A stretch of 64,000 bases of DNA, from NCBI GenBank assembly GCA_036874045.1, contig CM072336.1, positions 23,263,501 to 23,327,500 on the forward strand, read 5' to 3'. Position numbers and translations under genes: made by a program. Shown here piece by piece: positions 1 to 64,000 of this stretch. This stretch comes from Cymodocea nodosa (Eukaryota > Streptophyta > Magnoliopsida > Alismatales > Cymodoceaceae). Within the stretch, counting starts at the first letter, position 1. Each line of letters starts with the position of its first letter. Below the pieces are notes generated by a model. It had not been told where the DNA came from. It saw nothing but the letters and a program-made list of their open reading frames with translations, and ran no database searches.

Positions 1-1035
1 ATTAATTTAGAAAATGATGAGGTTCAATTAGGAGCTCTAGCTTCTGATGAGCAGCATTTAGAATTAAAACCTTTACCTCCTGAATTAACCTATATATTTC
101 TGGAAGATAAACGAACATGTCCAATCATTATTGCTTCAGATTTAAAAGAGGATCAAATAGCTAAATTAAAAGATGTAGTAAAAAGTTATAAAGAAGCAAT
201 AGGATGGACTATGACTAATATAAAAGGGTTAAGTTCAACTTTATGCTGTCACCACATATATTTAGAAGAGAATGCTAAACCTGTTAGAATTCTTAAGAGG
301 AGATTAAATTCAAACCTTAAAGAAGTAGTCAAGAAGGAAATAGTGAAATAGTTAGATAATGACATAATTTATTCGATTTTTGATAGCTCGTAGGTTAGCC
401 CAATCCATGTAGTTCCCAAGAAATCAGGATTAACAATTATTAGGAATGAAAGTTAAGACTTGATACTTACTAGAATTCAATCAGGCTGGAGAGTATGTAT
501 AGACTATAGAAAGCTGAATGGTGTGACTAGGAAAGATCATTTTCCCTTACCTTTTCTAGATCAAATGCTGGAAAGATTAGCAGGGCAAGAATATTTTTAT
601 TTCCTAGAGGGGTATTCAGGTTATAATCAAATTCCAATAGCATTAGAGGATCAAGAGAAAACAACTTTCACCTGTCCTAATGGAACTTATGCTTTTAAGA
701 GAATGCCATTCGGATTATGCAATGCACCAACTACCTTTCAAAGGTGTATGCAAGGCATATTTATTGGAATGATTGAAGATTTCTTAGAAATATTTATAGA
801 TGATTTTACAGTATATGGAAACTCATATGAAGTTTGTTTAAGCAATTTAGACCAAATATTAAAACGTTGTATTTAAAAAAATATGGTTTTAAATTGGGAG
901 AAATGTCACTTCATGGTTAAACAAGGAATAGTCTTAGGGCATGTTGTTTTTAAGAAAGGGTTGGAAGTAGATAAAGCTAAAATAGAAGTAATTTCTAAAC
1001 TACCAGAACCTAAATCAGTAAAAGATATAGATCAT
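1..1035 (+). pseudogene. Athila-type gypsy pol: protease-RT linker and reverse transcriptase, decayed
   Basis: This is the reverse transcriptase part of a Ty3/gypsy polyprotein, which copies element RNA into DNA. The open stretch begins before the window, so the 5' end is cut by the window edge. Visible are the pre-RT block (AIGWT, then HHIYLEENAKPVR), the VSPIHVVPKKSG stretch, WRVCIDYRKLN, FPLPFLDQMLERLAG, MPFGLCNAPTTFQRCM and the catalytic motif FIDDF near 795-810 (the YxDD box with F for Y). In-frame stops lie near 349-351 and 391-393, the region around 440-470 is disturbed, and a stop follows at 874-876. A frameshift near 1033 moves the reading into the RNase H part. The wording of these motifs is that of Athila/Tat elements rather than chromoviruses. 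It belongs to the outer element whose 3' LTR starts at 11,100. Family assignment is secure; loss of function is plain from the stops. Confidence 0.92.
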
Positions 1036-1559
1036 TTCTAGGACATGCTGGTTTTTATAGAATATTTATTAAAGACTTTACCAAGATAGCTAGACCTTTA
1101 ACTAATCTATTAAAAGATGTTCCATTTAACTTTGATAAAAATTGCAAGGAAGCATTTTTCAAACTTAAGACTAGCTTAATTTCAACTCCTATAATTCAAG
1201 CACCTGATTGGAACCATCCATTTGAATTAATGTGCGATGCATCTGATTTTGCTGTAGGAGCAGTGTTGGGACTGAAGATAGAAAAATCTCCTAGAGTGAT
1301 TCATTATGCAAACAAAACCTTAAATGATGCTCAAGTTAATTACACAACTACTGAGAAAGAACTATTAGCTGTTGTGTTTGCCTTAGAAAAGTTTAGATCA
1401 TATCTAATTGGAGCTAAAGTGATAGTATACACGGATCATTCAGCTTTAAAATTTCTAATAAAGAAAAAAGAGACTAAACCTAGATTGATCCGATGGATAT
1501 TATTATTACAAAAATTTATTCTAGAAATTAAAGATAAAAAGGTTGTGAGAATGTAGTAG
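1036..1559 (+). pseudogene. Athila-type gypsy pol: RT thumb and RNase H, decayed
   Basis: This continues the pol gene after a frameshift, in the frame of position 1230. It opens with [11 protein letters not shown], the RT connection motif that precedes RNase H in gypsy pol. RNase H follows, with the first catalytic Asp in [13 protein letters not shown], the Glu in [20 protein letters not shown], and the Asp in [11 protein letters not shown]. The enzyme would remove the RNA strand during reverse transcription. The frame ends with stops at 1554-1559 (TAG TAG), but the downstream sequence (DHLSRLQ) resumes in another frame, so this is a frameshift and not the real end of pol. No CDS should be expected to be translated from it. 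Confidence 0.9.
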
Positions 1560-2954
1560 TAGATCATTTATCAAGATTACAAATAGACAAATCATATATT
1601 GAAATTAAGGATAATTTTCCTGATGAACAATTAATGACCATCAACACAATGCCTTGGTATGCAGACATAGTTAATTACTTAGTAACTTGTTTAACACCTA
1701 AGGATTGGAATAGATAGGATAAGAAATTGTTTTTCTCGAGAGTAAAATATTACTATTGGGAAGACCCATACTTATTTAAGAAATGTCCTGATCTGGTTTT
1801 AAGGAGGTGTGTTCCAAAAACTGAATATCCTAGCATATTGTCTTTCTGTCATGATCAAGCTTTTAGAGGGCATTTTGGTTCAGGGAAAACTACTGCAAAA
1901 ATTCTGCAATGTGGGTTTTATTGGCCAACACTATTCAAAGATGCTCATAAATATTGCTTAAGTTGTTTAAGATGCCAACAAATAGGAAGAATATCAAAGA
2001 GGAATATGATGCCACTTAATCCTATTGTTGATGTTGAAATCTTTGATGTGTGGGGAATAGATTTTATGGGTCCATTTCCTATGTCTAATCAATTTAATTA
2101 CATATTGTTGGGGGTGAATTATGTATCTAAATGGATAGAAGCTATTCCTACAAAAACTAATGACAACAAAGTGGTAATACAATTTATAAGAACAAATATA
2201 TTTGCTAGATTTGGAATACCTAAAGCTATTATGAGTGATAGAGGAACTCATTTATGTATTAGAAGTTTTGAAGCCTTAATGAAGAAATATGGAGTAAACT
2301 ACAAAATTGCAACATCATATCATCTGCAAACAAGTGGACATGTAGAAAGTGTTAACAAACAAATTAAGTTAATCTTAGAAAAAGTAGTAAATCCTACTAG
2401 AACAGATTGGGTTAATAGATTGATAGATGCACTTTGGGCTTATAGAACTGCTTATAAGACAAGCTTAGGTATGTCACCTTTTAGGCTAGTATATGGAAAA
2501 AGTTGTCATTTACCTGCTGAAATAGAACATAAAGCTTATTGGGCATTAAAAACTCTGAATACTAATTTAAATCAAGCTACTGAAAATAGAAAAATGCAAC
2601 TAATTGAATTAGAATAATTTAGAAATGAAGCTTATTCGAAGACTGTAAGAGAAAAAGAGAAAATGAAATTCTGGCATGGTAGGAAAATTATTCCAAAAAG
2701 TTTTGAAATAGAACAAGAAGTATATCTTTGCATGGCTAGACTCCATAACCATCTAGGAAAATTAAGATCTAGATGGCAGGACTTACATAGTTCAAAATAT
2801 TTATCCTTATGGAGCTATTGAAATTGAAAATCCTAAAAATCAGAATATATTTGAAGTAAATGGACAAAGACTTAGACCTATTCTGAAAACACTAAAAAGC
2901 TCCTTTGGAATTATAGAAGAAGTCAGAGTAGAGGACTACTCGAGCTTTACTTAG
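1560..2954 (+). pseudogene. Athila-type gypsy pol: integrase, decayed
   Basis: This is the integrase part of pol, which inserts element DNA in the host genome. After DHLSRL and a spacer, the longest open piece is 1727-2617. It has the H2C2 zinc-binding region (H...H in [11 protein letters not shown], then CLSCLRC), then the DDE core: Asp in WGIDFMG, Asp in IMSDRGTHL and Glu in SGHVESVNK. The catalytic triad is therefore intact although the gene is broken. Stops occur at 1714-1716 and 2615-2617, and a frameshift lies near 2780. The C-terminal part (WHGRKI, then VNGQRLRP) runs to a stop at 2952-2954, the likely natural end of pol. No chromodomain was seen, as expected for Athila/Tat. Confidence 0.92.
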
Positions 2955-3548
2955 TCAGAAATCAGTTTTTATGTTTATATATAAATAATAATAATAATAA
3001 CACATTTAAAAAATATATATATATATATTTAAAATATAAAAATCATTGCAGTTCAAACGATCGGATCCATCGGTATGACCGGAACATAAAAAATATGTAT
3101 ATTAATTTTCAAAAAAAAATGTTGGTTTTACCAAAACATAGTATCAGTTCAATTGGGAAAAAAATTAGGTCCGACCGAAATATAGTATCGGTTAAACCAG
3201 TAAAAAAAACAGAAAAACTATTATCTGTATTATTTTTATTATTATATATGTTTGTACGGGAAGTCTGTTGAGTTACGCCTAACTCAACGAGCTTACTCTA
3301 TTGAGTCTTGAGTTAGTCAATGAGCTTATTCCATTGAGTTAACTGTAACTCAACGTAATAGTATAGCTAAGACCGCAGATAAAAGAGTAATAGTTGGTTC
3401 GGGAAATGACCCGATTACCTGCCTAAACTTAAGGATTATTTATCTTAAACCTAGGATTTTAGGGGCATTATTCGGCAAATCATTTAGAATCTAGAATAGT
3501 AGAAATCAGAGCGATTCTGTGCTGTTGTGTAACTCCACGATGAGGAAG
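2955..3548. other. retroelement spacer between pol and env-like ORF
   Basis: No gene is visible. The stretch from about 2990 to 3215 is AT-rich and has repeats of a GGTTCAACCG / AGTATCGGTT type. It matches, with small differences, the leader of the inner element right after its primer-binding site (about 14,445-14,790). Two palindromes of the GTTGAGTTA/TAACTCAAC type lie at 3267-3288 and 3333-3354. An A-rich block at about 3206-3222 has the same AAAAAAAACAGA string as about 6117-6130, which matters for how the inner element lost this part. Confidence 0.6.
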
Positions 3549-5701
3549 ATGACGCCTAAATTCTTGGATGATGTAGTGGACACCGCATAGTTTCTGAAGG
3601 AATTTGAAGAATGGCACACGTGGCAAAAGATTCGGAATACAACAAGAGAGAAACAACTACAAAAGATAGAATCAGAACTCTTTAACTTAAGGAAAGTTTT
3701 AGTTGAGTTAGAAATACAAATACCACAGATAATGGAGACACGAATTAGAGTGGCAACTGAAATTGCTGTTAACAAAGAAAGAAAAATCTGGCCAAACAAT
3801 GAAGTAGCCCTAGAGCTAATTCAACGTAAAGCCAGATTGTGGTTTAAGAAACACATTGCTTGTCGAGGAAGCTAGGCAATATGGGAGCAGCAACGAACAA
3901 GAGAACATGAAGAATCGACTACTGAAAGACCTATTCTTAAGGAACAGCAGTCAGGACCTCTAGTTCAACCAACAGAGCCATTGCCACGATTAGCATTTGT
4001 TTGGCTGAGAACTGAAGAAGAAGTGAAAGAATTTACTAGCTTGGTCAAAACAAAAGAAGCCAAGGTGACACTGAAGAAATAGCTACAGCTAAGGCACATA
4101 TTTTATATGATGCCATTAAGAGAAGAAGGGCCGAAGAAAGGATGAGGGCCCAATACAAAATAAAGGTTGAGCAGCATCAAGCAGCAGCTAAATCAATTGC
4201 TGCAAGAGAAGTTGAGGCTAGTCCTTCGAGACCAATAATTATAGAGAAAGTTGAACAAGAAGAGCTAGTACCTATGGCTCGAAGGCCTACAGAACCTACT
4301 TTTGTAGATTTAATTTCAAAAGAAGAAGAGGAAGAACAGGCACAATTAATCAGAAAAAAGAAAGGAAAAGAAAAAATGCCTGAAATTGAGGAAATTAAAT
4401 CTGAAGTACCAATTTTTACAGATCTTGTGGAGCAAATTTTTATAAACCTGCTATCCGATTCTGAGGAGCAAGAGGAGTAAAGACAAGAAGAAAATCAAGC
4501 TGAAATTAGTCTACAGCCTGTATAAGAAGAAACAAAAATTAGGGTAGAAATTGAATTGCTCGTGACTCCATCCCAATTTGTTACAGAATCAGAAAGAACA
4601 GTAACAGAACAGATTGGTAGTCAGGAGGAAGAAGAAAGAGTAGAAAATGAAGAGGGTGAAAGAAGCCATTTGGACAAAAATAACTTCACAGATTCCACTG
4701 AAGAGCAAGAAACTCTTCCGCAATTTATGGAAAGAATTCAGGACAAAGTGGAGAGTTCTACCGGCTCACCACCACAGATAGAAACAAAAATAGAAATTCA
4801 AGAATCTATAGAGAATGTTCAAATACAACCTATAGAAGAGGAAGAGCAAGAACAAACCCCTCTGGAACAACAAAGTCACCTTCCTGACCCAACTAAAACA
4901 ACAATTTTAAATGAAGTACATTTTTGGAGTCAGGAAGCTTATACCAAATATCAACAAATTAGGGGTTACAATATTATTTATAGTAGACCAGTAAATTGGG
5001 ATGGAATGCAAGAAATCAAAGATTTATTTAAGTTCCAAGGTCTACTGAAGTTTATTTCTCAAGAAAGAGGGCATGTAGTATATGAGAATTTATTGCCCTG
5101 TTTCTATGCAAATTTAAGAGAAGGAGAAGGATGATTAATTTCCAACGTGGAGGAAGCTAGTGTACAAATAACACCAGAGCTTCTCCACAACATTTTTGGA
5201 TTGAAGAATGAAGGACTAAAAATTTTGGAAGACACTCCTACCGTTGAATGGACTAAACAGGAAATCAAGGACAGTTTGGCTATCAATCCTGGTGTGCCTC
5301 TATTAAACAGATTGAAGCATTTAAATGGTAAAGCACACATGATAGCTAACATTCTGATTAAGAATGTCTATCAACGACAAGGCCATGACATAGAATTAAG
5401 TCAATTTGTCAAATGGGCCACATATGTAGTTGTAAACAGGATTCAAATAAATTGGTTTGCAATTTTTATCTCCAAGCTGAAAGTAGTAAAGAAAAAATTA
5501 TTTTCTGGAGATTTGATTTCATTACTGATGGTGGATTGTATTGATTTCACAAAATGGACATCAAAAAGGATCAGATCAAGAACCATTTCAGTGAAAGAAT
5601 ACAAAAATTTTGTAGCTACAGAGATAACTGTACCTTCTAGAGGCATTACAAGAGCTGTAGAAAGAATTAATCAATTAGAACTTCAATTAGAAAAACTCTA
5701 G
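3549..5701 (+). pseudogene. env-like / additional ORF of an Athila-type element, decayed
   Basis: A long reading region follows pol where Athila elements carry their env-like or additional ORF. It starts at an ATG at 3549, runs with few stops to about 4080, then shifts frame. From about 4060 it stays in the frame of 4142 to the stop at 5699-5701, broken by stops at 4478-4480, near 4523-4525 and at 5132-5134. The first half is charged and coiled-coil-like (many Glu, Lys, Gln). The second half has VVYENLLPCFYANLREGEG and, after the stop, ITPELLHNIFGL. That pattern resembles the plant retrotransposon-associated domain in which a FYAN block precedes an L-G-L motif. No signal peptide or membrane span could be recognised, so env is only a positional name. 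The function of this ORF is not known. It is absent from the inner element. Confidence 0.7.
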
Positions 5702-6682
5702 AAGGAAGTAGATGAACTTAGGAATAGAGATTAAATTGTATTGTTCGTCTACTTGTATAAAATTGTATGAAATTGTATGATGTGTTTGTACTGTAAATTG
5801 ATTTATATTAATGAATATAAATTTTTCAGATGCAATTTTCATACATGTTTTGGATGTGAAAATGAATGGAATTTATTGAATATTATGTAATTTGTGGAAC
5901 TTTATGAATGAATGTTTAACAGATTTACAATTTGCTGAATGACAAGATAAATGCTTAAAAATTTCTGCATGTTGCAAGGTAAAATGTAAACTCTACATAA
6001 CATAAAATGACCTGCAAGTTAAATCTTTATATAATGTTCAGATTTAAATGAATTTTGATTAAAATGATGCATTAATGACATAGATTTAACTTTATTTCAG
6101 TTAGCAGAATGAAAAAGAAAAAAAAACAGAGAGGAATTTACGAGAGTAAAACTTAGAGGTTGCTAAGTGTTAACTCAATGAAGTAAGTTCGTTGAGTTAA
6201 CCGTAACTTCACGAGGTCAGTAATATAATATAAGGTCACTCCGTTGAGTTATCTGTAACTCAACAAAGTTAGTCCATGGAGTTAGCAACAGTAACCGATT
6301 GTGTTCCATTGAGTTATCTGTAACTCAACGAGGTTAGTTCGTGGATTAAGCAAAACGATTATTCTTTTAACCATGACCAAAACTTCGTCGACTTAGCGGT
6401 TACTAAAATTTGAAATTAATAGTGGTACACGTAGCCATAAAAACAGGAACCACGATGCACGTTGCAAGACACGTTCTTGCAACGAGATTTATTCACTTTA
6501 TGGATGTAAATTATATATATAAATCAGAATGTTATTTATGAGTTACCAGCACTTTTAAAAGAAAGGAGAATGCGTTAAAGGAATTGGAAGGCGAAGTAGC
6601 TGATTCGACTTCATCTGAAAACAAATATTTACTAAATGGAAAGCTTCAGACTGGTATGTAATTAATCTTCTGCTATTTATTT
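5702..6682. other. retroelement noncoding region / gag leader
   Basis: No gene is visible. From about 6125 the sequence matches the inner element's leader from about 14,797 (TACGAGAGT block, then palindromes at 6243-6264 and 6308-6329, then the AGTTACCAGCAC block near 6541, matched near 15,206). The part 5702-6110 has no counterpart in the inner element and is AT-rich. No LTR or primer-binding site is present here, so gag does not begin a new element at this point. Confidence 0.55.
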
Positions 6683-8015
6683 ATGAGCACATGGACTCGT
6701 TCTCTAAGCACTAAACGATTAGTAAGAACACCTACCCAGGAATTTTCATCGCAGAGGAGTATTAAAAAATTTTCTGAACTGAACTTTAATGAAATTCTTT
6801 GGGGTGTAGCTAATCTTTCTTTAAAAGAGAACGTAGAGATGACTATTCCAGTAGAAAAACCATTAGGAGAAATTATGTATCCAAAATTAGTTGATGAACC
6901 TTCATGTATTCGATTGCTAAACTTTGAGGGAGATAGGTTTGAACTGAAATCTAATTATATTAGTCAATTGTCACATTTTCATGGATTAGAAAGAGAGGAT
7001 GCCTATTATTTCCTTAGAGAATTTAATGAAGTTTGTCAAATGATGAAAATGCCGAACATGGGTATAGATGCTATTAAACTTAGATATATCCATTTTTCTT
7101 TAAAAGGTAGCTAAGAGATGGTTATATACTCTGTCGCCTGATTCAATTTCTACATGTACTGAATTTTGCTCTATTTTTCTGGAAAAATATTATCCAACAC
7201 ATCAAACGATTAAAAAGAAGAAAGAAATCTTAATGTGTAGCCAAAAATAGGGTGAATCATTCTGGAAATATTTTGAAAGATTTAAAGATTTACTGACTCA
7301 ATGTCTACATCATGCAATGAGTAAAGTACAATTAATAGGTATAATTTATGAAGGCATAGATGTTTCAATGAAATCTTTATTAGAATCTACTTGTCAAAAT
7401 GGATCTTTAAAGTTATGTAGTGAAGAAGCATGGGCATATTTAGAAAACTTTGCAAAAAGAACTACACAGTGGGAAAACTCGGTTGAAGCTATTGTAGATT
7501 CAATAGATTAAACTCGGCATGAAATAGATTCAAGTACTATGCTTGAGGTGAAATTAACTGAATTAACAAAGAAAATAGAAGAGTTATCATTAAATCAAAA
7601 GCTAGCAGAAAAGAATGCAAACATAAATGATTTAGATATTATTTATGCTAGAAACCAGAGAGATAATTTGGGAAATTCTTATAATCCTAATTGGAGAAAT
7701 CACCCGAATTTATCTTGGAGAAACAATAATTTCCAAGGAAGAGAAAATGTAAATGAGAAGAATATAAGTTATGAAGCATTATTGGAACAAGGATTTAGAA
7801 TAGAGAAATTAGAAAAGATAATCCAACAATTAAACAATCGTCTAGATTTTGTGTTTGAAAGTGTTGCAATTCAAAATCAGAATAGAAATATACCACTTAG
7901 ACAGAAGGAACCAATGGAAGTTAGACCTACTAGAGGATTGCCAATACAAGCAATACCTAATCCTGTTAATAGAATGGTTAATGAAATTGATACCTCTTCT
8001 AGGAGGGTAGCTTAA
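6683..8015 (+). pseudogene. Athila-type gag, copy A (outer element), decayed
   Basis: This would encode the capsid-forming Gag protein. It begins MSTWTRSLSTKR and contains the gag core: the FEGDRFELKSNYISQL block, HFHGLEREDAYYFLREFNEVC, then after a frameshift near 7108 the KRWLYTLSPDSI block, ESFWKYFERFKDLLTQC and EEAWAYLENFAKRTTQW. These follow the order of Athila gag (F-LK, L-FLE-C, ERFKDLL, YELLE-A---QW). A later NPNWRNHPNLSWRNNN motif is also characteristic of Athila gag. Stops occur at 7112-7114, near 7249-7251 and 7509-7511. The 7539-8015 part ends near TAA at 8013-8015. No CCHC knuckle was found. The gene lies downstream of pol and the env-like ORF, the reverse of the usual order, and directly upstream of the F-box gene. 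Confidence 0.87.
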
Positions 8016-8208
8016 TGAAGTAGCATATCTAAAGCAACTATCTATGTATATATATGTTTTTATTTATAGTTAATAGTATAGTAGAGTTAGTCCTTAACTC
8101 AACGAACTTATTCCATTGAGTTATGCCTTAACTCAATGAGGGTGTGCAGTAGTTATGTTAATTTTTTGTCTTTGCTAAATTTTTGTTTGTGTTATACAGA
8201 ATCAACAA
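8016..8208. other. gag to F-box spacer of outer element
   Basis: A short spacer has one GTTGAGTTA-type palindrome (8114-8137) and ends in a T-rich stretch followed by ATACAG (AG at 8198-8199), 9 bases before the F-box ATG. The inner copy has the same layout (T-rich, then TTATAG, AG at 16,087-16,088). A conserved splice acceptor just upstream of the F-box start is possible, but no transcript data are available. Confidence 0.4.
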
Positions 8209-9344
8209 ATGGAATTGATACAATTACCGTTGGATGCACTAAGGGAAGTACTGAGTAACTTGTCAGCTAAAGATTTGTGCAGGTTGTGTTGTGTATCAAA
8301 GGAAATTAAAGATTGCATTGAAGAAAAATATTTTCAGGAACTACTGCAAAAATGACTAAGATTAGAGATGGATTCATATGGAGGTCATTTAATCATAGTT
8401 CAATTAATCATGAATATCTTGCTATGGAAGAAACTACTGGAATTCCACCTAATACATTAGAAGGAATAAATCATATTATGGGGATAGATGAAGGATTAAT
8501 CATATACAAGACGAGACCAAGGTATGCAAGTTTATTATTACTTGATATTTTGATAAGAAATCCTATAACAGGAGAAGAATGGAATATAGGAAGACCTAAT
8601 AGATTTGAAGTACCAATTGTAAATTGTGGATCGGCTTTAATATTTTCTGATAAAAATTCTGCAATTCCTAAAAAATTATATTATTGGAGACCTATAGGAA
8701 ATTGGGGTGAAGATTTATGCTTAAGTGTGTATAATTTTCTGAATAGATCTTGGAATGAAAATATTGTGATATATCTAGGACAGAAATCATTAATTAACCA
8801 AACACATGTCATACTGGATGGATATATATATCTTGCTACAGATATATCAATAGCATTTGGATTTGATTTATACATAGTGAGCATAGACAGTTATAATGAA
8901 TATATAGAAATTTTACTTATATCGAGTGATATAGCTAAACCACCATCTGCAGAATTTAATAAAATTCAAATAGGAATGTGGTATAATGAAGAAGATGATC
9001 CTACTTTACGTCTGATAAGATGGAGGGATGAATTGATGAAATTTCAAATATGGATTATGGAAGACATTAATGAATGGAAGTGGGAAGAGGAGTATATTGA
9101 AATAGATGTAGAAATAGAAACTGCTACATTACCTTGGAACCAAAAATGATCTCTTTCTGCATTTCATATCATTAATGGTAATACACTTGTATTTGGAATT
9201 TATAATATATTACACGTTTACAAATTAAGAAGGAACAAGAACTGCATGAAAACAGAATTAATAGCAAGAAGAACTATGCCTAAAAAGTTTGCTTGGACTG
9301 ATACATTTATTCCATTTGTTCCTACTTTTCAATCATGTTCTTAA
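8209..9344 (+). pseudogene. retrotransposon-borne F-box protein gene, copy A
   Basis: F-box proteins bind Skp1 in SCF ubiquitin ligases and choose substrates through the C-terminal part. Starting at ATG 8209, the first 45 residues form an F-box (LPLDALREVLSNLSAKDLC, then RLCCVSKEIKDCIEE). A 4-bp deletion at about 8345, relative to copy B, shifts the frame and creates a stop at 8350-8352. The rest is open from 8352 (MTKIRDGFIWRSF) to a TGA at 9147-9149. Beyond it, the same frame still encodes SLSAFHIINGNTLVFGIY and runs to TAA at 9342-9344, matching copy B. The C-terminal part reads like an F-box-associated beta-rich region (ILIRNPITGEEWNIGRP; many W and Y), though no specific FBA subfamily is claimed. 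Apart from the 4-bp loss the length equals copy B exactly. It lies within the outer element, after gag and before the 3' noncoding tail. Confidence 0.85.
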
Positions 9345-11091
9345 GCTGTGATTTTGCGTGTTTAATGTTGTGTGTATTCTACATTATTTTTAGAAAAAAT
9401 ATAGTTTTCATTTTAGTTTATAAAAGAAAAAAAATAAAATAAAATATCAATCCAATTTGTTGGTATCTGTTTTGGGAAACCAACTGGCTTGCTTGTGAGC
9501 CACTAAAGGCATAGGAGCCTAGGTTCCACACAAGACACTGAATTATTAATATTTGTTAAATGTTATTTTGTTTTATATTCTGTGTTTATCTATGAATGAA
9601 AAGTTTTCCAGAATCAAAAATCGGAATATGCAGAAGGAGATACAAACAAATCAAGGTATGTAACTGATTACTTATCCTGAATTTTAAATCAATAAAACTG
9701 TATTCACGCCTGCTACAATTACTGTATTTACTACCAAATCTTTTACATTGAGGACAATGCAAAATGTAGGTATGGGGGGGAGGTAATTAAAGTAACACCC
9801 ATGTAAGTTTGTTAATAAAAAAAAAATTAAAATGGTACTACAAAGTTTTGTGGAAATTGAAAATTTTTATGAACTTGCTGTAACTATCCAATAATTGAGA
9901 CTGTAAAATTTATAATCTATAACTGCTTGAATGTTATATTTAGAAGGCTATATATGATGCTATAGAATTTACTATTTATGCAAATCTAGATATAGTATCT
10001 TATGTTTTTTCTGAATTTCATGAGTTTAACAGTTTCACGATTTTAAAATGAAATCAGAATGCTTAATGAAAAATCAGTAAATTATCTGAAGTCCTGAAGG
10101 AGCTGAGATGTGAATTCTAGATTAAATGAAACACATATGATTAAAGATACATTTAATTCGACTGATTGAACTTGTAGAATGATTTATGTGTAGATCTTAT
10201 TAAACTACAGAAAAAGTATGAGCTCACTATTATAAATTTATATTTCAGTAAATGATAGAAGCAGGACTATATGAGATTGGTATTTTATTACATCTGTATT
10301 AATGAAATACGTACATATACAGTATGTAATTAATGCTTTGTTTTGTGTGTATTTTGATTGGAAAAAAAAAGAGAGACAAATTTGAGAGTTTATTGACTTG
10401 TTTGATCACGAGCCTTTTGTACTTAAGCAGATAGGTATGTAAGGATTGTTGCCCTAAAAAAAAAAAGGACTTTTGAAATCGGACAACCTAAGATCTTGAT
10501 CAGATCTGGGATTGTTGACTGAAAGCTCGTTACATGGGTACATTAGAAAGCTCCTGTATAATTCAAGCTTGTCAAATTAACTTTTAAAGTATAAAAAAAA
10601 AGAGAAAAAAAAAGAAGAAAAAAAAACATATATTGTTTTGAAAAGGTACAAGTGTTTTGTGAAATACAAATATCTTATGAATCGAGTATATTTTCTGTTA
10701 TCTAGAATTGCTGAAATATGAATCTGGAATTGACTTTTGAAGTTGTTTTAATGGAGATACAATTTTTTATTCTACTTGTCTTAATCATATTGAATTGGAT
10801 TGTACTTTGATTCGTATGTTGTTGAAATTTCTTCTAGAAATCTTATTGGAAAATTCAGGATGACAGATGATGAAAAGAACAAACGATAATTAACACCTTT
10901 GTGATGATGATATACTTCGTATGTAATTTGCATATATTCTAAGTATATTTGCAAGTTGATTACTGAAACATACAGAATATATATTTTTATGCTGAATAAA
11001 AGAAAAAAAGAAGAAGAATTAATTCTAGCACTTTTTGAAATACCAATTAATTAGATCTTAGTTTGCTAAGGGATTAGCAAAATTTAGGTAT
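9345..11091. other. 3' noncoding tail of outer element
   Basis: No ORF of note is present. The sequence is matched almost throughout by 17,238-18,970 in the inner element, so it belongs to the family rather than to a host gene. It is AT-rich with several A-runs (near 10,368, 10,458 and 10,600) and carries an internal polypurine tract (separate entry). Confidence 0.7.
9766..9783 (+). promoter_or_regulatory. internal polypurine-tract-like sequence, outer element
   Basis: A GTAGGTATGGGGGGGAGG tract is preceded by TTGAGGACAATG. It resembles the real polypurine tract at the 3' LTR (GTATGGGGGAAG) and is conserved at about 17,676-17,692 in the inner element. It could act as a second plus-strand primer, or be a leftover from an older 3' end. 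Confidence 0.45.
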
Positions 11092-11099
11092 GGGGGAAG
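11092..11099 (+). promoter_or_regulatory. polypurine tract of outer element
   Basis: GGGGGAAG lies directly before the TG that starts the 3' LTR, the expected place for plus-strand priming in an LTR retrotransposon. The same bases stand at 18,971-18,978 in the inner element. Confidence 0.85.
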
Positions 11100-12415
11100 T
11101 GTTTAGAATGAAAAGGTGCATATTATTAACGGTTAAATGCATAATAGTTAGCTTATCATATAAGAATTAAGTCATTATGTTATAATTGCACTGTTATATA
11201 CTTTAATTAGAATTACTACTTAATTTTGGAGAATTAATGTCAATTTAGTACATTTTTGAACTGTCGGTAAGTTGAGGCTGTGAAATTCTTATGTATCCAA
11301 ATTTTCTGATATTTCGGACAGTTATGTATAACATATCGAACATATTTCGGACAGTTATGTTTAACAGACCGAACATGTGAGATAGTTTTGTTTAAATTGT
11401 CGAACAGTTATGTTTTGAAAGAATATTTTATTATTTCCTAAAGTACACGTGTCAAAACCATAATGCATGACTTAAGTGAACTTTCGGTGAGTTATCTCTA
11501 ACTATTCGAAATTGCAACTGGGCATCAGACATTAATATGTGTAACCCTTCAAAATCTCTTTTTATTTATAAAATAGCTAAGGACATGTGTCATGTTTTGG
11601 TAAAGTGACTTAACTAGACTTTCGGTGAGTTAGTTGTAACTATCCGAAATGCATCTGAGCATTGGATAGTTAGACTTGTATCTCTCCGAAATGTGTATTT
11701 TATTATTAAACTACTATTGACACGTGTCGAGATTTGGTAGATTTACTTAAGTTATATATCGGTGAGTTATCTATAACTATCCGAAATGCATCTAAGCATC
11801 AGATAGTTAAGTTTGTAAGTATCTGAAATGCACCTGAGTATTGGATAGTTAAATTTATGCACGTGTTTTATAGTTAAATCAATGAAGAAAGTCCGTTGAG
11901 TTATCTGTAACTCCACAAACTATTTATTTTCTAATATGCCACTGTAGCGGTTGCAGAAACAAGATAGTTGGAAGAAAAACCATGATTGCATGTATTACGT
12001 AGGGAGAAGAAATCATCGTCGTTGATATGAATGAAGGAAATCCAACCGACCATTCAAGCAGAAGCAGTTACTACTGAAGAAATATAAAAGAAAAGAAGAA
12101 AAAGAAGAAAAGGGTGCGTGTGTGATCGATGGGTATGGTCAGTGTGTATAGAGGAGGAGCATCGAGCTTTCTACAGGCAGCATCGGTAATTCTCTAAAGT
12201 ACCACACCAACCGTCATCACCACTACCATAATCACCAACCATCGTAGGTCTGTGAGAATACTTTCTTGATGTCGAGTCGATTCCGAGCAAAACACGGTGC
12301 TTGACAACCACTGTGAGGAGTGATCGCATCGCAGGAAAGGAAGCCATTTTCACCAAGCGCCGACTCATATTTCAGGAGATCGTAAAGCTTCTAGCCTTGA
12401 CTTCGGGTTGATGCA
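11100..12415 (+). repeat. outer element 3' LTR, left part (split by insertion)
   Basis: The LTR starts TGTTTAGAATG right after a polypurine tract. It matches the inner 5' LTR from 12,416 onward, with differences, until ...GGGTTGATGC, where the inner element is inserted. The rest of this LTR resumes at 19,886. The part 11,270-11,890 has repeated GTGAGTTATCT-AACTATCCGAAA style units. No host gene lies here; the ORFs in the antisense strand are not supported by any family. Confidence 0.85.
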
Positions 12416-14376
12416 TGTTTAGAATGAAAAAGTGCATATTATTAACGGTTAAATGATGGTTAATTGCATAATATTTAGCTTATCATATGAGAATTAAGTC
12501 ATTATGTTATAATTGCACTGTTATATGCTTTAATTGAAGAATCTGCTTAATTTTGGGGAATTAATGTTAATTTAGTATATTTATGAACTATCGGTAAGTT
12601 GCAAGCTGTGAAATTCTTAAGTATCTGAATTTTTTGATATTTCGGATAGTTATGTTTAAATTGCCGAATAGTTATGTTTAAAGAGAATATTTTATTATTT
12701 CCAAATGTACACGTGTCGAGAGCTGGTAGATTTACTTAAGTTATAACTCGTTAAGTTAGCATAACTATACGCGTTGAGTTACATGAATATACACTAAGTT
12801 AACGCGTTATGTTAGCGGCTTATTTCTTTATTGCATGTATTTTATGCACGTGTTGAATTTAAATGCTTTAGAATATCATGTGAGATGCACATGTTTAACT
12901 CGTTAAGTTAGTATAACTGCACACGTTGAGTTACATGAATATACACTAAGGTAACGCGTTAGGTTAGCGGCTTATTTCTTTATTGCATGTATTTTATAGT
13001 TATTTTCCAAAATGCCACTATAGCGGTTGCAGGAACAGATAGTTAGAAGGAAAAACCACGTTTACACGTATCACGTAGGAATTCAATCGTGCATGGAGAA
13101 GGAAGCATCGTCGTTGATCTGAAGGAAGGAAATCTAATCGATCATTCAAGCAGAAGCAGTTACTACTGAAGAAATATAAAAGAAAAGAAGAAAAAAAGAA
13201 GAAAGTGTGATCGATGGACGGTAGTGTATACAAAGGAGGAGCACCGAGCTTTCTACAGACAGTATCGGCGATTCTCCGAAGTATCACACCAACCATCATA
13301 TCACCACCATAATCACCAACCATCGGAGGTATGTGAGAATACTTTCTTGATGTCAGGTCGATTCTAAGCCAAATATAGTGCCTGACAACCACTGTGAGGA
13401 GTGATCGCGTCGCGGGAAGGGAAGCCATTTTCACTAAGCACTGACTCATATTTCAGGAGATCGTAAAGCTTTTAGCCTTGGCTTCGGGTTGATGCCTGTA
13501 TGCTGAAGAGGAGATCATCTTGCAATTCTGGACTCGCGATTCTATAGGGAGAGGAGACAGAATTGTAAATGGTTTAATTTTCAGTGGTGTAATCGTGTTG
13601 CAAGTAGTGTCGGAAGTATTTACTGTCAAGTGAGATTACTTTACATTTCACCTTTCGCCCATTTCCATGTTCACATCAAAACAAAAATACCAAAAATAAT
13701 TTATCTTTGTTTGTATGTTGTATTTGAGTGTTGTATTGTTTGTGTTGTATCGTGATTAATGTTATCTGTATCAGTTTTATGATTGTTTTATGTTAGTTTT
13801 TATTTTACAGTTTACTGAAATTGGTTCGTACAAAAAACTTAAAGATTTTAACAGCAACTATTTGAATCATCTGAATGTTAGTATTGCTTAATGATAAATC
13901 CAATGTTAACTAGCATTATAAAGCTTAATTGATGTTATTTACAATCTGTGGAATCGCCCAATGGTTGGCCGAATTCCTCTGTAAATAGCAGTATTATAAA
14001 GAAAAGACAGGCTCGTGGAGTTAACTCAAGTCCACGAGGATAGTCCGTTGAGTTAGCCATAACTCAACGAACTAAGTTCGTTGAGTTAACTGTAACTCAA
14101 CGGAGTGCTTATTGAATATAAATTTGAATTGTTCACAATCAAACATTTCTTAAATTCGTCAGCAATTCCTTGTGGGATCGACCTGTACTTGCACACTAAT
14201 ACAATAGACATTGTGTACTTGCAGTTAAACTACAAATTGAAATTAATATCTAAATTGTATTAAAGGTTGTTTGTTTACTTCTAAAAGAAAGAATAGGCAT
14301 AAAGATAAATTAACTAAGTAAAAATAGAAGTAACAAATCCAAGTTTTTCTAGTGTAGTGCTGGGAAAACACAAACA
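12416..14376 (+). repeat. inner element 5' LTR
   Basis: It starts TGTTTAGAATG and ends ACACAAACA, giving TG...CA ends and 1,961 bp. The last 770 bases match the 3' LTR (18,979-19,885) closely, but the 3' LTR lacks about 1.05 kb of the middle. It has palindromes at 14,047-14,068 and 14,079-14,101. The two halves of the outer LTR match it as well. Confidence 0.87.
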
Positions 14377-14383
14377 AGTTTTA

Positions 14384-14401
14384 TGGCGCCGTTGCCGAGG
14401 A
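14384..14401 (+). promoter_or_regulatory. primer-binding site of inner element
   Basis: TGGCGCCGTTGCCGAGGA lies 7 bases after the 5' LTR. Sequences of the TGGCGCCGTTGCCGGGGA type are known as the tRNA primer-binding site of many Athila/Tat elements. One base differs here. It fixes the direction of the element as plus. Confidence 0.85.
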
Positions 14402-15348
14402 ATTGAATTGAATTGAATTGAGTCGAAGTGAATTGAATTGAATTGAGTTAAACATTAAAAATATATATATAACATAAAAATAGTTGCGGTTCAACCGACT
14501 GGATCCATCGGTATGACCGGAACATTAAAAAAAAATTGTATATTAATTTTCAAAAAAAAATATTGGTTTTACCAAAACATAGTATCGGTCCAACCGAAAG
14601 AAAAATAAAAAAATAAAAAATATTTAGGTCTGACTGAAGTGTAGTATCAGTTAAACCGGAAAAAAAATTGTATATTAATTTTCAGAAAAAAATATTGGTT
14701 TTATCGAAACATAATATTGGTTCAACCGAAAAAATATATATATATTTAGGTCTGATCGAAGCATAGTATCGGTTAAAACGGTAAAAAAATAGAATAGAAA
14801 ACTTACGAGAGTGAAACTTAGATGTTGCCAAGTGTTAACTCAACGAAGTAAGTCCGTTGAGTGAACCGTAACTCCACGAGGTCAGTAATATAATATAAGG
14901 TCACTCCGTTGAGTTATTTGTAACTCAACGAAGTTAGTCCGTGGAGTTAGCAACAGTAGCTGACTGTGATCTGTTGAGTAATCTGTAACTCAACGAGGTT
15001 AGTTCGTGGATTAAGCAGAACGATTATTCTTTTAACCACAAACGAAACTTTATCGGTTTAGCGGTTACCAAAATTTGAAATTAGTAGTGGTACACGTACC
15101 CATAAAAATAGGAACCACGATGCACGTTGCAAGCCACGTTCTTGCAAAGAGATTTATTCACTTTATGGATGCGTAGTATATATATGAAACAAAATGTTAT
15201 TTACGAGTTACCAGCACTTTTAAAAGAAAGGAGAAAGCGTTGGAGGAACTAAAAGGAGAAGCAGCTGATTCAACCTTCATCCGACAACAAATATTTATAG
15301 AATGGAAAACTTCAGACTGGTATGTAATTAATCTTTTGCTATTTATTT
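14402..15348. other. leader of inner element
   Basis: No gene is visible. It holds a GAATT-type short repeat (14,401-14,445), a GGTTCAACCG/AGTATCGGTT repeat block matching outer positions 2990-3215, then from about 14,797 the block that matches outer 6125 onward. Palindromes lie at 14,908-14,929 and 14,972-14,994. The joint near 14,790 is where the outer element has its env-like ORF. Confidence 0.6.
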
Positions 15349-15908
15349 ATGAGCACATGGACTCGTTCTCTAAGCACTAAACGATTAGTAAGAACACCTA
15401 CCCAGGAATTTTCATTGTAGAGGAGTACTGAAAAATTTTCTGAACTGAACTTTAACGAAATTCTTTGGGGTGTAGCTAACCTTTCTTTAAAAGAGAACGT
15501 AGAGATGACTGCTCTAGTAGAAAAATCATTAAGAGAAATTCTGTATCCTGAATTAATTGATGAACCTTCATGTATTCGATTGCCAAACTTTGAGGGAGAT
15601 AGGTTTGAACTGAAATCTAATTATATTAGTCAATTGCCACATTTTCATGGATTAGAAAGAGAGGATGCCTATTATTTCCTTAGAGAATTTAACGAGGTTT
15701 GTCAAATATAATCCAGCAAGTAAACAATCGTCTAGAATTTATATTTGAAAATGCTGCAAATCAAAATTAGAATAGAAATATATCACTTAGACAAAAGGAA
15801 CCAATGGAAGTTAGACCTACTGGAGGATTACCAATACAAGCTATACCTAATCCTGTCAATAGAACAGTTAATGAAATTGATACCTCTTCTGGGAGGGCAG
15901 CTAAATGA
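15349..15908 (+). pseudogene. Athila-type gag, copy B (inner element), truncated
   Basis: It starts with the same MSTWTRSLSTKR as copy A and has the ELIDEPSCIRLPNFEGDRFE block and the LREFNEVCQ block. The sequence then jumps from copy A position about 7040 to about 7818, losing roughly 775 bp with the whole middle of the capsid region. An in-frame TAG (about 15,418-15,420) also breaks the N-terminal part. The remaining tail (QKEPMEVRPTGGLPIQA) ends at a stop near 15,906-15,908. It cannot make a working Gag. Confidence 0.82.
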
Positions 15909-16097
15909 AGCAGCATATCTGAAGCAACTATCTATATGTATATATGTTTTATTTTAAGTTAATAGTATCATAGAGTTAATTTTTAACTCAACGAACTTAG
16001 TCCGTTGAGTTATGCCTTAACTCCACGAGGGTGTGTAGTAGTTATGTTAATTTTTGTTTCTGCTAAATTTTTGTTTTTTATTTTATAGAATCGACAA
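15909..16097. other. gag to F-box spacer of inner element
   Basis: A short spacer with a GTTGAGTTA-type palindrome (16,003-16,023) and a T-rich stretch ending TTTATAG just before the F-box ATG, as in the outer copy. Confidence 0.4.
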
Positions 16098-17237
16098 ATG
16101 GAATTAATGCAATTACCATTGGATGCACTAAGGGAACTACTAAGTAACTTGTCAGCTAAAGATCTATGCAGACTGTGTTGTGTATCAAAGGAAATTAAAG
16201 ACTGTATTGAAGAAAAACATTTTCAGGGACTACAAGCTGCAAAAATGACTAAGATTAGAGATGGATTCATATGGAGGTCATTTAATCGTAGTTCAAATAC
16301 CCATGAATATCTGGCTATGGAAGAAACTACTGGAATTCAACCCAATGCATTAGAAGGAATGAGTCATATTATGGGGATAGATGAAGGATTAATCATATAC
16401 AAGACAAGACCAAGGTATGCAAGTTTATCATTACCTGATATTTTGATAAGAAATCCTATAACAGGAGAAGAATGGAATATAGGAAGACCTAATATATTTG
16501 AAGCACCAATTGAAAATTGTGGGTCAGCTTTAATATTTTCTGATAAAAATTCTACAATTCCTGAAAAATTATATTATTGGAGACCTACAGGAAATTGGGG
16601 TGAAGATTTACACTTAAGTGTGTATAATTTTCTAAACAGATCTTGGAATGAAAACATTATAATATATCTAGGACAGAAATCATTAATTAACCAAACACAT
16701 GTCATACTTGATGGATATATCTATTTAGTCACGGAGATATCATTAGCATATGGATCTGATTTATACATAGTGAGCATAGACAGTTATGATGATTATATAG
16801 AAATTTTACCTATACCGAGTGAAATAGCTAAAACACCATCTGCAGAATTTAATGAAATTCAAATAGGAATGTGGTATAATGAAGAAGATGATCCTACTTT
16901 ATGTCTGATAAGATGGTGGGATGAACTGATAAAATTTCAAATATGGATTATAGAAGACATGAATGAATGGAAGTGGGAAGAGGAGTATATTGAAATAGAT
17001 GTAGAAATAGAAACTGCTACATTAACCTAGAACCAAAAAGGATCCCTTTCTGCATTACATATCATTAATGGTAATATACTCGTATTTGGAATTTATAATA
17101 TATTGCATGTTTACAAATTAAAAAGGAACAAGAACTGCATTAAAACAGAATTAATAGCAAGAAGAACTATGCCTAAAAAGTTTGCTTGGACTGATACATT
17201 TATTCCATTTGTTTCTACTTTTCAATCATGTTCTTAA
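16098..17237 (+). pseudogene. retrotransposon-borne F-box protein gene, copy B
   Basis: The gene is open from ATG 16,098 for 310 codons. The F-box lies at residues about 5-45 (LPLDALRELLSNLSAKDLC, RLCCVSKEIKDCIEEKHF). A C-terminal region follows with NPITGEEWNIGRP, SALIFSDKN and a Trp-rich acidic tail (MNEWKWEEEYIEID). A TAG at 17,028-17,030 stands where copy A has TGG (Trp). Past it, the frame goes on (SLSALHIINGNILVFGIY) to TAA at 17,235-17,237, the same end as in copy A, giving 379 codons in all. By eye the two copies share about 86% of residues over the central 265. As it stands, copy B could still make a 310-residue F-box protein that lacks only the last 69 residues. Whether it is transcribed is unknown. 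Known F-box proteins would place it in an SCF complex; the target cannot be guessed. Confidence 0.85.
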
Positions 17238-18970
17238 GCTGTGATTTTGTGTGTTTAACGTGTGTATTCTGCATTTATTTTAAGAAAAAAAAGAAGAAGG
17301 AATTTTGAAGTTTTTCATGTTCATTTTATAAAAAAAAAACAAACAAAACAAAATATCAATCCAGTTTGTTGGTATCTGTTTTGGGAAACCAACTAGCTTG
17401 CTTGTGAGCCACCAAAGGCATAGGAGCTTGGGTTCCACACAAGACACTGATTTATTAATATCTGTTAAATGTTATTTTGTTTTATATTCTGTATTTATCT
17501 AGGAATGAAAAGTTTTTCAGAATCAAAAATCGGAATATGTAGAAAGAGATACAAATGGAACAAGGTATGTAACCAATTACTTATCTTGAATTTTAAATCA
17601 AACAAAACTTTATTCATACCTGCTACAATTACTGTACTTATTGTCAAATCTTTTACATTGAGGACAATGTAAAATGTAAGTATAGGGGGGAGGTAATTAA
17701 AGTAACAGCCATGTAAGTTTGTTAATTAAAGGAATTAAAATGGTACTGCAAAGTTTTGAGGAAATTGAAAATTTTTATGAACTTGTTGTAACTATCCGAT
17801 AATTGAGACTGTAAAATTTTTATAAACTGCTTGAATGTTATATTTAGAAGGCTATAGAAGATGCTATAGAATTTATTATTTATGTAAATCTTATGATTTT
17901 TCTGAATTTCATGAGTTTAACAGTTTCATGATTTTAAAATGAAATCAGAATATTTAATGCTTAATCAGAAAATTATCTGAAGTCCTGAAGGAGCTGAGAT
18001 GTGAATTCTAGATTAAATGAAACACATATGATGAAAGATACATTTACTTTGATTGATTGAACTTGTAGAATGATTTATGTGTAGATCTTATTAAACTACA
18101 GATAAAGTATGAGCTTATTGTTATGGATTCATATTTTTAGTAAATGATAGAAGCAGGATTATATGAGATTGGTGTTTTACTGCATCTGTATTAATGAAAT
18201 GCGTGCATATACAGTATGTGATTAATGCTTTATTTTGTGTGTGCATTTATTTTTAGAAAAAAAAAAAAAAAACTTTGAGAGTTTATTGACTTGTTTGATC
18301 ACGAGCCTTTTGTACTTGAGTAGATAGGTATGTAAGGATTGTTGACCTGAAAAAGGACTCTGAAAATCTGACAACCTAAGATCCTGATCAGATCTGGGAT
18401 TGTTGACTGAAAGCTCGTTACATGGGTACATTAGAAAGCTCTTGTATGACTCAAGCTTGTCAAATTAACTTTTAAGGTACAAAAATATATATATATATAT
18501 ATTGTTCTGAAAGATACAAGTGTTTTGTGAAATACAGATATCTTATGAATCGAGTATATTTTTTGTTATCTAGAATTGCTGAAATATGAATCTGGAATTG
18601 ACTTTTTAAGTTGTTTAATGGAAATACAATTCTTTATTCTACTTGTCTTAATTAGATTGAATTGGATTGTACTTTGATTCGTATGTTGTTGAAATTTCTT
18701 CTAGAAAACTTATTGGAAAATTCAGGATTACAGATGATGAAAAGAAGAACAAACAATAATATAATTAACACCTATATGAAGATGATATACTTTGTATGTA
18801 ATTTACATATATTCTAAATATCTTTGCAGGTTGATTACTGAAGCATACAGAATATATGTTTATGCTAAACAGAAAAAAAAAAACAAAAGGGGAAGAATTA
18901 ATTCTAGCACTTTTTGAAAGACCAATTAATTAGATCTTAGTTTGCTAAGGGACTAGCAAAATTTAGGTAT
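17238..18970. other. 3' noncoding tail of inner element
   Basis: No ORF of note. The sequence is matched almost throughout by outer positions 9345-11,091. It includes the conserved internal polypurine-like tract (about 17,676-17,692: GTAAGTATAGGGGGGAGG) after TTGAGGACAATG, and a TA microsatellite near 18,486-18,502. Confidence 0.65.
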
Positions 18971-18978
18971 GGGGGAAG
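18971..18978 (+). promoter_or_regulatory. polypurine tract of inner element
   Basis: GGGGGAAG immediately precedes the TG of the 3' LTR, identical to the outer element. Confidence 0.85.
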
Positions 18979-19885
18979 TGTTTAGAATGAAAAAGTGCAT
19001 ATTATTAACGGTTAAATGATGGTTAATTGCATAATATTTAGCTTATCATATGAGAATTAAGCTATTATGTTATAATTGCACTATTATATGCTTTAATTGA
19101 AGAATCTGCTTAATTTTGGTTGAAGTATTTACTGTCAAGTGAGATTACTTTACATTTCACCTTTCGCCCATTTCCATGTTCACATCAAAACAAAAATACC
19201 AAAAACAATTTATCTTTGTTTGTATGTTGTATTTGAGTGTTGTATTGTTTGTGTTGTATCGTGATTAATGTTATCTGTATCAGTTTTATGATTGTTTTAT
19301 GTTAGTTTTAATTTTACAGTTTACTTAAATTGGTTCGTACAAAAAACTTAAAGATTTTAATGGTGACTGTTTGAATCATCTAAATGTTAGTATTGCTTAA
19401 TGATAAATCCAATGTTAACTAGCATTAAAAAGCTTAATTGATGTTATTTACAATATGTGGAATCGCCCAATGGTTGGCCGAATTCCTCTATAAATAGCAG
19501 TATTATAAAAAAGAGACAAGCTCGTGGAGCTAACTCAAGTCCACGAGGATAGTCCGTTGAGTTAGTCATAACTTAACGAACTTAGTCTGTTGAGTTAACT
19601 GTAACTCAACGGAGTGCTTATTGAATATAAATTTGAATTATTCACAATCAAACATTTCTTAAATTCGTCAGCAATTCCCTGTGGGATCGACCTGTACTTG
19701 CACACTGATACAATAGACACTATGCACTTGCAGTTAAAGTATAAATTGGAATTAATATCTAAATTGTATTAAAGGTTGTTTGTTTACTTCTAAAAGAAAG
19801 AATAGACATAAAGATAAATTAACTAAGTAAAAATAGAAGTAACAAATCCAAGTTTTTCTAGTGTAGTGCTGGGAAAACACAAACA
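18979..19885 (+). repeat. inner element 3' LTR, internally deleted
   Basis: It begins TGTTTAGAATG and ends ACACAAACA. After about 140 bases it jumps from the position matching 12,557 to the one matching about 13,615, a deletion of roughly 1.05 kb. The rest matches the 5' LTR closely. Confidence 0.87.
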
Positions 19886-20805
19886 ATGCCTGTATGTTGA
19901 AGAGGAGATTATCTTGCAATTCTGGACTTGCGATTCTATAGGGAGAGGAGACAAGATTGTAAGTGGTTTAATTTTCAGTGGTGTAATCACGTCGTATGTA
20001 GTGACGGAAGTATTTACTATTGATTGAGATTACTTTACATTTCACCTTTTGCCCATTACCATGTTCATATTAAACCAAAAATACCAAAAATAACTTATCT
20101 ACTATTGTATGTTGTATTTGAGTATTGTATTGTTTGTGTTGTATCGTGATTAATGTTATCGTTGTCAGTGTTGTGATTGTTTTATGTTTGTTTTAGTTTT
20201 ACAGTTTACTGAAATTGGTTCATTCAAAAGACTTAAAGATTTTAATGGTTACTGTTTGAATTATCTGAATATTAGTATTGTTTAATGATAAATCCAGTGT
20301 TTACTAACATTAAAGAGCTTAATTGAGGCTATTTACAATCTGTGGAACCACCCAATGGTTGGCCGAATTCCTCTGTAAATAGTAGTATTTAAAAAGAAAA
20401 GACAGGCTCGTGGAGTTAACTTAAGTCCACGAGGTTAGTCCGTTGAGTTAGCCATAACTCAACAAACTTTATCTATTAAGTTAACTATAATTCAATGGAG
20501 AGCTTATTGAATATATAAATTTGATTGTTAACAAACGGACAGTTCTAAACTCTTAAGCAATTCCCTATGAGATCGACCTGTACTTGCACATTGATACAAT
20601 AGACACTGTGCACTTGTAGTTAAAGTACAAATTGGAATTAATATCTAAATTGTATTAAAGGTTGTTTGTTTACTTCTAAAAGAAAAAGAATAGGCATAAA
20701 GATAAATTAACTAAGTAAAAACAGAAGTAACAAATCCAAGTTTTTCTGGTACGTTATTGGAGATCTAATCAGATATTCTGGTGTCGTGCTGGGAAAACAC
20801 AAACA
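19886..20805 (+). repeat. outer element 3' LTR, right part
   Basis: It resumes the LTR broken at 12,415 (ATGCCTGTATG, then the GGGAGAGGAGACA block) and ends ACACAAACA at 20,805. It is more diverged from the inner LTRs than they are from each other, in line with the outer element being older. A palindrome lies at about 20,442-20,463. Confidence 0.83.
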
Positions 20806-21724
20806 CTCCTCCTCTGTACACATTGGCCATACCCATCGATCACACACACTTTACTTCTTTTTCTTCTTTCCTTTTATATTTCTTCAGTGGTAACTGCTTC
20901 TACTTGAATGGTCGGTTGGATTTCCTTTATTCATATCAACGACGATGATTTCTTCTCCTTTCAACGAGTGAATTCCTACGTGATACGTGCGATCGTGGTT
21001 TTTCCTTCCAACTGTCTTATTTCTGCAACCGCTACAATGACATATTAGAAAATAAACAGTCCATGGAGTTATAGATAACTCAACAGACTTTCTTCGTTGA
21101 TTTAACTATAAAACACATGCATAAATTTAATTATCCGATGCTCAGGTGTATTTCGGATACTTATAAACTTAACTATTCGATGCCTAGATGCATTTCAGAT
21201 ACTTACAAATAACTCACTGATATATAACTTAAGTAAATCTACCAAATCTCGACACGTGTCAATAGCAGTTTAATAATAAAAGAAACATTTCGGAGAGTTA
21301 CAGGTCTAACTATCCGATGCCCAGCTACAATTTCGGATAGTTATAGATAACTCACCGAAAGTTCACTTAAGACATGCATTATGATCTCAACACGTGTACT
21401 TCAGGAAATAATAAACTATTCTTTAAAAACATAAATGTTCGACAGTTTAAACATAACTATCTGATACATGTTCGATATGTTAAACATAACTATCTGAAAT
21501 ATCAGAAAATTCAGATACTTAAGAATTTCACAGCCTGCAACTTACCGACAGTTTAGAAATGTACTAAATTAACATTAATTCACCGAAATTAAGCAGATTC
21601 TTTAATTAAAGCTTATAACAGTGCAATTATAACATAATAGCTTAATTCTCATATGATAAGCTAAATATTATGCAATTAACCATCATTTAACCGTTAATAA
21701 TATGTACTTTTTCATTCTAAACAT
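20806..21724 (-). repeat. inverted LTR fragment of the same family
   Basis: Read on the minus strand, this is the first about 1.06 kb of the same LTR (matching 11,100 to about 12,160), starting TGTTTAGAATG at 21,724. It stops exactly where the outer LTR ends (20,805/20,806). The simplest reading is that the outer element inserted into an older, opposite LTR; the remaining piece would then lie left of the window. No polypurine tract precedes its TG start on the minus strand, so it is a 5' LTR or a solo LTR. Confidence 0.8.
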
Positions 21725-22185
21725 CTTGCCACCAAGTTTGTTTTGGCGTCAGCTTCTTTTGCCATTGGAAACAACTCATTGCCATACTATTTGTGTGGAC
21801 AACAAATCTCGACCCTAGGAGGTAATGTCATTACACCCTTAAGACAATGCATGACCATTGCTATCTCTCTCTCATGGATAGAGTACCTCTTCTTTGTTTC
21901 ATTTAACTTTCAACTCTTAAAGGTGATGAACCTCTCAACCTACATCAAAACGCTTGCAATGGCTAGATTTGAGGCATTAGTCCATACCTTGAAAGTTTTC
22001 AAGAAATCTAGTAATTAGACAATGAGTCCCTTAACTACCTTTTCTTTAAGAGTTTGAAATACCTTTGCACATTCTTTTGACCACTCTCATATTTGATCTT
22101 TCTTTAAAAGATTTGTGAGAGTGACTACAATTTTTGAATACTTCTAGATGAACCTTCAATAGTAGTTGGTCAATCCTAAGAATAA
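21725..22185 (-). pseudogene. gypsy reverse transcriptase/RNase H remnant
   Basis: On the minus strand the sequence reads, with frameshifts and stops, as the RT-RNase H joint of a gypsy pol: FLGLTNYY, then VVTLTNLLKKDQ, KECAKVFQTLKEKVV, VWTNASNLAIASVLM and SIHEREIAMVMHCLK. These match the RT connection and the start of RNase H. It is badly decayed and is cut at 21,724 by the LTR fragment. The motifs suggest a different gypsy lineage from the Athila elements on its left. Confidence 0.7.
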
Positions 22186-24370
22186 GTGTACGAGCTTCAA
22201 GGTATTTACAATAAGTACATTATAAAAACTCAATTTTAAAATTTATAACTGCAAGCGTATGGTGCCTATCATAGATAGCATGTGAGTATGGGTCAATCCA
22301 TAGGGAACTTGTTTAAAGTAAAACTCAAAATCTTGTAAGGTCAAATGTTTCTAAGCCTTTAAGATTTTCTAAGAGAAATTCAAAGAAATGAAAAGTGAAA
22401 CTCAATGTTATCTAATTATGTATTCTAATAATTTTTAGTGGTTTAACATATCCTTATCAAGTGAAAACCATCAATAGAAGTGAAGTAAACTTAAATCATT
22501 CAAGTAATACAAGGAGAGATCAAAAAAAACATAAGAATCATCAAAACTGTCTTGCCCAAAATTACTAAAATTAAGCTTAATTTTACCCCATTTTCCTTTC
22601 ATCCTACCAAATAATAAATTCACTAAAAATACAAAATGAAAGGATCATCAAGGTACAAAATAACAAAAGTAATTTTAGGGAAAAACTTCTCTTGAAGTAT
22701 TGCTAGCAGATATCTTATCAAGAGAGTGCAAAAAAATTTAGGTGATTACTAAATTACGCACTGCCAAAAGAAAGATTGTACCTCCTTGAATTCTTTTTGA
22801 AAACCAAAGAAATCAAAATTATAGAAACATAAGTCAATAATCTAACTATTCTCATTTACAAAACTAGATTCATTAAGTATAGATTCATTATTCTTTAAAG
22901 CGCAAAATCTAACCTCTAAAATAGAAAATAGGGCAATTGCGTCTCTGATTTCAAAATTTGAAAACTCTAATCAAATCATTCCAAAAAATTCTAAAAACAC
23001 TAAAAAATGAATCTACACGAAAAACCATTCAAAATTGGATCAAGAAACTCTTAAAAACTCTACTGAAAACTTGACTTTCGACTAAATTAAATTTCATTCA
23101 ATTAACTCAATGAACTTAATTCGTTGAGTTACTAGCTAACTCAACGGACCTAAGCTTAACTCCACAGACTTAGTCCGTTGAGTTATTTGTAACTCAACGG
23201 ACCTAGGCAGTGGGATACGAAAGAAATTTCTGCCCAATCTTACATTGAACTATGACACTTCTTTACCATCTATCTACACCTAAAACACATCTAATACATT
23301 CATTTACCACTATGTACACAATCAAAATTTATTTCTATGAATAAATGAAATGAAAATAAAAAGGTTAATTGAGTTAGTTACATACACTAACAACCTATGT
23401 GTAGGTATTTACGGTATTAACAAGGCTCATCCATTTTCAAATATAAATTTTATTAAACTTGTAAAGTAAAGTACCAACATTAAGATAAAGACACTAACAT
23501 TAACAACTACCCTATTAATATAAAAACATACATAAACATGAGATACAAAGTCACATATACAAACACATAACATCACAACATGCAAACACAACCAGAATGT
23601 ATACAAACATAAACAATCTACCTTCCTCATATTGATACTTGAAGCTCAGCTAACAAACACTCAAAATTCATTGAAGATGTTGTCTAAGCCTTCTCCATGT
23701 ACTACTCTTAGGCTGTCACCATCAAGGATCATCACCAAAGTAGGGAGGCTTCACATGAATTTGAAAATGCAATGTTAGTGTCATTGGATGACTTCTAACT
23801 ACAGTTCATTCCTTGCAAGAAAGGAGCAACTACAACAGTATCCTTCTCTTCTCACGAGTGTGTAAGTCTTCTCCATGTCGTTGCCTTCCACTAAGGACGT
23901 CACCGAAAATGGGAGCTCTTCGAGGGAGAGGAGGAAGTTCGATTGAAATTGGTGCTCCACAAATCTACAATAAGGGTGCCTTCTCCACGTCATTTCCATG
24001 CACCAAGGATGTCACCGGAGATGAGAGCTCTTTAAGGGAGAGGAGGAAGCTTCATTGAAATTGGTGCTCCATGAATCTGTAGCAAGGGTGCCTTCTTCAA
24101 GTCTTCTCCACATCATTGCCTTGCACCAAGGATGCCATCGGAGATGGGAAGATAGTGGGAAACTCAAACTACAGTCATGAAGGTTTTCTTCTTTATGCTA
24201 GGGGTAGGGAGGAGTGAAAAGATCGAGAAAGAGTGTTTTTAATGTCGTAGGTTGTGCTTTTTTATGAGAGAGAGAGATGACTAACAGTTGCTTGATAGGA
24301 GTGGCTAAAGATCGTGGCTAAGGTGTGAGAGGAGGTCGACGATGTTGGAGTTGGTAGTTGGCCATTTTCT
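22186..24370 (-). repeat. degenerate LTR-like block, probably Athila/Tat type
   Basis: No gene is visible. On the minus strand, 22,320-22,200 has TTCCCTATGGATTGACCC followed by a TTGCAG block. This is similar in layout to the GTGGGATCGACCTGTACTTG...ACTTGCAG part near the end of the family LTRs (about 14,173-14,225). The same GTTGAGTTA palindromes occur at 23,123-23,144 and 23,177-23,198. GC-richer sequence at 23,680-24,370 has a tandem repeat (next entry). The exact ends and the element type are not resolved. Confidence 0.4.
23868..24150. repeat. tandem repeat, about 112-123 bp unit, 2.4 copies
   Basis: Units start near 23,868, 23,980 and 24,103 with CTTCTCCA followed by a CATTGCC/CATTTCC stretch, then AAGGA.G.CA.CGGAGATG.GAG. 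and ATTGAAATTGGTGCTCCA. The third copy is cut short. The spacing differs slightly (112, then 123). Confidence 0.7.
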
Positions 24371-27300
24371 CAATTCCCAAAATGCCCATGTCATCTCTTT
24401 TGATTTTACTTTACAACCAAATAACTTAAATCATATTAATAATCAAACATTAGACATAATAAAAATTATCTAAATAAACTAAAGCAATAAACATCTAATA
24501 TATGATCAAAATGTACTTCCAAACATTAAGTATAAAATATGTAGTTTAATTTGTGCATTTAAACGTATTTGAACTTAAATAACATGCATATATATTTAAA
24601 AGTACATTACATATAATTTCTCATAATATTTTCACATTATAATCATAATATGCATAAATAATAACATATAGAATAACACAAATTGACACTATACAATAAG
24701 CATAACTTTGCAATGTTCCTTAACATTGTCTACTTAATGATCATTGTAACTTTTCACGAGTCCATTTAGATGTTTTCATGCATTACGATGTGACTAAGGT
24801 ATTACGTTTCCTTCCTCATGAATGAACACTTATCTTTATTGAGATAAAGTTGAAACTCTTGTAATTTCCCTAAAATGTTCCTCAAGTGTTATATCTACTT
24901 TTGCAGACAAATAGAGCTACATGTAACTTTTGCCACATGACGTGAGACCAATGCCACTCTTAGGCAAGTTGTTGAATGTTCGCCACCATGAATGGATGAA
25001 AGCACTATGGTGCAAACACTAATGTTGTTGCTACGAACAGATGGTAAGTGCAAGCCCCTATTTGTTGTTTTTTAGATATGCTTGGGTGCTATTGTTGATG
25101 ATGCATGGAGGAAGAGTGGATGGAAGATGAAGTTGAAACGCACCACTATCTTCAAACACTTTCCTTGCACCTCCACATGCAAAGCATGACAACTTGCCAA
25201 ACGATTGTCGGCTGCATCCGAAACACACATTTTCATGTTGCGCAATCAATTTCGCAAACTCAAGAAAATCAACACTTAGTCCATGGCGAATGGATTACCT
25301 TCTCTTGACCAAAGGCATCGTCGAGTCACAACTTTTAGAGCACCACCATCCGATTTCGACCTTATCGAATTCATCACTAACGGACATGGACATGAGTATA
25401 AGGAGTTCCTCACCTTCATTCATTTCAATTCCTCAACCAGTTTTGACGATTTTTATGATTTACCTTTGGAGGAAGAATACCTCCAAAAGCATGTGGTGGA
25501 ACCTACCTGCTCAACAATCGTAGAAAGAAGCAAGCCAATCCAACAACCATAGGTGAGGACGTCGTAATATGTCTGGCTGTGGAGGGCACCATGGACACCA
25601 CCAACATGATCGTAGCTATTCACCCCTCGCCTAACCCTCTATGATTTATTCCATTCCAACCTTTAATTTGTTTACGTGAGTATGCCATACTAGATTTACA
25701 ATCGTATGGGTCATATAGCTTGTGTCTGCATGGAAAGGAGAAATTTTACATATACCATTGGCATCACCAATGATCTCAACATGTCCCTGAATCAAAAATA
25801 GTGCATAGATTCTAGTGCTACTGAACATACATATGACACTACATCTTTGACAAAGATTGTAGGGTATCTTTGACGAAGTATTTTTAAACAAGAATCAGTG
25901 AAAATTTCTTTGATTGAAGGATATCTTTGACAATGATTTATTTTTAGTTCCATTTGTTTGGGTTCTTAATAATATGAAAGCAGTTTAGTTAAAATCCAAA
26001 TATATAATTTGGTTCATAGTTAGAACCATGTAAACCCTTAATTGTAGTTATATAAGTTTTTAAATTTTCAATGCCATCGATGAAAATATTTTAATTTGAA
26101 AAATATACGAGTTATTTCTTATCTTTTCTCATCCTGTTACGTAAATAATTGTTATATATATACTATTGTTAAAAAGAATTTATTTCTCATCCTTTACTTT
26201 TACATTATTTCTAGATGTACAAATCCCCACTAAGTTTCATGTCTTGTAACAAACTTAATATATGCAACTAATTATTTCATGTTTATCAACAAGAATTACA
26301 TTATCAAAATCAATCGAGAATTAATTTCATTCCTAACATTTTTGAACTAGCTTGTCCCATTTAACGTGATCATTGGCATCATATATTAATGTGTTAAACA
26401 TTGATTGTATAGATGCTATTGTCACCTTGACGTCCACATAGCAAAGAACTTGTGGAATCCTTGCTGCCCTCTCCCCACACATCAATCAAATGAAATACAT
26501 CATTAAAAATTGTGGCATCAATTCTCTCTTGTGCAATTGAAGTTATTATACATATATCGCCCATCATATGATGCCACATATAATTACATAATTGCTTTTA
26601 TAAGACAATTGAAATGACGTTATAACGACTTAAAAAAGCCTATCTAATTTTACCGTGAGAAATAATTTTTATTTAAATCTGGAAGCAATATATCACATTG
26701 CCTGAAATTTAATCGCCTTAAAGCTTATTATTATTTATTTGCGGTTTACTTCTTCTTTCTAGTTGGGCTTCTCGAAAGGTTAAGCCCCATGGATTTTACT
26801 TGGGCTTAGGCCCATGGATTTGTGCAGCCGGTGCCTGCACGTCTTTACAATTTTCTAAAGTGTAATCCCCTACTTACCCCCATTCTCCTTAAATTTCACA
26901 TGAATGAATCGTTTTCTATTCTCCTCCTCCTCCTATCTTTCAATGCTGAAGAGTAAACATGTAAATTTTGTTTGGAAGATTTATTAGGTAACTATAATTA
27001 CATGGTAATGTATTGATCTTTTAAGGTATGAACGAGGACCATTTTCTGCAAGGAAAAAGAAGAAATCTCAAGTGCTACAGTCCTACTTGGAATCTCAACC
27101 CATATAGTGCTCCAAATTGTTGCTGTTGTATTGGTTGACTATAATATATATGTAATGTAATGTAACATAATTAAATTATATTATTTAAATCTTCATAATT
27201 GTAAGCATTGATATTTAATACTAAGAAAATTTAGTTCTTTGAGATATCGTATGTTTAGTTATTGAATAATTCAAAGAAATATCCGATTGGATTGCAATGT

Positions 27301-28417
27301 CAAGTGAAACTTAACATCAAAGAATTTGTTGTTGACATTTAAAATGACTTATAAGATCTCATTTAGATGTTTAGTCTATTTAGACGTGCAAAGATCCTTA
27401 ACACCTTACTTGTATGTACTTGGAAGTGTTTACTCTTCCGATTCGCCAACAACATAATTTATCCACTTAATTGTTTAAGTCACATTGCACTTCACTTGCA
27501 CTCCGTATAGATTTTTCTTAATTTACGTATCCTTAGTGTTAAACTATGTGACAATTTTATTTTTTCTCATCTCCTCTTTCCTTTCTTGGTAGCTTGTAAG
27601 TGAGGATTGAACATTAAAGACTAAGAGAAATGCTGCAAGCTATCAAACTACTTTAATAGAAACGAGAACATATGACTATGGTCTTTGTGGCAGATTTGCC
27701 CAAATTAAACGTAGATATAACATAAAGCCATACGAGCAATTGATGATTGATTGACTGACTTAAGAGACTTTCACAGTTAATCAATTATAATACTTTTGAA
27801 ATTTAATTATTATCAAAGAGGTTGTTACAATCGCTTGGTGAAACATAAGAAAGATGTAAAAAAAATTAAACCAACAATTCAGAAATTTTATGGTATAGAC
27901 TTATTTTATCAAAGTTCTAATTATTTTTATTCATAATTACACATCAATAATTTCTATCTCATATGCTATGTTCAATTTACACATGATTTTCATTATTTCG
28001 TAATATAGATCGAGTAATAGTAGATATGAATCAACCAAGGGAACATTTACACCATTCTAGTTAGTTAGTCAGTCTATGGGTTGACGTTTAAATGTGATTA
28101 ATTTTGAAATGCTCGAGCTGTGTATAGAACATCAATTTACACGAAGAAATTGACAACCTTATTCTTCCGTGACTGAGCTGGCTCTGCGTGTGTACCAAAG
28201 GCCAGGAGGCGAAGGGGAAAAGCAAGACCCAACAATGGTTGAGGAGGACACATGATTGGAGGCAAGTTGGCATACATCATGAGAAAGAATCAAGACAACA
28301 GCCTCTTTTCCTTTTGTATCTATCAAAGTCTCCAAAGTGGCATCCCTTGCTAGCTAGATTTTTCACCGAGAACATGGGATGAGCACCAATAGACGTAGGA
28401 GTTGTGTGCAAGGCCAT
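24371..28417. other. AT-rich intergenic sequence
   Basis: No gene is recognised. Short ORFs near 25,105-25,550 overlap one another in several frames and match nothing known. The rest is AT-rich spacer with no clear repeat. Confidence 0.5.
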
Positions 28418-28455
28418 GAAGAAGAAGAAGAAGAAGAAGAAGAAGAAGAAGAAGA
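28418..28455. repeat. (GAA)n microsatellite
   Basis: About 12 GAA units, ending before GACGGAGACG. They create apparent poly-Glu and poly-Ser ORFs on both strands, which are not taken as genes. Confidence 0.95.
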
Positions 28456-28837
28456 CGGAGACGAACAAGAGAGGAAAATGAAAGGAATATCTGTGGTTAA
28501 AAGCCACTCACCTTTTGTCAAATCGATATGGACACCAAAGAAGATCGATTCCGATGGAAGGGATACCGGTCCCCCAGACAAAGGCAAGTAGGGTACTGTT
28601 TACAATTCACGACCTCGACGTTCTTGGTCTACCTACGATGGAGCCGTGCATATATTCGATCTTGTTTGGAGTTGGAAAGGGAACCCATCAACATGCCTGC
28701 ATGGAACCTATCAACCAATTAAGGCAGGTACTAGTAATAAAAGCATTAATAATAATAATCTTCTTCAAAACATAAGTGTCCAGGTTCGACTATATTATCA
28801 ACTCCAACAGCGGACGGGTGAGATGAGATATCAATCA

Positions 28838-28839
<2 letters not shown>

Positions 28840-28919
<80 letters not shown>

Positions 28920-28946
28920 ATAATATATGTGTGTGTGTGTGTTTGT
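28840..28946. repeat. (TCTA)n microsatellite followed by (TG)n
   Basis: About 20 TATC units to 28,918, then ATATATGTGTGTGTG to 28,946. Confidence 0.95.
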
Positions 28947-31900
28947 GTATGTATGGCGAGCTTCTGGAACCATGCAAAGGCTTAGGTATTCGCTGTGGAA
29001 CGCATCTGCGTGCGTCACGTCCGGTCGGTGCGCGACCACGTGATTCGGTTTCTTCGCATGCGCGGGCTCGTCGATCGTCGGCGCATCGATGCCCGAAGGC
29101 AGAAGCCGCCATATATGTCGCGCCATGTGCACGGTCTCCGGCCGTATTACCTCTCTCGATCGCTTTCCTCCTCCCGGTCGATGCCCCGCCATCTAGAACC
29201 AGAATCTACTCACCCAAAAGCAGCGTGGGCAAATTAAATCAATCTAGCTCGTTGTTAATTATTTCCACCAACTTTGTTCATTAATTGGGTACGTGCGTAC
29301 CATCGATCATCGGTGCATTCCGACCGATCTGGCCTTGACTTCGTTGCTTCTGATCACAGAAATCAATCAAATTTCTTTTTAGAATAATCAATGTTATATA
29401 TATGAAGCGAATCCGACCGCAATCTCCAGATCTCGCTTGAGTCATACGACGTTGATGATCTCACGCATGAGTGATAAATACATATATATATAAAGGACGT
29501 GTACTTTCTTGTATAATTAAAGGCCCATCCATGGTCGAGGATGATTTGGAGTGGACTTTAACGATACGATCGAATCCCATAAATTGCCTTTAATTTTCTT
29601 TTTGTATTGCCCACTGTTGACTTTGCATGCATGTATGGCATGATATTCGATCTTCTCTGCATTCTTTATTTCCCTATATACCATACTGAAAATTAAAGTA
29701 CAAGTTGCGCTGTTGTGTAATTTTTGTTAATTTAATACAGTCGATCAAGAGACAAAAGTGAAATATTAAACAACGAAACGATTAAAGGAGGCGATAAGGT
29801 TCAATGGTGAACAATCCATGGAACAAATTCCCTAACCTAACTGCATGTACTCTCTCATCTTAGCAAAACACCTGTGGTCAAAGTTATTCTACCACCACCA
29901 CCACCACCACCGCACCACCACCGCCACCGCCAATGATTTACGTTTGCGAAATGTTCTCATTTTATAGTGACCAAGGTTGCAAAATCAATCATTCTCCTCG
30001 ACATACATATATATATATATATATATATTTTTTTTTTATATCAGAGTTTAGTAAAATAAGAGAAGGAGAGTTTGGATACAAAACAACCAATCTGACATAA
30101 GAATTCTAAGAGTAATCAATCAATATTCTCCTATAATGTCGACCACCTCTATCTTGGTAGACCAAATTATTTGGAGTATTGGAACACGAGAGTTCATCCA
30201 CGCAGAGCTCATTCATTGCCTGTTATTTAAGTTTCAATATATTTCGACGATGGTACTGGAATTTCAAGAAAAATACATGAGCTTGGACGATCGAAGCGAG
30301 CTTATTTCCCCTTTCAACTCAAAATCATCCCTAGCTAGCTGTGTGACGAACTGGAATTTTTCCAGCGTATCAAAAAAGGCGCTGCTGATCGGAGAAAGAT
30401 TACAAACCCAAACAAAAGAAGGCAGGCACATAGATTGATGGAATAAGTCCATGGGACCATTAACCAAGAATGACCCGCGAATAATCCATAAATAATCTAT
30501 ATGAATATTATTAGCCTTCTTCATGATCGATCAGGAAATATAATCTTGGAAGACGGAAGATATGTACATCATTATTCGGATGCGCGCGAAGCTAACGCTG
30601 ACGAATATCACGTACATCTTTCCATATGCCATACATTGAATGAATATATATATATGTTTTGATTTGATTGGTAGGAAAGGCATGTGGTTGTGGAAATCAC
30701 GTTATATTTTCGACTTCCGAAATCAAAGTGCACCTTCCGCCTGCACCCGATTCACAATTAGAAAATTCCCCATTAGCATTACCGAAGAAAATAGACAATT
30801 AAAAAATCCCCAACATTGATCTTATGCCGGAATTTCTTAATTATCAAAAAGAAAATCATGTGCCGGAATTGTTGACTCGATCAACGAAAGCGCACATGAT
30901 CGATCATTGCCGCCGGCACAAGTTTCCAAACGCAACTCTACTTACGTGTATATTTATTTATTCATCGGCTCTTCACCGCCGACCACCTTCGGCACACCGG
31001 CCGAAACGCCGATTACGTCGCTGCATGCGTACGTATTGTTCACGGTGGGATCATAACGAGAGAAGATGTCATGCCTTAAATTAATTCATGAATTATGAGA
31101 GAAATTTGATGACTAATTAATGCGGTCTAATTGATCAATGAGATGATAATTTGTTTATTCTTGATTTTCAAATTTAGACAAAAATAATACATTATCAAAA
31201 AATTGGTGGAATAATTTGTTATGGATAGTACAATTGATAAAGGAACGAGTCTTGAATTCAAATTAAGACAAAATCATTATTAATATTAACAATGTATATA
31301 TTCTTGTATCTTTCTTTGATGCTACAAATCACAAGTGTCTTTCTTTGACTCCGCCAATCAAAAATACATTCTTGTTCGTATTTTTGAGATTTTACATCTT
31401 AAATACTATATTTCTGATTTTTCATCACCTTTATGGTTGAGCTCCAATTTTAAGTTTTTTATTTTTCGCAAATCTTATTTTCAAACTTGGTTTTGTCTGA
31501 ATAGCTTCTGTTTCTTCATGATATTGAAAGCATTTTTTCTTTGATTTGAATCGAAGAAATTCTTCTTTCATAGGATTGATTTGTAAGGAAATGGAAGGCT
31601 AGCTATGCTATCCACTATTGATTATCTAAGTACTTTTTGTTGATTTAAAAGTCTTTTTTTTCTTACCCCTATTTAATTTCCAAGGTGAAATTAATGGTCA
31701 TGGATTGAAACTAACTACCGAGAGATCAATCATCATAATCAAGAAAAAAAAGCCATGAATTCAAGTCTACATAAAAGTATGTCCAATATTAAAAAAAATA
31801 TAAACATCATATTTAATGGTTAAATGGAAAGTCATGGGTACAACATATGATATGATAGGTGCCATGGTACTTCTTTTCACTATTCCCAAAGCATATATAT

Positions 31901-33052
31901 ATATTATGTAAAATAAAGGACATATAATTGGTGTATCCAATCAAGAGAAAGATTGGTCAAAAGTATGTGGGCTTTACGCCTACTAAAAAACAAGCTTATT
32001 GCATTGCATGTGTTCCAAATCACCACTGGTAAATGTCCGAAAAGTAGATTCCAAGGTAAGAATATCTTTTGATCTGATCTTAATTTCCGTGATGAGAGAA
32101 TATCCCTTTTCCATAATCATCAGACAATCAAATAAAACGGAAAAAAATTCAACAGCCTGCTCAGATTTCTGCTTAATACTCATGAAGAGAAAAAATGTGT
32201 ATACTCTAATCTTCTCTTCCTTATTGATATATGTTCCTCTCTCTTCCATTTTCTTTTCTCTTTTTTGTTATTCTTATCTTCTTTATCCTTAGTCTTAAAT
32301 AGATATTCGTTAAATTTAAGTTGGAACATGTGAAAATTTTTTAACTAAATTAATATCTATCAGGTCCTTCTCTTATAACTATATATATATGTGTGTGTGT
32401 ATGTATGCATACACACATTTATAAAGTCTACTTATTACATGCTTTCAATGTGAAATTGAGACAAAAACAGCAAACAAAGTATTACGATTTGTCCAAATGG
32501 AAAAGTCACCAAACAAAAGAAGGAAGAGGAGTGATGCTCTCAGCATGCATGACTGGTCTCCATTTCCTTGTATAAGGTTCTATTCTTTCCACTGTTCATT
32601 GTTTCTTGCGCACCTTTCTTCTCAAGAAGGTTCTCCCAATGGGGATGACGATGTTGTCTTTCACATGGTGACGTAAGGTCAAATCCCCCCTCAAGGTTTC
32701 CACCACAAGCGCGCTATTATATTATACAGATGGAGCTATGGGTCTGCTCAAAAGGTGAGACGTATATATGGAACAACTTAAACATATATGTTGAGGTCAG
32801 TGAACAAGAATATATATTTATTGATTGAGAGGATCGATAACGTGACTTGCGTGCTTGCAGGCATCCATGATATGTGAGTGTGGGCTTGGAATTAACCATG
32901 GAACATACTTTTTCTGAGAATTAACAAATCCGTTCTGTGAGGATATCCCAGTGATGAACAAGCCTAGATGGCGTGGTTGATCCAAGGCCTTAAAGGGTGG
33001 TCGAGAATGTAATTAATCGCTCTCTCTTCCTCATCACACTCCTTCTACCTAG
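28947..33052. other. intergenic sequence upstream of FT-like gene
   Basis: No gene is recognised. A GC-richer island lies at 28,960-29,200 without a supported ORF. A (CCA)n run lies at 29,891-29,930 and TA runs lie near 30,006-30,030 and 32,380. Short ORFs here match nothing known. Part of the FT-like gene's promoter will lie in the right end. Confidence 0.5.
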
Positions 33053-33064
33053 TTCTATATATAT
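33053..33064 (+). promoter_or_regulatory. candidate TATA box of FT-like gene
   Basis: TCTATATATATA lies about 120 bases before the ATG, followed by a CT-rich stretch as expected of a 5' UTR. No transcript start can be seen directly. Confidence 0.45.
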
Positions 33065-33182
33065 ACATGCCTCCTGCTCTTCCCCTCCATCCACATCGAT
33101 CACTCCAGCCATATATTCGCCAGGGAGAGAGCTAGCTGGTAATTAGTAGGAGGCGGGTACTGTTCGCTGGCGGTTGCTTGAT

Positions 33183-34688
33183 ATGACAAGGGGTAGCAAC
33201 AGCACCGCAATGTCCAGAGACCCATTGGTTGTCGGCCGGGTGGTCGGCGACGTGCTGGACCCCTTCGTCAGAACCCTTCCTTTCCGAGTTACGTACAACG
33301 GAAAGGAGATCGGCAACGGGTGCGAGCTCAGGACCGCCGCCGTGGCCTCCCCTCCCAGGGTGGAGGTTGGAGGAGACGACATGAGGACACTCTACTCACT
33401 TGTAAGCATACATACCCAACCATCTCTGAAAGTTCTTTTAAAAACAATTGCTAGCGAGAGAGCGAACCATACTTTAAGTTCAAATTAACTACCAAATGTG
33501 TGTGTGTGTGTGTGTATCTTCATCGTTTAATGCTTTTCTTTAACGTTTTATATGGGATAAATATTAATATTGCGCATGCAATTCACAGGTCATGGTGGAT
33601 CCAGACTCGCCAAGCCCAAGTAATCCTACTTCCAGGGAATACTTGCACTGGTTGGTAACTTGCACTCGCTTTAATCTGTTTTTCACAATCCGGTTCCCAA
33701 TACTATCTCTTCTATGGTGTAATTATATATGGGCTTGTTACTCTAAACATCACGGCAACAATATATATTTATATGTATATTTATTTCAACTGGATATCGC
33801 CGATCCATTTTTCTGCCCATTTAAACTTGTCAGCTGTTGGATCTCCTCCTGATCATCTGCTTTCATGCATGGCTTCATGCAGGTTGGTTGTCAACATACC
33901 TGGAACAACTAATGCAAGCTTCGGTGAGTTTTGTGCTTCACACATATTTTCTCTTACTAATTCTAATCAACTTCAATAGTTTAATATCTAATCGATAATT
34001 GTAGATAACGTAAAAACAATATCACCGTAAAAAAATTAAAAAATGTGAGACCATATATATATATACACCGTCCATCAGGGCGATGCGGCCTCATGGTGCA
34101 TGAGGTGAGGAATCGTTTTTGGACGGACAGGATTTTGCCACGTCGAGCATGCACCACATTTGCCGAATCAAATTATCAAATTGCCTCCCTCGTACAAGGA
34201 AGGAACTGATTCTAGCGTTCTTTATTTATTGCCGCTCGTCTTCGGTAGCTATTTTTTTTTCCCATTTATGGCATGTTACTGACATATATATAAAAAGCAA
34301 GGGAAGGGAGAATAACATCACGAGCCGGCCACTAAAAAAATTAAGATGCACGCATCTCCAACTTTGAAAAAGGGCACAAAGAAAGATATATGCATATATT
34401 TATATATATATGTATACTTCTTATGAGGGAATCAAATATATATATATATCTATGCATATTGCAGGGCAAGTGGTGGAGAGCTACGAGAATCCACGACCAA
34501 CGGCCGGGATCCACCGCATCGTATTCATCCTGTTTCACCAGCCCACTCGACTGGTGGTGGAGAAACCAGGATGGAGGCAGCAATTCAACAGCAGAGATTT
34601 CGCTGAGTTCAACGAGCTCCGCCCGGTGAACGCCGTGTACTTCAACTGCCAGAGGGAGTCTGGCTCCGGCGGAAGGCGCTTCCTTTGA
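33183..34688 (+). CDS. FLOWERING LOCUS T-like PEBP protein
   Basis: Exons 33,183-33,401, 33,589-33,650, 33,883-33,923 and 34,465-34,688 join in frame to 181 residues. Exon lengths of 62 and 41 for the second and third are those of the FT/TFL1 family, and every junction has GT..AG. The first ATG (33,183) adds a short N-terminal extension before MSRDPLVV at 33,210, a second possible start. PEBP motifs [10 protein letters not shown] and GIHR are present. Tyr91 (SREYLHW; FT Tyr85) and Gln146 (GWRQ; FT Gln140) are the FT-type residues, not the TFL1-type His and Asp. Two parts differ from florigens: FT Tyr134 is Glu140 here (VVEKPGW), and the Leu-Tyr-Asn triad of segment C is replaced by FNE with one residue lost. 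FT proteins move from leaf to apex and act with FD through 14-3-3. This one is FT-clade by residues but may have a changed role. Confidence 0.92.
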
Positions 34689-34704
34689 TGCATGGTCGTC
34701 TAAT

Positions 34705-34705
34705 A

Positions 34706-34760
<55 letters not shown>

Positions 34761-34820
34761 CTATCTATCTATCTACCTACCTTTCTTTCTTTCTTTCTAT
34801 AATATGTGTGTGTGTGTGAT
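34705..34820. repeat. compound microsatellite (TA)n (CTAT)n (CTTT)n (TG)n
   Basis: A run of simple repeats begins about 17 bases after the stop of the FT-like gene, probably within its 3' UTR. Confidence 0.9.
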
Positions 34821-36580
34821 AGATAAATGCATAGATATGTACATGTAAAAATATTATATGCAACTGCATGCAATGGGTTGGCTATTCCTACATATACGTG
34901 CGTACGTATGAATCGGAACCAATTGCATGTACATATATATATATCGTCTATTCATTTCCTGGCTAGCTTGTTCTCAACAACATATGCATGCTTTGTCAAA
35001 CCACTCTATTATTTCATATGGGCTATTTCTATTGCGAAATTAATTAGTGAGAAGGGACTTCCTAATTAATTAACCATGATGTGCATAATTTTCTTAAACT
35101 CGATCTGTAAACATTTTTAAAATAACATACACAACTTTCAATTGGAAAAAGAGGATCTGTTGGTACAAATTAATCCTAACCCTACTTTATGAAATACACG
35201 GCCGGCCCCCCTATGACATGACTTTTATCACAGGAAAGACTTGTTGATAGTAATTTACGTGCATGCAATGCATTGTTTGTTGATTAAAAGCCCATCCATC
35301 CCAACTGTTGAGGAGAGAAAGAAAGGACTTCCGTTGAATAGCACCCACAAAGCCCGGATCACTAAAAGCCCATCCATCTCATTCGGCCCGTTAGAATAGA
35401 CAAAATATTTATCTTCTCCATATAACAGATAAATATAAGTTCATTTACGGGTATATCAAAATCACAACTTCGGTCATCAAATGCATGCAATCCATTGCCC
35501 GCCTTTAATTTACGAAATAACACATGTGCTGGCACCCACAAAGAAACCCGTTAAAAGATGTAGTTTTAAGCACTTATAGTATTTTTTGTTGTAAATGACA
35601 ACTCTCTTCTTCGTCTCATGTAGTGCACGTAAATGTTTTCTCAGGCTCAATCATTTTCATTGGCATGCACAAATGACGTCCTTTTTGTATCTCTTCCTCT
35701 CACATCCAATCTTTTTTATTAGCGCATGCAGACGTCTCCTTGCATCTAATCTTTTTCACTAATGTATGTAGATGATGTCTTCCTAGCGTCTGATCTTTTT
35801 TAACATCAAATCTGACAAATTTTCAATGTACCCACAACTAGAATATAGCAGCAATTTTCCATTTTTCATAATGGATAACTGCGTACTAGCCAACTTTCTC
35901 ATATGCTCTTTACTGTAATATTACATTAAAATGTAAACATCCAATTTGAAATTAATTAATTAGTAATAAATAAAGATAGATATCAATATACTAACTTGTA
36001 TTGTATTTTAAATTTAATTAACGTGGGATTAATCAAATTCCTTTAATTTATTCTTTTTGAGTTTATATATATTTGATCCTCTTAATTATGCTACATTTAG
36101 AAATAGCATCGGCATCAAAGTTTTATTTGAAAAATTGCCCGTTTTATATGCTTATTTTGTGAATGACATAAGCTATGACAATGATTTTCCATGGACCAAC
36201 TCCCATCGGTTTTTGGAAAAACACTGGTTTTAAACTAAAATTTAGAAGCTGCGTTCCAAAAAAAGCAAAAATCATGGGTGCATTCAAATGTATTTTTTAG
36301 TAGAAAAACTACCGCAATTTCAAATGGAAACATAGATCGAATTAGCTAGTTTTCAAAAGCCTTTTTCCCAGAAATATCACAAATTTAACCAATCAAGCCC
36401 ACATCATATATGTACATTTTCCCTTTCTGTGTAACCAACAATAAAGAGAAAAGTTATTCATAATTTTTATTAAATTTCAAATCTTTGGACATATAAAGCC
36501 ATCACCATTATAGAAAGAAAACCACAGTTTTGGCCAAATCACATTCAAAACTAAATGCACTGTAACCCAGCTCCCATATC

Positions 36581-36652
<72 letters not shown>

Positions 36653-38984
36653 TCCTCCATTCATAAGCTCAGGAAGTGAAAGCTGGTGATGGACGGATGC
36701 TGCCAAGCTTGCAGGAGGCATTGGAAGCTTTCTTGAAATGGAGACGGTGACTGGCTTTGGGGAGGATGGGTCTGAGTGAGCTGTCTTTACCAGTGGGCAA
36801 GGATAAGGAAGCTGCCTTCCAATGGAAATCCATCAGCCTTTATTCTTGTCAGGCATCACTTCATATATTTAGGGTTTCTGAGTACGTACGTACGTACTCC
36901 GAAGTTTGAGAATACAATAGGGTGAAAAAGAAAAAAAGATCTTGCTTAGATTTCATTTGCCTCGGCATATATCTATACCAACAGATTCCTCAATTATCTT
37001 CCAAAATTGAACTTACGGGTATCACTTGAATTCGAGTTCATATAATGGATTCTATTTTATTGGATGTTCACACTTGGATACAAAAGAGATTAATTCGGTT
37101 GAATTACAAGTCCATTTATTGTATTGTCTTCTTACATTTTTCTTTCCATCTTTACAATTAGCCAAATGTGTAACAAGCAGAGGATCCAACACAACCACAT
37201 ACATATATGATGCATAAATGGAAAGAACTAAACCAACTATTAATGTATATAATGTAATTGGATAAAAAAAATTTAGCTATAAAAGAATTCAAAATGATGG
37301 GGGTCAACCACAAGGCGGAAAAATATATAGCACTATACTCCAGTTTGTCTTCTCCTCTATCATAAAGATTATAAGACAAGAAGTCTTACTACCTTAATTC
37401 CAAAGCAAAAACATTACCTATACGAAAATCTTATTAGTTGTCCATGAGACAAAAGAAAGTAGCACATCTGCAATTTCTGGCATGGGACTGTTGTGTTGAA
37501 TTCCCTAACTTGCTTTCCTTAGAACCTTCAACAGAAATTCCACATGTTAAGTTCAGAATTGGACCAAGTGAAACAAGAAGGCTTCACAAGTTTTTTGATT
37601 TTTTATGACCTAGTGCAGTTGTAGGTGGCCAAGAATAATAACCACAGATTCCTTTTCCAAAGAAAAACACAGAGATGCCCTTTGCCAAAAAAAAGAATGT
37701 TTTCATTTCATTCATATTTTCAAAGTGGATTGTTATATCTATGTGCATAACAAATTTTTCCATGATTTATGAATTGACATATTATATAGTCAACTAAAAA
37801 TTAGATAGGACCTTTAAAGGGAAGAAAATGTAATATATATGTCATAAAGTCTTCATATTATTTAAATTTCAAATAAGATTTACTTAATCTATATTCTGAA
37901 ACCAGAAAAATGTCTTGTGCATGTACAAGAGTAAAATCTTAATGAACCTAAAGGGAATATATATTTCCAATCCACTTTTCACCAAAATTGAATTACTACA
38001 AAGGTTTCAAAAAGGGAAAAGGCTTAAACAAATTTATTACTGGAGTAATATAAATTCATGTTTTGGTCTAAGAACATTGTATTTCTCTCTCAACTAAGTA
38101 AAATAGTTCAATTAATTAGGAAAAATGGTAATTGTAGTATTCTTCAATGTTTGAAGCAAAAAATATTACCATTATGATACATACATACATACATACATAC
38201 ATACATACATACATACATAACATTATGATTCTTCCATCTTATTTGGATCTGTACGACTAAATTTGTGCCGTCTAGGGTTTGGTGGGTTTATATCTAACCA
38301 GGAATTGATTGAATGAGTCTACATTTCCTACTTCTTCTAGCAAAAGGGACATGGTTTCTCAAATTAAGCATGATCTCCAAGATATTTCAAACTAAAATTT
38401 TGTATGATTATCAATCTACCTTCTCATTTTGTCCTGTCATAGCCCATCACAATTGGGTTCCTTTGATATATTGAAAGAAAAAAAAACCCACACACACATA
38501 TATGTTGTTGTTTGCATCAATCTAACCATTGCAAACTTTATATGGTTGCAGTGATGGTCTAATCAGATGCAAATGAATCTCCATCTAAAATAGAATGAGA
38601 GATGAGCTTCTCTTGTGCAAATCAAGAAACGCCACCAAACAAAAGAACTGAAAATGACAAGAGAGAGACATATATGCCACACCACACCTTCCACAGTACT
38701 TTATTAGCCACCTTGAGTTCAATTCACCCTTACCCATGTGTACCATTCACTCCCCCAGCATTGCCCAGCTCCTCTCCCTCACAAAGCCCTCTCATTTCCT
38801 TTCCGTCACCACCCATAACAAAAAAGGTACTCCATCCTACTATAACCAGCATTCCTCTCCACTCAGGTGGCAATGTTAAACACTGTGGAAAAAGCCAGTG
38901 AATTGGAAAGCTAGAGAGGGAAATTGGTGTGCATTACTTAGTGGGTATATGGTTCATAGACAACAACTTCATAAACCCATCTCT
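34821..38984. other. intergenic sequence between FT-like and MADS genes
   Basis: No gene is recognised. It has (GA)n(TG)n at 36,583-36,649, GTAC repeats near 36,885-36,897 and (ATAC)n at 38,176-38,218. The stretch 35,640-35,830 has loose repeats of an AATCTTTTT...GCATGCAGACGTCT pattern. The MADS promoter probably lies in the right end. Confidence 0.5.
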
Positions 38985-38995
38985 CATATATAGTA
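38985..38995 (+). promoter_or_regulatory. candidate TATA box of MADS gene
   Basis: CATATATAGTA is followed by CT-rich sequence (39,020-39,180). A possible 5' UTR intron could end at CAG 39,319-39,321 (TTGTTTCAG), a feature common in AG-type genes. Both are inferred only. Confidence 0.35.
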
Positions 38996-39368
38996 AACAC
39001 ACAAGATCCTTTTTGCCACCCTCTCTCAGTAGAGAAGGTACAGTCTCTAAGTAAGATAAGACCATCCACCCTTTCTCCCCTTCCCTCCCCTCCCCCCCCA
39101 CAATCAAATTCTTCCTTCCTAAGATCTCAGCCTACACAGCTAGCTAGATCTTTGTATCTCTCTTTCTTTTTCTTTTCCTCTAGGTAGAGTTGTTTCCTAG
39201 GACCACAATTCTGGTCCACCACACCTGTTTCAGGTTCCATAAACCCATGATGAGAAAGCCATCATGATCACAAACTCCATGTTTCTTCATTTGTTTTGTC
39301 TTTGCCATTGTCTTGTTTCAGATAGCTAAAAGGTGAGCAGCTTCAGGAAAAGGAGAGGGCACGACAAC

Positions 39369-42300
39369 ATGGGAAGAGGGAAGATTGAGATAAAGAGGAT
39401 AGAGAACACCACAAACAGGCAGGTCACCTTCTGCAAGAGGAGGAACGGACTGCTTAAGAAGGCATATGAATTGTCTGTGCTTTGCGACGCCGAGGTCGCG
39501 TTCATCGTCTTCTCCACCAGCGGCCGCCTCTACGAGTACGCCAGCAACAGGTGAGATCGATACACACACGTGTCTATGAAATACTTCTAATTAATTAAAA
39601 TTTCCCCTTTTCTTCCTTTGAGATTGTTTTTGATCTTCATATATATATGCCAAGATAACACATCGCCCTTAAATTTCTATGACGTTTTGGATCTTGGCTT
39701 GGATCATTAATGGTCATTTGCGCCGTGATCTTTTTCTTCTTTTAGTCTAGATCTGTTTAATTGCTGGTTCTAAAGTACATACGAACTTGGGAAATGTTTG
39801 GATCTGGCTTGGTTTTTATGAGTAACGTTATGATTCGACTTCTTCTGGTAGATCGAATTAACCAAAGTGGAAAAGATATATATCGAAGCAGTAGTACTCA
39901 TCCTTGTGGTAGATAGATTTCAAGACATGTTCTTCTACTCCTTTCTTTTTTCCTGTTTGCTTTTCTTCTATTTTGGTGGGTTAACATATACTTGATTCTT
40001 TCACCTTTCTTTTTTTTCATGGTCTCAGACCATATCTTGCTTGGTATGGAAGATGGTTAGATCTGTTGAAGCAGCGGCAGATTGGTAGTAATGGTAAGCA
40101 TACCATATTTTGATATGAAAGAAGAAAAAAGGAAGATCTAGCTCTCAAAACCCTTGGATTTCCTCTTTACCATTTCTCTTCTCCTTCCACCCCTCACCTC
40201 CCTTTTCCTATCGTCTTCTTGCCCTCTCTCTCTCTCCCTCTCTCTCTCTCTCTCATTTTGCTTGTTCACGTCACCCATCTGCAGAAGCAGAAGAAAGACT
40301 GCTGATACGGATCTGTCAGCAACCACCCATTGGTCCAAAGCACGAGACGTCCAGTACTTACTCACTGGTCAAACCTTGACATATGTTCCTGTTCACGTCT
40401 CTCCTACTAATCCCCAAACCCTCATCCAATCCCATCACACGCACACGTATGTTACAGGAATGACAAAGAGAGGGAGACGTACCAGAAAATGAACGAACCA
40501 AGCAAGGGTTAGGGCAGGGTCTTAAGGTTTAGGGTTTATTCGATCACTCGTGTCTTTCTTGTTAAAACGCTCGGTCTGTCTTCTTCTCAACCTTTCCTGC
40601 TAAACCAGTTCCCTCTCTGTTGAGCTCATTGTCACGAAAACCTTAGGGATCAGGAGAAAACCCTAATGAGATCATGACTGGCAAAGATGAGAGCCCTGTG
40701 AAAGAGAGAGAGGAGGACGGTAAGGACTGCAGGCCAGCGACCAATGGGAAATATGTACGTTTGGTTTTGCAGCACTGCAAACATGGGGAGTAGGCAAACA
40801 ATAGAGCATCACTGGGATCATTGGTTAATATGCTGATCACCAGTGTGACACCCAGGGGGTAAGATCGTGACCTCCAAGGTGGCGTATTCACAGGTAGCCA
40901 CGTGGACCAGCAAACTGCTGGCCAATCATGTGATCGGATCATGTGCCAGCGTGGCAGAAGGGGGACCGACCATTCTGCTGCTCGTGGAAATTAAGGTTAA
41001 GGTGACGAAGGTGTATTGGGAATTGGTCCTGGTAACGTATTAACTTTACTTTAAATTTAAAAGAAATTAGTCCACTATAAAAAAGATTATGTTCATGCAT
41101 ACATTAGTTTTAATTTAGTAAACAAGCAGTGCCGAATTATGTTATATATTCAAGTTTTGGTAGTATGGGATAAAATATCTTTGTCGATTGTACATGTAAA
41201 TGTTATTTGTCTTAATTAAGTTAATTAATTATTAGTATAATTGTTCATGACGCCTCCTTCCTTCCATGAGATGAAATTCGTCATCTTATATTTTCATATT
41301 GCGATTTTTAGGCAACATACAAGTGGTCATATATGGTAGACCATGTTGTTGCCCTACAAGAATTACATGTCCAATCTAAAAGTTTCAATTTGGTTGGTCG
41401 CAATATTACATGTAATTGCTTAACTAAATTATCATGTTTAGCTAATTGAGTGACATTTAAAGAACTCAATTTCGTATGACCAAATTTCAAAGCTAATAGT
41501 TATAAAAACTCGAACATTCTAATCCAATTAGTGAACATCACATGCATGTAGGATCTCCTTTCATTATTTATGCCTTACCTTCATCAATTTACGTTTGTCC
41601 AAATTCAGATTCCATGTGTTCTTTTTATCTTAGACATCTCCATTGTATACTCTGGATTAAGAAGCCTTATGTTCTAACTTGGTGAGGACTATGATGCAGT
41701 GTCAAAGCTACTGTTGAGAGGTATAAGAAAGCCTGCCAGAATAATTGTGGTAGTGCAAACACGGAGCCCACTGTTGAGGTTACCATCTTTTCTTGTTATT
41801 ATCATTATCATGTTCTTCTTCTAAGCTGGCTAATAAGTCTTAGCTTTGAGCTTTTGATTAACCAATTTCATATAAGTTATAATGTTATGTTTCTTATAGA
41901 TTCTCATTTTTTTACTTGCATTATGTCTCTTAATAATCGAATCTTTGATTCTTTCAATGCACTTCTTTTTGATATTGGTAATACCGTTTTTACTTAGATT
42001 TGAACTTGACTAGAACGTTCTTCTCTTTAAACTTAAAAAAAAAGGCAGATAAACTGTGTTATCCATTGTATGTTGGATATCAAATACTCATTTTAATGGA
42101 CATTGAAAATCCATAACATTGAGCGCCATTTCTTTGTAGAACTGATCCTTGATGAATGCACTATTTTCAAACTATCCATAAAGTTGCACCATCAAAAATT
42201 ATGCTTGCTCTTGCTTCTTCATCTTGACATCTTTTGGGTTTTCTTCTTTTCTGACTAGAGAATTATTGAAAAACCCAGGACTACCAAAAACAGGCATCAA

Positions 42301-43129
42301 GATTGAAGCATAGTATCGGCCTTATACAGAATGAAATGAGGTGAGCTTAGATCGACCCTTTATTATTATTATTATTATTATTACTACTACTTGAGTATAT
42401 GTACATGTACTGATTGAAACCCTAATTAACATTTGTTCTTACTTTTCCTACCCAGAGAATATCTTGAAAAACCATCGGTAACCATGAGAGACAAGGAGCT
42501 AAAGGAGAAAGAGCAGAGGTTGGAGAAAGCCATCCAAAAAATTAGAACCAGAAGGGTAATTATGTAAATAATTTTCTTGATCTTCAGTATTCATAGGCTT
42601 GGCTGGTTCTCATACGTACTATTTTCATGGAAACATGTAGGCTGAAGTGCTTCATGCTGAAATCGAGTGCATGCGGAAGAGGGTGAGCACTGGGTCTAAA
42701 CATTTCCTTCAAATATACATGTTATTACCACTAATCTATGACCTTATCTCTATTTGGTTGAGATCTTTTAGGAATTTGAACTGAAGAATGCCAACATGTA
42801 CCTAAGAGCTCAGGTTACTTATATATTTTATATATACATGTATATGTATTTATTCCACCATTCTCGTGGACCCATTTGACCCTTCTACTTCCATGAATCA
42901 TTACTTACTACAATCTAATTAAACTAGTCGATGGTATGTGTAGATAATAGATAACGAGCAGCGATTGCAACAACAAATGAACATGTTGCCGTCGGTGGCA
43001 ATGGAGGCAACAGAGTGCGAGATCATGCCACCAACGTATGATGCTAGGGACTTTCTTCAGGTGAATCTAATGGAGGAGCCCAGTCATCAGTACATGCAGC
43101 AGCAGTCAACTACCCTTCAACTAGGGTGA
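39369..43129 (+). CDS. MIKC MADS-box protein, AGAMOUS subfamily, SEEDSTICK/AGL11-like (D class)
   Basis: Seven exons join in frame to 230 residues: 39,369-39,550, 41,700-41,778, 42,279-42,340, 42,456-42,555, 42,641-42,682, 42,772-42,813 and 42,944-43,129. Lengths 62, 100, 42 and 42 for exons 3-6 are the MIKC pattern, and all junctions are GT..AG. Residues 1-60 are the MADS domain ([32 protein letters not shown]). The I region (VERYKKACQ), K domain ([32 protein letters not shown]) and a C terminus with [12 protein letters not shown] and LQLG at the end follow, fitting D-class factors of ovule and seed identity. They bind CArG boxes as dimers. Intron 1 is 2,149 bp, typical for this family, where control elements lie in it. 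Odd points: Ser51 where Arg is usual ([10 protein letters not shown]), loss of an INAQ-like block at the exon 2/3 joint, and a diverged K2 part. The ATG at 39,369 is the first in frame; codons upstream lack an ATG. Confidence 0.93.
40218..40254. repeat. CT-rich microsatellite in MADS intron 1
   Basis: A run of CTCTCTCTC with one CCC interruption. GA/CT runs in first introns of AG-type genes are known binding places for BBR/BPC proteins; here this is only a suggestion. Confidence 0.6.
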
Positions 43130-46100
43130 GGCTCTTGGCTTTCGTTGCTAGTTTTCATCAATGTTTTGTGTAGAGAGATGGATGGGTGATGACAAACCTA
43201 TTAATGATCAAGAGGAGGTAGTTTTGATCTTCTAAATTGAGAAAATGTCAACCATCTGTGTTGGTATCAAAGTGGATGGTGGTTGCATATGATAAATCCA
43301 AGACTCTAATTTCTCAATCTAAATACTTACTAAAGAATAATTATTGATCAATGTATTTTGCCATCAATCTATTGGTTGGCAGTAATGAACCATCGATGAT
43401 TTTGCCTTTTTTGTTAAGTGGTTCATGATGGAGTTTCTATTGTCAAGTTAACTACAAATTTTCTGTCATTTTGAATGATGAAATTCTCATTGTTAAAAAC
43501 CATTGGTAACTTATTATCTGCAAATTTTCTATCAGTATTAAGTGCTAGCTTGTTAATGAGAATGAATTTTTCTTGGAAACTGGGATTTAAATTTATATAT
43601 TTTCAAATATATTCCATGGGCATGCATTTTTCAATAAAAGAGAATCTTTTTGATACTGCATACAAATAAACATTTAATTTAGATGTAAATATTTTGCATA
43701 TGCAAAGACTTGTAAAAAAAATTAGAACACTATTAATTTATATATGGAGAGTTTTTAGCTAGAAGTGGTGGCATACCAGACAGAATATATTAAGGTACCA
43801 TATAGTTTTGGAATGGAATATTGAAATACAGCATTCGAGTCAAATTTGTGAAATATATTGCACAATATTTTTACATTTGAAAAATATAAAATAATAATAA
43901 CTACTAAAATATTATAATATTAAAAATAAAAAATACAATATATTAACAACACACCTGGTGATGATCTTCATGGGCATTTGGCAGGTCCCATTTTCTCCGT
44001 AAAACTCGTTCCCCAATGAATATTCAAATTAGTATTTTATGATATATATCATTATATATGGAATTTCATTAATACGGTAAATTACTAAAAATATTATTTA
44101 TTACAAATAATGAATATCATAAACAAAAAACTATAATTTCTAAACAAAGGGGCCTGGTCTTTCATGAGGGAAATCATGTAAACTGGGAGTGTAGCGTGGG
44201 TAAAATTCTTGAGGACCACGAGTTCAAGCTTTGCCTTCTATGAATTCGACTATATATATATATTGCCTCATCTGGTTGAAGAAGATTAACAAAAGAGATA
44301 GGAGAAATCACGAAAGATTCTGAGAGGCCAATGAAATTTCTCATGTATGAAGTGGAGTGATATCATCAAACTCTTGAGGAAGGAGCTCACTATAATCACC
44401 ACTAAAGATGAGGAAAGGAAGATTGAAGCTTGCCATGAAAGGTATTGTGCCTACTATATATATTTGTCTAGGCCACTTAATGGATGGTTGCATGGTAGCT
44501 AGGGAATGACATCAAAAGTGATATTAGGACCATATCCTCCAAAGATATTAGAGAGAGGTTCCTACATCTTCTAACACCAGAACATTCAACAAATCTCATG
44601 GCTGAATCTTCAAACTCGGTAAATAAGAACAACGATATAAAAGCAGTAGAGAAGGACCCTTTGGTATTAAGAAGAAATAAGACATTTTTTTGAAAAATAT
44701 CTCTGATCTATTTATTGGCTGAAAGAACCTTTTTTTGCTTCATTGACAATTCGTATTCTCCTTAGAAGTTCCTTGGATAGATTCATCTCCACACAAATAA
44801 CCGTCGAGTCTTGGTCAGGTAAATCACTAGAGATCGGAGTGAGCACACAGGCATTGACCAAGTGAGCCCCTCCATCCCAGAATGCCTCCCCAACAGACCA
44901 TCATGCATCATTATGCACCTCTCTAGGGAAAGATCTCAATAACCTTGAGTGACAATCGAGATACCATTTCAAAACCTAGTTTCCAATTTTGCCTAGGGTG
45001 AAAATGATTGACAATGAATGCTTCACCCTTCACCAGTGCAGTTGATAATAATGGAGTCATTATTATCAAAAGATGGCTAAGTCTATCAACTAAATCAACC
45101 TACTTTAATATCACTTATTGTGATGGATTGGCTGTATTAAAAAGAGTGAATAGTGAAGTTTAGAATAATTTTGCACTAATGAAATGATATGATAAACTTA
45201 TGTAATGAATAAAATGATTTGAGTGAATTTCCACAAATAAGTACTGAGAAGAAGAAAATTGAAAATGCAAATTGCAAGAACACAAGTGAATTTATAATAG
45301 TTCACTTATAATCTAAGTTATGTCCATTCCTCAAGTTTCATGCTTGAGTCATACACTAAACAGTGTTAAAAGGTTAAGAACTTACCGTTTACAATCTTCT
45401 TGATATAACATCAATTCTTTCCTCTTTAAAATTTGATCTCTCTTTTATATAGACATCAAAGCAATTAAATGAGTCAAAAAGATCTCCAATGGATGTCTTA
45501 GGGCAATGAATGGCTTGTGAGAGTGTGGGACAAGTGGGAATTTTGCACTAATAGGCGAGAGTGAAGCTTAGAAGGCAATGAGGAAGTTAGGTGTCTTCAA
45601 TTTGCAACCAATAATGATCGATGTAGTGGTCTAAGAGTCCATGTATAATAGTTGAAAATATTTTACAGTGGCTGTTGAATCAATATGCCATTTTAATCAT
45701 CAGCATGTTGTTAGCTTTAATGGTCAAATAGAGTGATATGCTGTTAAATTGAGTAATAAGGTTCACTTATTGAAATTTATATTGTCGTGTAATGGTTTTG
45801 TATTGTATTCCTTGTAATAAACTAATATATACAAGCAAATTTGTATTAATCATTAAATTTTGCATCATTTAAATTTACCGAGAAAAAATTTCCTAACATG
45901 ATTAATATTTTAAATTACAATTTCATGTTAGAATTTAATAACCAATCCCATATAGTGAAATTGATAGACTAAAGATTGACTTTTTTGTTAGATTCTGATA
46001 GGTTTGAAAAATGTCTTTCAAAAAGTGTCTGTTCCGGAATAATGAACCTACAAAATCCCTCATATCGTATATATCTTGTTAAATCCAGGTATTGTGGAGA

Positions 46101-46384
46101 TTTCCTCATTTCCATCCTAAAGCATTTGTCTTAAATTTCCTGTTTATTGAAGAAATCCCATTATTGGCTTACCCCTTGTCGAACCATAATTCCATATGGA
46201 TCAATCTAGCAATGAAGGAATACATATTCTGTTTAATGAATCACAAAATTTTAGCAACTCACGGATTCGTGGAATACTCACAACCCAAGTGGTTGAAAAC
46301 CATGGCATTTTGGCGGGAGACAGGAGTGCACTACATCAAAGATTATTGTATACTGATATTGAAAGTACCACCATCCTTCCCTGA
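43130..46384. other. intergenic sequence after MADS gene
   Basis: AT-rich; no gene is recognised on either strand. In particular, no minus-strand ORF of 60 codons or more is present, which excludes an easily seen second domain for the dehydratase gene on the right. Confidence 0.5.
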
Positions 46385-47500
46385 TTAGCGATGAGTGTTA
46401 TTGCATACTGGAGTAGTAACCATGCCTTCTACATCATCAGAGCTATCAAGCTGGGGCTGCCTCTCCACCCCTGGCATTCTCAAGGTTCTCGGGTGAGGTA
46501 ACAAAGCACCTGAAACGTCACCCCACCAACCGGGATTGCTTACATACCACTGCATTGTCTTCCTCAGCCCCTCTTCCCATGTTGTGCGCTCTGACCAACC
46601 CAACTTCCTCAGTTTCTCAACATTCAGGAAGTACCTTTGATCATTGAAGGGCCTGTTGTTGACAAACTTGATCGTTGAAATAGGATCCAAGGAGAAGAGC
46701 TTGCAGATATCCTTTGCTACATCAATGACCCTTCTTTCATTTGTGGTCCCAATATTGTAGATATGACCAATTTCCCCTTGGTGGAGAACAACCTCAAATG
46801 CCTCAGCCACATCCTCACAATAAAGATAGCTCCTTACATTCGTTCCATCTCCATGAATTGGAAGGGGCATTCCCTTCATGGCCAAAAGAATGAACTTTGG
46901 AATGAGCTTCTCGGGAAACTGGTTTGGGCCATACACATTGTTTCCCCTGGTGGTTATGACTGGTAGACCATAGGACCTCCCATATGCCATAACAAGCATT
47001 TCAGCTCCAGCCTTGGTGGCAGAATATGGGTTTGTGGGGAGTAGTTGGGATGCCTCGTGATTTCCAACTACGGTATCTTCTTCTGACTCACCATAAACCT
47101 CATCTGTGCTTACATGGATAAATCGCTTGATTCGACCATTAAGCTTGCATGCTTCCAGTAGGACATGTGTTCCATATATGTTGTTGCTGGTGAACTCAAA
47201 GGAGTTTCCGAAAGAATTGTCAACATGAGTCTGGGCAGCAAAGTGCATGATGGTGTCAATGCATTCTGCTTCCAAAAGGTAATTGACAAGGTCAGCACTG
47301 CCAATATCACCCTTGACAAACTTGAATTTGGGGGATGATTGGGCTGGGAGAAGATTCTTCAAATTGGAGCAGTAATCAAGTTTGTCAAGAACCACAATAC
47401 TGTACTCTGGGTAGTTATGGATCAGACGGTTAGCCACATGTGAAGCAATAAATCCAGCTGCCCCTGTAACTAAGATATTCTTTGGTGTATATGCTGCCAT
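46385..47500 (-). CDS. UDP-glucose 4,6-dehydratase, RHM N-terminal-domain type
   Basis: A single coding exon of 371 residues. It belongs to the short-chain dehydrogenase family and matches the first domain of plant rhamnose synthases (RHM), which turns UDP-glucose into UDP-4-keto-6-deoxyglucose. Visible are the NAD-binding TGAAGFIAS (12-20), STDEVYGE (131-138) with the catalytic Thr-Asp-Glu, YSATK (159-163) with Tyr and Lys, and the RHM-type SGALLPHPRTLRMPG near 330-344. Full RHM proteins have about 670 residues with a C-terminal epimerase/reductase domain (UER). Here the frame stops in the linker, and no UER sequence is seen to the left. A GT donor-like site (GTATGC, 46,403-46,408) just before the stop leaves room for a missed exon, but none was found within 3 kb. 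So it is either a one-domain enzyme or a gene cut at the linker. It acts in the cytosol. A 5' UTR intron is predicted upstream. Confidence 0.9.
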   Translation of the reverse strand: MAAYTPKNILVTGAAGFIASHVANRLIHNYPEYSIVVLDKLDYCSNLKNLLPAQSSPKFKFVKGDIGSADLVNYLLEAECIDTIMHFAAQTHVDNSFGNSFEFTSNNIYGTHVLLEACKLNGRIKRFIHVSTDEVYGESEEDTVVGNHEASQLLPTNPYSATKAGAEMLVMAYGRSYGLPVITTRGNNVYGPNQFPEKLIPKFILLAMKGMPLPIHGDGTNVRSYLYCEDVAEAFEVVLHQGEIGHIYNIGTTNERRVIDVAKDICKLFSLDPISTIKFVNNRPFNDQRYFLNVEKLRKLGWSERTTWEEGLRKTMQWYVSNPGWWGDVSGALLPHPRTLRMPGVERQPQLDSSDDVEGMVTTPVCNNTHR

Positions 47501-47574
47501 TTGATCCTCTCAATCTTTAAAACACCTGTGCCAACGATGCTTTTCTAAATGGATTCCTGGAGAAAACGACAAAC

Positions 47575-48991
47575 CTGATAAAAAAGAAGAAATAACTCAA
47601 TATTTTAAAACAATAGCTCGTTATTTCTCAAGCATTCATCTCCATATCATAAACTGCTCCAGAATTTCATTGTATCTGAGATGAAAAATATCCAGAGATT
47701 TCTCAATTTATTTCAATCTATCTTCCAAATATGTTAAATCATGAAATGTTATGGGTTCTTCCATAAGATCATTAAAATCAATAGGATGTACATGTTGTGC
47801 CCAGAGGCACACATCCTTAATATAAATTTAGTTAAAAATATATATAATTCTTCATCATGCAATTAGAAGCATGCCCCCAATCAAAAATCATTATGCTCCT
47901 GTCATCCCACGTTCTCTAAATGAAGTGCATGTTGAGAGCATTGGAAATGTAATAATTTGTAGACGAGTAGAGAAACATTTGACTTTGAAGTACATCTTAT
48001 ATTAAGAGTTGTGGTTATGGCATGAGATGCGACAACAGTGATAATATGCCTTCTTTGCACATGCCTCCATCCTCAAACTTCTCTGTCCCAATAGGCTGAA
48101 CAAACTGCATGGCTCCCAAAAGATTCAATCGAATGACTTAGAAAAGCAAGATGCATGTAATGATGAGTGGGATCTGGCGACACTATTGACTATTGGGTAG
48201 TTTGTAATCAATTACTGACTAAAACACGGCTCTGCCATAGTAACTCAGGTTGGTATTTTATTCTATCTTCCCATTTAGGATCAGGTTGAATTGTTTTACA
48301 TCAAAATTTAGTTATTGTATCATGACCAATCGTGTAGTTGATTCTCTATGAAAATATAGAAAGTTCAGAAAAGGGTGAATGGTACTGAGACACCTTAAAA
48401 ATGTGGCATAGTGAAAAGGACAAAGTCCCAGTAAATTTCTTCCTGTATTGATATAGAAATTAGTACAAGAAGGGGGAAAACTGCAAAAACTGCTGATGGT
48501 TCTACTTATGGCTTTGTTGATGATGGCATTCAACAAATCCGTCAAACACAAAACGTAAACTACCTACAGTGGATAATAAATCTCACGCAATCAATTTTAG
48601 GTGAACCTATACAAGAGACAATCTAATAACACAGAAACTAACGATCAAGACGTCCTTTGGTAGATTCAAGGTAGGCAAAGGAAGTCAACGGGTTCTGAAT
48701 CTTCAGTGGAAGATCTGAAATTCCTGACTGCAGGCAGCGTCGTGGTACCTATCAAACCATGAGATCTAGTTGACGGGTAGCATGATTCAGGAATTTAGCC
48801 GACATGAAACCCATAACCTACACATCTACAAATCCATGCTGACCTAGATAAACACACCCAGCTCAACAAAGGAAAAAAGAAGTTAAGATCAACAGAACTG
48901 CAACAAAGACAAACTAATCCAAGTCAGAACAAACAAAAGATATGGTTTTTCTAGCAATAGAAGAAATCTAAGACAAGAAGCAGGATCTTAC
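47575..48991 (-). other. 5' UTR intron of the dehydratase gene
   Basis: On the minus strand a donor CACCT|GTAAGATCC (exon edge at 48,992) and an acceptor TTTTATCAG|GTTTG (exon edge at 47,574) frame a 1,417-bp intron. The first exon would cover 48,992 to about 49,240. No coding potential is seen within. RHM-type genes often have a leader intron. Confidence 0.55.
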
Positions 48992-49240
48992 AGGTGAGAG
49001 GCGAAAGCTCGGAGATTTGCTGTAAGTTGGGACGAGAGATTGAGAAACAGAGGTGAGCCGTGAATTCCTCACAACAGGTCGCCTTCTTCTTGTGTAGATG
49101 GAACGCCGACTCCCAAGGAACTGAAATGGAATTCTTGAAATATATGAAATGCTGACATTAATGAGGTCTTCTCGTTTAGTCCACTTCCTTTCGTGTGATT
49201 GAAATTTTGCACGAAGTTCTTTACTAAAAAAAAACTTCAA
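48992..49240 (-). other. probable 5' UTR exon of the dehydratase gene
   Basis: GC-richer than its surroundings and ends in a good donor. It contains an open frame of 90 codons on the minus strand that matches no known family and is treated as leader sequence. The 5' end is not defined. Confidence 0.4.
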
Positions 49241-50648
49241 ATATCATGTTGTCATTTTTTTTTAATGGTACGATTAAGTATTTCATGCCAAGGATGTCGA
49301 AGCCATCTCTCTCTCTCTAATGGATGTCAAATCTTAATTTTTTCCTATAAAAGTTAATTGTTTTTTGCGTATTTTAATTTTTAAAGATTTCTGATTATGG
49401 CAATCTGGCACCAGACCAAGCCCACACACGATTCATGATGCCAATCTGGCAACACATCAAGCGGGTTCATACAAGATTTATCATGTCAATCTTAATTCTT
49501 TCTTTTTGCAAAGTTAAAATCAGTTAAATTTAATCAAGTAATTTAATTCTATTAAATTACCAATTTTTAATCAAGTAGTTTTAAATCTACGTCTATTTTT
49601 TAAATTTTTTCCTACGCTAATTAATTCTCCTTTAGACTATCACTGCAAGTCCAGAAAAAAAAAAAAATCATGTTTGGTAAAAAGATGTTGACTTTATTTT
49701 TCATGCGTCGATTTTTGAATCAAGTAATTAACAGAAAATCTCATATACGTGTGAAACTTTTTATTCTCTTTCTCACGACATGAAAAACTCCATACTCAAA
49801 ATAATAATAAAAGAATACTTGTTGATTTGAAAACGCTTATTCTTCTCCCTCCCTTTTTTTAAAAAAAAGAATTAATCTACATGGCATTACATTACTATAC
49901 GCACATTATTCATCCGGAAGTTAATAATCTAGATCCAAATAATCTATATGCTATGGGCCTCCCCAAATCAGGAGCTTTTGTCACCTTTTTCCTTTATGAA
50001 ATAAAAATAAGCAGTTGGGTCTGGGCTTCAAGTTTTTGTAATAAAAGAAGTCCAATAGACAACAAATGGGCCTCCCACTTCGTCGAGCTTCTCGCCGGCT
50101 GCGACGAGCAAAACCGGTGGTCACGTCTGTCGGTGACCTCGGAGCTGCGAATGTCGCCGCCGCCAAGGCCTTGCCTTTCTGATTGGCACGGGGAGGAGTT
50201 GGGCCGCAATCGGCGAAGGAAGGTGGCCTTCTCCCTTGGAAGTTCGTCCTTCGATTAATGCTGTATCAGTACCTTGTCCTCGTTTCCCTTTTTTCTCTGT
50301 CCTTGACTTTCTCCTTCATCTTTGGTACGGTACTCTTGCGGCCAGAAGAGCCTTTTTTTACTCATGATAAGGGTTTTGTAGTGCTTCCTTTTGGAATTGG
50401 TCCCTTCATTTTATTTGGTGATTTCCGATGGTAATGCTCCTTGTAGAATTTCTCTATTTCATTTGATCCTTTTCAAGCATCTGTGCTTTTTTCTTCTTTG
50501 ATTCCTTGATCGTACATTCCTGTGGTCCTTATCATGAGTTCGTCTCTGTTTCCATGAAGTGGAATACATATATGAGTTCTTCGTTGATCATGAATTTTCT
50601 ACCTAAATTTCACATCGACTAATACACAAATATATGTACTTATTACAG
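49241..50648. other. divergent intergenic region and 5' leader of the hydrolase gene
   Basis: It separates the minus-strand dehydratase gene from the plus-strand hydrolase gene, so it probably holds both promoters. The part 50,050-50,440 is GC-richer and may contain the hydrolase's first, untranslated exon. An acceptor TTATTACAG ends at 50,648, right before the chosen ATG. Confidence 0.45.
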
Positions 50649-51713
50649 ATGTTTACACTAATGTGGAGACAAGCACAGAAAGCCATGACACCAAATGGGA
50701 GGGGGAAATGTGGAACAATAGTTCTGCTCTTTGTGGTTTTGATCATAACCGTCCGTCTGCTACCTTCCTTTAATAAAGACAAGAACCCGATTCTCTCATC
50801 ATCTCTTCAGAAACTGAAATGGAACAGCTTCCAGTCCTCTGTGGATTTCCACCCTTCCACCATCCAAATGAATCAGACAGACGTGATTTGGCAGATACCT
50901 GATTCTCCTAAGGCAGTCCTCTTCATAGCCCATGGATGTAATGGTCGTGCACGCAACTTCTGGGACAAGTCGCCCGGATGCCCAAATTGCGTTGGTTTGC
51001 CTGAGGAGAGGTTTGTCACTCTTCACGCACTTAATAAAAAATATGCTGTTCTTGCCATATCAAGTTTAGGGGCATGTTGGTCGTTTGGAAAGGAGATGAA
51101 GAGCGTGAAGGGAATCATCAGTTGGTGGATCAATGAACATAAACTTGAGAAGCTCCCCATTATGGCTTTAGGAGCTTCATCAGGTGGTTACTTTGTTTCA
51201 GCACTTGCTGCGCAGATGAGATTTAGTAGCATTACACTCATGGTTGCAGAAGGAGTGTTTGATTCAATGTCTATACCAAGATATTACCCCCCAAGATATT
51301 ACCCCCCTACTCTCTTTGTCCATATGCCCAAGGATACCGTCCGTGCAGAAAAAATAAAGAAGAACATGGAATCTCTCAAGAAAAAGGGTATTCCAGTTAA
51401 GGAGATCAGATGTATGGAGTTCCCCTTGACCCCCAACCTTTTAACTGATAGAATTCCTGGCATAGACCGGAGGTTTTCTGTCAAGTTGATTGAGCTATTC
51501 CTTAAAAATGGGTTCATTGATGGAAGAAGATACATGAAAAATGATGGGCGTGAAACTCCTTGGAAGAAGGTCCTGAAAGGTATCGAGTCATTTGAGAGGC
51601 ATGACTTAGCTGGTCACATTCAAGAGGTGTTGAACCTTGCATTTGCATACCATGAGATGACTAGTTTGGAAATGGCAAATATACTTGAATGGTACCAATA
51701 TCACATCAAATGA
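50649..51713 (+). CDS. plant alpha/beta hydrolase with N-terminal membrane anchor
   Basis: A single coding exon of 354 residues. An ATG 15 bases upstream (50,634) is rejected because the bases between form a splice acceptor (TTATTACAG). Residues 21-38 form one hydrophobic segment (TIVLLFVVLIITV), likely a signal anchor. The fold follows: strand and oxyanion turn FIAHGCNGRARNFWD (92-106), the nucleophile elbow GASSG (175-179, Ser177), and AYHEMTS near the C terminus, which is shared by a plant-only group of hydrolases of unknown substrate. A short motif is doubled, PRYYPPRYYPP near residues 214-224, caused by a tandem duplication of about 15 bp. Substrate and place of action are not known. The membrane anchor suggests the secretory path. 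Confidence 0.85.
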   Translation: MFTLMWRQAQKAMTPNGRGKCGTIVLLFVVLIITVRLLPSFNKDKNPILSSSLQKLKWNSFQSSVDFHPSTIQMNQTDVIWQIPDSPKAVLFIAHGCNGRARNFWDKSPGCPNCVGLPEERFVTLHALNKKYAVLAISSLGACWSFGKEMKSVKGIISWWINEHKLEKLPIMALGASSGGYFVSALAAQMRFSSITLMVAEGVFDSMSIPRYYPPRYYPPTLFVHMPKDTVRAEKIKKNMESLKKKGIPVKEIRCMEFPLTPNLLTDRIPGIDRRFSVKLIELFLKNGFIDGRRYMKNDGRETPWKKVLKGIESFERHDLAGHIQEVLNLAFAYHEMTSLEMANILEWYQYHIK

Positions 51714-53863
51714 CTTAGTTATGCGTATATTTCAATTTGTAGTTGTTATCTGATCAAAATATGTCCTGAGAAGTGGCATATCCATACCTTTTAAAGCGTC
51801 TTTTTAATATTTGTCATATAATAAATAGACTGCAATTTTTTTTTATATGGATAGTTGAGGTTTGAATTTTGCAATCATGATCTTTAATTGCGTCAAAACT
51901 CTCCCATGGGAAACATTTATTTACACTGACTTTTCATTTTCTCTTCTTGCGGCCACTGATTTATAATTATTGTAACTTGATGTGAATAATAAAATTGATT
52001 TTTCCTTTAAGGAAAGAAAATCTTGAGTTAAATTACAGAAAAATATATTATCAACATAAAAAAAAAAAAACTGACGTGGATGTTATGATTTGGAAATTAG
52101 GTGGCATTTGGTTGGGCTTTATATTTAAGCCCAATGTTGTAAAACATTGTCTTGGAAGAAAAGTCCAACAAAATGTTAAGAAAAGGCCCGACTTTTCCAA
52201 ATTGCCGGGCTTTTTCTGAACTGAAAAATGTATTTCTGGTTTAAAAAAGTTGAAGGGGAGCTATTGAGAAACTCTAACTAAAATGCCAACTCGATCAAAG
52301 TCGCATCAATTTTACACATATTTTTATTAATTTAAAAATAAATTTATATTATTTTTATTTATAATTTCTATTAAGTTTGTAAAATTATACAGGTATTTAT
52401 ATTATTTTTAAGAGATTATAGAATCTAATGATTTACTTAAATTTCTTCAACTCGATTCAAACCACATCAGGATAAATTTAACAGTTCATGCTCGATGGCA
52501 AACTCAACTTTTGGCGGCAACCAAACAGAAACATATCTCTTAAAAATGTTATCAAATAATTCATGAAAAGCCAGTATCTTTAAAAAACTTCTGCCAAATG
52601 CCACCCTACTATTGTTCTTTGAAATCTCTCTTGGCCAATCAAATAAGAACCACTGAGCAGTATATTTCCATTGACAGTCCAGTCAATTGCTTCTATGTTG
52701 TTATCTATACTTTTGTCCTCAATCTGAATGTGCTCCATTTCTAATTAGCACTGATACCATGCAGTGGCTCTTAAATCTAATAGACTTGAAAACAATTTTA
52801 ATTTGCATTGATGCCACAATGTTCACATTATAATCTATTAGTTAGAGCCACTAATAATATCTGAATGGTACTGGTATCAACATTTTATCATCCAATCATT
52901 GCACTCTCTACATTTATCATCCATATTTTGAACGATTATTCACATCCTCTATTTTCTACTTTGGCATGGTTACTTCTTAACTCTTGTAAATAGGCTCTAC
53001 CCTGCTTCTGCTTGTCATTCCACATTATTAGGTTGTCTGATACAAAGCAGGAAAGAAATTATTGTGCCATGTACTTTAGACTTCAATGGCTGACTTCTGA
53101 ATGCATAGATTCTACCGTCTGCAAAATTGGGGCCGCTGGACTTTGCATGCTCTTTGTAATATTGTGAGGAGTCATGATATTTGCACAAAGATAATGATAT
53201 CTGGATGGAAGTAAATATATGGAAATGTTAGCATTTAGTGACAAAACCATAACGAGAGAATCTTTCCCAGTATGTTACATTTTTATTTCTAATACATACA
53301 TACAAAAACTTTTTACAGCTTTTATTTCTCTTTACATTCAAAAGTAGAATACTTTATTAGCAACTTATTGTAAATCTTTCTTTTGACCACTAGTAAATAA
53401 CTGTTATCTTTGAGTAAGTTTTTTTTATAACAGTAATTTTCCTGCCTAAATTTGAAACTAGGATCTCATACTTTAGGGAGTGATGATAAAGACACTATCC
53501 CACCGTTGGTGGATCTGAAATTTTTTTGCTATGTTATGAAATATTTTTACTGTTCATAGAATTTCAAATTTCTATTTCAGTTTAATTCGTACCAACCAGA
53601 AGCAGAATCCTTTTTTCTTCTTTAATTATAGTTTGAGCAGTGAAGGTAGAGGAGTGGAGTATGATAATTATGGGGAACGTTTAAATAAATCCATTTTGAA
53701 GGAAAAAAGTAGAACGAGTATTTCAAAGGCATGGCAATCAAACCCCAAACCCCTCATCAGAAACAACAGCAAGTCAACAAAACAGTACACATGCATGTGA
53801 TAGAGGACTGATGAAGAGAAGAGCTGCGAGTTATGATCCATGGCATGGCTTCTTGTTCCACTG
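51714..53863. other. intergenic sequence between hydrolase and PDF1 genes
   Basis: AT-rich with A-runs; no gene or clear repeat is recognised. The two genes converge here, so both 3' UTRs lie in this stretch. Confidence 0.5.
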
Positions 53864-55521
53864 CTACTTGAGACGTCCCTCGTTGGCCAGCCTGAAACGC
53901 TTGGCTTGGTTGGCAGCGGTCTCCTCGGTCGAGAGCGCGGCTGCCATGAACATGTCCCTCACCTGTTGCGTTGTGAAAGGGAACTTGCCGCCGGCCATGG
54001 AGTTGAGAAGCGAGGCCGTGCCCTCGCGGAGGAGTTCTCCGTATCCGTCCGCCCGTGTGCTTTTCAACGCCTGCAGAAACGTGGGGTTGCCGAAGATGGG
54101 CGCCAGGGGTGCACCGAACAGACCACCCAGCGTGCGCCAGTAGCCCAGGAGTCCCCATACCAGGGAGGGATGTGTGCCCCAGAAGCTGTGGACAAAGCAA
54201 CATATCAGGTTAACATCAGAATATATGTGGATCTAAGGAAGAAGCATGTGATGGTTTACTAGCAGGAGCCGGGTTGTATCGTCGGGGTGGGGAGTATCGG
54301 AGTCACTGGGGTGATCGGCGTCGTTGGTGTCACCGGCGTTACGGGGGTTATCGGCGTCGTTGGTGTCACCGGCGTTACGGGGGTTATCGGCGTCGTTGGT
54401 GTCACCGGCGTCACAGGAATGGTTGGAGTAACAGGGGTCACTGGGATTGTGGGTGCGGTACTTCCGGCGCTTCCATGTGAACGTGGTGTGCCGTGCCGTC
54501 TACCACCATGTGATGGGGGTGTCCCGTAGACGATCCCTCCACCAGATGGTGGTGCACTCACCCCGCCACCGTGCGATGGGGGCGTCCTCTTTCCGCCAGC
54601 GTGAGACGGTGGTGTCCCGTACGCCCCACCACCGGAAGGAGGTGCAGTGACGCCACCGCCATGTTTTGAGGGTGGCGTACCACAGCCCTTGCCGCCGGAG
54701 CCAACGTGAGACGGTGGTGTCCCATAGCCTCCGCCTCGGGCTGGCACTGGTGCAGTCACGCCACCGCCAGCATGTGAGGGTGTTTTTCCATGATGACAAC
54801 CCCCACCGTGTGACGGAAGTTTCCTGCAACCCCCGCCATGCGATGGTGGTATTCCAAGGCTGCCGCTGCCGCTGCCGCCGTGAGATGGAGCAGTCCTGTG
54901 GCCTCCAACTCCACCATGGACTGGAGGCGTGATCCCATGGCTCCCACCGCTACCCTGCGATGGAGATTTTCCATGGCCTCCACCACCATGGGACGTCGGC
55001 GGGTTTCCGTAGCTCCCACCGCCGCCTTGAGATGGTGATTTTCCATGGCCACCACCACCATGGGACGGTGGGTATCCGTAGCTCCCACTCCTACCATGAG
55101 ACGATGGTGCTTGGCAATTGTCTCTTGGGTGACCTACACCAGTATATATATATATCAACTGCAATTAATAATTACTTACCAGTGACGAAAAAATTAACCC
55201 AAAAAGTATAAAGCAAGTTAATTACACTGGCTTATTGAATAAGACTGTCTAGCTAAGTAATCGATTAAATGGCGGTTGGTCTTTCACCTAAAAGAGAAGA
55301 TTTAGACAAAACGGGAAAAAAAAGAAAACAAAGGCAGTAGCAGTTCCATCTCCAACATCTTTGATCTTTGCATAAAAACACAAGTATAGGATTATGGTTG
55401 ATACATTATCGAAAAAAAGAGAGAAATGGGATATGATGGAACCCTTACGGCAGCACATGATCGGCGGGACCATATTGTGAGACACGAGTAGAAGCAGCCA
55501 CCAGCAAAGAAGGAAACCCAT
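53864..55521 (-). CDS. PDF1: protodermal factor 1 (PDF1)-like secreted proline/glycine-rich protein
   Basis: Three minus-strand exons join in frame to 422 residues: 55,449-55,521, 54,260-55,133 and 53,864-54,185, with GT..AG at each intron. Residues 1-24 are a hydrophobic signal peptide ([15 protein letters not shown]). Next is a long Gly/Ser/Pro/His-rich part with many PPSHGGG-type units, then a VTP/ITP repeat region. The C-terminal domain begins at about residue 315: [48 protein letters not shown] and ANEGRLK at the very end. That last domain is diagnostic of PDF1, a cell-wall protein of the epidermal (L1) layer. Arabidopsis PDF1 is expressed through an L1 box bound by ATML1/PDF2, and such a box is present here. 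The Gly/His-rich region is longer than I would expect for the family; the repeats explain this. Confidence 0.9.
54329..54420. repeat. 36-bp tandem repeat in PDF1
   Basis: Units start at 54,329, 54,365 and 54,401 (plus strand GTCACCGGCGTTACGGGGG...; the third is partial). On the minus strand each codes 12 residues of the type [12 protein letters not shown]. The copies are nearly identical, so the repeat expanded recently. Confidence 0.9.
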
Positions 55522-55602
55522 CTTCTCTTATCTTCCAAGGAAAGAGACGAAGGAGAGAGTGTAGGAAGATGGGAAGCGATCACACTAGAATCATCACTGA
55601 TG

Positions 55603-55610
55603 CTTATATA
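55603..55610 (-). promoter_or_regulatory. TATA box of PDF1
   Basis: Minus strand TATATAAG, about 85 bases before the ATG. Confidence 0.65.
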
Positions 55611-55697
55611 CACAGAAGAAGAAGAAGAGTACTCTGAAGAACATTAATTAAACACTGTTGTGTTAGTTGATCAGCTGCTGGCAGCGGTGCAGTTGTG

Positions 55698-55705
55698 TGC
55701 ATTTA
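55698..55705 (-). promoter_or_regulatory. L1 box of PDF1
   Basis: Minus strand TAAATGCA, which is the 8-bp L1 box known from the Arabidopsis PDF1 promoter, lies about 180 bases before the ATG and about 90 before the TATA box. HD-ZIP IV factors (ATML1, PDF2) bind it for epidermal expression. Confidence 0.75.
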
Positions 55706-56469
55706 AAGGACTCATTATTGTTCCTGCATGTTATCTGTACTGCATGGCGTGTACGCAGCGACGAGTGAAGCGCACATCTCGGAAAAGAAGAATGGCCACC
55801 TAGCACCTTTGAGGGAGCGAGCGAGCAAGCAAGTAAGAAAGATGGCTAGCTAGGGAGGGAACGGGGAACGGGGGATGTGGTGGTGGTCGTCGTCGTCGTC
55901 TCCGTTCAAAGTCCACAGTCTACAAGTATGGTGTTGTGTACAGTAAATACTAGTTAGGGTTCTTATTTTTCTTTCATATGGTGATTACTCTGCATTACAG
56001 ATATCTGTATCGTGTTGATTTCTCGGTGTAAATACATATTCACCCGAAAAAGGAGCATTGGGATTGGCAGGGTTGGTTGGTCATTTTAAGATGAAAATTC
56101 AAGTTGGAATTGGATTTCGTAGAAATATTATTGTCATGACATCATCAACAAAATTAGGGTTCTTGCTGGTTATCTTTGGGAACAGATGGTTACGCGCATT
56201 CTTACCGGATGTGCGGTCCTTTCCCGCCCCCTTCCTTTGGACCCGACGCCCATTGAAATTCTTGAAGACTGCTTTGTTCCTCTCACGCGGAAAGATTCTT
56301 ACAAGCTCTCTCGGCTTCACTGGACACCTTAGTTACCTTTTCTCTCTTAAGGGTTTGCTACTGCACAAAGGGCAGTGGCATTCAATGATTGACGAAGGAA
56401 TGCAATAAAGTAGTTGACGACTTCCTCCCAGGGAGTGTTGGAGTTGGAAAAAATTCTCTTTCTCTATAG

Positions 56470-56535
<66 letters not shown>

Positions 56536-57065
56536 AGTTTCAAACCTCTACTGTTGAAAATAAATTAGAAATAGCAATTCATTTGTTATTTCTAAAAGTA
56601 TCCTAGACTAGCAATATGTATATATAAGAAAATTATCCAGGGAAGTTTAAAGAATGTGGACGAAGAACAAGAGAGATTGGAAATGATTTTATGGCCAATG
56701 GGGAGTCCGGACATTTCACACAGAAGTAACATGTCCAGATCGACAGAAGTACAGAATTATATTACTTTCTGTTAGAACTCAAGCAAGCAAAGAATCATCA
56801 GTAAGATTTTGTAGGTGATCTATTCATTTTTCTTTGATAATTAAAAGGCAGTAAAATTAAAAACCTCAGCTGTGAAACAACACATCCGAGGTAAGTTCAA
56901 ACAAACAGCTAGAAAAAGGAGCATTAGGTGATCTATTCATCAATTCTTCTGGGCGTCACTTATATTATTTTTTTATGACTGATACCATATTATCAATTCG
57001 GATTTTCTTTTTGACTTAAGCACCGTTTTTGCTTAGTTTAGCCTCTAAAATACATGAATGATGTA
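55706..57065. other. intergenic sequence, with (TA)n(GA)n at 56,469-56,530
   Basis: Upstream of PDF1. A GTCGTC/GGTGGT-rich patch lies near 55,878-55,902 and a (TA)n(GA)n microsatellite at 56,469-56,530. The ORF at 56,058-56,408 matches nothing known. Confidence 0.5.
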
Positions 57066-57428
57066 TCAGAAGCACCCCACACCACAGGAAGAGGAATCTT
57101 GAGGTCTCCCTCTCCCATTGTCATGTAAATATGTAATGCATGGTCTCCTCGAATTTACTGCTCTTTTTGAATGCCTTACCAGTGATAACTGTTCAAGTAC
57201 CAGCAAAATTCCCATGGGTCCTTTCGGATTTCCCCCTCCATTGTGAATACTAGATCTGATCTTCCCTGTCTGTTCCCTTCTTCCTTTGCAAGTGAATTCC
57301 TCAGTCATTGAGGAGTTTTGTGCTCTGTGCACGCTACGAGGGTGGATGAGTAAAGGCTTCATCTTCTGCCACCAACCACAATAAATTAAATTGACTAAAA
57401 GTAACAATACTCGCAAACCTATTTCCAT
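57066..57428 (-). CDS. possible small secreted protein (uncertain)
   Basis: An open frame of 120 codons starting MEIGLRVLLLLVNLIYCGWW, a plausible signal peptide. The rest is basic and low in hydrophobic residues (CKGRREQTGKIRSS, HNGGGNPKGPMG). A good donor (CACTG|GTAAGG, minus strand, near 57,185) would end the first exon after about 82 codons, so the real product may differ from the open frame. I could not match it with CLE, PSK, PSY, CEP, RGF or CIF motifs. It may be a chance ORF. Confidence 0.25.
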   Translation of the reverse strand: MEIGLRVLLLLVNLIYCGWWQKMKPLLIHPRSVHRAQNSSMTEEFTCKGRREQTGKIRSSIHNGGGNPKGPMGILLVLEQLSLVRHSKRAVNSRRPCITYLHDNGRGRPQDSSSCGVGCF

Positions 57429-58956
57429 CGTAAAACAAAAAAGAAACCCACTTTCACCACCTCTACGTAGGTCTAAAGATCAACCGGATTGCCGTGCATT
57501 GATTGACAGATTATAAGAAATTATACAAGGCATAAATAAGTGACAGGAAGTGGTTGGGCGTCCGGAATCCTACTGTGAACAAATTGATATCAGCCGACGA
57601 GGCGACGAATCATTTCGGTTCACGGTCTCTCTGAAAGACAGGTCACGTCCAAGTGAGCATAATAAATTTCTTTAAATTTAGTACGAAGATAGATGTTTCC
57701 TTCTTCTTTTTATACGATGTCAGCTTGTATTTATAAAGTTTAAAATATTCCACAAAAGTTTTCTAATGGCGTCATGCATTTTTCATTAATATTTTATTTT
57801 TAAAGTTAAAACAACTATGTAAGTAAAATTAATTTACGTTATATAATCTATCGTATATTACATGTTCGAATTAATTTTGAGTAATATTTGTTATTATGTT
57901 GTTACTCAAAGATCAATGGTTAAAATATTAAATTCTATATCTGTCTCATCATTGATCAATGCTTATTTATTTAAAGTACAAAATTTTACCATCTACTTCG
58001 TAATCATCCAACGATAAAAGGCTACTTTTACCCGAAAGGAAGTCGAAGTAAAAATAGGAAATTTACCTGACATCATTGCTAAGAAACTTTCCTTCGTTTT
58101 TAAAATTAATGTAATGGTTCAAAAATCGCACTGTTGACGATGACTCCTACCGTAATTTAAATCTTGATAAATATATAAAAACGTTGTCACTGTCGAAAAA
58201 TAACAATAATTTTTTATCGAGTATATTTTAATCTTGCTGTTTACACCCACAGCAATTCTGTGGATGTCCAGACCAACAGGTGAAAGTAGTAACTCATGAA
58301 TAGCGCATCCAGAAGAGGAAAGGGGAAGTGCAATTCACCGAAAGGAAAAACTTGTAATTTACGAACGAAGACGGTGTCATTTTAATGTTTCCTGTAATGG
58401 GTTTACGAAATATGAGAAGGCATGCACTCAATATTACTTCCCCTAGAATTTTTCATCAAGATGGTTATTTCCCTCTTTGCCCTTCATAATATTTTTTATG
58501 CTGTTGTCATAGGCATTCTTGCAAATATTTTTGCCTGTTTCAGTTTTTCCTGTATTTTTCATATGATTTTTGACTTTCAACGTTACCTTGTAAAGCTTTC
58601 CTTTTCGTTGATTAGAACTTAGATGTTTCTTTCACATGTTTTCTTTCCTGCCGCCATTTGTATACAATATTCCAAAATCTATGTTAATTCTTAGATATTA
58701 ACAAATAAATTTATAAAAAATAATTAAATAATGAATATAAGTTCGGTCGGATCGAACTTACGCCTGGCTTGACTGAACCAGAAGTTCGATGTGATTCAGC
58801 GTACGTTTAGTCACATCAAACTTTTAATAGTATCTATTATATTATAATAATATAGTTATTAATATATTATATATACATATTATTACTAATCATTTCTATT
58901 TATTATACATTTATAAATAATTAATTAAATAATGAATATTAATTATCTTAACTTTT
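57429..58956. other. AT-rich intergenic sequence
   Basis: No gene or repeat is recognised. A hydrophobic ORF at 58,422-58,622 is taken as chance in AT-rich DNA. Confidence 0.5.
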
Positions 58957-59129
58957 AGGCTAGTTGGATGTGTAAACTTGGGTTTACACATTGTGTAAAC
59001 ATGGATTAGAATAATTTGTGTCTACTTGTGTAAAGCTCAACCTCTTAAGTTTGAAGATATATGAGTCTATGTTTTCAAGAAGCTTTAAATATTATTACTT
59101 ATATTCATTTTTTGAGTACTTTAAATATT

Positions 59130-59540
59130 TGTTTTAAGATAGATAAATTTTTTCAAATCAGTGATTTTCTTGCCTTAACTCGTGAAGAACAAAAAGAAGT
59201 GGTAGGAGTAACATACAACCTACTCCAATGTATCGATGAAGTTAGTTATTCTCTTAGACAATTAGTTCATGATGTTGGATACACTAGATATGATGTTGTT
59301 AAGAAAGTTTGATACATGTAGAATAATGCTAGATATATGTACAATGTCATGTCAAATTCCTAAAGAAAAACATTGTTTATTTGATGGTTGTTGAATTACA
59401 ACAGAGGAACAAGTTAAAATTTTCTTACAAATGTTAGGTCATGGGCAAAAGAATAGAATTCTTCAAATTACCTTATAACATTCTGATATACATATTGTTT
59501 GATTACCTCATATTTCATTGCAATGTTTTTCTTCATTGGT
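59130..59540 (+). pseudogene. PIF/Harbinger transposase N-terminal part, decayed
   Basis: Reading across frames gives EEQVKIFLQMLGHGQKNRILQ followed by HSDI, close to the helix-turn-helix region before the DDE nuclease of plant PIF/Harbinger transposases. Upstream there is a short open stretch (59,061-59,312). The nuclease itself is not found, so most of it is lost. Confidence 0.55.
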
Positions 59541-59574
59541 ATTATTGTTTTCCAATGTTTCTATCTTTTTTAGA

Positions 59575-60530
59575 GACATGAATAACAAAAGGATATTCAG
59601 ATTGGACTTGATGATACATCACATACAAATGAATAAAGGGAAGTCACAAATGTTGGTAGGAAGAGCAGTTGGGACGATGAAAGCGTATCTCATTTTTTAG
59701 ATACTTGTATCCCTTTAGTCGATAAAGGATATAAGCCCACTTCTTGCTTGACCCAAAAGGGATATAAATTACTTTAAGAGTGAGTTGTTGAAAATCATGA
59801 AATGTAAATTTACACATGCACAACTGAAGAACAAGTATGACAAATATGGAAGACTTCAGAGAGACAAACAAGTATAAGTTGAGTTCCCATACGTAAGACA
59901 TAGGAAGGAGCTGATAACGATTGGTGGAAAATTTTTAAGATGGTATGTTAGTTATATATTGTTTAATATTTATTAATATCTATTTCCATGTTTATTATTT
60001 ACAGGTAAACTAACATGACATTTTGTTTTCTTTATAGCGTGAGCCACAGTGTGACAAATTTTGACATAAGGGAATAAAATTTGCAGATAAATTATCCAAG
60101 TTGTCTGATGGGACTGTTACAATTGAGGAACATTGTTTTTTCCTAAGGTCTTCAACAAATCCAGAACATTTTGATTTCTTAATGACGAGTCTACTACTAC
60201 AGAAGTGATCAACACATAAGGTCTATAGAAGCGATCAACCACGATAGACATATCTACTTCCAGAATGAATGCATGTACTGAAAAAATGTATAAACATAAA
60301 GACACTGTCAATTATAGAATGAAAGCAATTGGTAAGTACTTTGGTCAATTGACTGAAAAAGAAGAGAAGAGAAGTATTTAACAGAAGATTTCTATGCATT
60401 ACTTGATTCTAATGGTGTTCCTAGTGGAAGTGATCTTTGGACTATTGCATTGCTTGATTTCTAAGCACGAAAGATATTTCTAACATTACCAGATTTAAGG
60501 TGAAAACTGCAATGGTTGGAAAGGTGTGTG
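59575..60530 (+). pseudogene. Myb/SANT-like protein of PIF/Harbinger, decayed
   Basis: With stops and frameshifts it reads WDDESVSHFLDTCI, KGYKPTSCLTQKGYKLL, then THAQLKNKYDKYGRLQRDK, then further IGGKFLRW. This is the Myb/SANT-like domain found in the second Harbinger protein and in plant L10-interacting MYB-type proteins. A later part (ADKLSKLSDG, then YKHKDTVNYRMKAIG and KIFLTLPDL) fits the tail of the same family. Not functional. Confidence 0.6.
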
Positions 60531-61069
60531 GAACAATGGCAACACACAAGAATGCATTAGTCCTTTGTTTTGATTATGGTGCAAAAGAGGACATTATCTT
60601 ACATGTTGTTATGTTTATTTGACATAAGACTTTTTTATGAAGTTACGTGTATAATATTATTTTGATATTTACTTCTATTGATAAGTCTGTTGCATTGAAT
60701 TTCCATAACATTATTTTTGCATCTAATATCAGATTGGCATATGGCTCTGTTAGAAAATTAAAGATTATATGAAATGCCATAGAGATTTCCTCTTCCAGTA
60801 TTAATGTTAATTATAAAATTACTAATAAATATATATAGATTAATTACTACTACTACTAATTATTTATTATATATATTAAAATCAAATCATTTATACATCT
60901 TCAAAAACTTCACTTCAAGGGTAAAGTTGAAAAATAATAAAAAATTTGAAGTTCTTATCAAATACAATTCCAATTTTTCTTCTCTTTTCAAAAAGAGTTA
61001 TTTTTTAAAATCACAACTACAGTACCATTCCTTAAAAAATTTGGGGTCCAAAAAAACTGAATTAAGCAC

Positions 61070-63268
61070 ACCCTAAGTTGTGTTATGTTGGCAAATGATC
61101 TAACCATGTTGAGTCACACCATGTTTTTAAGCATATTAAATTATAAAATTAATATGTTGAATTTGTAAATTGATATACCATTTCTAAAAATAGTATATTA
61201 ACTTTAATATATACTTTTAAATTTTATAGGTTTAATATACCAATTGCATAATTTGATATACCATATTCAGTAATGACAAACTTTGTAAACATTTTTGACA
61301 TATTGTTTTTAGAAAAACTCACTTATACTATGTTAACCTATGTGCTTATACTAGGTTGTTTCGACATAACCTAGACTCATCAGAAAGTGACCCAATACGA
61401 CTTAAAAAATCATATCAATTAACAATATGATTTGATTGTGCCAAGCCAGGCATAAATAGTTAACTCTGTCTCAATTAACATGTATATTGTTGACTGAACA
61501 TGTATTTGGAAAAATTTCCTGTAATAATATTAATAATGCTTTTAGCCGGTAGAGAAAAGGAGTAATAGTTGCAAAAAATTTACATGTGCAAAAATCAACC
61601 CAATTAATTCTCACACATAAGTTACACATTAACCACCAAACGGTTAGTATAGTTAGCCTTCCATTATCTTATAGGACCAACAAGAATGTCTAGAGTTCAA
61701 ACCCCCCGATAACAACACTAGCAATATCAGAAATAAAAACAATAAGACACTACAAATAATAGGCAAGTAATTGATCTTTTACTTTTTTAAACCTATCCAA
61801 AAATATCACCATTACTTGATGGTTAAATTATTACATGAACCTGAACATTTGTCATGTCAATTAGCAGTTAACAATTAATAATTCAAATCAGTTAATGAAA
61901 TGACTAATTTGATGCTGCAATTAACTAACCTGATTGGATTGAACGACCTACTTAAAAGTAGGGGCATACACAGGTCTAGTTTAATCTGAAAACCAAACCA
62001 ACCCTTACCATTTGAGCTGATTTGGGCTATGTTGTTATTTATTATCATAAGTTACATAAGGATCAAGGAATCCTAAACCTAAATTTTTTGGGTTAGGTAT
62101 CAATTTCAACAATGGGTTACCTAACCCAACCCAGGGTGATCTTGAATGGATTGCCACTGGTTTTCGTCATTTTTAAATTCAAATTTTATAGTTTACAGTA
62201 AATTATAGTTTGCAATCCTTTTTTCTAGATGAATGTTAGGGAAAGAAACAATTACCTAAATCAATAGCCATCATTAATGAGATTTTGCTTTAAAATTAAT
62301 GGATGACAGGATTTTCTTTCGTAAAATGATATATTCAATAAATCTACATTTTTTCCTCATATTTTTCTTTACAGACTAAATCCATACTTTTCTCTACTAA
62401 ATTGGGTTGCAAATTTAAATAGTTGCAAAAAATTTACATGTGCAAAAATCCAAGAGTGATAAGGAGTCATAGTTGCAAAAGATTAAATTTTATTGCCATA
62501 AATCCATACTAGAACTTGGGAATTGAGAATAAATAAAATATCTACTGTAAACACTAGTGGAGTATCGTAAATAAAAACATTATTGTCATTTCTACTAAGT
62601 TTGTGGATTGTGCTGGTTTGGATTTAAAGTGAAGTTGAATAATTAGAACTGGGTTGTGGATTCCTCCATAACTAGATCCAACCTCACCCATGTACACCCC
62701 TATTTAAAACCCAAACATGTTTTTTTGCCATTGGTAAAACCCTAGGGCATGTTTTTATTGATGGATGCATGATCGTTTAGTGAAATAAAATGTCATTTTG
62801 AAAACAATCCAATTAGGTTATAGCTACCGGTCCAACCTATCAATTTGTGCAACCGTTGAATAGACTACACTTACCACAAACAAAACCATTATACAATACA
62901 ATGAGAAAAGAGCCCGAACTCAGATCATTCTGGTGCACGAGCAAAGATTATACAAAAACAAACAAGGCAAAAGGTAATACTTAAAATTTATAAATTATAA
63001 TGTAAAGGAAAATCTCTATATATTGTAAAAGAGAGAAAACGAGTGAATCTACATTGACAGGACAATATTATAAGTTTTTTCTCTTTGGAAAAGAAAACTA
63101 CAGATGCATGGAAATAGTTTACAAAAGCATTCTATGTAGCCACAACCTACCATTGGTAAGAAGCCTAATCACCAAACAAACGGCAAAGCAAAAAGATGAC
63201 AATTTATGCAAAGAAGCCTTTTGATTAGGATTTTGCACTCAACAAGCGAGGAAAGAATTTACAGTGTT
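61070..63268. other. AT-rich intergenic sequence
   Basis: No gene is recognised. The right part (about 62,900-63,268) may include the 3' UTR of the candidate exon that follows. Confidence 0.45.
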
Positions 63269-63371
63269 TCAGCTTGGTTTTCCACGAGTCTTCAATGTGG
63301 TCAAGCTCGCCAAGTGCTTGCCCTTCACGTCAAAAGAACCACCATCTCCGTTGCTTTCGTGCTTTTTGAGC
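63269..63371 (-). CDS. possible last exon of a minus-strand gene entering from the right
   Basis: On the minus strand a T-rich acceptor (CCTTTTTTTCCATCAG) is followed by an open stretch of 34 codons, ESNGDGGSFDVKGKHLASLT and on to TRGKPS, ending in TGA at 63,269-63,271. The GC content is higher than around it. No family is recognised, and no upstream exon could be fixed within the window, so this remains a suggestion. Confidence 0.25.
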
Positions 63372-64000
63372 CTGATGGAAAAAAAGGATTTTGGAAATAA
63401 AGATATGATTCTTCAGTTTAATAGAAACGAAAATGATTGAAGTAAAAAAAACAAAACAGTTGCAGACATTCAAATGCCAAGCTTCATCTTAATTTTAGTG
63501 ACATCACAGGAAAAAAAGATGCATGCATTGTATCATAAGGAATGGCGCTACGAATCTAGATTTAAGGTACCTCCCACATAGCTTGATAAAGGGACACACA
63601 TAGATGGAAAGAACACCGCCAACTTTTATGAAACTTTATGAAATTTCATGTTTAGGGTTTGGACTTCTGTTCGCAACTGAGGCATTTATATATATTCCTT
63701 TCAGAAATTTCAAGCAGCAGTCTTTCTTTCATTATTCAGTATTACCCTATGCTTCGACTTGTTCCAACATCAATCTATAAGCCAACTAGTGAGATTCATC
63801 ATCTTTGAGATGAAGTGTCGACTAACTTCCACCGGTGGTCACTCCACCACTTCCTTGCATTATTCAATATTTACCTTTCTGCTTTAGAAAATGACTTGAT
63901 CCAGCATCATCTATAGCCAAATTTCATTTTCTCGACCAGAAAAAGGTTAAAGAAGCATATGTGCATTGAAAAAATATTTGTGTGTACTTGTGGAGTAATT
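63372..64000. other. unassigned right end
   Basis: Nothing is recognised. If the preceding exon is real this would be an intron of the same gene. Confidence 0.35.

What the first reader, a model, noticed from the sequence alone, without database searches (positions are those of the whole stretch)
8209..17237. F-box protein gene carried by an LTR retrotransposon family, in two independently broken copies
Seen: both elements hold, between gag and the 3' tail, a 379-codon reading frame with an N-terminal F-box and a C-terminal region like F-box-associated domains. Copy A has a 4-bp deletion and a TGA where B has GGA. Copy B has TAG where A has TGG. Neither shares the other's lesion, so the common ancestor was open over the whole length while moving as part of the element. 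Known: plant LTR elements sometimes capture host genes, but an F-box gene placed as a standing element gene in an Athila-type family is not something I know of. Inferred: the element may have used it to steer SCF ubiquitin ligases, for example against silencing or Gag turnover, as polerovirus P0 F-box proteins do with ARGONAUTE.
Basis: partly seen in the sequence, partly recalled or inferred. Interest (0 to 1): 0.88.

Follow-up and report, generated by a model that had tools for sequence, protein, structure and literature searches.

The report
Retrotransposon carrying its own F-box gene
An abundant jumping element of a plant-like genome carries its own gene for an F-box protein, the part of a ubiquitin ligase that chooses which proteins are destroyed, and the gene was kept in working order while the element spread, so the element probably uses the host's protein-disposal machinery for its own ends.

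Summary
Both window copies carry a 379-codon F-box gene (PF00646, E 2.5e-9) with the lesions described. Copy B (12416-19885) is an LTR-bounded element nested in copy A's 3' LTR. A 25-base F-box probe hits 3,475 places in the 374.6-Mb genome, an integrase probe 3,866. Among 51 F-box copies, changes private to one copy look neutral (N:S 218:69); changes shared by ten or more look constrained (30:25, p 0.0017; codon positions 10/12/33 against 102/114/91; no stops). The frame was therefore kept while elements multiplied. The gene has a GT-AG intron that contains the capsid Gag frame: 207 places carry the exact spliced junction, one joins the same start exon to Gag, and 13 lack a shorter intron. 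Spliced RNA was thus reverse transcribed, and Gag and F-box protein share a start exon. Capsid Gag lies 3' of pol. The literature searches (partly listed) found no F-box gene as a standing gene of an LTR family; one paper reports a single LTR-flanked F-box gene in Thlaspi. Recruitment of an SCF ligase against a host defence is inferred only.

The parts
460..2617 (+). pol pieces of element A: RT, RNase H, integrase, in broken frames
   Evidence: Pfam RVT_1 E 9.9e-22, RT_RNaseH E 5.1e-33, Integrase_H2C2 E 2e-13, rve E 9.6e-11
4142..5701 (+). env-like reading frames of element A (position only; no env family matched)
   Evidence: the same region recurs in L020, L024 and in part L023
6636..6653 (+). 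start exon of A (ATG plus 5 codons), donor GTATGT follows
6654..8199 (+). intron of A containing the capsid gag frame; internal acceptor before 6755
6755..8015 (+). capsid gag region of A (broken); the related L020 frame is Retrotrans_gag PF03732, E 1.1e-19
   Evidence: A's own piece 6683-7111 matched no Pfam family
8200..9344 (+). F-box exon of A (ATG at 8209); 4-bp deletion and TGA
11100..12415 (+). first part of A's 3' LTR, interrupted by B (rest 19886-20805)
12416..14376 (+). 5' LTR of B (TGTTTAG...CAAACA)
14384..14401 (+). primer binding site of B (match to tRNA-Asp recalled)
15302..15319 (+). start exon of B
15320..16088 (+). intron of B with a shortened capsid gag; internal acceptor before 15421
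16089..17237 (+). F-box exon of B (ATG at 16098); TAG at codon 311
18971..18978 (+). polypurine tract of B
18979..19885 (+). 3' LTR of B, with an internal deletion; flanks ATGCA and ATGCC
19886..20805 (+). second part of A's 3' LTR

Best explanation
An abundant Ty3/gypsy-type LTR retrotransposon family (Athila-like) has an F-box protein gene as one of its standing genes, downstream of pol. Shown: very many copies with recurrent flanks; a frame kept by purifying selection in the lineages that multiplied; genomic copies from which exactly one GT-AG intron, the one holding the capsid Gag frame, is missing, and one copy in which the same 6-codon start exon is joined in frame to Gag. Inferred from that: the F-box and Gag mRNAs are made by alternative splicing, and spliced RNA was reverse transcribed. 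Inferred: the protein binds host SKP1 and serves as substrate receptor of an SCF ubiquitin ligase. Inferred, less sure: its substrate is a host factor that restricts the element, so splicing balances capsid against counter-defence. By step: standing selected gene 0.95; spliced expression 0.93; SCF adaptor 0.6; counter-defence 0.35.
For: 3,475 F-box and 3,866 integrase places. Of 44 exact F-box sites on C1, 16 have a same-strand pol site 3.8-6.8 kb upstream and none 2-9 kb downstream. In 20 of 20 ten-kb loci the same tail follows the F-box directly; gag precedes it in 18, and the other two are the spliced copies L009 and L021. N:S 218:69 private, 30:25 shared by 10 or more of 51 copies, neutral expectation 4.03; no fall in the two shifted frames; third codon position p 2.4e-5. 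Junctions: 207 (control 0), 1 (control 0), 13 (control 0). PF00646 in 10 of 10 open copies, best E 4.3e-11.
Against: No expression data. No test of SKP1 binding; no structure; no relative found in the protein database, PDB or viral contigs. FBA match weak. The Gag junction is seen once only. One origin of the four spliced copies in the tree set is not rejected (AU p 0.22). 42 of 51 copies are A, B or chosen by similarity to them; dN/dS within the B-like group is 0.67, and classes shared by 2-9 copies show little constraint. How ribosomes reach the start exon kilobases from the 5' LTR is unexplained.
Confidence: 0.6

Rival explanations
1. Passive cargo: a host F-box gene was captured once and rides along; its protein does nothing for the element, or its sequence serves as spacer or RNA signal.
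For: Most copies are broken: of 42, ten are open from ATG to stop. Private changes look neutral. Captured genes in plant LTR elements are known (PMC3726574, passages; PMC8764390, passages).
Against: Shared changes fall on third codon positions and spare the frame, with no stop among 55; shifted frames show no such fall. A and B differ by 1 indel in the F-box and 17 in the tail.
Confidence: 0.07
2. Self-regulation: the F-box protein acts on the element's own Gag or polymerase, setting particle numbers or Gag turnover, rather than on a host defence.
For: Gag and F-box protein share the start exon and compete for splice acceptors.
Against: No direct evidence; the shared exon suits a host target as well.
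Confidence: 0.25
3. The precise intron losses are one old deletion that spread by copying, or gene conversion, not repeated splicing.
For: AU test does not reject one clade for L009, L021, L053, L060 (p 0.22); 72 of the 207 junctions are identical over 25 bases in the part listed.
Against: The missing piece runs exactly from GT to AG; three different exact junctions exist; the tree needs 4 changes and starred branches force at least 2.
Confidence: 0.07

Closest known systems
[quoted passage not shown] review PMC7264820, first of three parts read)
   Same: Sense ORF downstream of pol; present in many copies; spliced expression is described there for Bagy2.
   Different: Here the ORF is a recognisable F-box protein; the capsid Gag frame lies in its intron.
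Orchid Ty3/gypsy elements with an m6A RNA demethylase (2-ODD) ORF (PMC9289625, passages)
   Same: A host-type enzyme domain retained over rounds of replication in a gypsy family.
   Different: Another domain; activity was tested there, not here; no intron-held Gag in the passages I saw.
Single F-box-family gene flanked by LTRs in Thlaspi arvense (PMC8764390, passages)
   Same: F-box gene inside LTRs.
   Different: One annotated, tandemly duplicated host-type gene, not a gene kept across an element family.
Spliced integrated retrotransposed elements (SpIREs) of human L1 (PMC5860796, abstract)
   Same: Spliced element RNA integrated as precise intron-less copies.
   Different: LINE, not LTR; there splicing harms the element, here it joins coding exons in frame.
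Polerovirus P0 silencing suppressors with an F-box-like motif (PMC6593998, abstract)
   Same: Parasite-coded F-box motif in plants; a possible way of working.
   Different: No sequence comparison made; P0 has an F-box-like motif, this protein a full Pfam F-box.

Membership tests
F-box protein | F-box domain above the curated cut-off | tested here: met
   37.1 bits against 20.5; 10 of 10 open copies
F-box protein | C-terminal substrate-binding domain (FBA, Kelch, LRR) | tested here: inconclusive
   FBA_1 in 4 of 10 at E up to 1, best 0.002; 14.5 bits against cut-off 21.1 in L020
F-box protein | Binds SKP1 in an SCF complex | not testable with these tools
   needs protein work; structure prediction switched off
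LTR retrotransposon | Two LTRs, primer site, polypurine tract, target duplication | tested here: met
   B; target duplication ATGCA/ATGCC with one mismatch
LTR retrotransposon with a conserved additional ORF | ORF recurrent in the family and kept by selection | tested here: met
Athila lineage | Position in an RT tree of named lineages | not tested
   no named RT set at hand
Athila lineage | Primer site matching tRNA-Asp (recalled) | tested here: inconclusive
   site seen in B and in L010, L012 and others; the tRNA sequence is recalled, not from a call
Athila lineage | Athila ORF-1 or env-like Pfam family in the 3' ORF | tested here: not met
   no such family for three window frames of that region
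Athila lineage | Capsid gag upstream of pol | tested here: not met
   capsid gag lies 3' of pol in L031+L014 and L032+L020, both with LTRs on both sides
SpIRE-like spliced retrocopy | Exact loss of a GT-AG intron in integrated copies | tested here: met
   L009, L021; 207 places

The most novel reading that the evidence does not exclude
A retrotransposon-coded SCF substrate receptor: from one start exon and by alternative splicing the element makes either its capsid or an F-box protein that has a host silencing or restriction factor destroyed, and this counter-defence helped it reach thousands of copies.
Probability: 0.33. Interest if true: 0.93.

Novelty: new variant of a known kind. Interest (0 to 1): 0.83.

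Why it matters
Plant LTR elements often carry extra genes of unknown use. Here one is recognisable, present in thousands of places, shown to have been under selection as part of the element, and its route of expression can be read from genomic copies of spliced RNA. It makes it directly testable whether retrotransposons, like some plant viruses, recruit SCF ligases. A gag split in two, with the zinc-knuckle-like part joined to pol and the capsid part 3' of pol inside an intron, would also be an unusual genome plan.

Tried and rejected
Rejected: chance ORF; only two copies; the gene order as a nesting artefact, because L031+L014 (no env-like part) and L032+L020 (most of pol deleted) show LTR, pol, capsid gag, F-box, LTR with no LTR in between, and L024 shows the 3' part. 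Led nowhere: protein database, none of 1,778 candidates at E 0.01 (whether it holds plants was not tested); solved structures; viral contigs; Rfam and tRNA scans of the window; IQ-TREE codon model, which gave no result in its time. Not possible: a search for the host source gene, because the 40 scored places per search are filled by near-identical copies (20 of the first set were read with flanks, and 20 of the second as F-box stretch only). Never answered: counts of the intron donor and of capsid gag, the protein search and the host FBA_1 search. My first LTR limits (13492-14383) were too short; one search corrected them. The zinc-knuckle-like motif of the 5' ORF is read by eye; Pfam gave nothing for the one copy scanned (L031, last cysteine changed).
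Full report
Setting. Nested LTR elements fill roughly 1-20805.

Anatomy. Element B spans 12416-19885: LTR starting TGTTTAG and ending CAAACA, 5' LTR 12416-14376, primer site 14384-14401, polypurine tract 18971-18978, 3' LTR 18979-19885 with an internal deletion, flanks ATGCA and ATGCC. Its LTRs are 95.95% identical over 765 bases. It lies in the 3' LTR of element A (11100-12415 and 19886-20805). A carries pol pieces (460-2617), an env-like region (4142-5701), capsid gag, the F-box gene (8200-9344) and a tail. In the 8 kb left of the window the coding part of A continues, but no long LTR match was found, so A's 5' end may be lost. B lacks pol and the env-like part and has a shortened gag.

The F-box gene. 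PF00646 scores 37.1 bits in B, E 2.5e-9. FBA_1 appears in 4 of 10 open copies, best E 0.002. No relative was found in the protein database, the PDB or viral contigs.

Copies. DNA searches with B and with A gave 40 scored places each (97-98% and 95-96% identity apart from the query), out of 4,232 and 4,344 first-look candidates. A 25-base F-box probe at up to 3 mismatches hits 3,475 places, reversed control 3; an integrase probe hits 3,866, control 0. Such counts include fragments. Of 44 exact F-box sites on C1 (4.0-15.6 Mb), 16 have an exact pol site 3.8-6.8 kb upstream on the same strand, none 2-9 kb downstream, and 4 have one on the other strand within 2-9 kb (exact sites only). In 20 ten-kb loci the same tail follows the F-box directly in 20, and gag precedes it in 18. 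L031+L014 runs LTR, primer site, a short ORF with a zinc-knuckle-like motif, protease-pol, capsid gag, F-box, tail, LTR. L020's capsid frame is Retrotrans_gag, E 1.1e-19. So capsid gag lies 3' of pol in these copies.

State of copies. Of 42 F-box copies (A, B, L009-L028, L033-L052), 10 are open from ATG to the final stop. L013 also has no inner stop but has lost the final one, and L038 has lost its ATG. The other 30 all carry inner stops: 12 carry one, 14 two and 4 three. Five of them have gaps as well, and L022 has lost its ATG. Of 10 further stretches from C1, one (L055) is open and L058 is 5' truncated and was dropped from later counts.

Selection. In 51 copies (42 plus 9), changes seen in one copy are N 218, S 69, stop 20; in 2-3 copies 66, 26, 12; in 4-9 copies 43, 16, 4; in 10 or more 30, 25, 0 (Fisher, 10 or more against one, p 0.0017). 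A neutral expectation from the private-change spectrum is N:S 4.03 with 8% stops. The two shifted frames show no fall (2.97 to 4.86 and 3.24 to 4.22). Codon positions are 102/114/91 for private and 10/12/33 for widely shared changes (third position p 2.4e-5). In the first 42 copies, near-fixed A-like/B-like differences are N 19, S 12 against singletons 183, 51 (p 0.045); net dN/dS is 0.40, within groups 0.67 (B-like) and 0.42 (A-like). A and B differ by 1 indel in the F-box and 17 in the tail. Reading: purifying selection in the lineages that multiplied, mostly neutral decay afterwards. The sample is not random: 42 of 51 are A, B or picked by similarity to them.

Splicing read from the genome. 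A 3' splice site stands before AATCGACAAATG of the F-box, and before capsid gag stands an ATG with five codons followed by GTATGT. Of 22 copies, 18 have the intron, L009 and L021 lack it exactly, L017 has the same exon joined to the acceptor ahead of gag, and in L011 the donor was not found. Joined, the start exon is in frame with the F-box (open over 388 residues in L009) and with Gag (L017). Genome-wide the F-box junction occurs 207 times (control 0), the Gag junction once (control 0), and a third junction, from a donor behind gag to the F-box acceptor, 13 times (control 0). Of 70 C1 sites read among the 100 exact sites listed, 54 have the intron, 7 the F-box junction, 8 something else (among them L063, the third junction) and 1 is truncated. 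The four spliced copies in the tree need 4 changes, starred branches force at least 2, but one clade is not rejected (p 0.22). In both window copies the donor behind gag is changed while the main donor and both acceptors are intact.

Mechanism. Shown: a gene kept by selection, and integrated copies with exact intron loss. Inferred: alternative splicing and reverse transcription of spliced RNA; an SCF substrate receptor; a host or a Gag substrate. How ribosomes reach the start exon, kilobases from the 5' LTR in pol-bearing copies, is not explained.

Known work. The review PMC7264820 (first of three parts) describes sense ORFs between pol and 3' LTR, mostly env-like, and its search listing counts no 'F-box'. 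PMC9289625 (passages) describes a demethylase ORF in orchid elements; no 'F-box'. PMC6317226, PMC11963269 and PMC3726574 (passages) hold no 'F-box'. PMC11728184 (passages) describes extra ORFs of sunflower elements. PMC8764390 (passages) reports one LTR-flanked gene of the F-box family in Thlaspi. PMC6593998 and PMC5860796 were seen as abstract and outline. Five searches joined F-box with retrotransposon words: 25 of 272 papers listed; 25 of 44; 1 of 1; 20 of 36; 4 of 4. Among those listed, titles and abstract starts showed no F-box gene kept by an LTR retrotransposon family. Unlisted papers and subscription journals were not seen.

Noticed in passing
L031 with L014; L015:820-2300; L029: Gag is split: a short 5' ORF with a zinc-knuckle-like motif runs on towards protease-pol, while the capsid part lies 3' of pol inside the F-box intron.
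   Followed up: partly
L010 and other pol-less copies; window B: Pol-less copies (B, L010, L016-L019, L026) have the region behind the primer site joined to the repeat region that follows pol elsewhere, so capsid gag and F-box are the coding parts left.
   Followed up: partly
L020 just upstream of the start exon: About 0.7 kb is missing relative to other copies and the gap ends at an AG before AATGG; a further intron upstream is possible.
   Followed up: no
window 3023-3208, 14461-14790: Short degenerate tandem-like repeats recur behind pol and behind the primer site of pol-less copies.
   Followed up: no
L029:1-6200: A second element of the same family lies head to head with A on the minus strand just left of the window.
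   Followed up: no
window 46388-47500, 50634-51710, 54262-55164: Probable host genes: a sugar-nucleotide dehydratase/epimerase (GDP_Man_Dehyd E 5.3e-67), a possible alpha/beta hydrolase (weak, E 0.053) and a repetitive Gly/Pro-rich frame without family.
   Followed up: no
F-box copies, codons 59, 97, 167, 193, 311: Stops recur at the same codons in unrelated copies, as methylation-driven change at TGG codons would give (cause inferred).
   Followed up: no
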